Positions 1 to 64,000 of a DNA stretch of 64,000 nucleotides are shown here, one piece after another (position 1 is the stretch's first letter; the number at the start of each line of letters is the position of its first letter). The position numbers and the translations under genes were made by a program. This DNA is from Aphrocallistes beatrix (Eukaryota; Porifera; Hexactinellida; Sceptrulophora; Aphrocallistidae). The notes beneath the pieces were generated by a model. The model ran no database searches and was not told the DNA's origin. It was given only the letters and a program-made list of their open reading frames with translations. Location: positions 2,480,001-2,544,000 of the forward strand of contig OY725496.1 in the NCBI GenBank assembly GCA_963281255.1. The letters are read 5' to 3'.

Positions 1-307
1 ATTGAAACAACCTTTTGATTGTATCAGAATCATCAGAAGGGAGTGAGCTCATGAGTTACTTGCAAAATCTAATAATTTCGAAAAATACATGTGCTAAAAA
101 TTAAATATACTAGGATTCAAATATTAGTCAGTTATAACAAATAATATGAGTTACTTTCTATAAAATTTGAATACAATCTATTCACTAATGATTGAGGTAG
201 GCATAGACCTCTGTATATATATGGCCTGAAATTTAAAACTCAAAAATGGAGCGAGTATGTGGTAGAAGATGGAATATTAAAGTACGATTAACGAACTTTT
301 TATTTAA
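1..307. other. No recognised feature
   Basis: AT-rich sequence with no open frame of note and no terminal motif that I recognise. It ends where the first H copy begins. Confidence 0.4.
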
Positions 308-757
308 TACAAGCGCGCTTCGCGTACTTGCGCTGCAGCCGCGGCGTGCGGGCACTTTGTGTCTGCCAGAGGGGCCCTTTGGGCGCAAGGGCTCACATTG
401 ATAAATTATAAGGGAGATAACAACTCTAAATAAGTCTGTATTACTGTTAAATTCGATATCACTCGAAAAATCACAAAAAATGTCAAATTTTCTTTACGTA
501 ATGATGACGTCATAACAGGTGATGAGTCATCATTTTAGATGATAGTTGCATCATATGTGAGGTATATTAATATACACATTCTATTAAAATTTCAGCCTTC
601 TATCACCTAAAATGACTGAGTTATGGTCGAAAAACTGAAATTTCTAATTATAAAAAAGGTGACAATGACCTCACAATTACATGATGAGTCGACATTTTCG
701 TATGAGATCAGAACTGCCAAAAATCAGCTTTCTCTGCCTGCACACTTCATTATTTTA
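308..757 (+). repeat. Family H copy H1
   Basis: This copy starts at the GC-rich hairpin module (ACAAGCGCGCTTCGCG, then an arm pair GGGCAC/GTGTCT around TTT). It continues through the family's AT-rich body with one TGACGTCA (about 503-512) and TGAGTCA. The second TGACGTCA position reads GACCTCAC. The right end is lost before the family's TA microsatellite. The short frame at 623-817 lies across its end and is not a gene. Confidence 0.8.
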
Positions 758-829
758 CGTGCATTTAATACTAAAATGGGTCTATTAATGAATATTAAAC
801 TCCGAAACGGTAAGTGATACAACTAATTG

Positions 830-1164
830 GGTTTCAAATTTGAAATCTCTTCGCATTCGAATTAGTTATTGTAGGATATTTCTTATCAATTACTGCCACC
901 TTGTGCTACATATGTCCCTTTTTATCACTATACATGATGGTGATGTACTACCACTTGTGCCACATGTTGATAATTTTATTCATTGGGTTGAGCCATTTGT
1001 TAGAAATCTTCAACTATAACTAATTCGAATGTGAAGATTTCAAATCTTAAATCAGACTCTTAACAGCTCTTAGAGTTTGAATACTTTTCACTTCACGAAA
1101 ATATCAATTTAGTACTATTTGTATGGGGAAGAATATAGTGCACAAATACTTTTGTCGGTTAGTG
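830..1164. mobile_element. Mariner-type MITE, partial
   Basis: The right end, ACAAATACTTTTGTCGG followed by TTAGTGTA, resembles the termini of the complete MITE at 45324-45797. The interior (CACCTTGTGC, ATACATGATGGTGATG, GGGTTGAGCC) matches the split copy at 59485-61851. Family knowledge suggests a Tc1/mariner non-autonomous element. It provides the uninterrupted reference for that split copy. Confidence 0.65.
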
Positions 1165-1696
1165 TATACAAGCGCGCTTCGCTTGCTTGCGCTGCGCAGC
1201 TGGCGGACACTTCGTGTCCGCCGGAGGCTCCCTTCGATCGCCTGGGGTGACATTGGTTAATTATAAGGGAGATATAAACTCCAAATATGTCCATCTTAGT
1301 TTTAAAATCGATATCACTCGAAAAATCACCAAATTTGTCAATTATAAAATTTTTGATGCGTAATGATAACGTCATAACAGAGTGATGAGTCATCATTTTT
1401 TGATGATAGTTGCGCCATATGTGAGATGTATAAATATACATAATCTATTAAAATTTCAGCCTTCTATCTCCTATAATGGCTGAGTTATGCCCGAATAACT
1501 GTGTTGCTTAACTTTTAAAAATGTGACAATGACGTCATAATTCCATGATAAGTCGACATTTTGCTCTGATCTCAGAGATACTGGAGCCATAGCCAAAAGA
1601 CTCCCACATGCCAAAAATCAGCCTTCTGCGCCCGGCAGTTTCTTCAATCAATTCGTTACAGATATATATACAATAATCGAGTTTAATAGTAAGGAT
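1165..1696 (+). repeat. Family H copy H2, full 3' end
   Basis: Hairpin module at 1168-1245 with arms GGCGGACAC/GTGTCCGCC around loop TTC. The second hairpin is degraded. The body carries one intact TGACGTCA (about 1530) and a decayed first one. It ends in a short TA repeat and ATAATCGAGTTTAATAGTAAGGAT-type terminus. Confidence 0.85.
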
Positions 1697-2230
1697 ATAT
1701 ATATCTGTAACGAATTGATTGAAGAAACTGCCAGGCACAGAAAGCTGATTTTTGGCATAGGGGAGTCTTTTGGATATGACTCCACTAAGTTCTGACATCA
1801 GACGAAAATGTTGACTTATCATGGAATTATGACGTCATTGTCACCATTTTTATAAATAGAAATTTCAGTTTTTCTGCCATAACTCAGCCATTTTAAGTGA
1901 TGGCTGAAATTTAATAGAATGTGTATATAAATATTCCTCACATCTGATATAATTATCATAAAAAAAGATGACTTATCACTGTTATAACATCATCATTACG
2001 TATTAAAACTTTAAAAATTGACTAATTTGGTGATTTTTCGCAAGATATCGATAATACGTGGTAGGATAGGCGATTTTAGGAATGCTATCTCCCTTATAAT
2101 TAATCAATGCGACCCCAGGCGCCCGAAGCGCAGCTCCAGGGGACACAAAGTGTCCTCCAGCCGCGCAGCGCACGCAAGCGAAGCGCATGTATATATATAT
2201 AAACATTAATGAAATTTTACTAATAAGGAT
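1697..2230 (-). repeat. Family H copy H3, inverted next to H2
   Basis: This is the inverse of H2, abutting it at ATATATATCTGTAACG, so the pair forms a long imperfect palindrome from about 1165 to 2230. The hairpin module lies at 2112-2190, reading toward the right, followed by TATATATATA and AAACATTAATGAAATTTTAC, a decayed form of the family terminus. Confidence 0.85.
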
Positions 2231-2784
2231 GATAGATTTAGGATAGTACCGCCCACGAAAAATCATATGATTTGGTTCACAGCATACGATGAAAGTAGAG
2301 CTATAAGAGATGGTAAGCGTGGGCACGTATCTCCGTCTAGAAATACTAGCACATTCCAAACCATTTTTGACTATCATTTCTTGTTTTTGAGATAGTGTCT
2401 CAAAGTATGTTTTTTCGTTTGTCGCTAGCACTTAATGGTAGAAATCCGACCACTCCAAGAATTTTTTAGGACATACCATGGAACAAATGCTTCCAAAATC
2501 GAAACATAGATAGTCTATCATATTTTCCACCTCATTGGACCAAAAGAAAAGTACATGACAAAAACTCAGGAATATAATCACCAAGTTACAAGATATCGAA
2601 AATAAAGTGCTCCTACGTTCATTGCCTAATGATATGGAACAACTCTTGAATTTTTAAACCTCTATCTCAAACCAATTTTGACTTTAAAATTTTGAAAAGA
2701 TGGCCAATTTTGAAATTTTAAGGTCCCGAGATATAGACATTTTAAGTTAAGATGTTAAGAAGAACAATGTAAATGAGTTATTAA

Positions 2785-3356
2785 AAAAAAAAACCCACAG
2801 ACGGGATGGAAGTGTGCTTTCAAATCTCATAAGTCACCTTTATTATACTTAAATAACCAATTCCAGTCCATGTCGTTAAAAGTTATTTTATGATCGAATT
2901 GATTGATCGTAGCATATAACACACTTTAATTGTTGTTAACAATCAAATTATAGACTCAAAATAGCAGTATTCAATCATTTATATGAAATAGAATCGTGTG
3001 AATGGCATTATAAAAGGCTGATAATTGATTGGTTGTCACATGAACCAATGAATTTAAATCACAAATAGTTCTTTTGATTGTATGCATAAGTCACTACTAT
3101 TTTATTCCAATGTATTCGCATTATAAAATAATCGAATTTGATTGGCCAGCACATTTTGTCACCTATCTCGGCGAGGTGTGAACACCGAGGTGCACATCTC
3201 CATATCACTTTGCACCTCCTGCAAAAATTTCAAGACGATATCTCTTAAACGAATTTCGGACGGCCGGCCGGAACATCCTCATTTTAGTACTGTGCATCCT
3301 ATACTATTAGTATAGTAGCTATGCTACTATACTAATACTATAGGAAGCACACTAAA
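2785..3356. repeat. Family I repeat inserted in A1
   Basis: About 570 bp that breaks A1. The segment 2860-3200 matches the reverse complement of 30840-31170 and related sequence at 43990-44380. It ends in a 47-nt hairpin at 3298-3344. No coding sequence. Confidence 0.65.
3298..3344. repeat. 47-nt hairpin, 22-bp arms
   Basis: Arms CCTATACTATTAGTATAGTAGC-type and its inverse, one mismatch, loop of three bases. It sits at the right border of the family I insertion, and its outer bases recall the family H terminus (TCCT, ACTATTA). Confidence 0.8.
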
Positions 3357-4187
3357 GATGAACAAAATCATTTACATGGATTTATTCGCATTTATACTGA
3401 TGATTTAGGTATATTCGAACTAAATATTTACATAAAATAGCAAAAGTATCCTGAAAATCCACATATTTCCTTGAGGCCCCTAACCCCGAATATTTTGAGA
3501 TAATTGTGAATGTTAATTCATATTCCTAGCACTATGAAGTATAATCCATCAGTTTAGAATGAATTGAGCTACCAAAAAGTATATTAGGAAGTTACAGCGA
3601 AAGTATACTACTTTTAGTTTCCAAGTTAGGATTTTCGAAAAATGCTACGTAATCATATGACAAAAATCTAAAACTTACATTCCATAGGAGGTAGTGCAAC
3701 CATTATCAATGAATCATATATGTACCCTCATAAAAATTATATTAGGAAGTGAGAACTAAGAATTTAGGCTTATATTCAAAGAGATAGAGAAATATCTCTT
3801 TTTGAACCCTGAAAGGGGGTTTTTGACCGAATCAGGGAGGTCAAAGGCCAGATTTTTCAAATTAATTATCAAAAGTTCTCCAAATTTTCTGTACAAATTA
3901 TTGACGACAATTGTATTCATTATTTTGCATAATAGCCTAATTTCGCTACATATTTAAGGATACCGCCCTCGAAAAACCGTGCCTGGCGTAAAAAAAAGCC
4001 AAAAATTTTTATTGCTAGTTTCATTGTAAATTTGATAGGTCTACCATCTAATAGCACTATTTGGACGGTATTTTTTTTATTTTTTGTGAGATAATTCCTA
4101 AAGTTTAGCGTTAATAAAAAGTGAAAAATTAGTCGAGGTTTTTAGCTCATTTACCAATTATTTTTTAAATTATTTGATATTTTTTAA

Positions 4188-4936
4188 CGCTACTGCACTG
4201 ATAGCTAGTATTAGACAGTATGCACAGCGTTGAATCTGTACAAGATAGTGCTTAGCTAGTTTTAGTATCCACAGTTGATGGATACATAGTGTATTCTAAG
4301 TATATCAGCTTACTTGTACATATTTCTAAACTCGTGATTATTTTGAATTTCTATTTTTGGCTCCTATTGAAATTAATACAATCGAATTCCAGCAACTCAA
4401 GAAAACCTACTTTAAATCATTTACTTTCAGTATTCATACTACTTCTAACAAGCATAGTTTATTGCTATATCGTCGATTTTTAGCTCTTATTTGATTTACT
4501 TTAATTTTATTGTTGAATCAATCAAGTGACCGCCGAATTTTCGATTATTTCGGGTTATTTAGAACTTTCGACTCCAACATTGAAATCTTAAAGATGCAAA
4601 TCTTGAATTATGCTTCGATAGATCTCAAATATGGTTGATATTATACTGCTATGTCAATTTTCAATGGTAAAGCATGACTTAATTTCATGTTAGACTCGAT
4701 TGAACAAATACACTTATTGAAAAAATTATTCTGAGATAGTCCAATTTAAAGTTTCATGAAGTGGACATCAACCATATTGAAAAAAAATGATAAATGACCC
4801 ATTTCAGCGAATAAAAATACAAATAAGCCACAAAATGGGATGATATTGATAGCATAGAGTCTATAGAATCCAAAAATGGAATAAAAATAAAAAAGGGGGG
4901 AAAATCTTTCCCGCAAAATGCATCAGTGCAGTAGCG
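4188..4936. mobile_element. Element B: second TTAA-flanked element (749 bp)
   Basis: Perfect 15-bp inverted ends CGCTACTGCACTGAT, flanked by TTAA at 4184-4187 and 4937-4940. It lies inside A2 at a site that is uninterrupted in A4 (35410-35425), which confirms the borders. A subterminal GGGAAAATCTTTCCC palindrome lies near 4900. Its ends differ from family A although the target is the same. No gene; the 64-codon frame at 4289 shows no family resemblance. Confidence 0.85.
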
Positions 4937-5570
4937 TTAATGATATGGACCTTAACATTGTTTTGGCAGCTTTGGAGATTATTTAACACAAAGATTTAAA
5001 AGAATGGGAAAATAAAATCCGAACAAATAGCTCTATAAGGGAGTTCATTTATATAATGCTAGGGAACTCGCAAATTTGATCTCAAATATTTAGCGATCAC
5101 TGGTTCAGAAATAAAATTCTGATAGTTTTAAAAAAAAATTTGTTTGGATCCGACCATTTGTTCTTGAGATATCGCTTATTATAGGTAAAGTTCGGGCATT
5201 ATATCCCTCTAAGGTCCCGGAAGAGGCCGATGTTATATCTTAAAAACTATTGTAGATATATAATATCATAGCATTCTATATACTAAGGCAATGGCACTCT
5301 ATTCAAAATCTGGACCATGGATGGCCATTACCATCGGCTTTCAAAATATAATGTATTGTTATACTGCCTTTCATTACTATTCTAAAGTACTCTAATGTAA
5401 CATTTGATTGATTTTAATGATTTCGGACCACCCAACCCACTTAAAATTAACATATTATTATACACTTTAATGGTAAAATCACAATCAATACACTGCTAAA
5501 TATAAATAAATAATTAAATAAATAAAAGATAAAGTGTGACAATTCATTTAGAACTAGACTAGCTTCTTCA

Positions 5571-5603
5571 TTCTCTCTCTTTCTCTCTTTCTCTCTCTCT
5601 CTA
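5571..5603. repeat. TC-rich microsatellite
   Basis: Run of CT dinucleotides with occasional TTT interruptions inside the P-like element. Confidence 0.9.
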
Positions 5604-5626
5604 AAACAAAAGAACATTAAAAAATA

Positions 5627-5815
5627 CAGTCAGGGCCGCTTATTGTGAACCACCAGGGGGCCAAGAATCTGTTCATAATAGAGATACTTAATATTAATTA
5701 AGCGAACTTGATTCAATACAAATCCTATCTAAAAAAAGGTATTCGGACCAGGAGGTTAGTTCATAATAAACGAATGTTCATATTAAGCGGGTTCATAGTA
5801 AGCGACCCTGACTGT
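5627..5815. mobile_element. Tigger/pogo-like MITE in the P-like element
   Basis: Inverted ends CAGTCAGGGCCGCTTATTGT and CATAGTAAGCGACCCTGACTG, flanked by TA on each side (5625-5626 and 5816-5817). The ends match those at 50166-50335 and 44605. TA duplication and CAG start fit pogo/Tigger-like Tc1/mariner elements. Confidence 0.85.
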
Positions 5816-5891
5816 AGTTATATATTTTTAGCTTAGTGTTATCTCTATTTCATCACTACGAATGTAGACTTCAGAAGAATGACATGACGCT

Positions 5892-6092
5892 CTAAATCGT
5901 TAAATTGGAAGCAACTTCTAGAATTTTAGTATACTCACTCTCTAAAACAATACTATTTTTTATCTTAGCATTAGTGATATTATGAATGGCATTATTCACG
6001 TGTTGAATCGAAGGGGTGGATGAGGAAATTACCTTCTCATTTTTAATAATTTCAAATAATTCGACTTCATTAATGATATTTTCCAATGACAT
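5892..6092 (-). CDS. Unrecognised 66-residue frame in the P-like element
   Basis: Starts MSLENIINEVELFEIIKNEK and ends at TAA. It lies downstream of the THAP exons on the same strand, so it could be a remnant exon of the element's transposase. I recognise no domain. It is acidic and helix-prone by composition. Multiple stops separate it from the THAP exons, so it is probably not translated with them. Confidence 0.25.
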   Translation of the reverse strand: MSLENIINEVELFEIIKNEKVISSSTPSIQHVNNAIHNITNAKIKNSIVLESEYTKILEVASNLTI

Positions 6093-6453
6093 GGTGTCGG
6101 TTAGTGAGTGGCAGGATAGTTAAATTTTGTTTGTTTCCATTATAAAAAGCCTTGTAATATAAATTTTCATTAATAATGATAGAAGGTTCGATTGTAGAAA
6201 TTTCATTATGATATTGTATCTTAAGAAAAAAGATGACCGTTGAATTTGATCAATAAATAACCCACCGACAGGGAGTTCGACTAGATGCAATTTAGAATTA
6301 ATACAATTAAGAGTAGAAATAGTAAACTTAGCTTCTATTTCTTTGAATTCCGCAAGACTTTTCTGATATGCTTCTTATATTCTCCTTTACTCCTTGTCAT
6401 ATAGTGATAGTCTTTGACAACTAACAGTAGCGTCCGTCAGATAACTATGACAG

Positions 6454-6968
6454 TTAGGAAAGATGCTTGGGACTGCCCTTCTTGAGACCCACTTTCTTCC
6501 TTTCCGTCTCAATCATCCTCAATCCATCTGAGAATTGAATGGTCATTTCGATGTCTTCTTCATGGAAATGGCGTATGCAGACCTTGAAATAAAAAACAAA
6601 TTACAATAGACTATTGTGATTAAAGTGTATTATCAAACATACCCTCAATCGTTTGTTCATCTCGTAGTCTTCTCTCCGCCGAGGTATAGCTCGGAACCAT
6701 TTTTCACAAGTTACATTGTCAGCAGGAAAAGAGAAAACAGGTTGGATTCATCTTATCACAATAGTTTGACTTACAACCAGCATACATGCCAACCTGAGTC
6801 ATGATAAAATCGGGACGCAGCGTTGAAAAAAAAGCGGGACATAATGGGGAAATTTCATTTAAAAGCGGGACACTCGATAAAATGAGGTCAAGAGGAGGGT
6901 GAAAAAAGCGGAACGTCCCGCCAAAACGGGACAGTTGGCAAGTATGAACCAGGTACCAGACGAGCCAT
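6454..6968 (-). pseudogene. THAP-domain transposase remnant, broken by a MITE
   Basis: Exon 1 runs from an ATG at 6968 to 6643, exon 2 from 6582 to a stop at 6454, joined by a GT-AG intron (donor GTATGT, acceptor TTTCAAG). Visible THAP features: VPGCKSNY at the N-terminus, FSFPADN, a conserved Trp in EKWFRAIPRRE, and VCIRHF (zinc-binding Cys and His). THAP domains bind DNA through a C2CH zinc module and form the N-terminus of P-element transposases. Three lesions: a 166-bp MITE in exon 1 (6781-6946), a one-base frameshift near 6745, and Arg (CGT) where the first zinc-binding Cys is expected. The product would end soon after the domain (GSPKHLS). Non-functional. Confidence 0.75.
6781..6946. 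mobile_element. MITE with TACTTGCCAAC-type ends, inside the THAP exon
   Basis: Ends CATACATGCCAAC and GTTGGCAAGTATG, flanked by direct AACCAG (6775-6780, 6947-6952). The interior holds GGGAC/GTCCC repeats. Related to 61347-61550. Removing it and one AACCAG restores the THAP reading VPGCKSNY, which supports the borders. Confidence 0.8.
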
Positions 6969-9631
6969 GTTGAAAAGTATGCTGTGAATCGAGTAATAGG
7001 GTAGAATAGAGCAGACGTGATGTGAAGATGAATGTTGAATAGACAAGCGATGTGCAGATAGGTGATTTGAGTGAGTGACAATATTTTGAGAACATTTTGA
7101 AATATCGTAAAAATATTGTTTTTAATTATTATGGGTGACCAAAATGTGGTTAGTCATTTTATTCAGTGACGTTTATTTGACAGAAGTTGACACATATTGG
7201 TAAATTCACAGGCTTATTTCTAAGTAATTACATCAGTTCATCTATTTCCTGAACCCGAGGTTGTAAAAATCAAGATGTTGTCATTGTAAGGTGATGTATT
7301 CTGATATTTTTCACGCATAGATAGATGATGCAAATATCCAGGAAAATGAATTATTTCAGTTTCGGAAAATTATTCCAAAATATCTTCTAAGTAAGTAGAG
7401 AGTATATGAATTTATCATATTTAATCATAAAATCATAAAACTTGATAAATTAATTGTCTAGAAAGTTCGATGGTAATGGCCATCCATGGTCCAGATTTTG
7501 AATAGAGTGCCATTGCCTTAGTATATAGAATGCTATGATAATATATTATATCCTCAAATAAAGGATATATGCGAAAATATATAGTTTCCTCGAACATTCC
7601 TTTGTCAAGAAATAAATAATTATCGACTTATCATTGATTTAATTAGAATACAAATTCTATAGAGAACTTTGAATCTATTACAAAATGGCGAATCTAATCA
7701 TTAAATATGTATCCAAATTTAGCTATTATGCTAAATAATGAATACAATTGTCGTTAATAATGTGTACAGAAAAATTGGAGAACTTTTGATAATTATTTTG
7801 AAAGTTCTGGCCTTGGACCTCGCAGATTCGATCAAAAACCCCCATTTAGGGTCCAAAAGAGATATCTCTCTATCTCTGTAAATATAAGTCCAAATTCTTA
7901 GTTCTCACTTCCAAATATACTTTTTAGGAGTGTACATATATGATTCTTTGATAATAATTGCACTACACCCTATGGAATGTTAAGTTTTAGATTTTTGTCA
8001 TATGATGACGTAGCATTTTTCGAAAATCCTAACTTCGAAACTAAAAGTCGTAGACTTTCGCTCTAACTTCCTAATATACTTTTTGAAAGCTTTTTATCCA
8101 TTCTAAACTGATAGATTATACTTCGGAGTGCCAGGAATATGAATTATTATTTACAATTATCTCAAAATATTCGGAGTTAGGGGCCTCAAGGAAATTTGTG
8201 GATTTTCAGGGTACTTTTGACATTTTTTGTAAATACTTGGTTCTAATATACCTAAATGTGCAGTATGAATGCGAATAAATGTCTGTGAATGCTTTTGTTT
8301 ATTATTAATAACTCATTTTACATTCTTCTTGAACACCTAAACTTAAAATATCTATATCTCGGGACTTTAAAATTTCAAAATTGACCGTCTTTACAGATTT
8401 ATTTCTCAAATTTGGTTTGAGATAGCAGTTTGAAAATTTCAAGAGTTGTTCCATATCATTAGGCGATGAACGTAGGACCACCATCTTTTTGAGATATTCT
8501 AACTCTGTGATTTTTTTCCTGATTTCCCCAAAAAACAGACATTTTTCACCGTTTTTTGGCCCTTTTTTTCGGACACCGATAATATTTACAATTTTTGTCA
8601 TTTTAACTTTTTTCTGGTCCTATAAAGTTGCAAATATTGTAGACTATCTATGATTCGATTTTGGAAGCATTTGATTCCTTGGTATGTCCTAAACAATTCA
8701 TTGAGTGCCCAAATTTCTACCATTAAGATGTGCTAGCGGAAAACAAAAAAAACAGACTTTGAGACACTGTATCTCAAAAACTAGAAATGAGAATCAAAAA
8801 CGGTTTGGAATCTGCAAGTATTTCTTGATGGAGATACCTCCCCACGCTTAAATCTCTTATAGCTCTACTTTCATCGTATGCTGTAAGCCAAATCATGTGT
8901 TTTTTCGAGGGCGGTATCCTTAATGATTAAATTCGTCATTTTCTAATATATTCAAAGTTCTCCATCGAATTTGTATTACAATCAAATCAATGATAAGTCT
9001 GCAAATATTTATTTTTTGACAATGGATTGTTTGAGGAACCTATATATTTTCGCATAATTTTTTTTTCATTTAAGAATATAATAGATTATATATCTTCAAT
9101 AGTTTTTAAGATATGACATCGGCATCTTTCGGGAACATAGAGAGATTTTCTGCCCGAGTTTTACCTATAATAAGCGATATTTCACGAACAAATGGACGGA
9201 TCCGAGCAAAATTTTTTCTGAAACGATCACAATTTTATTTATGATCCAATGATCGCTAAATATCTGATATCAGGTAACAGGCAATTTCCCGAGCGTTATT
9301 TAAATGAACTCCCTTATACTGCTATTTTGTTTGGATTTTATTTTGCCTTCCTTCTAAATCTTTGTGTCATATAATCTCCAAAGGGGCCAAAAGAATGTTG
9401 AGGCCATATCATTAAAAAAAATATCAAGTATATTTAAAATACTAATTGGTGAATGCTTCAAAAACAATTTTTAGTAACGCTAAACTTTAGGGGGTTAACT
9501 CATAAAAATCGAAATAAATACCGTCCAGCTAGTACTATCAGATGGTAGACCGCTCAGTAATACAATGAAATTAACATTAAAAAATTTTGCCGTTTTTTTA
9601 CGCCAGCCAAAGTTATTCCAGGGCGGTATCC

Positions 9632-9683
9632 TTAATCGAGTTTTAATAGTAAGGATATATCCTTACTATTAAAACTCGATTAA
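9632..9683. repeat. Perfect 52-bp palindrome of two H termini
   Basis: Two family H ends (TTAATCGAGTTTTAATAGT...) joined head to head at AAGGATATATCCTT. It is exactly self-complementary over 52 bases and abuts the right end of A1. Confidence 0.9.
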
Positions 9684-10146
9684 TGTGTATATATGTGTGT
9701 GTATATATAGTCGAACCTGCTATAACGGCCACTCTATATGACGGTCACCTGTCAATAGTGGTCACCAATGAACAGTCCCGTCCGAAATTCCATAATATTG
9801 AATCTGTGTTTAAGGGTCACCTGCTCAACGCTGCCAGCGGCCACCCTTTTTTCCCCTTACTGATCCTAAACTGTGTATAACGGCCACCTACCTATAACGG
9901 TCTCTACCTGTCTATTACTGTCATCACCCTTTTCACCTTTTTATGTGTTTATTACAGGATCTGTCACGAAAGATAAACAAATTTCATGTAATCACTTCAA
10001 GTAATGGATTTCTAAAAACTTGATATTTATTGCAGTGTTTCGTGCGTTTTTAACTCACCGTGTGATTTTAACTCACTAGTATTACTGGACTAGGGATATT
10101 CTACTATCGTGTGATTTTAACTCACTCCGTGTGATTCTAACTCACT
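9684..10146 (+). repeat. Tigger-like end followed by a short satellite
   Basis: After a TA-rich remnant of an H end (to about 9705), the sequence CGAACCTGCTATAACGGCCA resembles the left end of a pogo/Tigger element, and AACGGCCACC recurs downstream. From 10035 to 10146 the motif GTGTGATTTTAACTCAC repeats with spacers CTAGTATTACTGGACTAGGG. The same satellite follows another such end at 32332-32620, so end and satellite probably belong to one element. No right end was found. Confidence 0.55.
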
Positions 10147-10433
10147 TTTACTACAGGAACAGAATTTCCAAAACAGACTTTTTCAAAGCAGAATTTTCAC
10201 AACACGTATCAAGTAACAGCATGGTAATTCGCGAAGATGAACAGACGAGTACGGTGCAATCTCAGACTTTCTTACACACAATGTATATCCAAAGTACTTT
10301 CTCGAGTCGAAGAAGACCTGTCACGTCAAAGAAGAACTTACTGGTAAAGGCTTCACAATATCAGTTTGGAGAGGATAAGAAGATATTCAAGGTTGTTTTT
10401 TTATTGATAATTTATTCAGAACAAATTTATTGA
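10131..10433 (+). other. Unrecognised 100-codon open frame
   Basis: Open from an ATG in the satellite to a stop at 10433. The centre is basic (SSRRRPVTSKKNLLVK). No domain recognised; it may be an upstream part of the adjacent integrase gene or chance. The region 10434-10740 shows nothing else. Confidence 0.2.
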
Positions 10434-10741
10434 TTGGAAACGTGTTTGCTGTTTCATAACTTCATTGAATAATTACAAAATTGATAATCAAATGCCGCCC
10501 TCCTCCTTAGCGCTTTATATTAGAGATTAATTAATTTGGGGCTGAAATAAAAAAATTCTTAGATTGAGTAATTGTCTGTGAGACCATGCTACCGTAAGAT
10601 CTTTGTATACTCCATGATTCCATGAGGGTTGTCATCTCTGGTTTCTAGGGGTGCGGTTATCTGATATAGTTTGTATGTATGACAATTGGAAATAATTTTA
10701 ATTAATATTAATTTTGAGTAGCTGATCATCAGTGGAAATAA

Positions 10742-13700
10742 AGTAACTCATACGAAGTAGTGTGTTCCGGTCAAGTTGAAGAAGTACTCAAACTGTACCA
10801 TGACGGTCCTGCACACCCTGGCATCAACGCTACCATCAAAGCTATCAGACAGAAAATGTTTGGCCAGGAATGAATGAAAATATCAAAAAATATGTAAGTA
10901 TTGAGTTAATTATTCCATCATTGTATTTTATTACGCCTTTGTTTCACTAATGGAGCATTACGCATATAGTAGACTTGTAATTCATAACTCCGGATAAGAC
11001 GAACAAATTATTTATCCCCGACACTTGAAAATGAATATACATTCCAATCACGCCGATTAATACAGATCTCGGATAATATGAACGCATTTCATTGGTCCCC
11101 AGGTGTTCGTATTAACGAGAGATATGATAATAACTGTATCTAAATTAGATTGCTTGATGTATTTAGAATAAGGGATTTGTTTAGTTGCGAAACTATCAAA
11201 ATTTGCTTGAACTCGCATCGCGCAGTTTGTGTGAGAACATAAACTCTTGTTTTCTCTGACGACCCACCAAGTAGAATTCAAAATTGAATACATGCTATTA
11301 GGTAATTGAACATGAAGAACATAATTTGAACCTTTGACTCAAGTCATGTGTTTAATGACTTGTCAATTGAAACTGATACTTTTGAATTTCGGTTAACATC
11401 CTGTGTTTATGACCTACCAATCTTCTCTCCTCAGAAGAAAACTTGTCATCACTGTCAGACTGATGCTAATTTACCACCTCAACCTCAAAGGAAACTGCAA
11501 CCAATTCCTCCCCCAGATCAGCCCTGGAAACACATCGGTATTGATCTGGTCTGTGATTTGCAGGAGAACTCTCAGGGTTACAAACATCTCCTGATCACAA
11601 CTTGTTATCTCTCTAAATTATGTGCAGTTCGCCCTTTGAAAACGAAAAAGAATAGTGAGGTGTTGACTCAGCTGGAGAGCATCTATTTTACTCTAGGAGG
11701 GACCTGAGTTTGTCAGCAAGGTACTCGTATTTCCCTTTTTATTACCAAATTTCTGAGATTATATTTTCTCAGATTAATTCCTTCCTGAATTAGGAATTTC
11801 AAGAATTTCACCAAAATTTGGCAGTCGATGATAATAGGACTGCTGCCTACCATCCACAGAGCAATGGGCTTGTTGAAGCTCATACCAAAATAATCAAAAC
11901 GTAAATATAACATACTACCAGTATAGATCAACTAGATCTATTACTATTTAGTTCCTCATTCATTAGCAAACTACAAAGAATGGTTAAGCAAACAGGAGCA
12001 GAATGGCCAAGCAAATTGCAAGTTGCTGTGCTAGCTGCGAACACTTGTTGGAAGAGGTCAACGAACTACTCACCTTTCTATCTGATGTTTGGGAGAGAAG
12101 CTAATAGTGAGCATTTACTGGCTCACACTAATCTGGTGGTGTTAGATGATGAAAATAAAGAGGAGGAGTTAGATCAAACAACTGAAGTAGATGCATTCTC
12201 TCCCGGATCCGAAAATCAAAATGCATGGCTAGAACATCTGCTAGACACTCGAGCACGCGATAATATTCACAAGGAGCAGCAATTGCAAAAATTGATATTT
12301 GATAAAAAAGTTAAAAAGAACAGGTAATCATTTAATTTTATATCAATCTATTAGTCGCGGCAAACTTTGATTGATATTTATTGATCAGCTCGAATATAAA
12401 ACCAGGAGATCAGATACTCGTTCGTAATATACAAAAAGCAAAGAGAATGCCTGGAGCAAAGAAAGAAGCTAAGTATATCGGACCAATGACAGCAGTTGAA
12501 ATAACAGATAGCCATGCATTGGTTCTAAAGAAAGGCAGTGATTCAAAATGAAGCAAATATCCACTTCACATCTCAAGACAATACTTTCCGCGGTCAGAAG
12601 CCAAACTGACTAAACGCAAGTGCACTGATCTCCCTACAGATGTTGCAACGCAAAAAATTAAAGGTAGAAATTACTTGTACATCTTACTTTATGACATGAT
12701 TTTATATGCAAATTATTTACTAATTTCATTAATTTTTAATAGGTAAGTAAAGTGACAAAGCTCCGCGATAATACAAACAAATGGAAATTTGGCATATCTA
12801 AGGACTCAGTCCTCAATGAATTGACAATTTCAAAGTCAGTTTTCTTCTCTTTCTAGTCAGATTATATACTTGATTTTATAACTCTACAAATATTCTTTAG
12901 TTAGTCTTTACAATCACAAAAAGCGTGGAGTATACCTCTCCATACTCTACGAGAAATTGGATAAGGCACGAAATGTTAAGGGATTCTATGTCCCAAATGT
13001 GATCGTTTATCAAGTACTGAAAGATTCCAGCTCCGGATCTTTGGTAAGAACAACCTTTCAAAGATAAATAGTATGTATATACATACGGTCCATACGGTAG
13101 ACTCTCGTTAGTACGAACTTAGAGCCTAACAAAGCTACTAAGCAGAAATCGAATGTGGCAATTTTAACATTCTATACTTAAGTTGGTAGAGGAGAGAGAT
13201 TAATTACATGCTAATGGAGTTCGCAACGCAAATATATCCAGAGCTGGGACCTTATCGAACCTGCGACTACGTTGATAAAGTTCTATATGGAGTGGTTAGT
13301 TGCATCCGAGTATTATATAGATACATTGATTGATATAACATGCTTTCAAAATTAAATTACTATAATTTAGGCATTGGAGTTCATCGAAAATCAGTTAGTC
13401 TCCATAAATGTGAATGAATTTCCACAACTCGTTATCCATCACCTAAAGTCCGACAATTCCATAATATCCCCCATTACTATCGAGTGGCAGAAAGTAAAGT
13501 GCGATTTGTTAGGTATCCAATTCCAACAGCAAACTGACCAGCACTCTAGCCTGGAGGGGCAAGTGTTGGGAAATTTTGAGCATTGGAGGCCCGCCTCTAT
13601 TACTGGTGATGGCAACTGCCTCTTTAGATGTCTGTCTAAGGTCATTTCGGGGAGTGAGGAGGATCACGCAAAGCTCCGGGGAGAAATCTGCCGCTATATG

Positions 13701-13880
13701 CTCGATGAAGGGAAAGACGAGATCAGTTGGTATTTTAGTCAGGTTCTATCGACCACTCCCGCCGAATATCTTACAGCCAATTACCACGACTATTATGAAC
13801 CTGTAACTGCAATGATGAACAGCCTAACTCCAACATTCTATAAAGATGACAAATCCGACCAAATTATCAACATTGATTAG
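10742..13880 (+). pseudogene. Ginger1-like transposase: integrase plus OTU, at least nine exons
   Basis: Split gene whose exons join in frame at GT-AG introns: about 10742-10893, 11435-11720, 11794-11900, 11967-12323, 12389-12663, 12753-12834, 12905-13043, 13190-13294 and 13371-13880. Introns are 65-73 bp except three longer ones that hold MITE debris. Domains in order: zinc-binding HH-CC (YHDGPAHPG then CHHCQTD), integrase core (KHIGIDLVCDL with first Asp, GPEFVSK, AYHPQSNGLVEAH with the Glu), a GPY/F-like tail (KPGDQILVRN, KYIGPMTAVE), and an OTU domain. Ginger1 DNA transposons carry this integrase type with OTU or Ulp1 proteases. Lesions: a missing base at about 10860, a small deletion near 11696-11702 removing the second catalytic Asp segment, and TGA at 12549. 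Inactive; no ends identified. Confidence 0.75.
13371..13880 (+). other. OTU cysteine-protease exon of the Ginger1-like gene
   Basis: Last exon, about 170 codons, open to TAG. Residues ITGDGNCLFRCLS hold the Asp-Gly-Asn-Cys motif with the nucleophile Cys, and the segment HAKLRGEICRYM follows as in OTU proteins. The His that completes the site normally lies about 80-100 residues later and is not obvious, so the domain may be truncated at its C-terminus. Family role is deubiquitination; its function in transposons is unknown. The exon itself has no stop or frameshift. Confidence 0.75.
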
Positions 13881-14210
13881 ACACCTACCACCTATCTACC
13901 ACCTGTTTACCCACTTTAATACCTCCTGCCTTTTACCCGATTGTTCTTCGCGTGCTCTACCGACTGAATCACTTCCAAAGTAACACTTTTCCATCACTCA
14001 ACCATCTCAAGTGTGTTGCGAGAAAGGCAGCGGAACTGACGAGTCTAAGCAGAGACGAAACACAAGAATGAGGATATGAAGTACACGTGAGTTAATCATT
14101 TTGTCTGCTTGTCTTTTGAATCAATAAGAACCCGACAGTGGTACAAACTCGCGCGGCGCGAAATAGGGAGTACATTTCCGCAGCGGTACCTCGACTTAAA
14201 TACTTTAACA

Positions 14211-16394
14211 CAGGGCTTCTTAACCGGGGGGAATTTGGAAGATTTTTTTGGGAAATTTATTTCTCAAATTGGGTAAACCTTATAATATCTGCACAAAGTA
14301 AATTACATAAATATTTACAAAAGGTGACCAAAATATACAAGTAATCTGTTCAATATCCAACGCTATTAGTTTACAACTTGTTCATGTTCTCACTTGTTTG
14401 TAAGTAAACGATAGCCTTCAATTTATGCTATGATAATTATTGCATAATTATGGATTCTCTCTGAATTAACAACGTATTTAAGGAATTTAACTGGAATTAG
14501 AGATAATAATTATTTTTGTTTTGCTAGCTATATTAGTACACTATTTTATCTCCAGTCAGATTCTTTGTGATGTCCAAAAAAGAACCTACCACGACAGTTA
14601 CGTAAACTATAGATTTTCATGTCTTGATAAAAATGGAGTTCAACTCCCGCAATGTGTTCTGTGTTTGAAAACCCTTTCCAATAGTTCCATGAAGCCATTT
14701 CAGCTTAAACAACATCTTGAAACATTCATCCTGAGCACAAAGAAAATTGTCGCCAATTCTTTGAAACAAAATTAGAAAGTTTGAAAATAGTAAACTAGAC
14801 TCCAGTGGAACTTTTCGGAAGGCAACCAAAGCTATTGTCCACGCATCTTATGCTATTTCATACCAAATTGCAAAAAATAAAAAACCTCACACAATAGGAG
14901 AAACTCTGATAAAACCGTGTTTTTTAGAGTGCGCGCAGATTTTGTTCGGCAAAGCCTACAACAAGATAAGAGATGTATCTTTGTCAAAGGATACTGTGGC
15001 ATCACGGATTTGTGATATGGGTGATAATATCAAGAGTCAAGTTCTGTTGAAAATCACTTCATTGTTCGCTATTCAACTGGATGAGTCAACTGACGTTGCC
15101 AACCTTTCTCAGCTTCTTGTATTTGTGCGCTACTTAAACAATGTTGATCACAAAATTGATGAAGAATTTCTCTTCTGCAAGCCACTTGAAACCACTTCTA
15201 AGGGAACAGATGTAATGAAGTTAGTGACACAATATTTTGATTACAACTATTTGAGTTGGAAAAATTTGATCTGAGTGTGCACTGATGGTGCACAAGCGAT
15301 GTTGGGATCAAGGTCAGGATTTACCACTCTGGTGAAATCTAAAAACCCAGATGTTGTGTCCACACATTGTTTGATCCATCGAGAAGCTCTAGCATCAAAA
15401 ACTCTACCAGAAAAAGTTCGTTGGTTGACAAAGGGAAACATGTTGCACGATTCTTTGAATTGAGATATGAAGTGAAAACATCCCTGGAAGATCAAAAGAA
15501 ATTAGACTTACTTGCAGCCTTCAATAAGTCCACTTTTGAAACTTCATTAGCATACCTAGCAGATATTTTTGAGGAGCTTAACAAGCTTAATCTGCAGATG
15601 CAAGGTCGGAAAACAACGATTATCAAACACTGTGACAGTGTAAATGCATTTATTGCTAAGCTCAGTCTTTGGAGCAAGCGTATTAAAGAAGGAAATGCAG
15701 TTTCTTTTGATAGGTTGTCTATACTTCTCAGAGGACATCCTGTCGGTACAGAGCTTCAGATAGCTATCAGCAATCATCTTACAGCTCTTTGTGAAGAATT
15801 TAAGAGATATTTCCCTGGTATTGATACAGATGACATAACCATGAAGCTGACGAGGAATCCATTCAGGTGTCAAGTTCATGAAATCCCAGAAGATAAACAG
15901 GATGAATTCCTTGAGCTACAACACAATTCTTCTGCCAAGGATGAGTTTGAAGCTGTTGAAGACCTTGGCGATTTCTGGATGAAAATGCTACCAATATATC
16001 CACAACTAAGCAATGTTGCTTTGCGCATTCTACTACCCTTTTCAAACACATACATGTGTGAAGCAGGATTTTCAAGCGTACTAGAAATCAAATCGAATAC
16101 GAGGAGTAAACTGGATGTAGAAAATGATTTACGCTGTGCCCTCTCCAAAACATGCCCAGATATCGGGAAATTAGTATCAAAAAAGTGCAAGTGTCACATT
16201 AAATGCTAATACTAGAATCTTCCAGAATCTACTAGAATATAGAATATTAGATAAATACACGGTATACTCTAATATTCAGACCGTTGGTTAAAGAATATTA
16301 TAATACAATTTAATGTTAATAAGTCAGGGGGAGGGGAAGGATGTCTTGAAATTTCGCAAAGGGGTAACATGATTGTTTCGGTTAAGTAACCCTG
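14211..16394 (+). mobile_element. hAT (Buster/ZBED5-like) element, copy 1
   Basis: Ends CAGGGCTTCTTAACC and GGTTAAGTAACCCTG. The flanking octamers CTTTAACA and GTCTAAAA agree at five of eight positions, weak support for the 8-bp hAT duplication. It contains the broken transposase at 14563-16209. The inverted partner at 33469-34820 shares the 3' 1.3 kb nearly identically. Confidence 0.75.
14563..16209 (+). pseudogene. ZBED5-like hAT transposase, broken
   Basis: Visible parts in order: BED-like zinc finger (YRFSCLDKNG, CVLCLKTLSNSSMKP, QLKQHLETF) at about 14600-14730; RNase H-like core start (FAIQLDESTDVANLSQL) with a catalytic-type Asp at 15063-15120; CTDGAQAMLGSRSGF; THCLIHREALASKTLP; and the C-terminal dimerisation region (SNVALRILLPFSNTYMCEAGFS) to the stop. 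Lesions: TAG at 14773, TGA at 15273 where the other copy has GGA (Gly), about 40 residues missing between SKTLPE and KVRWLTKG, and a one-base frameshift within GGGAAACATG near 15440. The last two are shared with copy 2. ZBED5-type genes descend from Buster hAT transposases. Confidence 0.85.
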
Positions 16395-17003
16395 GTCTAA
16401 AATATGATATGCCAGATTTTTACAGTTTATCATACTCCTTATTGCAATCAAATCTGCAAGCATATACTTGTATATGTTTAATTATTGAGGTGGTAGGACA
16501 GGACCAGCATTTAAACATTCTATAAGTTGGGATATATGATGCTAGTATGATACCTAGTCTATTTCATCTAACTGAATCTGAATCCCTATCCCAACGAAGC
16601 AATTTTCAAATGTTCCGCGGATGCGTTAGTCAGACAGATGTCTGCAATAAATCAGAATCTTGAAGTTGTCAATAGTCAGAATTTCCTTTACTGGCTTTTG
16701 TCAGAATCTGTTTTATCGGATTATGCACATGTCACAATGAAATTTCTAGAGTTCTAGTAAATGACACTCAACCACCCGTCAAGAAATAAAAATGCCACTT
16801 CTACACTCAATTGGGCAAAATTTCGAACTTAAAAGGCTCCCTTTCACATCTTTCTTATCATATTACTCTCTAAAATGCTCACTTTCGCTCTCGCATTCAT
16901 TCTAAAAGAAACAAAATGACACTCAACCACCTCCTCACGAAACTAAAGTTATAACAATAATAATAATATAATATCTGATAAATGCAAATAATTTTTGTCT
17001 GAC
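16395..17003. other. No recognised feature
   Basis: AT-rich sequence with scattered motifs such as GACACTCAACCACC, present twice (16764, 16918). No gene or element end recognised. Confidence 0.4.
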
Positions 17004-17340
17004 AGAGGCCGATGTCATATCTTAAAAACTATTGAAGATATATAATCTTATATATTAAAACTCACAACGATTTTTTGTTTTTTGTTTGTGCAGAATTGAT
17101 TGAGAAATTGGGAGGTGCTAGAAATGTGAAATTTGGCACACAGGTAAATAATAATAAGTCCACGATTAAGTCAACACAGCTTGGCGCGGGCGAAAAGTAC
17201 GATATAGAAAGAAATCGGTGTTGGAGAGGCATTAGCCGACTACTTATAAAGTCGATTTTGTACTCGAAAGTAATCTTTGTTACCAATGAAACAAAATATT
17301 ATTGTTCTGAATGATATTGAAAATTCATAAAATTGAATTC
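17004..17340 (+). repeat. Family A scrap followed by a family I end
   Basis: 17004-17045 matches the interior of family A (GAGGCCGATGTCATATCTTA). It is followed by ATATTAAAACTCACAACG and CAGAATTGATTGAGAAATTG, GTGCTAGAAATGTGAAATTT, which recur at 30697-30800. The second motif aligns loosely with the right part of family H (TTGATTGAAGAAACTGCC), suggesting the two families share a terminal block. Confidence 0.6.
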
Positions 17341-18245
17341 AATTACATTGTTAGATTTATGAGTAGATAATATCAGGAAATGGAAGTCTTGAGGACATTA
17401 AATAACTTATAAACAAAGCAGATAGATCTTCAAGAATTTAAATTCCCATCTTCTACTTCATCCATGGTACATTTGATGCCAGGCCTTATATTGAGTAGGC
17501 TATGGAAAAATATAATATATGTTAGCAACATAGCCTCTACTAAATAGTAAACATTATACTAACATTCCTGGTAGGGATTGACTGGTTGGTCAATCCCGAG
17601 ATTTAATATTTAGTATATAATATGATTAAGCAGGATAAATGAAATATATTTGTAGACTTTAATTTAATAGAATAAAATATGATTGAAATAATTAAGATTA
17701 TAGTTAAAAATTGAAAAAATATATTTGAATTTAAATAAAGTTTTTTATCTATTCGAGGTTGTATAAAGCAGAGGTTGTCAAGCGTGGTGTCACCTAGTCT
17801 AGTCTGAATCTATTGAATACGAATGCCGAAGATGAAAACACCCATTCTGCCTCTACAGAAGTTGGAGGAATGGTTAGTAGCATTTGGTAAATCATTCATT
17901 AAAAAACTCTTTTTCCTGTCTCCTCAGCAATAGTGAGTTCATATTTCAGGATAGATGATAAAGTTTCCCCCCGGTGAATTTGTTGACTGAAAAATGCTTT
18001 TTAGACAGGCAACTTAATTTTGACTATCCGTTCAAGCATATTAATAATGAACTCCATCTGATCGCAATTTAGCATCAGATTTAAACCGTTCGAATATACA
18101 TATTTCCATTACATAACGTTCTAATATTTCATTTTTCAGAGGAGATTGTTTAAAGATTTTGGCAATCTTATGTATTTTCTCAGTCAATAATATCAAAGCG
18201 TAGACCATTCATATTTTCTTGAGGAGCATCACCTAGGACAATTAA
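17341..18245. other. No gene seen; scrap of family D at 17440-17520
   Basis: Mostly unannotatable AT-rich sequence. CTTCATCCATGGTACATTTG and GAGTAGGCTATGG near 17455-17505 resemble the outer arm of the foldback at 34909-37922. Confidence 0.4.
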
Positions 18246-18474
18246 TCAATCAATCTCATCATTGTGATCCATTATTTCAAAATAATCTTCTGCATCAGTT
18301 TCACTTGTACTTGAATAATAGAAAAGTTTTTCTGTATTATGGGTTTGAAGATATAATACATCCTGAATTACAAGTTGAAGACCATGACTATTACATAATT
18401 GCTGAAATGGTGGTATTAAACTTCCCAGTTTTTTCATCATAGCACAGCCGTCTGCTGTTATACAGTCTGTTTAA
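18246..18474 (-). pseudogene. hAT transposase fragment (different lineage)
   Basis: The translation contains ITADGCAMMKKLGS and LCNSHGLQLVIQDVLY, matching the hAT core segment in which a conserved Asp-Gly is followed by a His of the form C-x2-HGL (family knowledge: QLCYAHGLHLA in relatives). It continues to a stop after EIMDHNDEID. An acceptor-like TTATTAAACAG precedes it, so it may be an exon. It is not the ZBED5-like family at 14211. The frame at 18487-18699 on the same strand may be an upstream part but is unrecognised. Confidence 0.6.
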
Positions 18475-18733
18475 TAATATTTACAATTAGGTTCTGAACG
18501 ACCACAACTTACTATGTAATCTGTTGGGCAGTAATGCAATGCAATCTTTCTCAACTATACACATTCTAACGATTTCTATTGATATCTTTCCAACTATTTG
18601 AGACCCAACTTTTTTTAAAAAATTGTTATTCACTTCCGGCGGGCGTTTTTCTCTTTTTGGTCTCAAGTTAATTCTGTCAAGCAAGTAAAGGTAATTCAAC
18701 TAATTTCAGCGTATAATGCAGAAGACTAAGTTG

Positions 18734-18812
18734 ACTAATTCACGAATTAATTAATTATTCGAATAATTCATAATTCTTTGCCATATTTGAATGCATTAGT
18801 CAACATAGGCAG
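18734..18812. mobile_element. Short MITE with GTTGACTAATTCA ends
   Basis: CTAAGTTGACTAATTCACGA at the left and GCATTAGTCAACATAG at the right, with GAATTATTCG-type palindromes between. Same family as 59131-59369. Confidence 0.65.
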
Positions 18813-19411
18813 AAGCAACGTAGAGGTGTAGCTAAGCTAATTGAAACGTCAAATTTTCAATGAAGGAAATTGCTTCAATGTGTGGTGTCGATGGCTTATA
18901 ATGTTAAGCAACGGATTTCAGCGGGAGAAAGCATTGAGGGCAGGGGTGGAGCTGTGCCTAAAAGGCGCCTCAACAAAGGAGACAGGATCTCACTCTCTCT
19001 CAATATTAAAAACAATTCCCAAATTTCTTTGCGAACTATGCAGAGTAGTCTAAATTTTTCACGAATTGATGTGTCGTATTCAACGGTGAGGAGATGCATC
19101 AAAGGGATGTCTTATTCCAGGAAAACTGCCATCAAAGGACCAAATATTACTCCCTCCCATGAAACGTTGAGAATTTTATGGGCTAAGAAACATAAATTCA
19201 TCAATTGGAGGAACAAAGTCCTTTTTACGGATGAGTGTTCCATTTGCCTTTGTGGCGGGAAAGGACAGCTGTGGACCAAGGGTACTCAAAAGCACGTCAT
19301 TAACATTCCGAGACATTCACCATAGAGCCATATTTCGGGGGATATCTACTCGAGGAACTACTCCTGTGCATATTTTTAGAGAGAATTTCAATTCTATCGA
19401 ATATTGTAATG

Positions 19412-20442
19412 TAACAAGCGCGCTTCGCTTGCTTGCGCTGTGCGGCTGGCGGACACTTTGTGTCCGCCGGAGGCGCCCTTTGGGCGCCTGGGGTCACATT
19501 GAGTAATTATAAGGGAAATAACATCTCTAAATACGTCTATCCAACTGTTATAATCGATATCGCACGAAAAATCACCAAATTTATCAATTTTTAAAATTTT
19601 GATGAGTAATGATGACGTCATAACAAAGTGATGAGTCATCATTTTTTTGATGATAGCATCATATGTGAGGTATATTAATATACACATTCTCTTAAAATTT
19701 CAGCCTTCTATCTCCTATAATGGCCGAGTTATGCTCGAATAACTGTATTGCTTAACTTTTAAAAATGTGATAATGACGTCATAATTCCATGATGAGTCGT
19801 CATTTTCGTCTGTTTCAGAACTTGCCATAGACAAAAGACTCCCACATGCCAAAAATCAGCTTTCTGTGCCTGGCAGTTTCTTCAATCAATTCGTACAGAT
19901 ATGTATATATACAGGTAACCCTCGCCGTTCGCGGGTTTGCCATTCGCGGTTTCGACTATTCGCGGAAAAATTTTTGAGTCTTGTTTTGCTATTCGCGACT
20001 CGTTCCGTCGACTATTCGCGGTTTTCGTTGCTCTCTTCAGTAGTTTATGGGCTAGCATAAGTCCATAACCTTATACGTATCTACAATTTAGGTTTAGTAC
20101 TAAAGGCTAGACTTTACTATTTAGGTATGGTACTTAGGTTTGCTACTAGGGGATCTATATCTTTCATTTATCACTTCATTTATTACGTACTACCATTTTA
20201 CTTGTGCCAGTGTTTGTATGAGTATTACAGATCAACTATTGAATCAATAACGTATTTAGCAAATAGTATCTAGCGTCGTTTTTATAATCTAGGAACGTAA
20301 CCTCACCATTCTCATTGAACTAACGTCTTGCCGTTCGCGATTTTGCCATTCGCGACAATTCTCAGGAACGTAACCCCCGCGAACGGCGAGGGATACCTGT
20401 GTATATATATACAAACATTAATTGAGTTTTAATAGTAAGGAT
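19412..20442 (+). repeat. Family H copy H4, inserted in the Tc1 gene
   Basis: The cleanest hairpin module: arms GCGGACAC/GTGTCCGC around TTT and GGCGCCC/GGGCGCC around TTT, at 19414-19500. Two intact TGACGTCA sites (about 19614 and 19773) and TGAGTCATC follow. It ends ACAAACATTAATTGAGTTTT plus AATAGTAAGGAT. AATG appears on both sides of the insertion (19408-19411 and 20444-20447), a candidate 4-bp target duplication. A pogo-like MITE sits in its TA repeat. Confidence 0.9.
19911..20400. mobile_element. Pogo/Tigger-like MITE (490 bp) inside H4
   Basis: Ends ACAGGTAACCCTCGCCGTTC and GAACGGCGAGGGATACCTGT, set in a TA-rich site. CCATTCGCG and TCGCGGTTT repeats lie internally at both ends. CAGG...CCTCG ends and TA insertion fit pogo/Tigger families. 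Confidence 0.9.
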
Positions 20443-20617
20443 AAATGAATATTTGACAGAAACAGCAGACCTACTCTATCCAGACGGTTGGAAACTCCAG
20501 GAGGATAATTCGAGTATTCATTAATTCAAGCTCTCTGTATCGTACAAAGAAGAACGTGCCATTAAATGCTTAGATTGGCCATCCTGTAGTCCTGATTTTG
20601 ACCCAGCAATTGAGCCA

Positions 20618-20745
20618 TCCTTCAAAGTTCTCAATGGAATTTGTATTACAATAAAGTAAATGATGGGTCGAGAAATATTCGTTTTTAAACAAAAATATAT
20701 TTGGGGAACCTACATACTATCATATATATCCTTTCATTTAAGACT
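20618..20745. repeat. Fragment of family A interrupted by A3
   Basis: Matches family A interior (TCAAAGTTCTC, GAATTTGTATTACAAT, CATATATATCCTTTCATTTA). A3 follows directly at a TTAA. Confidence 0.75.
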
Positions 20746-20749
20746 TTAA

Positions 20750-22494
20750 GGACACCGCCCTCGAGAACATTGGCTAGCGTGAAAAAACTGCCAAATTTTT
20801 TTAAAATTTTTTTCATTGATTACATTGTTTTACTGAGTGGTATACCAAATAGTCGTACTAATTAGACTGTTGCTACTTTGAGTTTTATGATTTTTCGCGT
20901 TAAAGTTTAGAGCAACTAAAAACTGAAAATAATTGGAGGGTTTTTGATGCATTTATCAGTTGGTTTTAGATTACTCAATATTTTTTAGTTATATGGACCT
21001 CAAACAATGTTTTGGCCCCTTAGTTGATTAAATAATGCAATAATTTAAAAGAAAAGCATTATAATCCGTTCAAAAGAGATTTATAAGTGAATACCTTTCA
21101 ATAATACTCAGGGAATAGCAGATTTAACCCATCAATGTACTATGGTTTTGTTAACTCATTTCCGATTAAGTTATTTTGGGCGGGGAAACCTTAGAAATAC
21201 GGGGTCCAAGTTATAAATAGAATGGACTCCGTGTCATTGGCGGGATAATATTAATAGCAGAAATAAGCAACAATTGGATCAGAAATAATACTCTGATCAT
21301 TTGAAAAAAAAGTTCAGATCCGACCATTTGCTCGAGAGTTATGACTATTTATGGGTAAAGTTCGGACAAAATAACTCTCCTATCTTAAACACTATTGAGG
21401 ATAGAACATCCGTTAAAATCTTAAATGAAAAGATATTGTATATGATAGATAATATATTGGTTCTTCAAAATTCCATTTTGTCAAAAAACTAATGTTTCTC
21501 GAATTATCATTGACTCTATTGTAATACAAATTTTTCTATGGAAAACTATAATAGAATAGAAAATAGCGAATCTAAATAAAGAAACATGGTCCAGGTAAGA
21601 TATTAAGCTGAACAATCTAAACAAATGTTCATAATATTGTGAATGGAAAAATTTGAATACTACATAATTATTTTGGAAGTTCTGGCCTTGGACCTTTCAG
21701 ATTCATTCAACACCCTCCATTTAGGGCCAAAAAAGTGATATCCCTCGTAAAAATAAGCCCAAATTCATCGATCTCAATTGCTAATATACTTTGATAACGA
21801 TATAAATATGATTTAATATGATAATAATTGCGCTACATACACAATGAAATGTTGTTTTAAATATTATATATAGTCATGTGATGACGTAGCATTGTTCAAA
21901 ATCCTAAATTGGAAACTAAAAGTCGTAGAATCTTGTTCCAACTTCCCACTATGCTTTTTAGAAGCACCTTATTCACTATAAAAAAATAGATTTAAATTTC
22001 GTAGTAATATGAATTATTTTTCACAATTAACTAAAATATTTGGGTTTAGGAGAGTCCTCAAAGAAATTTGTGAATTTTCAGCGTATTCGTGATATTTTCC
22101 CCCAAATTTGGTTGGAATATGTTAAAATCATTCGTGTAAATGTAGATATATGCTTGTAGATGCTTTTTTATTCTCAAGGATAATGCTCGCGCAAAATCCT
22201 TCGATTTGGCTTGCAGCATATGAGATATATATGCGATGTTAAGCGTGGGCACGTATCACCTCAAAATATATTGACGCATGCGAAACCGTATTAGGGTTGC
22301 ATTTCTAGTTTTACCCTCCCATTATTTTCAGGTTTTAGTTGCTCTAAACTTTAGGGGGGGTAAATAATAAAATCAAAATAGATACCGTCTAATTAATACG
22401 ATTAATTGGTAGTCTACTCAGTAATACAATGAAATGAACGAAAATAAAATTGGCGGTTTTTCACGTTAGGAATAGTTATTCGAGGGCTGTATCC
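20750..22494 (-). mobile_element. Family A copy A3, divergent, with long inverted ends
   Basis: Ends GGACACCGCCCTCGAG and CTCGAGGGC-type inverse (CGAGGGCTGTATCC), flanked by TTAA (20746-20749, 22495-22498). Unlike other copies, both ends derive from the same family A end: CTAGCGTGAAAAAACTGCC at the left is matched by the inverse near 22450, and the similarity runs about 200 bases inward. Diverged interior, no gene. Confidence 0.85.
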
Positions 22495-22869
22495 TTAAAA
22501 GAAGTTATAGCTGTGGGACATTTCGCATTTAAAATGTGTCGTTTTTGGAGCGACACCAGGTGATCCAAGTGGCTCAAAGTGGCGAAATATTGGGGCTGGA
22601 GTTATAAAAATCGGGATTATTGTTTAGAACCCCTATAAGCATCTAAAAATGATAAAAAAGCAATTTGGGCACATTTGTAATAAAAAACAAGTGTCGCATG
22701 GGAAACACCAACCTTAATGGCTCTTACGTCGTTTTTAGTATTTCAATTAATTCAGTGTATAATCAAAACATGCCATTCAAAACCTTTATTCTATTCTAAA
22801 GACAAAAATGCTTATAAACTTTTTAATTGTAAACTTGATACTTTCTACTCCGTAATTTAAATGAGAAAA
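22495..22869. other. Probable 3' flank of PAM16
   Basis: On the minus strand an AATAAAGG motif lies near 22795, about 75 bases past the PAM16 stop, and could be its polyadenylation signal. No poly(A) tract follows. The remainder is unrecognised. Confidence 0.4.
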
Positions 22870-23211
22870 TTAATTTTCATTTTCTAAATCAATGCGTTGT
22901 TTAGCTCTATATATTTTAGACTGTAAATAGAATGATCCTCCATTATATTTATCATTAATCTTGAATAGATAGTCAAATCGATTTTCAACTGTCTTTGAAT
23001 CCAAAGATTTGAGATCTAATATTTGTTTTGCTTCTTCTAGATTTAATCCAGCAAACATTTTTGAACTGTAGAAGTTTTCTTTAGGATTATTTCTGATATC
23101 ACGAAGATTTCCAATTTTATTCAGGGAAGATTCATTTCGTAAAGCTTGTGAAAAAGCTTTAGATAGAATTGTTGCACCAAAGATGATAAGTCTGAATAAA
23201 CGTTTCACCAT
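22870..23211 (-). CDS. PAM16: PAM16/TIM16 (MAGMAS) mitochondrial import motor subunit
   Basis: Intact 113-residue protein from ATG at 23211 to TAA. An upstream TTG in frame at 23217 is not needed. PAM16 is a J-like subunit of the presequence-translocase motor on the matrix side of the inner membrane, where it pairs with PAM18 and restrains its stimulation of mitochondrial Hsp70. Diagnostic features: hydrophobic N-terminus (RLFRLIIFGATILSKAF) followed by QALRNE, then the degenerate J domain with GLNLEEAKQILDL, the segment NRFDYLFKINDK where true J proteins have HPD, and GGSFYLQSKIYRAKQRID. Length is close to the usual 110-130. It has one exon here; loss of introns or an old retrocopy are both possible. 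The only credible intact host gene in the window. Confidence 0.92.
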   Translation of the reverse strand: MVKRLFRLIIFGATILSKAFSQALRNESSLNKIGNLRDIRNNPKENFYSSKMFAGLNLEEAKQILDLKSLDSKTVENRFDYLFKINDKYNGGSFYLQSKIYRAKQRIDLENEN

Positions 23212-24080
23212 GAACAATTAAAGACAAAATAAATGCTAAAACATATATAACAGGCTTCAAGCATAATCTACTCTGATTATAGCTTAATTATTATGGGGAT
23301 GTTGTTGGATATAATGGACTTAAAGCCAGTCGCTCCCTAGGATAGGAAAATTTCAAAACTCGACCTTAGAAATAATTAGTATGTGGGTGTATTCCACGAT
23401 TCTAAACTAATAAACTGCTAAAACAAACTAAAATTAGACAAATGGCTGACCTAGGGTCAGAATTTTCCATTATGAGCCATTCTATTCTAAGTTTATAAAG
23501 TGCTGACGGTTCGTTGGGTAGTATGGGTAGTATTCAAGTGATAGAGAGAGTAAATATTAATTTTAAATCACAATAAAATAACATATATAGTGAGCAACGT
23601 GGCTTATTTTCGAAAAAATCGTTTAAAATGATATTGGGTCATTCCATATAAAATCGGCAGAAAATTTCAAAATGTTTCTTCAATATCTCAGAATGGCTTT
23701 ATAATTTGCATGTGAGTTCTATCACTAAAGGTATAAAAAACGACATAATATTAATTATCTATTGCAAGTTGTTTTTGAAAAACCGCCTGTTGAAAAATTT
23801 GTAATATTTTTGTTTTTTATGTTGGACATTTACGTCACAGCTCCCCAAAATCGTCATAATGTAAAATAATTACTCACCAAGCATACCAAACTTCTACACC
23901 AGTTTATATGCACAACAAGTAATGTTTGGAGAAAGATTTAGACAATATCTCCTACTTGTTCTTTGAAATAAGGGGCTTAACAGCAGGAATATCTGTATTT
24001 TTGCTGATTGATACAAACATGATCAAAAGCCGATGTCTCCTTAGGTTGAACAATAAAGCTCTAATGACATTTTATTATGG
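23212..24080. other. No recognised feature upstream of PAM16
   Basis: AT-rich. Any PAM16 promoter would lie at its left edge, but I see no clear core element. The frame starting at 23926 runs into the H5 repeat and is not a gene. Confidence 0.35.
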
Positions 24081-24618
24081 TACAAGCGCGCTTCGCTTGC
24101 TTGCGCTAGGCGGCTGGCGGACACTTTGTGTCCGCCGGAGGCTCCCTTCGGTCGCCTGGAGGTGACATTGGTTAATTATAAGGGAGATATCATCTCTAAA
24201 TATGTCCATCTTAGTTTTAAAATCGAAATCACTCGAAAAATCACCAAATTTGTCAATTTTAAAATTTTGATGCGTAATGATGACGTCATAACAAAGTGAT
24301 GAGTCATTATTTTTCGATGAAAGATCATATGTGAGGTATGTTAGTATACAGATTCTATTAAAATTTCAGCCTTCTATCTCCTATAATGGCTGAGTTATGC
24401 CCGAATAACTCTGTTGCTTAACTTTTAAAAATGTGACAATGACGTCATAATTCCATGATGAGTCGACATTTTGCTCTGAACTCAGAACTTACTGGAGCCA
24501 TAGCCAAAAAACTCCCACATGCCAAAAATCAGCCTTCTGCGCCCAGCAGTTTCTTCAATCAATTCGTTACAGATATATATATATATATAAACAATAATCG
24601 AGTTTTAATAGTAAGGAT
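24081..24618 (+). repeat. Family H copy H5, near full length
   Basis: Hairpin 1 perfect (GGCGGACAC TTT GTGTCCGCC), hairpin 2 degraded (GGCTCCC TTC GGTCGCC). Two intact TGACGTCA sites, (TA)n at about 24571-24588, and terminus AATCGAGTTTTAATAGTAAG plus GAT. Confidence 0.9.
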
Positions 24619-25264
24619 ATGCTCCACAATTGTGTTGATTAATAGAATGTAGTTTAAGCTATTTCCAATTTAATAAACGATTATATGTAATTGTCGGACA
24701 GGAGTCCCATTTTGAAATATTTGTGTGTTTAATAAAATGTCTGTACCTAGTCTGTATCTAAGATAGGTTGCACCAGGTGATTATTTGCAATTTATATTTA
24801 CCTAACTCAAATATATGAGCTATTATTATCCTGGGAAGTCAGAAGTCATAGACATTTTCATATGACGTCATTGGTATTGTGCAAAAATTGAACATTGTTC
24901 AAAAATTTTTTGGCTTACGTACTATGAGACACTGTGGTAGTTATCTAACTTATGCGGACCCAGCATTAACCACTACGCGGTTGTTGTAAGGCTACTATAA
25001 ACCATTTTGTAATGATTTGCTAACACCATGTATATCAATCACTAAAATTCTTTGTCAAAAATGGACCTGGATGCGGGCGGAAGGATTTATTGTCAACCAA
25101 AATTGAATATATCCACTTTAAAGTTTAAAATTAACTATACTTTCTAAAAATATTTTAAGTACTTCTTTCCTGGCTTAGCAATTCACTTTTATTAGTATTC
25201 GTGTCTTTCATATTATTTTAATACTAATTCTTTGTCTTTTCAATATATCTATTAGCCAGTATTC
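24619..25264. other. No recognised feature
   Basis: AT-rich, no convincing frame or terminal motif. Confidence 0.35.
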
Positions 25265-25582
25265 ATCCCTACTTTAAAACTCGATTAATGTGTGTTTATA
25301 TATTTACAAGCGCGCTTCGCTTGCTTGCGCTGCGCGGCTTGCAGACATAATGTGTCTTCCGGAGCCGCCCTTTGGGCGCCTGGTCTCACATTAATTAATA
25401 ATAAGGGGGATAGTAACTCTAAAACGTCTGTCTTACTGTTAAAATCGATTCACCCGAAAAATCACCAAATTTAATAATTTTTAAAATTTTGATGCGTAAT
25501 GATGACGTCATAACAGAGTGATACGTCATCTTTTTGACGATTATTGTATCACATGTGAAGAATATTAATGTATACATTCTAT
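25265..25582 (+). repeat. Family H copy H6, truncated at the inverted-arm junction
   Basis: Retains the left terminus (CTTTAAAACTCGATTAATG), a short TA region, and the hairpin module with decayed hairpin 1 (loop AAT). One TGACGTCA at about 25501. It stops abruptly at CATTCTAT, six bases before the left arm of the inverted duplication. Confidence 0.85.
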
Positions 25583-25587
25583 GAGTA

Positions 25588-26990
25588 AACACCTGATCTC
25601 TATATTCTGTGAACATGGAGCACCTCACATCTTCCAGACAGATAACGGAGGTGAATTTACTAACATGCTGAATATGGCACTGCTCACTGAGTGGAAGAGC
25701 ACCCGGTTCGTAGATGGAAGGCCTCGGAAATCCACAGATCAAGGAAGCATTGCGCGAGCTAATCAAGATGTTGAGAAGCTGCTCTATGCCCGCCTCAGAT
25801 CATTGAAAAAGCCAATGGACCAATGGGTGAGTGAGTTAAAATATGTTCAATATACTAAGAATACTGTTAAACATTCTGCTCTGGCCCGTAGTCCCTTTGA
25901 GGTACACTTTGGGAGGACGCCCTGATCTATCTGTAGATTTGAAGCTCCCCCAAGAGTTGATAGACTCGCTCAACACCGGGGACGATGTGGAGAACGCTCT
26001 ACAGATGGGTGGCGAGATCATCGAATTCTCTAATCAAACTACCGAGACTACAGCAGTTCCTGTCCCACGATCGAGCACGCCTATCCTACCCCCACTCTCT
26101 CTCATGACTCTATGTCAGCTCAGAAGTGCTAATTCCTTCAGTCGATATTTCTAACCAAGTTGATAGTGACCAACAGCCTCAGCCATGTTCTTCATATAGC
26201 CCAGAACCTGTCCACAAGTACACCGAAGTTGAAGTTCTCTCCTCGCCTCTCTCTTCAACTGACGAACTGGATGAAGCGATTCTCTCAGAGCTGCATCCAG
26301 TACTAGTTCAGGATGTGGATTCTTACGACTTGGAAATTAAACCGCTATTAGGACTGATATTACACCATTTGTTAACCCAAATGATAGACTTCTTCCTCCC
26401 GATGTCGATCCAAAACTCCGATTTAACGGGAATGCTTGTGCTAATTGTGTACTGAATGATGAGGTTATGCCATTTGTTAAATGTTCCTACTGTACAGATA
26501 GCCTCAACTCACACACCACAGACTGTATAGTCAGTGTTGAGCCATATGGTGATAGAGACATACACTACTTTTGCACAAGGGATGATTACTGTGCACATGA
26601 ACTGCAGAGGCAATCAAATCGCAAGGGCGCCTTCCATGGGCTGTGTAAACAGGGTGAAGACATGATAACGTCAAGCAATAAGCGATTGAAGGCTATTCAT
26701 GCTGGGGATAATGTAATGATCTCCATTCTAGTAGTAGATAGGGCCCCCCCTTGGTCCGACCAGTCTATTCGGGATAGTAATGAAGTGCATTTATGATTGG
26801 CACCAAACATGGCATACTTTCTACTCCCTTGTCTTACTCAGATATTACACCAAGCAATACGACTCAACTATTACACCCTGAACAGGTATCAGACACACAC
26901 CTGTCGGTCCGAACGGCAGCACAGCTTAATGTAGGCGGTCCTACACATAATTTCTGCAAGTGCAAGACAGGATGTAATAATAATCGTTTT
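25588..26990 (+). pseudogene. KRBA2/Ginger1-type integrase, 3' part (left arm)
   Basis: Identical to the corresponding part of 27573-28975 on the other strand. Begins inside the integrase core at EHLISIFCEHGAPHIF and runs through QTDNGGEFTN, a frameshift after HFGRTP at 25924, the zinc-binding region CANC...KCSYC at about 26440-26520, and FCKCKTGC at the end, where a MITE starts. See the right-arm entry for interpretation. Confidence 0.85.
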
Positions 26991-27181
26991 ACAGTCGACT
27001 CTCGTTAACACGTACACCAAGGAACCGTGGAGATTTATACTCCTTATCCGGAGTACGTATTAACCCAAGTACGTACATAGCCACATTTGTCCAAAATACT
27101 TAATATACATAGTGATAACTACGTGAGAGTATAAAATTGTACTTGTCAAATAGAGAACTCATTATCCATGTTGTATTAACG
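25588..27181. repeat. Left arm of exact 1,594-bp inverted duplication
   Basis: Reverse complement of 27382-28975 with no difference that I could find, separated by the N gap. Contains the C-terminal two thirds of an integrase gene and the start of a MITE. Confidence 0.95.
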
Positions 27182-27572
27182 NNNNNNNNNNNNNNNNNNN
27201 NNNNNNNNNNNNNNNNNNNNNNNNNNNNNNNNNNNNNNNNNNNNNNNNNNNNNNNNNNNNNNNNNNNNNNNNNNNNNNNNNNNNNNNNNNNNNNNNNNNN
27301 NNNNNNNNNNNNNNNNNNNNNNNNNNNNNNNNNNNNNNNNNNNNNNNNNNNNNNNNNNNNNNNNNNNNNNNNNNNNNNNNNCGTTAATACAACATGGATA
27401 ATGAGTTCTCTATTTGACAAGTACAATTTTATACTCTCACGTAGTTATCACTATGTATATTAAGTATTTTGGACAAATGTGGCTATGTACGTACTTGGGT
27501 TAATACGTACTCCGGATAAGGAGTATAAATCTCCACGGTTCCTTGGTGTACGTGTTAACGAGAGTCGACTGT
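26991..27572. mobile_element. Tigger-like MITE containing the assembly gap
   Basis: Both outer ends read ACAGTCGACTCTCGTTAACA inward, so the pair looks like terminal inverted repeats with the gap between. The inner sequence is palindromic right up to the Ns, so the true centre is unknown. Relatives: 48507-48673 and fragments in introns of the Ginger1-like gene (near 11100 and 13090). Confidence 0.65.
27182..27381. other. 200-N assembly gap
   Basis: Exactly 200 unknown bases, a typical fixed scaffolding gap. The flanks are mirror images, so the join may be an artefact. Apparent frames across it are not genes. Confidence 0.97.
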
Positions 27573-28975
27573 AAAACGATTATTATTACATCCTGTCTTG
27601 CACTTGCAGAAATTATGTGTAGGACCGCCTACATTAAGCTGTGCTGCCGTTCGGACCGACAGGTGTGTGTCTGATACCTGTTCAGGGTGTAATAGTTGAG
27701 TCGTATTGCTTGGTGTAATATCTGAGTAAGACAAGGGAGTAGAAAGTATGCCATGTTTGGTGCCAATCATAAATGCACTTCATTACTATCCCGAATAGAC
27801 TGGTCGGACCAAGGGGGGGCCCTATCTACTACTAGAATGGAGATCATTACATTATCCCCAGCATGAATAGCCTTCAATCGCTTATTGCTTGACGTTATCA
27901 TGTCTTCACCCTGTTTACACAGCCCATGGAAGGCGCCCTTGCGATTTGATTGCCTCTGCAGTTCATGTGCACAGTAATCATCCCTTGTGCAAAAGTAGTG
28001 TATGTCTCTATCACCATATGGCTCAACACTGACTATACAGTCTGTGGTGTGTGAGTTGAGGCTATCTGTACAGTAGGAACATTTAACAAATGGCATAACC
28101 TCATCATTCAGTACACAATTAGCACAAGCATTCCCGTTAAATCGGAGTTTTGGATCGACATCGGGAGGAAGAAGTCTATCATTTGGGTTAACAAATGGTG
28201 TAATATCAGTCCTAATAGCGGTTTAATTTCCAAGTCGTAAGAATCCACATCCTGAACTAGTACTGGATGCAGCTCTGAGAGAATCGCTTCATCCAGTTCG
28301 TCAGTTGAAGAGAGAGGCGAGGAGAGAACTTCAACTTCGGTGTACTTGTGGACAGGTTCTGGGCTATATGAAGAACATGGCTGAGGCTGTTGGTCACTAT
28401 CAACTTGGTTAGAAATATCGACTGAAGGAATTAGCACTTCTGAGCTGACATAGAGTCATGAGAGAGAGTGGGGGTAGGATAGGCGTGCTCGATCGTGGGA
28501 CAGGAACTGCTGTAGTCTCGGTAGTTTGATTAGAGAATTCGATGATCTCGCCACCCATCTGTAGAGCGTTCTCCACATCGTCCCCGGTGTTGAGCGAGTC
28601 TATCAACTCTTGGGGGAGCTTCAAATCTACAGATAGATCAGGGCGTCCTCCCAAAGTGTACCTCAAAGGGACTACGGGCCAGAGCAGAATGTTTAACAGT
28701 ATTCTTAGTATATTGAACATATTTTAACTCACTCACCCATTGGTCCATTGGCTTTTTCAATGATCTGAGGCGGGCATAGAGCAGCTTCTCAACATCTTGA
28801 TTAGCTCGCGCAATGCTTCCTTGATCTGTGGATTTCCGAGGCCTTCCATCTACGAACCGGGTGCTCTTCCACTCAGTGAGCAGTGCCATATTCAGCATGT
28901 TAGTAAATTCACCTCCGTTATCTGTCTGGAAGATGTGAGGTGCTCCATGTTCACAGAATATAGAGATCAGGTGTT
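27382..28975. repeat. Right arm of exact inverted duplication
   Basis: Mirror of 25588-27181. Beyond 28975 the integrase gene continues to about 29490, whereas the left arm runs into H6. Confidence 0.95.
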
Positions 28976-29490
28976 CACACACCTCTACTGCTGACTTCGT
29001 TTTAAGCGCTCTCAACACAATAATCCTGCTAAAGCAGTCCTGGTAATTGAGGATGTATTTGTACCCGTTTTCCTCCAGCATTCGTAAATCTATCAGGTCA
29101 GACTGTGCACACTGGCCAACAGTTAGAGGTATTATTGGTTTGTGGACAATCCTTTTCGCAGTCACCTTCCCCTTCTTCTGGCATATAGGGCAGAGTCGTA
29201 AAAATATTTCCAAGATCGAGCGAGTAATGTGCAGTTTATGCTTCTCCAAAATAGGCCCACATTGTAAACCTCCCTGCAAGACAGATCTTGTCATGTGCTT
29301 TGCAGAGGGTCTCGTAAGCATCTTCCTTGGCAAATACTAATGCGTTCGCTCTCTCTCTCTCTCTCTCTCTCTTCTTCTTCTAAACTCCCCACCCTTCGTA
29401 TGCAGCTTGACAATATTACCAAACCGACAGACGCTGTACTTCTCTGCTGCTCGAATGTTGGTGATTTTGCCAACTTCATCATTAGAATTA
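27573..29490 (-). pseudogene. KRBA2/Ginger1-type integrase gene, longer copy
   Basis: From right to left on the minus strand: AKEDAYETLCKAHDK (N-terminal zinc region), CPICQKKGK, integrase core with AQSDLIDLR (first Asp), HIFQTDNGGEFTN (second Asp) and DQGSIARANQDVEK. Relatives read GSVERAN here, so the catalytic Glu is Ala (GCG). Then KYVQYTKNTVKHSALARSPF, a frameshift after HFGRTP, a C-x2-C...C-x2-C...H...C segment near 28090, and a terminal CKCKTGC cut off by a MITE. Animal proteins annotated KRBA2-like have this order and are related to Ginger transposons. At least four frame breaks plus a GA-rich microsatellite near 29344-29375 in the 5' part. Inactive. Confidence 0.8.
29344..29381. repeat. 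CT microsatellite
   Basis: Uninterrupted CT repeats followed by CTT repeats, interrupting the 5' part of the integrase pseudogene. Confidence 0.9.
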
Positions 29491-29570
29491 ACAAACAAAC
29501 ATATCTCTCTTCATTTCTTCCTGGGTTAATTGCTCCTTAAAACCTGTTTTTTTAAAAACAAATTAATCCT

Positions 29571-29835
29571 CTCATAACAGCGCAAGTAACTACTGAACTA
29601 CACCCAACCACTTCATAACAAAGCAAGTGACAGCTGAATTACACCCTGTCCCTCATAACAGAGCAAGTGATTACTGAACTATACCCTACCTCCTTATAAC
29701 AAAGCAAGTGACAACTAAACTACACACTGTCCCTAATAACAGAGCAAGTAACTACTGAATTACACCCTGCCCCTCTTAACAGAGCAAGTAACAACTGAAT
29801 CACATCCTAACTCTCATAACAGAACAAGTAACTAT
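29571..29835. repeat. Tandem repeat, unit about 42 bp, six copies
   Basis: Each unit reads approximately CATAACAGAGCAAGTAACTA then CTGAACTACACCCTGCCCCT, with several substitutions between units. No coding potential. Confidence 0.9.
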
Positions 29836-29839
29836 TACG

Positions 29840-30162
29840 AATGACTCATACCTTTGTTGTAAATATGGAACAATTGTTAATATTTTAATTAATTGTTGTG
29901 CATAGCTAATTACTTACTGTTAACATGAATGAGCTTTATATTAGTGTTAAAGGATTTTCTTAACTGGTAATCATAATCTTTACTACGCTCACGCATAACG
30001 CATAACGCAATAAGATTAAATAAATGGTACTATTTATATTGACCTATAATATATTATGCTCTCATCAAATTTAGGGTAACTCAACAATTTGGCTCAGCCA
30101 AATGTTAGGATCAGCCAAGATTCTCTAAAATCATGGCCAGTTTACACTATGGTCCACAACAT
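29840..30162. other. No recognised feature
   Basis: AT-rich; contains a local CGCATAACGCATAACGC duplication at 29991-30007. Confidence 0.35.
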
Positions 30163-30696
30163 ATACACAAACATTAATCCAGTTTTAATAGTAAGGACAA
30201 GAACACATCGCTTGCTTGCGCTGCGGGGCTGGCGGACACTTTGTGTCCACCGGAGGAGCCCTTTGATTGCCTGGGGTCACAATTATTAATTATAAGGGAG
30301 ATAGCATCTCTAATTACTTCTACCCTACTGTTTTGATCGATATCGCACGAAAAATCACCAAATTTGTCAATTTTTAAAATTTTGATGCGTAATGATGACG
30401 TCATAACAGGGTGATGAGTTATCATTTTTGGATAATTGTTGTATCACATTGGGAGAATATTAATGTACGCATTCTATTAAAATTTCGGCCTTCTATCACC
30501 TAAAATGGCTGAGTTACAGTCGAAGAACTGAAATTTCTAATCATGAAAAATGTAACAATGACGTCATAAATCCATGATGACTCGACATTTTCGTCTGAGC
30601 TCAGAACTTATTCGAGCCATAGCAAAAAAAAACCACATGCCAAAAATCAGCTTTACTTAACGACAGCAGTTTCTCCAATCAATTCGTTACAGATAT
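30163..30696 (+). repeat. Family H copy H7 behind an H terminus
   Basis: A right-hand H terminus (AACATTAATCCAGTTTTAAT, AGTAAGGA) lies directly before the hairpin module at about 30206, which has perfect arms GGACAC TTT GTGTCC. Two TGACGTCA sites follow (about 30398 and 30558). The right end passes into a family I end at 30697 without a terminus. Confidence 0.8.
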
Positions 30697-31410
30697 CTTA
30701 TATATTAAAACGCAATGGTTGTGTTTTTTTTGTCCAGAATTGATTGAAGAACTAGGAAGTGCTAGAAATGTGAAATTTGGCACACAGGTAAATAATAATG
30801 AGTCTACAATTAAGTTCGAAGATCTAAGCGAAATCTTCACACCTCGTCGAGATAGGTGACAAACTGTGCTGAACACAATGACATTCGTTTCTTTTATAAT
30901 GCAAATACATTAGGATCAAACTGGAGTGACTTATACTTGTACATACAATCAAAAGGACTATTTGTGATTGAAAATCATTAGTTCATGTGAGAACCAATCA
31001 ATTATCAGACTTTATAATGCGTTTCACACGATTCTATTTCATATAAATGTTTGAATACAGCTATTTTGAGTCTATAATTTGACTGTTAAAAGTTATTTAT
31101 GATCGAATTGATTGATAATATATATAACACACTTTAATTGTTGTTAACGACATGGACTGAAATTGGTTGATTAATCAAGTATCATAATCTTTAGTAATGT
31201 GAACATTGTGGATTCAAATTGACCTTACATTCAAGATTAGATTATTTAATACGAAGTAAATTCTATTTATCACGAACCTAAATATTCTGCTACAGTTCTG
31301 ATTTCATTAATGTAACTGCAGACAAATGCAAATTCAGCATACTTAGTATAAAACAAGAAATGGACGTATTGTTTCTCTAATATCCCCAAGCCCACTGGGT
31401 AACATTATAT
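30697..31410 (+). repeat. Family I copy
   Basis: Begins TATATTAAAACGCAATGG, then AGAATTGATTGAAGAACTAG. 30840-31170 matches the inverse of 2860-3200; 31180-31400 matches 44150-44380. No coding sequence recognised. Confidence 0.6.
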
Positions 31411-31422
31411 ACAGGTTCCACT

Positions 31423-31736
31423 GAGGTGCCTTCATTTGTTAGAATTTTGAAGTTGTCATTTGTTAGAATTATCTCAACTGTCACTTGTTAGAATCGTTTT
31501 TCTAGACTATTGTCACTTGTTAGAATCGTTTTTCTAGACTACTGTCACTTGTTAGAATCGTTTTCTAGACTACTGTCATTTGTTAGAATTTAATATCAGA
31601 TATTTTCCAAGACATTTATTCTCTAGAAAACGATTCTAACAAGTGACAGTAGTCTAGAAAAACGATTCTAACAAGTGACAGTTGAGATAATTCTAACAAA
31701 TGACAACTTCAAAATACTAACAAATAACGCTCCCTC
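31423..31736. mobile_element. Foldback element with internal tandem repeats
   Basis: About 314 bp, nearly all of it inverted repeat. The left half contains several units with TGTCACTTGTTAGAATCG and TTTTCTAGAC, and the right half carries the inverse. Outer ends GAGGTGCC and GCTCCCTC. GTTCCACT(G) repeats directly on both sides (31415-31423 and 31737-31745), an 8-9 bp target duplication. Resembles foldback or Mutator-type non-autonomous elements. Confidence 0.8.
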
Positions 31737-31744
31737 GTTCCACT

Positions 31745-32310
31745 GTATCCTTACTATTAGAACTCGATTAATGTTTGTGTATGTGTGTATGTGTGTATAT
31801 ACATATACATCTCTGTAACGAATTGATTGAAGAAACTACCTGGCACAGAAAGCTGATTTTTGGCAAGTGGGAGTCTTTGGCTATGGCTCCAGTAAGTTCT
31901 GAGCTCAGAGCAAAATGTCGACTCATCATGGAATTATGACGTCATTGTCACATTTTTGAAAGTTAAGCAATACAGTTATTCGAGCATAACTCGGCCATTA
32001 TAGGAGATAGAAGGCTGGAATTTTAAGAGAATGTGTATATTAATATACCTCACATATGATGCTATCATCAAAAAAATGATGACTCATCACTTTGTTATGA
32101 CGTCATCATTACTCATCAAAATTTTAAAAATGGATAAATTTGGTGATTTCTCGTGCGATACCAATTATAGCAGTAAGACAGACGTATTTAGAGATGTTAT
32201 CTCCCTTATAATTAACCCAATGTGACCCCAGGCGACCGAAGGGAGCCTCCGGCGGACACAAAGTGTCCGCCAGCCGCGCAGCGCAAACAAGCGAAGCGCG
32301 CTTGTATATA
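31745..32310 (-). repeat. Family H copy H8, both termini regions
   Basis: Inverted copy starting TATCCTTACTATTAGAACTC and ending at CGCGCTTGTATATATATA. Both TGACGTCA sites intact (about 31936 and 32099). Hairpin 1 perfect with AAA in this orientation. A CAGGTTCCACTG end lies before and a CAGTGGAACCTG end after, pointing away from each other. Confidence 0.9.
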
Positions 32311-32329
32311 TATAACACACACAGTGGAA

Positions 32330-32640
32330 CCTGTATATAAAGGGGGGACTAGACAAAATGGGCCGTTATACACAGGTAACCGTTATATACAGGTGATTGT
32401 ATTAATCCCCAAAAAGTATCAACATAGTGCTGTTTCGTGCGTTTTAACTCGCCGTGTGATTTTAACTCACTAGTATTACTGGACCAGGGATATTCTACTA
32501 CCGTGTGATTCTAACTCATTTATATTACTCGAACAGGGATATCTTCTACTGTGTGTTTTCAACTCATTCAATTAGTATAAGGATATCAGCTACTGTGTGA
32601 TTTTAACTCGCTGAATTAATGTAATATAAGACTGAAGATG
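32330..32640 (+). repeat. Tigger-like end plus GTGTGATTTTAACTC satellite
   Basis: CAGTGGAACCTGTATATAA, ATGGGCCGTTATACACAGG, then from 32430 the same satellite as at 10035-10146, here four units (CGTGTGATTTTAACTCACTA and variants) at about 50-bp spacing. Confidence 0.7.
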
Positions 32641-33468
32641 TGAATTGTTTCTTAATTGTTTACTATTTTTGATAATTTTCGCGTCATATCTCACGAAGTA
32701 ATTCCATTATTCAATTAAACCTCATTTTATTAAAGGCCCAGTGCGGTTCAATGACAAATTATCCCTACTGATTCATACAAACAACTTGTGATGAGATTAA
32801 ATTACTCTCTTAAGGAATATGAGCTCATAAATGATCCATTCCCGTGTATGTATGATATGTTAGAACATTTATAATAATTCTTTAAGTCATGTATTTTTAA
32901 CCCCTTTCACTAATAAACATTATTTAACAATGTAAGAGTCAGATTTTATTATTTATTGAGTAAATATAAGCATTCATTGTAAAGATTTCAAAATAGTAAC
33001 ATTATTGATAAAATCAAGTAATATTATTAGGAATATGCAGTATGTACAATATTTGACAATTCAATAAAAATGAAAATGAAAAAAAAGTTGAAAACAAGCA
33101 CGTGATGGCCTCCTCCTCCCCTCAAGCCATCCCTTTCCTCTCCAAATGTTCGTGCACTATGTGTCTGTTTGTGTTTAGTAATGTATAGATGGAATGTACC
33201 ATAGTTTGGACGAAATTTATTTGAATAGCAAATTGGTATATTCCAGCTTTAGAGTAAAGTGTGTAATGTTGTGTCAGTTTACAGTCAATCCGCCAGACAA
33301 GCCTCAACTCTGATGGTTCCCCAAGTGAGTAGATGTTTTAAAGCATTCAGGTCAAGGGCAACATCACGCAAGGGTTGAACCATGTAAGTGTACTATCGAC
33401 AAAGTCTATCTCTTATACATTCATTAAACATCAAACTCCAGATGGTTACTCCAAGTGAAGTGTTAAAG
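32641..33468. other. No recognised feature
   Basis: AT-rich, no convincing coding frame; the 61-codon frame at 33122-33307 shows no domain. Confidence 0.35.
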
Positions 33469-34820
33469 TAGGGGTTCTTAACAGAAACAATCATGTTACC
33501 CCCTTGCGAAATTTCAAGACATCCTTCCCCTCCCCCTGACTTATTAACATTAAATTGTATTATAATATTCTTTAACCAACGGTCTGAATATTAGAGTATA
33601 CCGTGTATTTATCTAATATTCTATATTCTAGTAGATTCTAGAAGATTCTAGTATTAGCATTTAATGTGACACTTGCACTTTTTTGATACTAATTTCCCGA
33701 TATCTGGGCATGTTTTGGAGAGGGCACAGCGTAAATCATTTTCTACATCCAGTTTACTCCTCGTATTCGATTTGATTTCTAGTACGCTTGAAAATCCTGC
33801 TTCACACATGTATGTGTTTGAAAAGGGTAGTAGAATGCGCAAAGCAACATTGCTTAGTTGTGGATATATTGGTAGCATTTTCATCCAGAAATCGCCAAGG
33901 TCTTCAACAGCTTCAAACTCATCCTTGGCAGAAGAATTGTGTTGTAGCTCAAGGAATTCATCCTGTTTATCTTCTGGGATTTCATGAACTTGACACCTGA
34001 ATGGATTCCTCGTCAGCTTCATGGTTATGTCATCTGTATCAATACCAGGGAAATATCTCTTAAATTCTTCACAAAGAGCTGTAAGATGATTGCTGATAGC
34101 TATCTGAAGCTCTGTACCGACAGGATGTCCTCTGAGAAGTATAGACAACCTATCAAAAGAAACTGCATTTCCTTCTTTAATACGCTTGCTCCAAAGACTG
34201 AGCTTAGCAATAAATGCATTTACACTGTCACAGTGTTTGATAATCGTTGTTTTCCGACCTTGCATCTGCAGATTAAGCTTGTTAAGCTCCTCAAAAATAT
34301 CTGCTAGGTATGCTAATGAAGTTTCAAAAGTGGACTTATTGAAGGCTGCAAGTAAGTCTAATTGCTTTTGATCTTCCAGGGATGTTTTCACTTCATATCT
34401 CAATTCAAAGAATCGTGCAACATGTTTCCCTTTGTCAACCAACGAACTTTTTCTGGTAGAGTTTTTGATGCTAGAGCTTCTCGATGGATCAAACAATGTG
34501 TGGACACAACATCTGGGTTTTTAGATTTCACCAGAGTGGTAAATCCTGACCTTGATCCCAACATCGCTTGTGCACCATCAGTGCACACTCCGATCAAATT
34601 TTTCCAACTCAAATAGTTGTAATCAAAATATTGTGTCACTAACTTCATTACATCTGTTCCCTTAGAAGTGGTTTCAAGTGGCTTGCAGAAGAGAAATTCT
34701 TCATCAATTTTGTGATCAACATTGTTTAAGTAGCGCACAAATACAAGAAGCTGAGAAAGGTTGGCAACGCCAGTTGACTCATCCAGTTGAATAGCGAACA
34801 ATGGTGATGAAGTGATAGCA
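33469..34820 (-). mobile_element. hAT (ZBED5-like) element, copy 2, 5'-truncated
   Basis: Inverted, nearly identical to the 3' 1.3 kb of copy 1. Outer end TAGGGGTTCTTAAC, the hAT end seen in copy 1 with C changed to T. The 5' part, including the zinc finger, is missing beyond about 34820. Confidence 0.85.
33654..34801 (-). pseudogene. ZBED5-like transposase fragment
   Basis: Frames 34801-34400 and 34496-33654 encode the core and C-terminal dimerisation region. Differs from copy 1 by a few substitutions (Gly instead of stop in IGVCTDG; Lys to Gln in EDQKQLDL; Asp to Gly in ESTG). Shares the one-base frameshift and the 40-residue deletion with copy 1, so both derive from one already defective element or from a duplication. 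Confidence 0.85.
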
Positions 34821-34908
34821 CTTTTTCATAGAATTTGTATTTCAGGTTTGCAAACCACAATTTTGTCTTACCTAATACATGATGTGCTACCTAAAATCAT
34901 TAACATAA

Positions 34909-37900
34909 GGCTACGGCATAGCCTACTCTAATGATGCCTCACAGTAAAATAACCAAGGATGCGGTAATAGCCGAATGGATTAATACACGATTAGCCTAAA
35001 ATCGTTAATCATGTAGTATAGGCATTAAGAATGTATTACCAGCATATATAAACATGGCATCAAAGTACATATATCCGTTGTCAAAATTTCGATTAGTCAT
35101 CATATCATTGCGCAACAGGTCATTCTAAGGACAATTTTGGCGATTTTCCAAGCTGTTTCAACCCTATTTCTAAATGGTATTAAGGATACCGCCCTCGAAA
35201 AATCTTGACTAGCGTAAAAAAAAACTGCAAAATGTTTTATTGCTAATTTTATTATATTACTGATCGGTCCACCATCTGATAGCACTATTTGGACGGCATT
35301 TTTTTCTATTTTTTGCGAAATAACCCCCTAAAGTTTAGCGCTAATAAAAATTGAAAATTATTAGAGGATTTTGACTCATTTACCAGTTAGTTTTTAACTT
35401 ATTTGATATTTTTTTAATGATATGAACCTTCACATTGTATTAGCACCTTTGGAGATTATAAAACACAAATATTTAAAAGAATGGGCAAATAAAATCCCAA
35501 CAAAATAGCTCTATAAGGGAGTTCATTTATATAATCCTCGGGAAATCGCAAGTTTGATCTCAGATAATTAGCGATCACTGGTTCAGAAATAAAATTCTGA
35601 TCGTTTCAAAAAAAAATTTGTTCGGATCCGACCATTTGTTCTTGAAATATCGCATATTATAGGTAAAGTTCGGCCATAATATCCCTCTAAGGTCCCGAAA
35701 GCGGCTGATGTCATATCTTAAAAACTATTGTAGATATATCATATATTATATCCTTAAATAAAAGGATATATGCGAAAATATATAGGTTCCTCGAACATTC
35801 CTTTGTCAAAAAATAAATAATTCTCGACTTATCATTGATTTAATTGTAATACAAATTCTATGGAGAACTTTGAATCTATTAGAAAATGGCGAATCTAATC
35901 ATTAAATATGTGTCCAAATTTAGCTATTATGCTAAATAGTGAATACAATTGCCGTTAATAATATGTACAGAAAAATTGGAGAACTTTTGATAATTATTTG
36001 AAAGTTCTGGCCTTGGACCTCGCAGATTCGGTCAAAAACCCCCATTTAGGGTCCAAAAAGAGATATCTCTCTATCTTTGTAAATACAAGTCCAAATTCTT
36101 AGTTCTCACTTCCTAATATACTTTTTACTAGTGTACATATATGATTCTTTGATAATAATTGCACTACACCCTATGGAATGTTAAGTATTAGATTTTTGTC
36201 ATATGATGACGTAGCATTTTTCGAAAATCCTAACTTCGAAACTAAAAGTCGTAGACTTTCGCTCTAACTTCCTAATATACTTTTTGGAAGCTTTTTATTC
36301 ATTCTAAACTGATAGATTATACTTCGCAGTGCCAGGAATTTGAAATATTATCTACAATTATCTCAAAATATTCGGAGTTAGGGGCCTCAAGGAAATTTGT
36401 GGATTTTCAGGGTACTTTTGCTATTTTTGGTAAATATTTCGCTTTAATATACCTAAATCAGCAGTATGGATGCGAATAAATGTCTGTGGATGCTTATGTG
36501 CATTATTAATAACTCATTTTACATTCTTCTTAACACCTAAACTTAAAATCTCTATATCTCGGGACTTTAAAATTTCAAAATTGACCGTCTTTACAGAATT
36601 ATTTCTCAAATTTGGTTTGAGATAGAAGTTTGAAAATTTCAAGAGTTGTTTCATATCATTAGGCGATGAACGTAGGACCACCATTTTTTGGATATATTCT
36701 AACTCGGTGATTTTATTCATGATTTCCCCAAAAAAACAGACATTTTTGGCCCTTTTTTTTCGGACACCGATAAAATTTACAATATTTGTCATTTTAACTT
36801 TCTTCTGGTCCTATGAAGTTGCAAATATGGTAGACTATCTATGATTCGATTTTGGAAGCGTTTGATTCCTTGGTATGTCCTAAACAATTCATTGAGTGCC
36901 TAAATTTCTACCATTAAGATGTGCTAGCGGAAAATTTAAAAAACAGACTTTGAGACACTGTATCTCAAAATCTAGAATTGAGATTCAAAAACGGTTTGGA
37001 TAGTGCTAGTATTTCTTGATGGAGATACCTCCCCACGCTTAACATCTCTTATAGCTCTACTTTCATCGTATGCTGTAATGCAAATCATATGTTTTTTCGA
37101 GGGCGGTATCCTTAAGGTGTGATTTTTGTGTAGAACCAAGATTAGTACAAGGTGATTTGAATAATTTAAAAATTTTCGATGGAATGTTGCTACATTCCTA
37201 CGTTGGTATGGTAAAGCATTTTGGTCAGTTTTGGCCATTTCATGCAAACTGTAAGAACTAGGTCTTACAATTTGATCGTATTCGATAGGCAATTAGCTAC
37301 TTCCTATTAGGTAATAATACAAATTTTACTTCTAAATTCACAGACTACAGAGTTATGCAACAATTTAGTGTTTGGTCACAATCTTAAAATCAACCCATAA
37401 CTCAAAACTCCTTGAATTTAGAAGTTCAAGTTGTATTATTACCTAATAAGAAGTAGTCCATTGCCTATCAAACACAATCAAATTTGGAGCTCTAATCATT
37501 ACAGTTTGCATGAAATGGCCCAAACTGACCAAAATGCTTTACCATAGCAACGTAGGAATGCAACAACATTCCATTTAAAATTTCTAAATTATTCAAATCA
37601 CCTTGTACTAATCTTGGTTCTACACAAAAATCACATCTTAATACCATTTAGAAATAGGGTTAAAACAGCTTAGGAAATCTCTAAAATTGTCCTTAGAATG
37701 ACCTGTTGCGCAATGATATGATGACTAATCGAAATTTTAACAACGGATATGTGTACTTTGATACCATGTTTATATATGCTGGTAATACATTCTTAATGAC
37801 TATTCTGCATGGTTAACGATTTTAGGCTAATCGTATATTAATCCATTCGGCTACTACTTCATCCCTAGTCCATGATTTTCAGTCTACTGTGAGGCATTAT

Positions 37901-37922
37901 TAGAGTAGGCTATGGCTACGGA
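34909..37922. mobile_element. Family D: large foldback interrupted by A4
   Basis: Arms about 34909-35183 plus 37116-37350, mirrored by about 37380-37922. Outer sequence GCATAGCCTACTCTAAT is inverted at 37895-37915. Without A4 the foldback is about 1.08 kb. It holds ATATATAAACATGG, TGCGCAACAGGTCATTCTAA and AACCAAGATTAGTACAAGG in both arms. No coding sequence. Fragments of the family at 38865-38960, 41470-41650 and 17440-17520. Confidence 0.85.
35184..37111 (-). mobile_element. Family A copy A4, complete (1,928 bp)
   Basis: Ends GGATACCGCCCTCGAAAAA and CGAGGGCGGTATCC, flanked by TTAA (35180-35183, 37112-37115). The other arm of family D keeps the empty site (AAATGGTATTAAGATGTG, inverse at 37633-37650), proving TTAA duplication. 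A conserved 92-codon frame at 36514-36792 differs from its relatives only by amino-acid-changing substitutions, so it is unlikely to be a gene. Confidence 0.95.
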
Positions 37923-38060
37923 AATGTACCACAGTGATACAACTTTATGGCTTCTTTCCCATTGGAAATGGCTGGAGACATTCGCGATATCGCGAGTTTT
38001 CGATAATCTGGGTTAACCACGCAAAATAGAGCTTAGGAAGATATTTCCAATATTTATACA

Positions 38061-38864
38061 TACAAGCGCGCTTCGCTTGCTTGCGCTACGCGGCTGGCGG
38101 ACACAGAGTGTCCGCCAGAGGTGCCTTCGGCCGCCTGTGGTCACCATTGATTAATTATATGGGAGATAGCATTTCTAAATACGTCTGCCCTACTGTTATA
38201 ATCGATATCGCACGAAAAATTTCCAAATTTGTCAATTTTTAAAATTTCGATGTGTGATGATGACGTCATAACAGAGTGATGAGTCATCATTTTTGGATGA
38301 GAGTTGTATCATATGTGAGATATATTAATATACACATTCTAAGTTTCAGCCTTCTATCACATAAAATGGTTGAGTTATAGTCGAAAAACTGAAATTTCTA
38401 ATTACAAAAAAGGTGACAATGACGTCATAATACCATGATGAGTCGACATTTTCCACTGAGCTCAGAACTTAGTGGAGCCATAGCCAAAAGACTCGCACAT
38501 GCCAAAAATCAGCTTTCTACGCCTCGCAGTTTCTTCAATCAATTCGTTAAATATATAGTATATATGTATATATACTTAGCCTGTCCAAAAGTATTGGAAC
38601 ACATTCTAATGTCTACCACCATGTGCCATAGGTGGCACAGGTGGCAGGGAAACGGGCCCATTGAAGGAAATCAACAAAAGTTTAGTGGAAGAGGTCAGAG
38701 GGACAGTTTCTATTGATATCACAATGTTTACACTTGTTTAATATTGTATTCAATGGGTTGTGCCTCTTTGGCAAAAGTGGCACACATTAGAATGTGTTTT
38801 AATACTTTTGGTTAGGCAGTGTATATATATATATATACATTAATCGAATTTTAATAGTAAGGAT
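38061..38864 (+). repeat. Family H copy H9 with MITE insertion
   Basis: Hairpin 1 perfect with loop AGA instead of TTT (GGCGGACAC AGA GTGTCCGCC). Two TGACGTCA sites (about 38261 and 38421). The TA repeat is split by a mariner-type MITE at 38575-38821; the terminus ATTTTAATAGTAAGGAT follows. Confidence 0.9.
38575..38821. mobile_element. Mariner-type MITE in H9
   Basis: Ends CTTAGCCTGTCCAAAAGTAT and ATACTTTTGGTTAGGCAGTG set in TA-rich sequence; inner CACATTCTAATGT is mirrored by ACATTAGAATGTG. Confidence 0.8.
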
Positions 38865-39180
38865 GTTGTCAAAGCACCCATATCCGTTGTTAAAATTTTG
38901 ATTAGTCCTCATATGATTGCTCAAGCGGCTATAATTGTGACAAACTTTTTGATTTTCGGATGCTTTTAACGCTGCCGTTTACTATTCCATTATTTGTGTA
39001 GCACAATAAATTTTCTAGAGCTCGATTTTTATTATTCATCATAGAAAGATTAGAAAAGGGACGGTAAAGAGTTTACTATAAACTTGGGACTTAATCTTCA
39101 TCAGATTTATATTTAGGATGAATCAAATGATTTAAAATAAACACTCAAATACAATCGCTAAAAATCAATTTAACCCTAAT
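38865..39180. other. Family D scrap, then unrecognised sequence
   Basis: 38865-38960 (CATATCCGTTGTTAAAATTT, GATTAGTC) matches the arm of family D. Nothing recognised to 39180. Confidence 0.45.
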
Positions 39181-39186
39181 TGGACT

Positions 39187-39430
39187 TGGAATGTTGAAGT
39201 GAAAGTGAAAGTTAATTGAAAGTGAACTGAAAGTGAAAATGAAAGTGGGAATTTTCTATTTATACCTTTGACCCCAAGTCCAAGTAGGGTTAATAACCCG
39301 AGCACGTCCAGGAATGTTGAATTGAAAGTGAAAGTTAATTGAAAGTAAACTGAAAATGAAAGTGAAAGCTGGGTCATTTCTATTTATACCTTTGACCCCC
39401 CAAGTAATCCTCGGGTTAAATCATTTATCC
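39187..39430. repeat. Tandem duplication, unit about 122 bp
   Basis: Two units, each with GGAATGTTGAA, GAAAGTGAAAGTTAATTGAA and CTATTTATACCTTTGACCCC. The GAAAGT hexamer recurs within each unit. Confidence 0.9.
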
Positions 39431-40380
39431 ATGGTCCAACCACGAATGAAGAAAAAGTAAAATATTTTCAGAATTTATGTGTTATTATCCATGGTCAAGA
39501 ATGATTCGGATGTGATATGCATTCTGTAAATGAAAATAATTGAGATACTGCCATGCAAGAACATAGGCTCCTGAGACTGGTGGCAGGTCCAGCTGCAGCC
39601 AGACCAATGTTTACCCCAAGTTACTTCATAGTCACACTAGTGCTTATATCGAAGCGTTGATCGAAATGGATTCTGCAGCTGAATGTGTTGGTGAGACTCA
39701 CACGGACAGTCTTTTTAGATTCCTGTGTTCCATCCATCCAGGAGCTACGCATTTCCTGTGCGTATGTTTAGAACCCAGGGAGAGAAACGTTCGTTTAGAG
39801 CTGAGTGGAGTACGACTGGCTTCAATACGATCGCCTTGCCGATGCTGCTTTCTAACCTTTGTACGCTAGGACCAAGCGCGATCCTGCATTCAGCAAAAGA
39901 TACTATATCAACTGAAAGGCTGCTACTCCCGGGTTCAACACACACTTGGCTACTCGGTGTCTCAAAGATGCTATTGGAGTAGGAGGGCATGGGAGATGGA
40001 AGAGAAGAAAGAAAGTAATTATTAGTATTTTATCTCAATGCAAATATAAATTACCGTATACGTAAAATCGAATAGTAGCCCCCCTCGAAATATAATAAGC
40101 TAATCAGGCATGGAACTATTCGGTGCGACCCTGGAATATTTGAGGTGGCGTCCCTATTTTGGTTACTCTTCGCCGGACACGCGGCACCAGGGAAATTACG
40201 ACACCTCTCGGATAATATTTCGCACCTGGAATTTTGTGATGAGTAGTGTGCTAGAAAATAATCATCCGCCTGAAGGTCCTATAAACAATAATCGCCCTGG
40301 CTACTAATCGAGTGTATTATCTGCATTATCTTCGAAACAATTTGACATCGTTAATACCTCTACCAATCTGCGCATACCTA
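39431..40380. other. GC-richer unassigned region
   Basis: 39650-39990 is clearly richer in G and C than its surroundings and has overlapping frames on both strands, the longest 85 codons at 39725-39982. None resembles a protein that I know. The 65-codon frame at 40110-40307 is also unrecognised. Could be an exon-containing or formerly genic segment; no evidence decides. Confidence 0.3.
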
Positions 40381-40424
40381 CGTATCTAGGCCAAGACCAA
40401 ATCGGGCATCTCTATTCTTGTGTA

Positions 40425-40492
40425 GATAGGCACATGTGCCCAGATAGATAGGCTCATGCGCCTAGATAGATAGGCACATGCGAATAAGACAT
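40425..40492. repeat. Short tandem repeat, 22-bp unit, three copies
   Basis: AGATAGATAGGCACATGCGC-like units, alternating CACATGTGCC and CTCATGCGCC. Confidence 0.8.
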
Positions 40493-40817
40493 GTAGAGTA
40501 TCTATAGACTCATCATTTATTAATTTTGGTCCTCAACTTATTACAATGGTAAGCAGCTGATGAAAATACTCGTTCAGCTTCTACTGATGTTGGTGGGACA
40601 ATTTACACCATTTTGTATATGTTTGACAATTTACCACATTTAGATCTTTTATAATGTATCCAAATTTCTGCACCTTCAAATTTTAGAAAGATAACATTTT
40701 TCTCTGCCATATAGATAAATGAGTAAGAAAAAACTTATAGGATTACCTATGTATCATGCGATAAGCTAACATTTGAACTATCTCATTTCTTTGTTAATAT
40801 CAGAGAATGAGATAGTT

Positions 40818-40844
40818 CCCGGGATTAAAAAATCTAATCCCGGG
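40818..40844. repeat. Perfect hairpin CCCGGGATTA / TAATCCCGGG
   Basis: Ten-base arms around AAAAATC, next to a GC-rich stretch (40850-41010). Function unknown; may be an element end. Confidence 0.75.
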
Positions 40845-41010
40845 TGAAAATGGAATGGGATTCGGGATTGGGACGCCTACTCACAAGTGGGCCCGCCCTG
40901 CCTACCCATTAACCTATCCGAGCCGCACCCCTGCATACATATTAGCCTCCCCAGGCCTACCCATCAGACGCCTCATCAAAAGTGGGGCGACCATGTCTTC
41001 CCCATGTCTG

Positions 41011-42783
41011 ACGGCCTTGATTATACATTCCATTTTACATTATTTTGATTATGTAGTGTTTTTGTTAACTCATAACAGCAACTGTGTTTTGTTGGTTTGC
41101 CGGCGTCAGTGGCTTCAGGGTAACGCACCTTCAATGTTTTGAAGCAAAAAATTATAACCGTTCAACTATGCGATAAGAACATTTAAATGGGCTGGCCATG
41201 CTTAATATCAAAGATATTATACGAGAATTTGATTTTTCCTCATTAATTATTAATGCATTCGCAGAAAAAAAGCTAGAAAAGTATTTATAATTTGTGAAAG
41301 TGACCAATATTTGGCACCTGTAGGGACTCTTCTGAAAGTGTTTATTTTTCCTGGGCGACGAAGTGTTCATTAGCCGCCCTACAAATTAAACATTAAAGTT
41401 TGGTACTTTCATCAATGTGTAAGGTATTGATAATCGACTCTAGGCGTCGTCGTGTTTCACACAGAAATAATTTAACAACGGATTTAGATACTTTGGCGTC
41501 ATATTTATATATGCTGGTATTACATTTCGAAGCTCTATTCTGCGTCGTTCATGATTTTTGGCAGATCATGTATTTGATCAACCTTCTTCGACCGCATCCC
41601 TGGTTCATTTTTGAGATTTAGATGGAAGGCCTTATATACAGAGTGCTATGATTTGGACTAAATTTCGGATTGTTTAGCAAATATTAGTCCTCTAAAATTA
41701 ACTTTTCAACTCATTAGTGACATTTAATGCATTCCTATTAGTACATAGCAACAACAGCATTGCACTGTTTATGTTTAGTCTGTCTGTGGTTAAATATACA
41801 ACAGACTTATAATTCCGAATGCACTTATCAATAGCAGAATGTTGTAAGAATGAGTGATATTATACATAGAGGAAGATATAAAAGCATTTTCAAAATGGTA
41901 GAAATTGAGAGTTGTCAACTCAAAGAGAACATATGGAAACCAAATGAATTTTTCTATACAATGAATTATGAATATAAACAGTAAAATCCCCAAAATAAAA
42001 CAGTTTCCAAAATATACATATTTGTTACGTCATAGTTCCGATTTGCTTCGGGAGTTAGTTTCAGTTCCAGTTTTCACAAAGAAAAGGAACTCAAAACTTA
42101 ATTTACTCAAGTTTTTCGTATTCTCCATATATAAAAACATAAGTATTGCAATTTATGAAAGAATTTGATGAATATTTTTCGAGTTATTCGAGTTTAAAAT
42201 GGGATGGTGATTTTAACATTGTGAAAATCCGTGTCAAACAGCAAAAATTCAAAAATTTGTGACGTCATAATTCAAAAACCACAAGACCGATTGATCTGAA
42301 ATTTTCACAAAAGTAAAGACATATCAGTGCCTTGTCGCACAGCAAATTTCAGACAAATCGGTTGATGGTGGTGGATTGATTGGTTTTTTGACATGGAATT
42401 CCCCATATACAAATGCCACTACTTCCCTACACAACCATTTCACTAAACTTGTACAATGACTTGTCTGTGCCCAAATGTTGAAATTTCATCATACGAATCA
42501 TACGTATCTGCTTTGTTTCCATGACTTCGCTCAAAAACTATATTATCATAAGTATATTATTGTGCTTGAATATTTGTATTCATCTAGCTAGTTTCGGAAC
42601 TATGAAATTGGTATATGAAATTCTTAGTTTATAGGCATATGTTTGCTTGCCTATGTCTTACTATTTAGTAAACATTCGAAGACAAATGCTCATCCAACCT
42701 TATATCATATCATATAACAGCTGCTTTGGTTAACTAAATTCGGATGCCACATTATTATTACATTCACATTCCACTCAGCCCTG
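41011..42783. other. No gene seen; family D scrap at 41470-41650
   Basis: ATATTTATATATGCTGGTAT and neighbouring words match family D. A second stretch at 42180-42420 (GTGACGTCATAATTCAAAAA, AGACCGATTGATCTGAAATT) has family-H-like wording, including one TGACGTCA. Otherwise AT-rich without features. Confidence 0.4.
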
Positions 42784-42997
42784 AGCGAATATTATTATAG
42801 CCAATGGAAAATCGAGTCCCAGGACTTGACTGTAGCGATGAGAAGATGCAAAAGAACCAGCAGAACCTGTGGCAGGAAAAAAGCTACCATGAGACAGCTA
42901 CACTTTTCACACGAGTCCCAGTCCAGTTGCGATCATGCGATGGAGCTGGAATCTATCAAAGATGAGCATAAAGAGGACTATGATAAGCATATCACAG
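42784..42997 (+). other. Possible coiled-coil exon fragment
   Basis: One frame reads MELESIKDEHKEDYDKHIT up to a donor-like CACAG|GTTGGG. Upstream in another frame is EKMQKNQQNLWQEK, which would need a frameshift. Suggests a decayed exon of a coiled-coil protein; family not identified. Confidence 0.25.
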
Positions 42998-43533
42998 GTT
43001 GGGAATTATCTTATTTATTTCACTATAGTCATTTTAGTAATGTAAAATTATTATTGAGGTACTGTAAGTTGAAATTTTATTTGACCTTTACACACTTTGA
43101 GGCCCGTTTAGAAGCTATCTTAGACTTCGCAAACACATTCTACTGCAAATTTTGATGTTATAAAATGGGATACCGACATTTCGTTACACGACACTTCACT
43201 ACTAATTTGGTGGGTTATTAAAGTTACTTTACGATTTTCAATCCGGCACTTCTCGACACAATTGTGCCACCTTGTGCCTTTCAATTATAACTTAAAAGAT
43301 TAGTCAACTTATTCTTACAAACTTGACACCATCGGAAAGATGTAAATGTATTTGAACAACTTGAACAGGAATTTTTGTTCGATCCTAACCAGAATTTTCG
43401 CCATTTCAATTTTAAACTCAAATTTCTAAAGATATTTATCTTCTGTTAAATTGTTATTTATAATATTTCTTATCGAAATACTTTATGTGATGCAGAACTC
43501 AAATTCGGGAAGATGTTACTAGTAATAGAAAAA
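42998..43533. other. No recognised feature
   Basis: AT-rich sequence without convincing frames or terminal repeats. Confidence 0.35.
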
Positions 43534-43970
43534 TAGAGGTGTACCGGATTAGAGATTTTCTACTCCGGCCGGATATCCGGCTAAATATTTATTTGATAAA
43601 TGATACCATTATATCACATCAAGACCTAAAAAACGAAGTAGGCTACTACCAGAAAATGGTGAGAGATTAATATTCATACAAAAGAATCTTTCCTTATTGA
43701 ATTACAACTATTAGCTAGCATTTAGAGTTTTAATATAGTAGTTTGGAATAGGTTATAGATTAGATTAGATTTATGGATTGATAATAGCTTTAGAATTAAA
43801 TTGTAGTTAATTGAATAAATTGCTTCTGTTTCTATCCTTTTTGTAGTTAATGTTTAATTCATACACAATCACAATTGGAACCACTATCCGGCCGGATAGT
43901 GGTTCATATCCGGTAAATGGCCGGATATAGCCGGATACCGGATTAGAACCGGATATCCGGTACACCCCTA
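43534..43970. mobile_element. hAT-type MITE, CCGGATATCCGG-rich ends
   Basis: Ends TAGAGGTGTACCGGAT and ATCCGGTACACCCCTA with repeated CCGGATA words. Flanking octamers TAGAAAAA and TATAAAAA agree at seven of eight positions, fitting an 8-bp hAT duplication. Confidence 0.85.
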
Positions 43971-43989
43971 TATAAAAACCTCGTGATGA

Positions 43990-44380
43990 AATTTTAGCTT
44001 ATAATGAATTCATTGATTCGTACTTGATAGATCAGATAGAACAAGTGATATAGAATTTCTTTCTTGAATAATTTTCAAAAAATTCATTTTTATCTTTTTT
44101 ATATTAATGACTATTTAATGATCAAATTGATTGAGCATAAGATATAGCACACTACAAGTATTATTGTTGCCATCCGAATATAATAATCTTTGATAATATG
44201 AACTTCGTAGATTCAAATTTGCATTACATTCGGGGATAGTTTGCTTTATATGAAGTAAATTCTATTAACATGACCCTAATATTTCTACTACAGCTCAGAT
44301 TTCATTAATGTAACCCTAGACACAATTCAGCAATCCTTAGTAGAGAAACAGAAAGCGACGTACTGTTTCTTTGATGTCCC
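43990..44380 (+). repeat. Family I copy, partial
   Basis: GATCAAATTGATTGAGCATA and TTCATTAATGTAACCCTAGA match 31100-31390 in order. It runs straight into an isolated hairpin module. Confidence 0.6.
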
Positions 44381-44448
44381 CAGGTGCCTACAGGGCGACT
44401 CTGCGGACACAAAGTGTCCGCAAGCCGCACAGCGAAGCTAGCTTGTAT
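44381..44448 (-). repeat. H10: hairpin module alone
   Basis: TGCGGACAC AAA GTGTCCGCA with CGCACAGCGAAGC following, and GGTGCCTACAGGGCGAC before. No trace of the rest of family H on either side. Confidence 0.85.
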
Positions 44449-45323
44449 ACAGTATGTGGTAAAGTGATATTGAGTATCGAAAAAATAAAAATTTGTATGA
44501 CAAATACCCTCCCACATTCAGAATTTTTATTCAAATTTTGTGGGATTTGAGTTGGATAGGTTGGATGCTTGCTTTGCTATGGTATAGGAATTTAAATTGA
44601 ATTACAGTCAGGGTCGCTTATTATGAACCACCAGGGGACAATAAATTATTTTCTTAATTTAGAATATATTACGCCAAGGCTGGATTCAGTTAACCGCCGT
44701 CAATCTCTTTTAACGGTTGAGGAAATCTTAGATTGGTTAACCAATCTGCTTTATTTTCTAAATATCTTTTCACTGATTTCATTGTTTTTCGAGAGAGATT
44801 CAAGAATATTACTTCTAAAAATTTGTAAATGTAATAGACTTACTGATTTCTAACCACATAGTATATTTCGAGACCACTGAAAGTTATCAATTTTTCAATA
44901 TCAGGTTAAGCTTAGTTCCAAAATCCATATTTCAAACAATTAATACTGACATCGGTTAAACGGAGTATATCAGGAAATTTAATTACATATATTAAATTTT
45001 GTTTGCCAAACATAAATAAATGCTCAAAGATACCCCAAGTCTACTCTTGTGGTTGTGTTTTCATAGATGTCATTAATGCAAAATTTAGGGACTTGGTCTA
45101 TTGAACTCGAGACTCGAATCATAAGATAAGAATAGGTGGATGAATAATCCTAGGAATTTTCAACACAATCAAACAAAAAAGCAAAAGGCACTACTCAGGC
45201 TAAAAGTATATTGAGTATATACCCCTCGTTGTAAAATCATTACCTCTTTTCTTTCTTAATATAGTCGCTTCTACAAATGCATTCTGACGCTACTTTCGAG
45301 AGGATCAATTTTGCCTAGCACTA
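44449..45323. other. Single Tigger-like end at 44605, otherwise empty
   Basis: TACAGTCAGGGTCGCTTATT at 44603 is the left end of the family seen at 50166; no right end was found. The 76-codon frame at 44623 begins inside it and is not a gene. Confidence 0.5.
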
Positions 45324-45797
45324 CAGTGCCCGGACAAAAGTATTCGACCACCACAGAAACCGCCATACAAATAGCATTAAACTGGGTCTATACATAATGG
45401 AATATGTACTCAAACTGTAGGGAATACTCCATTTTTTATTTCAAATTCGTAAACTACACATTCTAATTACTCATAATTGATAGCCTCAGCTTAATTACTA
45501 ACTACCAAGATGATAAATATCAACTGATACTTGATGCTACTTGTCCCAAGTCACAGCCATTTTATATGATGGCGTTTAGTGACACAAAGTGGCTTAGGTT
45601 GATAATTTTTTACATAAGAATAAGTGATTGAGTTGAAACTGTCAATTATAAGTAATTAGAATGTGTAGATTACGAATTTGAACTAAAAATAGAGTATTTT
45701 CTACTGTTTAAGGACATGTTCCTTTTTTAATAGATCTAATTTAATACTATTTGTATGGAAGTTTTCGTGGTGGTCGAATACTTTTGTCCGGGCAGTG
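45324..45797. mobile_element. Mariner-type MITE, complete (474 bp)
   Basis: Ends CAGTGCCCGGACAAAAGTAT and CTTTTGTCCGGGCAGTG, flanked by TA. Internal inverted blocks (CATTCTAATTACT and AAGTAATTAGAATGTG types) make it a partial foldback. Confidence 0.85.
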
Positions 45798-45838
45798 TAT
45801 ATATAAATTGGTTTGTATCCACTTTCTATTTTCTATAA

Positions 45839-48215
45839 TTAGAAGCGCGCTTCGCGATTGGCCGACACTGTGTCCGCCGAAGGCGCCCTGCGGCGCCTGA
45901 GGTAATATTGATTAATTATAAGGGAGATAACACCTCTAAATACGTCTGTCCTACTGTTATAATCGATATCGCACCAAAAATCACAAAATTTGTCAATTTG
46001 ATAAATTTTGATGTATAATGATAACGTCATAACAGAGTGATGAGTGATTATTTTTTGATGATAGTTGTATCATATGTGAAATATATTAATATACATATTC
46101 TATTAAAATTTCAGCCTTCTATCACTTAAGGATACCGCCCTCGAAAAAACACATGATTTCGCTTACAGCATACGATGAAAGTAGAGCTATAAGAGATGTT
46201 AAGCGTGGGGAGGTATCTCCATCAAGAAATACTGGCAGATTCCAAACCGTTTTTGATTCTCATTTCAAGTTTTTGAGATACAGTTTCTCAAAGTCTGTTT
46301 TTTTTGTTTTCCGCTAGCACATCTTAATGGTAGAAATATGGGCACTCAAGGAATTGTTTAGGACATACCAAGGATTCAAATGCTTCCAAAATCGAATCAT
46401 AGATAGTCTACAATATTTGCAACTTCATAGGACCAGAAAAAAATTAAAAAGACAAAAATTGTAAATTTTATCGGTGTCCGAAAAAAAGGGTCAAAAAACG
46501 GCGAAAAATGTCTGTTTTTGGGGGGAAATCAGGAATAAAATCACCGAATTAGAATATCTCAAAAAGATGTTGGTCCTACGTTCATCGCCTAATGATATGG
46601 AACAACTCTTGAAATTTTCAAACTGCTATCTCAAACCAAATTTGAGAAATAAATCCGTAAAGACGGTCAATTTTGAAATTTTAAAGTCCCGAGATATAAA
46701 GATTTTAAGTTTAGCTGTTAAGAAGAATGTAAAATGAGTTATTAATAATGAACAAAAGCATTCACAGACATTTATTCGCATTCATACTGCTGATTTAGGT
46801 ATATTAGAACCAAATATTTATAAAAAATTTCAAAAGTACCCTGAAAATACACAAATTTCCTTGAGACCCCTAACTCCGAATATTTTGAGATAATTGTAAA
46901 TAATAATTAATATTCCTGGCACTGCGAAGTATAATCTATCAGTTTAGAATTGATAAAAAGCTTCCAAAAAGTATATTAGGAAGTTAGAGCGAAAGTCTAC
47001 GACTTTTAGTTTCGAAGTTAGGATTTTCGATAAATGCTACGTCATCACATGACAAAAATCTAAAACTTAACATTCCATAGGGTGTAGTGCACTTATTATC
47101 AAAGAATCATATATGTACACTCCTAAAAAGTATATTAGGAAGTGAGAACTAAGAATTTAGACTTATATTTACAGAGATAGAGAGATATCTCTTTTTTGAC
47201 CCTAAATGGGGGTTTTTGACCGAATCTGCGAGGTCCAATGCCAGAACTTTCAAAATAATTATCAAAAGTTCTCCAATTTTCTGTACACATTATTAACGAC
47301 AATTGTATTCATTATTTAGCATAATAGCTAAATTTTGACACATATTTAATGATTAGATTCGCCATTTTCTAATGGATTCAAAGTTCTCCATAGAATTTGT
47401 ATTACAATTAAATCAATGATAAGTCGAGAATTTTTATTTTTTGTCAAAGGAATGTTCGAGGAACCTATAATTTCGCATATATCCTTTTATTTGAGGATAT
47501 AATATATTAGTATATATCTACAATAGTTTTTAAGATATGACATCGGCCTCTTCCGGGACCTTAGAGGGATATAATGCCCGAACTTTACCTATAATAAGCG
47601 ATATCTCAAGAACAAATGGTCAGATCCAAACAAATTTTTTTTGAAACGATCAGAATTTTATTTCTGATCCAGTGATCGCTAAATATCTGAGAACAAACTT
47701 GTGATTTCCCGAGCATTATATAAATGAACTCCCTTATAGAGCTATTTTTCTTTGGATTTTATTTGCACATTCTTTTAAATCTTTGTGTTGTATAATCTCC
47801 AAAGGTACCAAAACAATGTTAAGGTCCATTTCATTAAAAAATTATCAAATAATTTAAAAAATAATTGGTAAATGAGCTAAAAACCTCCAAAAAATTTTCA
47901 CTTTTTATTAACGCTAAACTTTAGGGGGAAAAATACCGTCCAAATAGTGCTATCAGATGGTAAACCTATCAGTAATACAATGAAACTAGCAATAAAAATT
48001 TTTTTTTTACTCCAGGCACGGTTTTTCGAGGGCGGTATCCTTAAAATGGCTTATGGGCGAAAACTGAAATTTCGAATTATAAAGAGGTGACAATGACGTC
48101 ATAATTCCATGATGAGTCGACGTTTTGGTCTGAGCAAAGAACTTAGTGGAGCCATAGCCAAAAGACTCCCACATACCAAAAATCTGCTTTCTGTGCCTTG
48201 CAGCTTCTTCAATAA
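45839..48215 (+). repeat. Family H copy H11, interrupted by A5
   Basis: Left part 45839-46129, right part 48041-48215. Hairpin 1 has lost part of its loop; hairpin 2 is perfect with a different loop (AGGCGCC CTGC GGCGCCT). Right-hand TGACGTCA intact (about 48096). The split lies in CTATCAC|TTAA|AATGGCT, which reads CTATCACCTAAAATGGCT in H1. Confidence 0.9.
46130..48040 (+). mobile_element. Family A copy A5, complete (1,911 bp)
   Basis: Ends GGATACCGCCCTCGAAAAA and TTTTTCGAGGGCGGTATCC, flanked by TTAA (46126-46129, 48041-48044). A useful reference copy because it has no insertion. Interior words match A1-A4 throughout. Confidence 0.95.
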
Positions 48216-48242
48216 AATTTGGTGATTTGGTGATATATATAT

Positions 48243-48479
48243 TCGCCTCTTTGCTTTGAATAGACGTTTATAAACTTAAATATATTAATAAGATTGCGTA
48301 ACCTCGTTAAATAAGCATTCATAGCAAAATAATATCTTTAATATTCTAACAATTCAAATTTATTATAATTAAATGTCCTATTGAATTGGTGTTATTTCAC
48401 TAATCGGAACAAATTCACTAATCCCAACGATTTTTTCGAATATTGGAACAGAGCTGTTCGGATTAGCGAGGTTGTACTG
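48243..48479. mobile_element. Tigger-like MITE, right part
   Basis: Matches 49880-50123 in order, including CACTAATCGGAACAAATT and end GTTCGGATTAGCGAGGTTGT plus ACTG. Left end missing. Confidence 0.8.
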
Positions 48480-48506
48480 TATACTGAATATGTTGTGTTT
48501 TGAATA

Positions 48507-48673
48507 CAGTAGCCTCATTAGAGTACGAACACGGATAAGACGTAACTCCGGATATGGAGTACACTTCTTAAATCCCCTATATGCTAAGTACATATAAAAT
48601 ACTTTGGTTAGTACGAATTCCGGATAGACGAACACATTTTAATTGTCCCTTGGTGTACGTCCTAAGTCGACTG
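48507..48673. mobile_element. Tigger-like MITE of the 26991 family
   Basis: Ends CAGTAGCCTCATTAGAGTAC and GTACGTCCTAAGTCGACTG with TA flanks; inner CTCCGGATATGGAG hairpin. Confidence 0.75.
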
Positions 48674-49238
48674 TATCACATTCTACTTCAAAGGCATAAT
48701 ATAAACCAGTATCCAGAGTTATGACGCTCCACAATAAAAACAGACCGGACTGGATAGAACCTGATACCTTTGACCTCTTATTATTCCCATTGAAAAAAAA
48801 AGTAGTCCTGTTGGGATTTATTGTTATTTTACACTCAAATTTGTATATGCAAAACAAAGCAAAACAATTGGAGCGATTCTTTAGGGAAAAATCGCATGAA
48901 GAATATTGTTCGCATTTATAATTTCAATATTTTTATTAATTAGCTTATCTCACAAGTCTCTATTTGCTATTTCATTTCTACGATTGGATGGATAGGGACC
49001 AGTAATAATCACGAACCGGCCAGGTCCGGTCTAAACCGCAACTCTGCCAGTAGCGTAATTCCCGGACGCACTCGGGTGGAGAGCTCCTGGTCACAGCATT
49101 TAAGGTGCCCACAGTTTCTCTTCAAAATTATTTATAGAGAAAAAGATAAAATACTAGTGAGGCTCTTTTGGTATCTTCTTACTTACTAAAAGGTTAAATT
49201 GTAACCTCAGAGCATACATAATTTAACAAAAGTTAGAA
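48674..49238. other. No gene recognised
   Basis: A GC-richer patch at 49010-49100 (GAACCGGCCAGGTCCGGT) carries a local palindrome. I looked for a tRNA and found no convincing A and B boxes. Confidence 0.35.
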
Positions 49239-49791
49239 GAATTAAAAATGTCGGTCGACAGACCGATAGTGCAGCTCCAGGTAGTGACACAATACTAAAA
49301 ACTCAAAATACAAAATATTCACAATATTACATTTAAAGTGTGAAAATCGTATTCTGCATATTAAAATGTCTCATATTGGCCGTTGAGAACTCGCTTTTAG
49401 CTCAAAATAAGAATTGTTCAAAAGGTGTGAAAATATGCATAAATACATATGCCAATAACTCACGAAAGATACTCCGTCCATGCCATAAGGGCATCTCCCT
49501 ATAGGGGCTGCACTAAAAATCACAATCTTCCCCCCCTGCGGCCTCCTGCTGCTGTGGCGCACTTGTATTGTTTTGAGAACTCTCATTTCTAGTGATTGCT
49601 TTATTGTATGGACGGTGTCGAACGCACGTCTGTGTGATCTTGGAAAACTAGTATTATTATAATAAAATTTAATCATATTTTCACACCTTTTTATGTAAAC
49701 GTATATTTTCTGATTGAAAAGAAATCTCAACGGTTAATAAGCCTTTAATTTAGTAAAAGTAGATTTCGATATTCGCACTTATAAAATGGTA

Positions 49792-50123
49792 CAGTACACT
49801 CTCGCTAGTCCGAACCTCGCCATTCCGAACCCTCGCTAATCCGAACACTTCATTCTTAAAATCCGAACACCCAAAATATAATTTTATTCGCTTCTATGAT
49901 TTGAATAAATGTTTATAAACTTAAATTTATCATTAAGATTGAGAAACCTCGTTAAATAAGCAATCATAGCGAAATAATATCCTTAATATTCTAACGATAC
50001 AAATTTATTATAATTAATGCCCTATCGAATTGGTGTTATTTCACTAATCGGAACAAATTAACTAATCCGAACGATTTTTTCGAACATTGGAACATAGCTG
50101 TTCGGATTAGCGAGGGTGTACTG
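49792..50123. mobile_element. Tigger-like MITE, complete (332 bp)
   Basis: Ends CAGTACACTCTCGCTAGTCC and GGATTAGCGAGGGTGTACTG, flanked by TA. Repeated TAATCCGAAC words inside. Confidence 0.9.
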
Positions 50124-50165
50124 TAATATCAAAATTGAATGGTGTATAGCATATATCAATATGTA

Positions 50166-50335
50166 CAGTCAGGGTCGCTTATTATGACAAACCTCCCTCT
50201 TTGTCCCATTTTGACTGGTTCTATAGAATTTATATTATTTCGATTTTACTATGTATGACTCTCTCTCTATTGTCTCTCTATTGTGAAAATATTTTGGGTC
50301 CCCATGCGGTTCATAATGATATGCGACCCTGACTG
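50166..50335. mobile_element. Tigger-like MITE (170 bp), CAGTCAGGGTCGC family
   Basis: Ends CAGTCAGGGTCGCTTATTAT and CATAATGATATGCGACCCTG plus ACTG, flanked by TA. Confidence 0.9.
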
Positions 50336-50534
50336 TATTTTTACAATTTCGATACTATTATTGACTGTTTTTGTGGTGCTTTTCTATCGGTATGTCGACC
50401 GATATTTTTAATATTAGTAACGCAGTTTCAAATTCTCTGGGGATAGATTGATGCATAGATATTTAATATAGTATAAATGAACAAACAAGTATATCATATA
50501 TTATAATGGAAGCATGCTACAACAGAAACTATAG

Positions 50535-50919
50535 TTATACAGGTTCTACACAGGACTCGAATTCCAAGTCACATTTCCTACAGATATAAGGATCTTCTCC
50601 CACGTCCTTTAGACTGGTATTGACGCATCCACAGTGAAACCATCTCAGGCAGAGCTCACAACCTAACCAGTCATCATTCGCCCTCTTTCCCCGGTTGGGC
50701 AGTCGTGTTGTTAACATTCCTCGCAAACTGTTTCAGAGTCATCAGGGTTAACACTCGTGGAAGATACTTCTTTCATGGCAAAAGATGAGAGCTCAGTACC
50801 AAAACTTCATTGTCAGACCCACTTGACTCCATGCTAGATTCAAAATCAGCCGGAATGCAAACCTTCGGGAGATCTGCGCTGCGGAATGTAGAAATAGTTT
50901 CTTGTTCTGAAGAAGACAT
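50535..50919 (-). pseudogene. PHD-finger protein fragment with frameshift
   Basis: ATG at 50919 opens MSSSEQETISTFRSADLPKV, a Ser-rich acidic N-terminus to about 50775. After frame changes, TVCEEC (first zinc pair) appears in one frame and ANDDWLGCELCLRWFHCGC with YICRKC in another, ending at TAA. Together these give all eight ligands of a C4HC3 PHD finger (C-x2-C, C-x2-C, H-x2-C, C-x2-C) with the conserved Trp before the His. PHD fingers usually read histone H3 tails; some transposon proteins, including Ginger1, also carry them. At least two frame breaks indicate a pseudogene; no transposon ends adjoin it. Confidence 0.7.
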
Positions 50920-51029
50920 TTTTTGAATTTGTTATGACATTAATTATTTCCCTACTTATACTGATTCAGTGTAGCTCGTTAATTAACTACAGCTGTAGTG
51001 CCCATAATTGTTCCACCTCACAGACTAAT

Positions 51030-51189
51030 CAGGGCTGGCGCCATCGGGGGGGTGTCCTGGGTGTCCAGACACCCACTGCGTCCTGTTTTATCATATTGTA
51101 CAATATATATCCCTTTATAAATGAACGCCCACTTTCAGAGAAATCCCTCTTAGGACACCCACTGAAGATAAAACATGACGCCGGCCATG
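51030..51189. mobile_element. hAT-like MITE (160 bp)
   Basis: Ends CAGGGCTGGCGCCAT and ATGACGCCGGCCATG, with GGACACCCACTG mirrored by CAGACACCCACTG-type words. CTAAT repeats directly on both sides. Confidence 0.65.
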
Positions 51190-51947
51190 CTAATAATAGA
51201 ACTAGTTTCTTGTAATGCGGTGGTAGAATTCTGAATTTAGCCATGTACCGTACACATGCACATGTTGATATTTTTAGAAATTTGCTAATTATGGATGATG
51301 TTTGCATTTCTCAATTTCTTACTAACCTAAATTCCAATAACACTTGGTTGTAACGTGCTTACATATCTACTGTTATGTGTACATTGCTATTGTGACATAT
51401 TGTTGTCTGGGATGGAAAATGGAGCCTTGAATGGAGCACCTCCCAATAACACGCAACCTTATGTGGTCTCTAAAAACCTTTTTGTTCGCATAAAATATGT
51501 TGAAAGTACTGTTAGTCCAAACACCATCAAGGATATTTATCTATCTATTTTCGTTGATTATATTTGTAAACGCCTAAATTTTAAACTCGTTGATGTGTAG
51601 CCAGCCATTTGTAGTCTAGTGACTTTTGATAATTATTTTGGGAAAAGGAGTACGGCTGGACAAGTTCAGCATACTTTTTGTGGTGGTCATGTAGACCAAA
51701 AGGGATGAATTTGAAATAGGCGACATTTGTTCTGAGACAGTCTCTCGACCCTGTAGTTCAAAACAAATTATTGCAATCTGCTATTTGGAAGAAATTCCCT
51801 ATTCATAAATCATTGTTAAATTTAGAGGAGTCTTATACGTCTAGTTGCACTCAGCTAACTGAGCGGAGCCGCAAGAGGGATCACTCGAGATAGGGTTCAA
51901 ACAAGCTGTAAGAATGGAATGTTGTCACTTTCCTATGCTGCTATGAT
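51190..51947. other. Unrecognised frame at 51355-51600, otherwise empty
   Basis: An 81-codon frame with a hydrophobic start (LTYLLLCVHCYCDILLSG) followed by MENGALNGAPPNNTQPYV and a polar tail. Could be a short exon or chance; no family recognised. Confidence 0.25.
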
Positions 51948-52710
51948 CAGGATTGGAATTTTACCCGGGTTTAATAGGTTTCGCCCAGCCCAGTGGTTTA
52001 AATCCGGGTAAAATCCGGTTTAAAACGGGTTTTATTCTCCAGAAACGGATTTACCCAGTTAATGTCCTTGTTTTCAAATTCAACGATATAATTAATTATA
52101 TATTCTCGTATTTAGTGTAAGAGGTGCATATCAAAATCTAAAACAAATGAAAAGCAAATCACCAATCAAACTCCACTGAACCTCTCAATACGCGATAACA
52201 GGTTACCAATTTTGCTGGTTCTTTAAGCCTAATCTATTTCGAACTTTGTTCTGGACTAAACTAAAGTTAGAAAATATCCACTCAATTGAAGCATTTAATC
52301 ACCTTGGACTTTCTACTTTTTTTTCACCTTGGACCTTATAATTTTAGAAAAAAGTTTTAAACAGGATCACTGGGCCATCAACAAAACTAGCAATTATCCA
52401 TGTAGTAACCGCTATGATTAGAGTAGGTAAGATGAACAAACTGCTCTATATAATAGTAGTATCCTTTGATTGTTTACTTAAAGCACCTCAGATTGTTGTA
52501 ACTTTTAAGAAATTCCATTGTTCGTACATCAGGTCTTATTAAAAACATCATTACGGAATCTCAATATAATACATACTTGCAGAATAAGAATTTTCAATCA
52601 AAACAATTGATATCGCTAAAATTAACTTGATTTATAAGTACATTAGAATAAAACCCACTTTAACCCACAAAAGGGGTTTTGCCCTACCCGGGTTTAATTA
52701 GCCAACCCTG
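51948..52710. mobile_element. hAT-type element (763 bp), ACCCGGGTTTAA ends
   Basis: Ends CAGGATTGG...TTTACCCGGGTTTAAT and CCCGGGTTTAATTAGCCAAC plus CCTG. Flanking octamers GCTATGAT and GTTATGCT agree at six of eight. GC-rich ends, AT-rich interior, no transposase. Confidence 0.75.
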
Positions 52711-52897
52711 GTTATGCTGTTGCTAGGGGGCTAAATGTCTAGTTACTTGGTTCTTGACTCAGATGTTGGCATAGTTGGGCAGTGATAATCACTGCAAAAA
52801 TATTGTACATCTGTAACTAATCGTTATTATTAAATGATGTAGGTATACAAAATTATAAATATAAATATTGATTATAGATCCCTTAATTATTCATTAA

Positions 52898-54826
52898 GGA
52901 TACCGCCCGTGAAAAATCCATAGGTTTGGCTTACAGCATATATCAAGAATAGAGATATATAAGATGTTAAGCGTGGGCAGGTAGTGCAATTAAAAAATAT
53001 TGAGACATGCCAAACAGTGTTTGGTTCGCATTTCTAGTTTTTGAGTTACAGCGTCTCAAAGTCGGTTTTTTCACGTTTTTCCCTAGCACATCTTAATGGT
53101 AAGCCCTCCTCCACTCTGTGATTTTTTTGAAACACATGTTTGGATCAAATGCTTCGAAAATTTATTCATATATAGTCTATAAAATTTGCAATTGCATAGA
53201 ACCAAAAGAAAGTTAAAATAACCAAAATTGTTAATTTTATAGGGGTTTGAAAAAATATTGCCAAAAACGGCGAAAAAAGCCCGATTTTCTTTGGAAATCA
53301 GAAATAAAATCACAAATTTATAAGATATCGAAAATCGAGTGGGCCTACGCTCATCGCTTAATGATATGGAACAACTCCCGAAATTTTCAAACCTCTATCT
53401 CAAAGTAATTTTGAGTTAAAATTTTTGAAAGACGGTCAATTTTGGAATTTTAAAGTCCCGAGATATAGGGATTTGAAGTTTTGATGTTAAGAACGATGTA
53501 AAATGAGCTATTAATGCTAAATAAATGCATTCATGGGCATTTAATCGCATGTATACTATTGAATTAGATGTATTCCAACAGATTTTGGTGAAAATAGCAA
53601 AATTATACTCAAAATTCACAAATAACCTTGAAGACTCTAACCCCGAATATTTTGAACCAATTTGGGAATATAATTCATATTCCTAGCACTACAAAGTATA
53701 ATTCATCGGTTTAGAATGAATAAAGAGCTTCTAAAAAGTATATTAGGAAGTTAGAGCGAGAGTCTACGACTTTTAGTTTTCAAGTTAGGATTTTCGAAAA
53801 ATGCTACGTCATCACGTGATAAAAATTTAAAACTTAGCATTCCATTCCATGTAGTACACTTTTATTTAAGAATCAGATATATACCGTCTTGAAAAGTATA
53901 TTAGGAATTGAGAGCTAAGAATTTGGGTGTATATTTCTCGAGATATGGAGGAATCTGTTTTTGGACCATAAATGGGGGGCTTTGACCGAATTTTGGAGAT
54001 AAATGATTTGAACTTCCAAAATAATCATGTTGAGTGCTTCAAAATTTCAGTATACATTGCTAGTAACTATTGCATTGTTTTTTGAGTATAATAGCTACTT
54101 TTGAGAACTTATTTCATGACAAGATTCGCCATTTTCTAATATATTCAAAGTTCTCCATAGAATTTGAATTACAATAAAATCGATGATAAGTCAAGAAATA
54201 TTTACTTTTTGACAAAGAGATGTTTGAGGAACCTATATATTATCATATATATCCTTTCATTTAAGATTATAATAGATTATATATCTTCAATAGTTTTTAA
54301 GCATTGACATCGAGCACTTTTTGGGGCCATAGAGAGGTTTGATGTCCGAACTTTACCTACAATATACTATAACTTACGAATTAATGGTCGGAGCTGAACA
54401 AATTTTTTTTTCAACCGTTCAGAATTCTTTTCTATACACAATAGGTAATATCACAACGGCCATTTCCCGAGCATTTTAGAAATGAAGTCCCTCATAAGGA
54501 TATTTTTGATTGGATTTTAAGTGCCTCTTTTTCTAAATTCATCTGTTTTATAATATTTAAAGCGGCCAAAACCATTTTGAGGTTCATATAATTGAAAAAA
54601 TATCAGATAAGTTCGAAAACAATTGATGAATGCGCCGCAAAACCACGATTAACTTTCCGATTTTTAGTACGACTGAGCTTTAGGTGCTCTGTTCTAGAAT
54701 ATCAAAATAAATACCGTCCAACAAGTACGATTAGATAGTAGACTACTCAATAATCCGATGGAATTAGCAATAAAAAATTTCACCATTATTTTTAATGTCA
54801 GGCGATGTTTTTCGAGTGCGGTATCC
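52898..54826 (+). mobile_element. Family A copy A6, complete (1,929 bp), diverged
   Basis: Ends GGATACCGCCCGTGAAAAA and TTTTTCGAGTGCGGTATCC, flanked by TTAA (52894-52897, 54827-54830). Same order of interior words as A5 with more substitutions; the frame conserved in A2, A4 and A5 is broken here. Confidence 0.93.
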
Positions 54827-54830
54827 TTAA

Positions 54831-55349
54831 GAATATCAATAAACTGAGTTGCGTAATTTGTAAAGAGTTTAGTTCAGGGTGTACAAAACCCTCTCGCAAT
54901 TTTGCTCGAGAGTGCCCATAAAACCAAGCACCCTCAAACTTAGTCCTATAATCTTAAAATCTTGCTCCCCTCTGCCTCCGCGCCTGTAGATAATATGATA
55001 TGTATTACTGCGTGATACATCAACTAATTTCAATTCAACCCTCCCGTATAATTTAACCCTCCTCATTTATTCGGACTACTAGAGTATATTAACAAGCTCC
55101 TCAAAAATTTTCTATATTTATAATGTGAATTCCTTGGAAAGTCCAGGGAAATTACTGATGTCTTTTAAATTCAGGTCTGTGCACCATTTGCGCCAGGCCG
55201 GACTCCAGCACTCATTTTAGAACTATGCTACTTTATTATATTGGATCATACGTAGATCCAATAAAATAATATATGAAGCAAACAAATGGTATTATATACG
55301 TTTAGTGCCATACTAATTTATCAACAAGTACTTTATTATTATTATTATT
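54831..55349. other. No recognised feature
   Basis: AT-rich with a short ATT repeat before H12. The 65-codon frame at 54869-55066 is unrecognised. Confidence 0.35.
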
Positions 55350-55432
55350 ACAAGCACGCTTCGCTTGCTTGCGCTGCGCGGCATGCGGACACTGCGTGTC
55401 CGCAGAGTCGCCCTGCTGGCGCCTGGAGTCAC
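55350..55432 (+). repeat. H12: hairpin module alone
   Basis: CAAGCACGCTTCGCTTGC, then perfect hairpin GCGGACAC TGC GTGTCCGC with changed loop, then CGCC CTGCT GGCG. It stops at GGAGTCAC, exactly where the AT-rich body of family H would begin; that body is absent. Confidence 0.88.
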
Positions 55433-55463
55433 TCATTCAAACATATTTTGGAATTTTTTTCCT

Positions 55464-56150
55464 TTAAATAGATATTGTAAACAAAGGTCGGCGAATAATT
55501 TCTCATATGGATCCGAAAATAGAATATTCAAAATATACAGCACTAAAAACCCCATGTCAACCATTGGAAGCTAGACTCTAGCCCATTTTTGTAATTTATT
55601 TACTTTATGTATCTATTGTAAACAAATTGATGATCAAATTACTCGAAAATATGATATTCGAAATCTACACCCCTAAAAACCCCATGTCAACCGTTTGAAG
55701 CAAGTTTCTGGCATATTTTTGAGATTTGTTTACTTTATGTATATAATGTAGACAAAAGTAAACAAATTAATTATCAAACTTACTCGAAAATATTATATTC
55801 GAAATCTACACCTCTAAAAACCCCATGTCAACCGTTGGAAGCTAGTTTCTCGTTTATTTTTGTCATTTGTTTACTTTATGTATCTAATGTAAACAAAAGT
55901 AAACAAATAATTTATCATATCGTCTGAAAATATGATATTCGAAATCTACATCCCTGAAAACCCCATGTCAACCGTTGGAAGCTAGTCTCTAGCCTATTTT
56001 GTAATTTGTTTACTTTATGTATATATTGTAAACAAAAGTAAACAAATAATTTATCATATCGATCTGAAAATATAATATTCGAAATCTACACCCCTAAAAC
56101 CCCATGTCAACCGTTGGAAGCTAGTTTCTAGCATAATTTTCAAAATTCGT
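55464..56150. repeat. Tandem array, unit about 140 bp, five copies
   Basis: Units share ATTGTAAACAAAAGTAAACA, ATATTCGAAATCTACACCCC, AACCCCATGTCAACCGTTGG and TTTGTTTACTTTATGTAT. Copies differ by small changes. No open frame across it. Confidence 0.92.
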
Positions 56151-56380
56151 CAAATCGTGTGAAAATATGTATATAAAGGTGTGAAAATATACAAAGAACC
56201 TTTTAACTGCCATACACTATAATATATAATTGAGACATTCATATAATTTATTGCTTTGAAGTATTAATTACAATTACAGCCTACAATATTGTCGTATTCG
56301 CTCCATTTTCGCTAATTTCGCTTAGATTTTCGAACTTAATCCTAGATTCATCATTTGATCCTAGCATTTTAATATATAAG

Positions 56381-56383
<3 letters not shown>

Positions 56384-56412
<29 letters not shown>
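56384..56412. repeat. ATT microsatellite
   Basis: About nine to ten ATT units. Confidence 0.95.
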
Positions 56413-56413
<1 letters not shown>

Positions 56414-56466
56414 ATATTATTATTAATTATCAATGAATCACATGATTGTTACATATACAAATACTA

Positions 56467-56961
56467 CTACAAGTAAGTAAGTATCTCTAATTGTGGATAG
56501 TCGAGCATTTTATCTGCTGGCAAATACTGTTGCTTGAATTTTTCTCCCCTTTGCTCGAATGTTAGCTTCGGTGGATTCCACCGGAATGCTTTACCATATT
56601 GTTTAACATGCTCTTTGTATGCATGAAACTGGTCACATCAAAATTCATGCATGAATTGTTCATCAGTGTAGGACGCGAAGATGTCTAGCCAATAATCAGA
56701 ATGATGGCGTCTACGACGTATATGGGTAGTCAATGTATTTCGTTCTGTTCGAAATGTAAGCTGGAGCTGTTTACTCTCGCCTCCACTCCAGATGTGTTCG
56801 ATATCTTCTCTGCACAAGTGAATATTCTTTTGGCTGGCTCTCTTCTCAATTATTATGTTCTGATTGCACTCCCCAATTCGTAACTTTCCTGGCACAAACT
56901 GGATATCATCACTAGGGAGGATGTTAGATGCACGTTGATATGTACTCATTTTTCCCAACAT
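56467..56961 (-). pseudogene. Unrecognised 165-codon gene with one in-frame TGA
   Basis: ATG at 56961 (or MSTYQRAS at 56949) opens 107 codons to TGA at 56638; the same frame then continues 56 codons to TAG at 56467. The part after the stop (CDQFHAYKEHVKQYGKAFRW, LTFEQRGEKFKQQYLP) has the same ordinary protein-like composition as the part before (SNILPSDDIQFVPGKLRIGE). Rich in Arg, Lys, Glu and Gln with no hydrophobic segment. I recognise no domain. A single stop in an otherwise open frame fits a recent nonsense change, readthrough or a sequencing error. Confidence 0.5.
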
Positions 56962-57249
56962 TTTATTAGATATTTTCAGGTTTATTTTGTAGAATGATTT
57001 TTTTTATTTACTTTGAGCACATTTATCGTATTTATCTCTTTTTAATAGATCTCCGATTGCAGTTTCAATTATACGCATGTGTGTGTCTGTGTATGAGTGT
57101 TGCTAAATTTAGACATGTTCTATAGATGTAATATGTCTATTTTTAGACTAAACTAGCTTTTTGTTATTAATTCCAATGCGTATAATGCCTAAAACGTAGC
57201 AACCGGTTTGATGTTTAGAACTTGAGGGCTTGCATTTGAACTTATGAAA

Positions 57250-57485
57250 CACAAGCGCGCTTCGCTTGCTTGCGCTGCGGGGCGCTGTCAGACACTTTGT
57301 GTTTGCCAGACGCACCCCTGAGGTGCCTAGGCTCACACTGGTTAAAGATAGCACATCACTCGAAAAATCACCAAATTCGTCAATTTTTCAATTTTTGGTT
57401 GCGTAATGATGACCTCATAACAGACTGGTGAGTCATCATTTTTAATGAGAATTGTACCATATTTGAAATATATTAATTCACTTTA
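57250..57485 (+). repeat. Family H copy H13, truncated
   Basis: Hairpin 2 has changed on both sides together (GCACC CCTGA GGTGC instead of GGCGCC), keeping its pairing. TGACGTCA positions are decayed. Stops in the middle of the body. Confidence 0.85.
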
Positions 57486-59011
57486 TTTTGAGATAATAAT
57501 CAAAGTTAATATGTTATGTGTTACGATGTATATTTTATTGAAATTTCTCAGTTTTGAATCTTTTAACCTGAATAATTATTATAAGTTAGGTGTGACATTA
57601 TCAACTTTGTGTCACTCATCACGATCTTAAGTGCCAATTATAGTCAATAGCCACCGATGTGTTAAGTTGTACATGGTTATACAGTGTGTCAGATAATTTT
57701 TTCACAAATTAATTAAATAAGAGTTTGATGATAGTTAGTAACGTACTAAATGGCAAGCTAATGTTTTTCATCGAAGTATGGATAGAAAAGATCAATAATT
57801 TATCTTTGAACCACTACTATCGATAAAGAGTTGGCATCTCGTAAGCATTGAAGCCCAGCACTTCATGTAGCTGGATTGACAGATACTGACTTCACAACAA
57901 ATTTCTTAATATTTGAGTTTTGGTGGAGAAATTTCTCAAAACATTTCTCTGAATAACTGAAAATAATATTGTAAACCGTTCTCTTTTTTTCACATACATA
58001 CTATTGAGCTGATCTCCTTTACTGTGTTTTTTTTCCTTCTAATATAGAATTTTTATATGTTAACGCTGCTCCAACTCTGGCATTGTAAATATTTTAGCCT
58101 ATCAATCAGTATTACTTCAAACCAAGAATATGCTAATCCTACTTGTGAAAATATTTATCTGACATACTGTATTTACATTGGAATAAAGAATCGAGTTGAG
58201 AGTATCAAAGCTGAGTAATTTTAAATGAATAAATGACGACTTAACTATTGAGTTTCTCAACACATCACTGCATGATTTTCAAAAGCTATATATTATTTAT
58301 TATAATTATTAATATTATACGCATCCCTTGCCTTACACCAAGAAGTGTACAGTACAATCAAAGTTGCTTACCTACAATCTAAATTGAATGGGGGTTACCG
58401 TGGTATGATTTTTCATAGATATGAGGACTAATACTTGGCAACTTTGAAAATTAGTAACCTGGTAACAATCCATAGTTAATTGAAATTAGAAATTGTGTGC
58501 GTTTGATAGAGAAGAGTTCTTATAATGGATCTTATACTACATATTTGTTTTTCTAATGACTGAGTTTATTTATCCTCTAAATAAAGAATAAATATAAGTT
58601 TACATATCAATCATGCATTCCAAAATGTGCCAGACTCACGAGAGGGATACAAAACTCAATTATTTTTTTGATCAATTAAGGAATATTAATTTTAAAGCCT
58701 TCTAAGTGTGTATCCTGAAATCTACATGATGCAGTGCATTATTATATGCACTGTTAATATTTCATTTCAATCATAAAATATGGATCACACGGACGCCCTA
58801 CACCGTCCATCCTGAAAAAGGCAGCTCCTATAATACAAGTTTTGGTGTCAAATTGTATTAGTCAATCAGAATCCAGTAATTTAATCAGTTAAGTCGACTT
58901 TATTTTATTGACTAAAAGGGATTATAACCTAACTCGACATGTTAGAATCATTCTCTAACTAGCAAAGAATTATTTATATTTGATTTAATGAGGTAAATGT
59001 TATCCTTACTA
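57486..59011. other. No gene seen
   Basis: AT-rich. TACAGTGTGTCAGATAATTT at 57680 resembles a mariner end; no partner found. Contains short frames only. Confidence 0.4.
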
Positions 59012-59130
59012 CAGTGTGTCCGGAAATTATTGACACAGACTTTACGTATAGTGAGACCTATGCTTGAGAAGAGTATTATAAATTCAAGATGACTTCATTA
59101 GGGTATTCCATCCCATACATATATCTAAGT

Positions 59131-59369
59131 TGACTAATTCATTAAAAAATGGCAAAGAATTATGAATTATTCATAATTCAGGAAATATGAATTATTCGAA
59201 TGATTCAGAATCCTGAATTAAGAATTAATCGAAAAATTCATTCATATAATTCATGATATTTTGTTGCAAAAACTTCAATTTTGAATAATTCTTCTCAGGC
59301 TTGATGAATTATGAATTATTCGAATTATTCGAATTATTCATTAATTCATGAATTAGTCAACCTAGACAT
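59131..59369. mobile_element. MITE with GTTGACTAATTCA ends
   Basis: CTAAGTTGACTAATTCATTA at left and CATGAATTAGTCAACCTAG at right; the interior is dense in GAATTATTCGAATTATTC palindromes. Related to 18734-18812. Confidence 0.85.
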
Positions 59370-59734
59370 ATATACACTATTTTCACACTATCATGCCTTG
59401 CGGTTAGTCCGCATCTTTTCTGGAATGGTAACCCATCTTTTGTAGAATAAAAAAACAACTCTATAACTGTCTACCACAGTATTGCAATCTATTTGAGGTC
59501 ACTTCTAAACGGTATGGGGTACAGCTAATCGGATTCCAGATTCGAATAATACACATTCAAATTAGTCACAGGTTAATTTTTCTAATTAATCATTCATTTC
59601 TAACTTTATATAATTATCAATAAGTGCCAGTTTAACCACATACACCCATTTTGACCACTATACATGATGGCAATGAATTACCTATGGTGGCTCAGACTGA
59701 TAAGATTGTTCATTGAGTTGAGTAATTTATTAGT

Positions 59735-60288
59735 TACAAGCGCGCTTCGCTTGCTTGCGCTGCGCGGCTGGCGGACACTTCGTGTCCGCTGGACGCTCCC
59801 TTCGGTCGCCTGGAGGTGACATTGGTTATTTACAAGGGAGATATAATCTCTAAATATGTCCATCTTAGTTTTAAAATCGATATCGCTTGAAAAAACAATT
59901 TTTAAAATTTTGATGAGTAATTATGACGTCATAGCAAAGTGATGAGTCATCATTTTTTGATGATAGTTGCATCATATGTGTGACTTGTTAGGATACAGAT
60001 TCTATTAAAATTTCAGCCATCTATCTCTTATAATGGCTGAGTTATGCCCGAATAACTGTGTTGCTTAACTTTTAAAAATGCGACAATGACGTCATAATTC
60101 CATGATGTGTCTACATTTTGCTCTGAGCTCAGAACTTACTGGAGCCATAGCCAAAAGACTTCCACATGCCAAAAATATGCTTTCTACGCCTGACAGTTTC
60201 TTCAATCAATTCGTTACAGATATATATATATATATACACATATATATACTATATACACAAACATTAATCGAGTTTTAATAGTAAGGAT
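59735..60288 (+). repeat. Family H copy H14, near full length
   Basis: Hairpin 1 perfect with loop TTC; hairpin 2 degraded. Two TGACGTCA sites (about 59923 and 60086). A long TA repeat precedes ACAAACATTAATCGAGTTTT and AATAGTAAGGAT. Confidence 0.92.
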
Positions 60289-60444
60289 GTTCTGTTACGC
60301 CAAAATTGGTCCTTCCTGGCTAAATTTGGTCCCCCCGGACCAGTTTTGGCGCCAAAATTAGTCGGGGGACCATTTTTAGTGCAGTTTCTGCAGAAAGAAA
60401 CCCTATAGCAAAGACGGTGTACCACATCAGTCCATATGTATGTA

Positions 60445-61213
60445 CTGGGTGACACATAAGTTCTGTTACAAGCTTCATTAGGTATAAAATTTCTTATACT
60501 CAAACGATCTTAGTTATTATGGTCCTTAGAAATTGTAATTCGAATATTTTCATTGATTTTAAAAGATTTTTCGATTCTATGACTTAGAAATGTGTTTTGT
60601 ATGGGTTTTTTGAGAAAAAAAATGTGTCCTTGCACGCTGCGAAAATCGTGAATCAAGGCCCACTGCTTTACAAGTTATCTTCCCAGAGTCTTCAAATTCT
60701 AGGAAAAATTAGCTCACACATTTTCCTCGAAAACTCTAAATTTGTAGAGATATAAGATGTTCAGATCAGTGCATTTTGAAAACCAATTGGATTAGATTCG
60801 TTTGTGATGTGAAAAAAAGTGCCATTTTGGGGAATTTTGCAAAATGTACCTGATTTGAACTGCGACTGAATAACTTTTTCTAGTTTCTGATAACGAATTC
60901 AGTGGATTTATGAAATATTTATATGGTGAATGAAAGGTACCTGATGCTAAATTGTCATGAGCATCGATTATGAATATTTTTTTTACAGAAGCAGGGGCCC
61001 TGATTCGCGATTTTTGCTGTGTGCCAGAACACATTATTATTTCTCAAAGCTCACCATACAAAACACATTTCTAAGTCATAGAATCGAAAAATCTTTTAAA
61101 ATCATTGAAAATATTCGAATTACAAGCTCTAAGGACCATAATAACTAAGATCGTTTGAGTATAATAAATTTTATACCTAATGAAGCTTGTAACAGAACTT
61201 ATGTGTCACCCTG
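60445..61213. mobile_element. Near-complete foldback (769 bp) flanked by TA
   Basis: CTGGGTGACACATAAGTTCT at the left, mirrored to the right end, and the two halves pair almost to the centre (AAATCGTGAATCAAGGCCC with GGGCCCTGATTCGCGATTT). TA flanks suggest Tc1/mariner-type mobilisation. Confidence 0.88.
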
Positions 61214-61346
61214 TATGTATCTCCTTACGTTGGGAAATTTGAGTTTTCAAAAATACCGTAGTCCCGATGTATTACATTATTCATATCCCACATGCCAAGT
61301 CATCCACACTATCGGTCTACACGACAGACATTTTTTAACATGAATA

Positions 61347-61550
61347 ATGCCAACTTTAGTCATGATCAAAGCGTGCGCAGCGTTGAAGGGAAATTGCGGA
61401 ACGCAATAGTAGAACTTCTACATACTTATAGAATCAGAAAAGTGGACAGAATATAACTTCATATAAAAGCGGACATTCATGAAAATTCGCTCAACAGAAG
61501 AATGCAAAAATCGGGACGTCCCGTCAAAAACGGGCAGTTGGCAAGTATTG
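61347..61550. mobile_element. MITE with ATGCCAACTT / GTTGGCAAGTAT ends
   Basis: Same family as 6781-6946, with GGGACGTCCCG and GCGGACATTC words. GAATA repeats directly at its borders. Confidence 0.75.
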
Positions 61551-62036
61551 AATAGACTCCCTATTAATAGAGACCTCCTAGAGTGATTGTAATGTCATCA
61601 AATCCTATGAGGAGTGGACTACTTTAGTGTACGCAATTAAATGACACAAAATTTAACCCGGACCAATTTTGGCCCCGGACCATTTTTCTCGTGACAGTTC
61701 GACTATGACTAATTCGAATGTGTAGATTCTGGAATCAGATTTTTAGTATCTCTTTGAATTTTAACGTATTTCCCTTCATGAAAAAAATCCGACTTATTGT
61801 TGTGTATGGGAAAGGATCAAGTGTTGAAATACCTTTGTCCGGTTGGTGTAGGATGAAAATACCTAAATGGTCATCTTGAAATTACAATACTCTTCCCAAG
61901 CATAGGTTTCACTATACGTAAAGTTAAAGTTTTGTGTCAATATTTTCCAGTCACACCGTTTGCTTAGTATAAATATACCACAGGAGTATGAAATGGATAC
62001 CCGTATACATAGTAAAATCCTTCGCTATTTTTTCAA

Positions 62037-62486
62037 TACAAGCGCGCTGCGCGGCTTGGGGTCACATCGATTAATTATAAGGGAAATAACATCTCTAAAT
62101 ACGCCTGCCCTACTGTTATAATCGATATCGCACGAAAAATCACCAAAATGATCAATTTTGAAAATTTTGATGAGTAATGATGACTCATAACAAAGTGATG
62201 AGTCATCATTTTTTATGATAGTTGTATTATATGTGAGGTATGTTAGTCTACAGATTCTATTAAAGTTTCAGCCTTCTATCTCCTATAATGGCTGAGTTAT
62301 GCTCGAATAACTGTATTGCTTAACTTTTAAAAATATGACAATGACGTCATAATTCCATGATGAGTCGACATTTTGCTCTGAGCTCAGAAGTTAGTGGAGC
62401 CATAGCCGAAGGACTCTTACATGCCAAAATCAGCTTTCTGACTGGTAGTTTCTCCAATCAATTCGTTACAGATATATCCTTACTAT
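62037..62486 (+). repeat. Family H copy H15, lacking both hairpins
   Basis: ACAAGCGCGC joins directly to TGCGCGGCTTGGGGTCAC, so the two hairpins are missing while both flanks of the module remain. The body is near complete with one TGACGTCA (about 62342). Ends in GATATATCCTTACTAT. Confidence 0.88.
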
Positions 62487-62546
62487 AAATACCATCTGGG
62501 TGCAGGGTTACTGTCCTACATGACTGGGATTAGGCTGTTATCTTGG

Positions 62547-62652
62547 CAGTTCCATCCCCATTCGGTGACCTCCATACCATCAGCCGTGCCCATCCACAAC
62601 ATCACCTGGAAATAGCACCTCAGAGAGTGAAATTCATGGTGGAGGCTGTAGG
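62547..62652 (+). repeat. Inverted partner of 63262-63367
   Basis: ATGCCCATCCAC-type sequence (GCCCATCCACAACATCACCT, GGAAATAGCACCTCAGA) matches the reverse complement of 63262-63367. It is a second piece of the same coding exon (HAHPHHHLEIAPQKVKF), on the opposite strand. Confidence 0.8.
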
Positions 62653-62822
62653 TGGCAGTCTTTCGGGTGTAGCGAAGCTTTTGGCTGCACTCACTTTCTT
62701 GCAGAGGATAGTGTATCTCAAGTCGCGAAGACTGTCCCCAGGGTTTGCATTGAACAACGCGATCATGACTTTATAACCAGTGCTTTCTATCACAACTGGG
62801 TTTTGGTTTGGTGCTGAAAGCA

Positions 62823-63358
62823 TCAGGTTTTTAAGATAGAATCCTCTTTGAACATGAACAGAGCAGACTTCTTTCCGAGCCCGAAAATGCTGGAAGTGGT
62901 GTCAAACCCAGTGAATGCAAGCAGAAAAAGCAGGCTGTGGCAGATTTCATCCCCAAGCACCTGCTTTATCACCTTGATATCATACACTACGGTTGATTTC
63001 CCTTTATCCGAGCAGAAGTATATCTTCCTTGCATTGTTGTTAGGCGTGTATTGCAGCAGCAGAATCATAGATCCGTATTCTCGCCTATGAGAGTTGTTGT
63101 CTTTGAGGAGGCCATTGATACTGCTGCCTTCACAATGTCAACATCGGCATCCTCCTCAGCCTGTATTACATGGTACCCTCTTTCTCTCACACGTTCAGAA
63201 ATGAGACGGATGAGGGACTGTTTGTTGGCTTGATTGTAAAGGGAATCCTCCTTATTACTACAGTCTCCGCCACGAAATTTCACCTTCTGAGGTGCTATTT
63301 CCAGATGATGATGTGGATGGGCATGGCTGAAAAAAATGATCCACTGGAACTGTTCCAC
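62823..63358 (-). pseudogene. PIN/FEN-like nuclease family gene, frameshifted
   Basis: Two frames joined by a one-base shift at about 63066. Order: VKFRGGDCSNKEDSLYNQAN, KQSLIRLISERVRERGYHVI, EEDADVDIVKAAVSMAS, IGENTDLMILLLQYTP, KVIKQVLGDEICHSLLFLLA, FTGFDTTSSIFGLGKKSA. Acidic residues in DADVDI, NTDL and GFDTT match a family of uncharacterised animal proteins that I associate with PIN/FEN-like nucleases, often multicopy and possibly element-borne. That identification is from memory of motifs, not a search. The N-terminus is missing and no ends were found. Confidence 0.6.
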
Positions 63359-63503
63359 AGGCTATAGTAGTCTCATATGTAGCTGCAGAAAACAAGGACT
63401 CAACTGTTCTCAAACATGCGGACGATGCAAAGATGACAACATTGGCAATATGAAAGAAGGAATTGCATCGGATGATGAAACCGAAGATGGTATTGAAATT
63501 TGA
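63348..63503 (+). pseudogene. Cys-rich C-terminal fragment, opposite strand
   Basis: Frame reading LICSCRKQGLNCSQTCGRCK then DDNIGN, ending DDETEDGIEI and TGA. The CxC-x6-C...C-x2-C pattern is the usual C-terminus of the same protein family. It overlaps the 5' edge of the nuclease-like pseudogene on the other strand, so the gene has been rearranged by inversion. Confidence 0.6.
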
Positions 63504-64000
63504 ACGTATCAATCCATCTATGCTAAAAATACATGAATACCACCAGTCGCAAACCATAATATTTCAAAACTAACATTTAGACTATTTATATTAAGAAATT
63601 CGTACTCAGCAAGCATAGCCGAGAAAAAGAAGGGGTCACTCAATATGGTTTACACAAAAATTTGGAGATCGGAATTTTTACATTCCAGGTTGTTGCTAGG
63701 GAGGGCCCAAAATATTTTGCTCTAAATATAGTCGATATATATATCAAATTGTCGGAAATTTGATGCTGAGCACGAATATGACAATAGAAAACCGCAATCA
63801 TTTGAAAAGTTAAACACAATTTTCAAAACCGGCGATTTTTATAGTCCGGGATCAACGACAGGGTCGTGGCAAATCACTTTCTGATACTCCGATTTCGGTA
63901 AAATTTTAGTATGTTGCTCTTAAGACATTATACTACGGAAAAATGCAATAAAACAATTTCTTGCATTTTTTTGGGGTTTAGGATTATATTTGCTTCCTAT
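63504..64000. other. No recognised feature
   Basis: AT-rich to the window end. TCAAATTGTCGGAAATTTGA near 63743 is a short palindrome. Confidence 0.35.

Follow-up and report, generated by a model that had tools for sequence, protein, structure and literature searches.

A three-hairpin module is the 3' terminus of very abundant short non-autonomous Helitrons in the hexactinellid sponge Aphrocallistes beatrix

Helitrons are mobile elements for which rolling-circle copying has been proposed. According to the textbook description, canonical Helitrons finish at their 3' side in CTRR, with a hairpin usually 10-12 bases inside that end. Recognition of the 3' end, and the capture of neighbouring DNA when this end is missed, have been tested experimentally with Helraiser, a reconstructed bat element (PMC4778049). 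In the excerpts of that report on which we draw, the 3' hairpin is a transposition terminator, deletion of which leaves about 9% transposition and lets the transposase run past the end; the stem is exchangeable, a change of the loop is harmful, and circles with joined ends form, for which the palindrome is not required (PMC4778049). Another paper, likewise drawn on in excerpt, has interpreted the same hairpin-deletion data as little effect (PMC6544945). Here we analysed a window of the A. beatrix genome, by which we mean the whole stretch of 64,000 nucleotides at positions 2,480,001 to 2,544,000 of contig OY725496.1 (assembly GCA_963281255.1). An initial annotation of this window, made from its letters, had singled out a GC-rich double-hairpin module of which the structure, rather than the sequence, was thought to be kept by selection or by a copying mechanism. 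We find that this module is, on the minus strand, the 3' terminus of very abundant short non-autonomous Helitrons (family H).

Hairpin 1 (19448..19468, minus strand), evident in the sequence, in a core search and in the fold, pairs GGCGGACAC with GTGTCCGCC over 9 bp around a three-base loop that reads TTT on the plus strand, and hairpin 2 (19471..19489, minus strand), evident in the sequence and in the fold, pairs AGGCGCCC with GGGCGCCT over 8 bp around another three-base loop, TTT. The GC content of the module is 67%, against 35% for the window, and the DNA fold of the minus strand over 19414-19500 has a z of -5.6, equalled by 0 of 200 shuffles, a strong outcome of the folding that had been suggested as a check. 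The core GCGGACACNNNGTGTCCGC, with up to three mismatches, was matched 11 times in the window where 0.01 matches were expected, and in the 100.5 Mb assembly there are 3485 exact copies of the hairpin-1 core and 0 of its backwards control, so the module is not due to chance. With the 89-base stretch as query, nhmmer returned 14 modules in the window and one further weak match, which is the opposite strand of the palindrome within one of the 14; a further copy (62038..62476, minus strand, from edge comparison) retains the outer edge and lacks hairpins 1 and 2. The earlier observation of the module is thus confirmed. A body-only copy lies at 48042. Rfam has no curated family match at the module, its single match in the window lying elsewhere, and an exact IMG/VR search with the last 24 bases of the element gave 0 matches.

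The outer edge of the module is sharp, falling at 19415 on the minus strand; its sequence, CAAGCGCGCTT, is common to the copies, and the flanks outside it are unrelated. At this edge stands a third hairpin, CAAGCG/CGCTTG (19415..19431, minus strand, from sequence and DNA folds), which includes the terminal CTTG. In an alignment of 76 modules, 95% of the cells of hairpin 3 pair, 3 of the 76 rows carry two extra bases that extend its stem to 8 bp with a three-base loop, and zero two-sided changes stand in its support; an alternative fold predicted for the 3' end of a long element described below (L053) counts against hairpin 3 there. Further copies of the 3' module, placed by nhmmer and alignment as are the next four, lie at 309..400 (minus), 2095..2186 (plus) and 25306..25397 (minus), one with an altered terminus lies at 45847..45928 (minus), and modules of a second type (the F2 rows) lie at 44374..44442 (plus) and 55350..55441 (minus). 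The hairpin-2 variants that the initial annotation had pointed to are as described there: the arms are perfect in its copy H4, they are paired around a different loop in the copy at 45847, and they read GCACC/GGTGC in the copy at 57251..57342 (minus).

The copy that carries the three hairpins spans 19415..20441 on the minus strand (minus-strand coordinates 43560-44586), with paired ends, a 5' TC at 20441, where the element begins TCCTTACTATT..., and a 3' CTTG at 19415. Full copies with two paired ends were also found at 1169..1695 (minus), 24083..24617 (minus), 31748..32304 (plus) and 59737..60287 (minus), and an 801-bp copy with two ends, for which an empty site was found, lies at 38063..38863 (minus). 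Most elements are 0.53-0.58 kb long; the first of these copies reaches 1027 bp because another element, foreign to the Helitron, is nested inside it (19900..20411). Read on the minus strand, the layout is A|TCCTTACTATTAAAACTCGATTAATGT-(TA)n-AT-rich body-hairpin 2-hairpin 1-hairpin 3, ending CTTG|T. At the far end of many full copies a (TA)n microsatellite is followed by a fixed stretch ending ...TTTTAATAGTAAGGA and then by T, and a 28-mer of this fixed 5' end has 955 + 937 exact occurrences in the assembly.

Ends were counted by fuzzy search in fetched sequence, leaving out the overlapping loci L001, L006, L038 and L041-L043, which were likewise excluded when modules were collected and when flanks were joined. 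The 5' end starts with TC in 53 of 56 cases and the 3' end finishes with CTTG in 63 of 67, both counts being biased upward by the presence of TC and CTTG in the search motifs. No such bias affects the flanking bases: 51 of 53 TC ends are preceded by A and 60 of 63 CTTG ends are followed by T (the host T at 19414 is one example), where A and T each make up 31% of the DNA. When the flanks of 36 paired ends were joined by script, unoccupied sites were recovered in other copies of the matched repeat; six of the alignments were printed, the junction being ungapped in all six and three of them containing no gap anywhere. Insertion is between A and T, without target duplication. In the one copy searched, 8 inverted pairs were present and none connects the two element ends (repeats of at least 12 bases, shorter or offset ones falling outside the search). 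The TC and CTTG ends, the A^T target, the empty sites and the lack of an inverted repeat between the ends are features of Helitrons. Elements also abut with no gap at all, in the window at 30170..30288 (minus), where a 5' end reaching 30197 meets the following element, whose 3' end is at 30198 and whose module runs to about 30288, in locus L007, and, with another type of 5' end, in L054. The distance between family-H copies is often no more than a few to tens of bases, in either relative orientation, as seen in L003, L005, L009, L014, L023 and L025, loci that were chosen for their H copies.

The window holds other repeats as well. The nested element at 19900..20411, recognized by its inverted repeat, has inverted ends of 36 bp (CAGGTAACCCTCGCCGTTCGCGG...), and we take it to resemble a MITE of pogo/Tigger type; an open reading frame (ORF) fragment just beyond the 3' end of the same Helitron copy, at 18864-19325, is presumably Tc1/mariner-like. 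Two nearly identical ORFs of 288 codons stand in opposite orientation at 15343-16209 and 33654-34520, and we assume from their appearance that they are pieces of a hAT-type transposase. A long inverted duplication at 26108-28455 surrounds a run of N near 27.1-27.5 kb and includes ORFs of identical translation at 26341-26796 (plus) and 27767-28222 (minus); it may be either an assembly artefact or a real palindrome. The single Rfam match, at 1626-1740, is to MIR395, a plant microRNA family, with 56.5 bits against a cut-off of 56; it sits where two family-H copies of opposite orientation meet, near 1695, and is probably a chance match to the inverted repeat that they form.

Long elements with matching ends are present in the same genome, in which the Pfam domain Helitron_like_N has 106 matches, many of them fragmentary. 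The most informative, L053, is an element of 9.5 kb (39-9543 of its locus), of which the 5' end matches that of family H at 93% of 28 bases and the 3' module at 91% of 88, ending CTTG|T. Its ORF (723-6599, stop-to-stop, 1959 codons) scores above the Pfam cut-offs for Helitron_like_N, PIF1 and Pif1_2B and, at the N-terminus of this RepHel protein, for a stretch of STPR repeats (PF21107); six Pfam families are found in all in this one element, none of them an endonuclease. The ORF also contains the motifs HAH and YLYKY, which we take to be the HUH and two-tyrosine motifs. In several copies the N-terminal part of the RepHel gene consists of tandemly repeated units of about 69 bases, and a paper search gave no literature match that combines Helitron and STPR. 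Among the best 120 of 2759 protein relatives, identity is 38-53%, and those that are named come from animals, fungi and plants. L054, L055 and L056 form a second RepHel lineage, which shares about 69% identity with L053 over 4 kb of DNA; the 3' end of L054 bears the same kind of module with CTTG, the 3' ends of the other two lying beyond the fetched stretches. In all likelihood family H is mobilized by a RepHel element of the L053 kind.

The first approximately 500 bp are common to the short family-H elements and the long RepHel element, and in all five long copies of which the start was read (L053, L047, and L069, L070 and L071, stretches just upstream of L044, L048 and L052) this H-like beginning ends in a truncated module, which breaks off within the loop of hairpin 3 or immediately ahead of it and is without the CTTG arm. 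Given common ancestry, the truncation shared by these five copies may be one event; no internal module was found near the start of L054, L055 or L056, which belong to the other lineage. Near its 3' end, L053 carries another module without the CTTG arm, followed by the last approximately 150 bases of an H element, and L054 similarly has a decayed module followed by the last approximately 120 bases of one. Unlike in L053, the corresponding first module is intact and terminal in L073, taken by distance and orientation to be the far end of the L048 copy. L072 and L074-L075, fetched for the far 3' ends of long copies, contained none. Read-through would be in keeping with elements that lose their terminator and then acquire a different 3' end, and recombination could yield the same product. 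A tentative extension of this idea, which we hold to be possible though doubtful, is that the terminator decides autonomy: in family H an intact module would stop the copying, in the long copies the broken one would let it run through the gene to the next terminator, one arm of the CTTG-CAAG stem of hairpin 3 may guide the cut, and L053 and L054 each look as if they had borrowed a working H end.

The suggestion that paired changes with free loops mark a selected structure was examined within the family. From 80 modules, four with a score below 45 were left out to give the 76-row alignment, in which merging of identical rows leaves 73 distinct ones. Paired cells make up 90.0% of the stems, compared with 89.6% after shuffling, and 27 of 500 shuffles reach the observed level. 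There are 10 cells with a two-sided paired change; shuffling gives 4.8, with 4 of 500 shuffles reaching 10, and sliding the partners gives 10-13. The covariation score is 0.066 against 0.061 when shuffled (18 of 500 as high) and 0.013-0.040 in six slid versions, a lead over the slid versions that is expected because the structure was derived from the same sequences. Across the 65 rows that are not of the second type, and counting as changed a base held by fewer than 15% of rows, private changes affect 5.7% of the hairpin-1 stem, 5.1% of the hairpin-2 stem, 5.9% of the linker and 6.4% of the adjacent body, with lower rates in hairpin 3 (stem 3.3%, loop 2.9%). One-sided changes in the stems number 133, of which 88 abolish pairing and 45 result in G-T, and private double changes at partners number 11 against 7.6 in a within-sequence null (P = 0.088), with 7 of the 11 pairing. 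It seems that hairpins 1 and 2 are hardly protected as the copies decay. The loop of hairpin 1 is indeed freer than its stem (21 of 180 against 65 of 1139 private changes), as had been remarked; with slid controls as high as the partners, a P of 0.088 and stem rates near those of the surroundings, the reading of paired change as a sign of selection did not hold up within the family. The stems are conserved in sequence as well as in structure.

Since paired CpGs could mutate in step, CpG decay was considered as a source of double changes; the window has a CpG observed/expected ratio of 0.84. The genome-wide tests used two pairs that contain no CpG, 59-71 and 61-69, and kept every other stem base fixed. 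Pair 61-69 shows 348 one-sided and 11 two-sided changes, where at most 8.7 of the latter were expected. Two non-partner combinations together give 27 double changes, where an even split of the changes would predict about 16.5; even where nothing pairs, double changes are thus about 1.6 times as frequent as independence would give, and pair 61-69 is not in excess. At pair 59-71 there are 331 one-sided and 39 two-sided changes against at most 7.9 expected, a count about three times the level set by the non-partner control, and 37 of the 39 are A-T. Twelve of these 37 copies were fetched, a sample that, being selected for the A-T pair, is uninformative on how well that type keeps its stem; 11 belong to another module type (TCTGCGAACAC...GTGTTCGCTAGC and variants) and one (L066) is H-like, L068 being classed by its module although its tip falls among H copies in the tree because its flank includes an H copy. 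The CTTG-like ends suggest that the other type is itself a Helitron family. With 11 of 12 copies of another type, most of the excess at this pair appears to reflect an old, fixed difference between families, which is the explanation by ancestry that the initial annotation had named beforehand as counting against its own proposal. In the second module type, 11 of the 76 rows, the outermost pair of hairpin 1 is T-A in place of the G-C of family H (with one gap shifted by eye). Selection on active elements would be expected to leave such paired differences between families, but few events of this kind are seen. In hairpin 2, the form carrying two adjacent mismatches occurs 1022 + 1067 = 2089 times genome-wide against 774 for the perfect form, and the 3' end of L053 carries the mismatched form, counts that weigh against strict pairing. 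Adjacent G-A mismatches can be stable in hairpins, and the fold of hairpin 2 may survive them.

If selection or palindrome correction maintained the hairpins copy by copy, as it might in a structured RNA that is transcribed, the strong fold, the surplus of two-sided paired cells over shuffles and the A-T double changes at pair 59-71, including the one in L066, would be in keeping with it; set against these are stems that change about as often as linker and body, controls (slid and non-partner) that match or exceed the partner counts save at pair 59-71, and the lack of an Rfam family at the module, and we regard this account as very improbable. A structured RNA was set aside on the Rfam result together with the insertion evidence of A^T ends and empty sites. 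The elements could alternatively belong to the Helitron2/Helentron branch, as HINE or DINE-1-like elements, and not to the canonical Helitrons. Short abundant hairpin elements with a microsatellite are known from that branch, DINE-1 having a microsatellite and 3' stem-loops, and family H resembles them in its internal (TA)n near one end, its strong 3' hairpins and its high copy number. Insertion at A^T, the lack of a terminal inverted repeat between the ends in the copy searched for repeats of at least 12 bases, and the absence of an endonuclease domain among the six Pfam families of the L053 ORF, however, argue against this assignment, which we consider very unlikely. That a DDE transposase moves them as MITEs or foldback elements would suit short, abundant, AT-rich and non-coding sequences; this explanation was rejected, and is scarcely credible, because terminal inverted repeats of at least 12 bases in the copy searched and target duplications at the empty sites are both lacking, and the ends are moreover common to the RepHel element.

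The module is very probably the 3' hairpin array of abundant non-autonomous Helitrons and would act as a rolling-circle stop-and-cut signal. Two ends, a target, empty sites, a RepHel element with the same ends and a conserved array are observed; pausing, cutting and circle formation would follow by analogy with Helraiser. The RepHel protein of a long Helitron with matching ends would nick at the 5'-TC, unwind and copy onward from there, be made to pause by the hairpin array and cut after CTTG, and the copied product would be inserted between A and T; the last hairpin may contain the cut site. Of the two agents first proposed for the module, selection or a copying mechanism, it is the latter that we infer, in the form of Helitron transposition, from the ends, the target and the partner element. 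Several points count against a terminator: in Helraiser the stem is exchangeable and the loop sensitive, whereas here the stem of hairpin 1 is kept and its loop varies; the commonest form of hairpin 2 has two mismatches; and the excerpted reports have Helraiser circles forming without the palindrome (PMC4778049) and see little effect of its deletion (PMC6544945). Against a canonical Helitron count the CTTG in place of CTRR and a terminal hairpin at the very end and not 10-12 bases inside it.

The genome offers thousands of natural terminator copies, to judge from the exact hairpin-1 cores, and of more than one type, and intact and broken terminators occur in short and long elements, so that the question of which hairpin is decisive is partly answerable by sequence comparison. 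The same material calls for caution, as dead copies of one hairpin can mimic compensatory evolution, which makes it necessary to check family ancestry and non-partner controls.

Among known systems, the literature searched, seen partly as titles and abstract starts, contains no description of the family-H sequence or of a three-hairpin Helitron end, and among the matches listed nothing on Helitron 3' ends in connection with terminators and read-through or with compensatory change and covariation; the earlier statement that no family with this module is described therefore stands for the exact sequence and fails for the kind of element, the Helitron being already known. Elements of the Helitron2/Helentron and DINE-1/HINE group are also short and very abundant, with hairpins and a microsatellite (PMC5148889, in excerpt), and have asymmetric terminal inverted repeats, hairpins at both ends or an endonuclease domain of their own, none of which was seen in family H or L053. 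Helraiser and Helibat (Helitron1) are alike in the 5'-TC, in A^T insertion without duplication, in a 3' palindrome, in having a RepHel partner and non-autonomous relatives, and in ends joined end to end, as far as the excerpted report describes them (PMC4778049); family H differs from them in CTTG instead of CTRR, in three hairpins instead of one, and in a last hairpin that reaches the end instead of standing 11 bases inside it. HELPO2 of Pleurotus ostreatus shares the CTTG 3' end, A^T insertion and a subterminal hairpin, and differs as a fungal family for which the excerpted text does not describe a three-hairpin array (PMC4289320). CTTG ends have also been remarked upon for maize and for new Helraiser ends (PMC4778049, in excerpt), and since CTTG is reported as a Helitron end in HELPO2 and maize, we take its use in place of CTRR as known Helitron variation. 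New here are the three-hairpin end and the long elements whose earlier module copies have lost that end.
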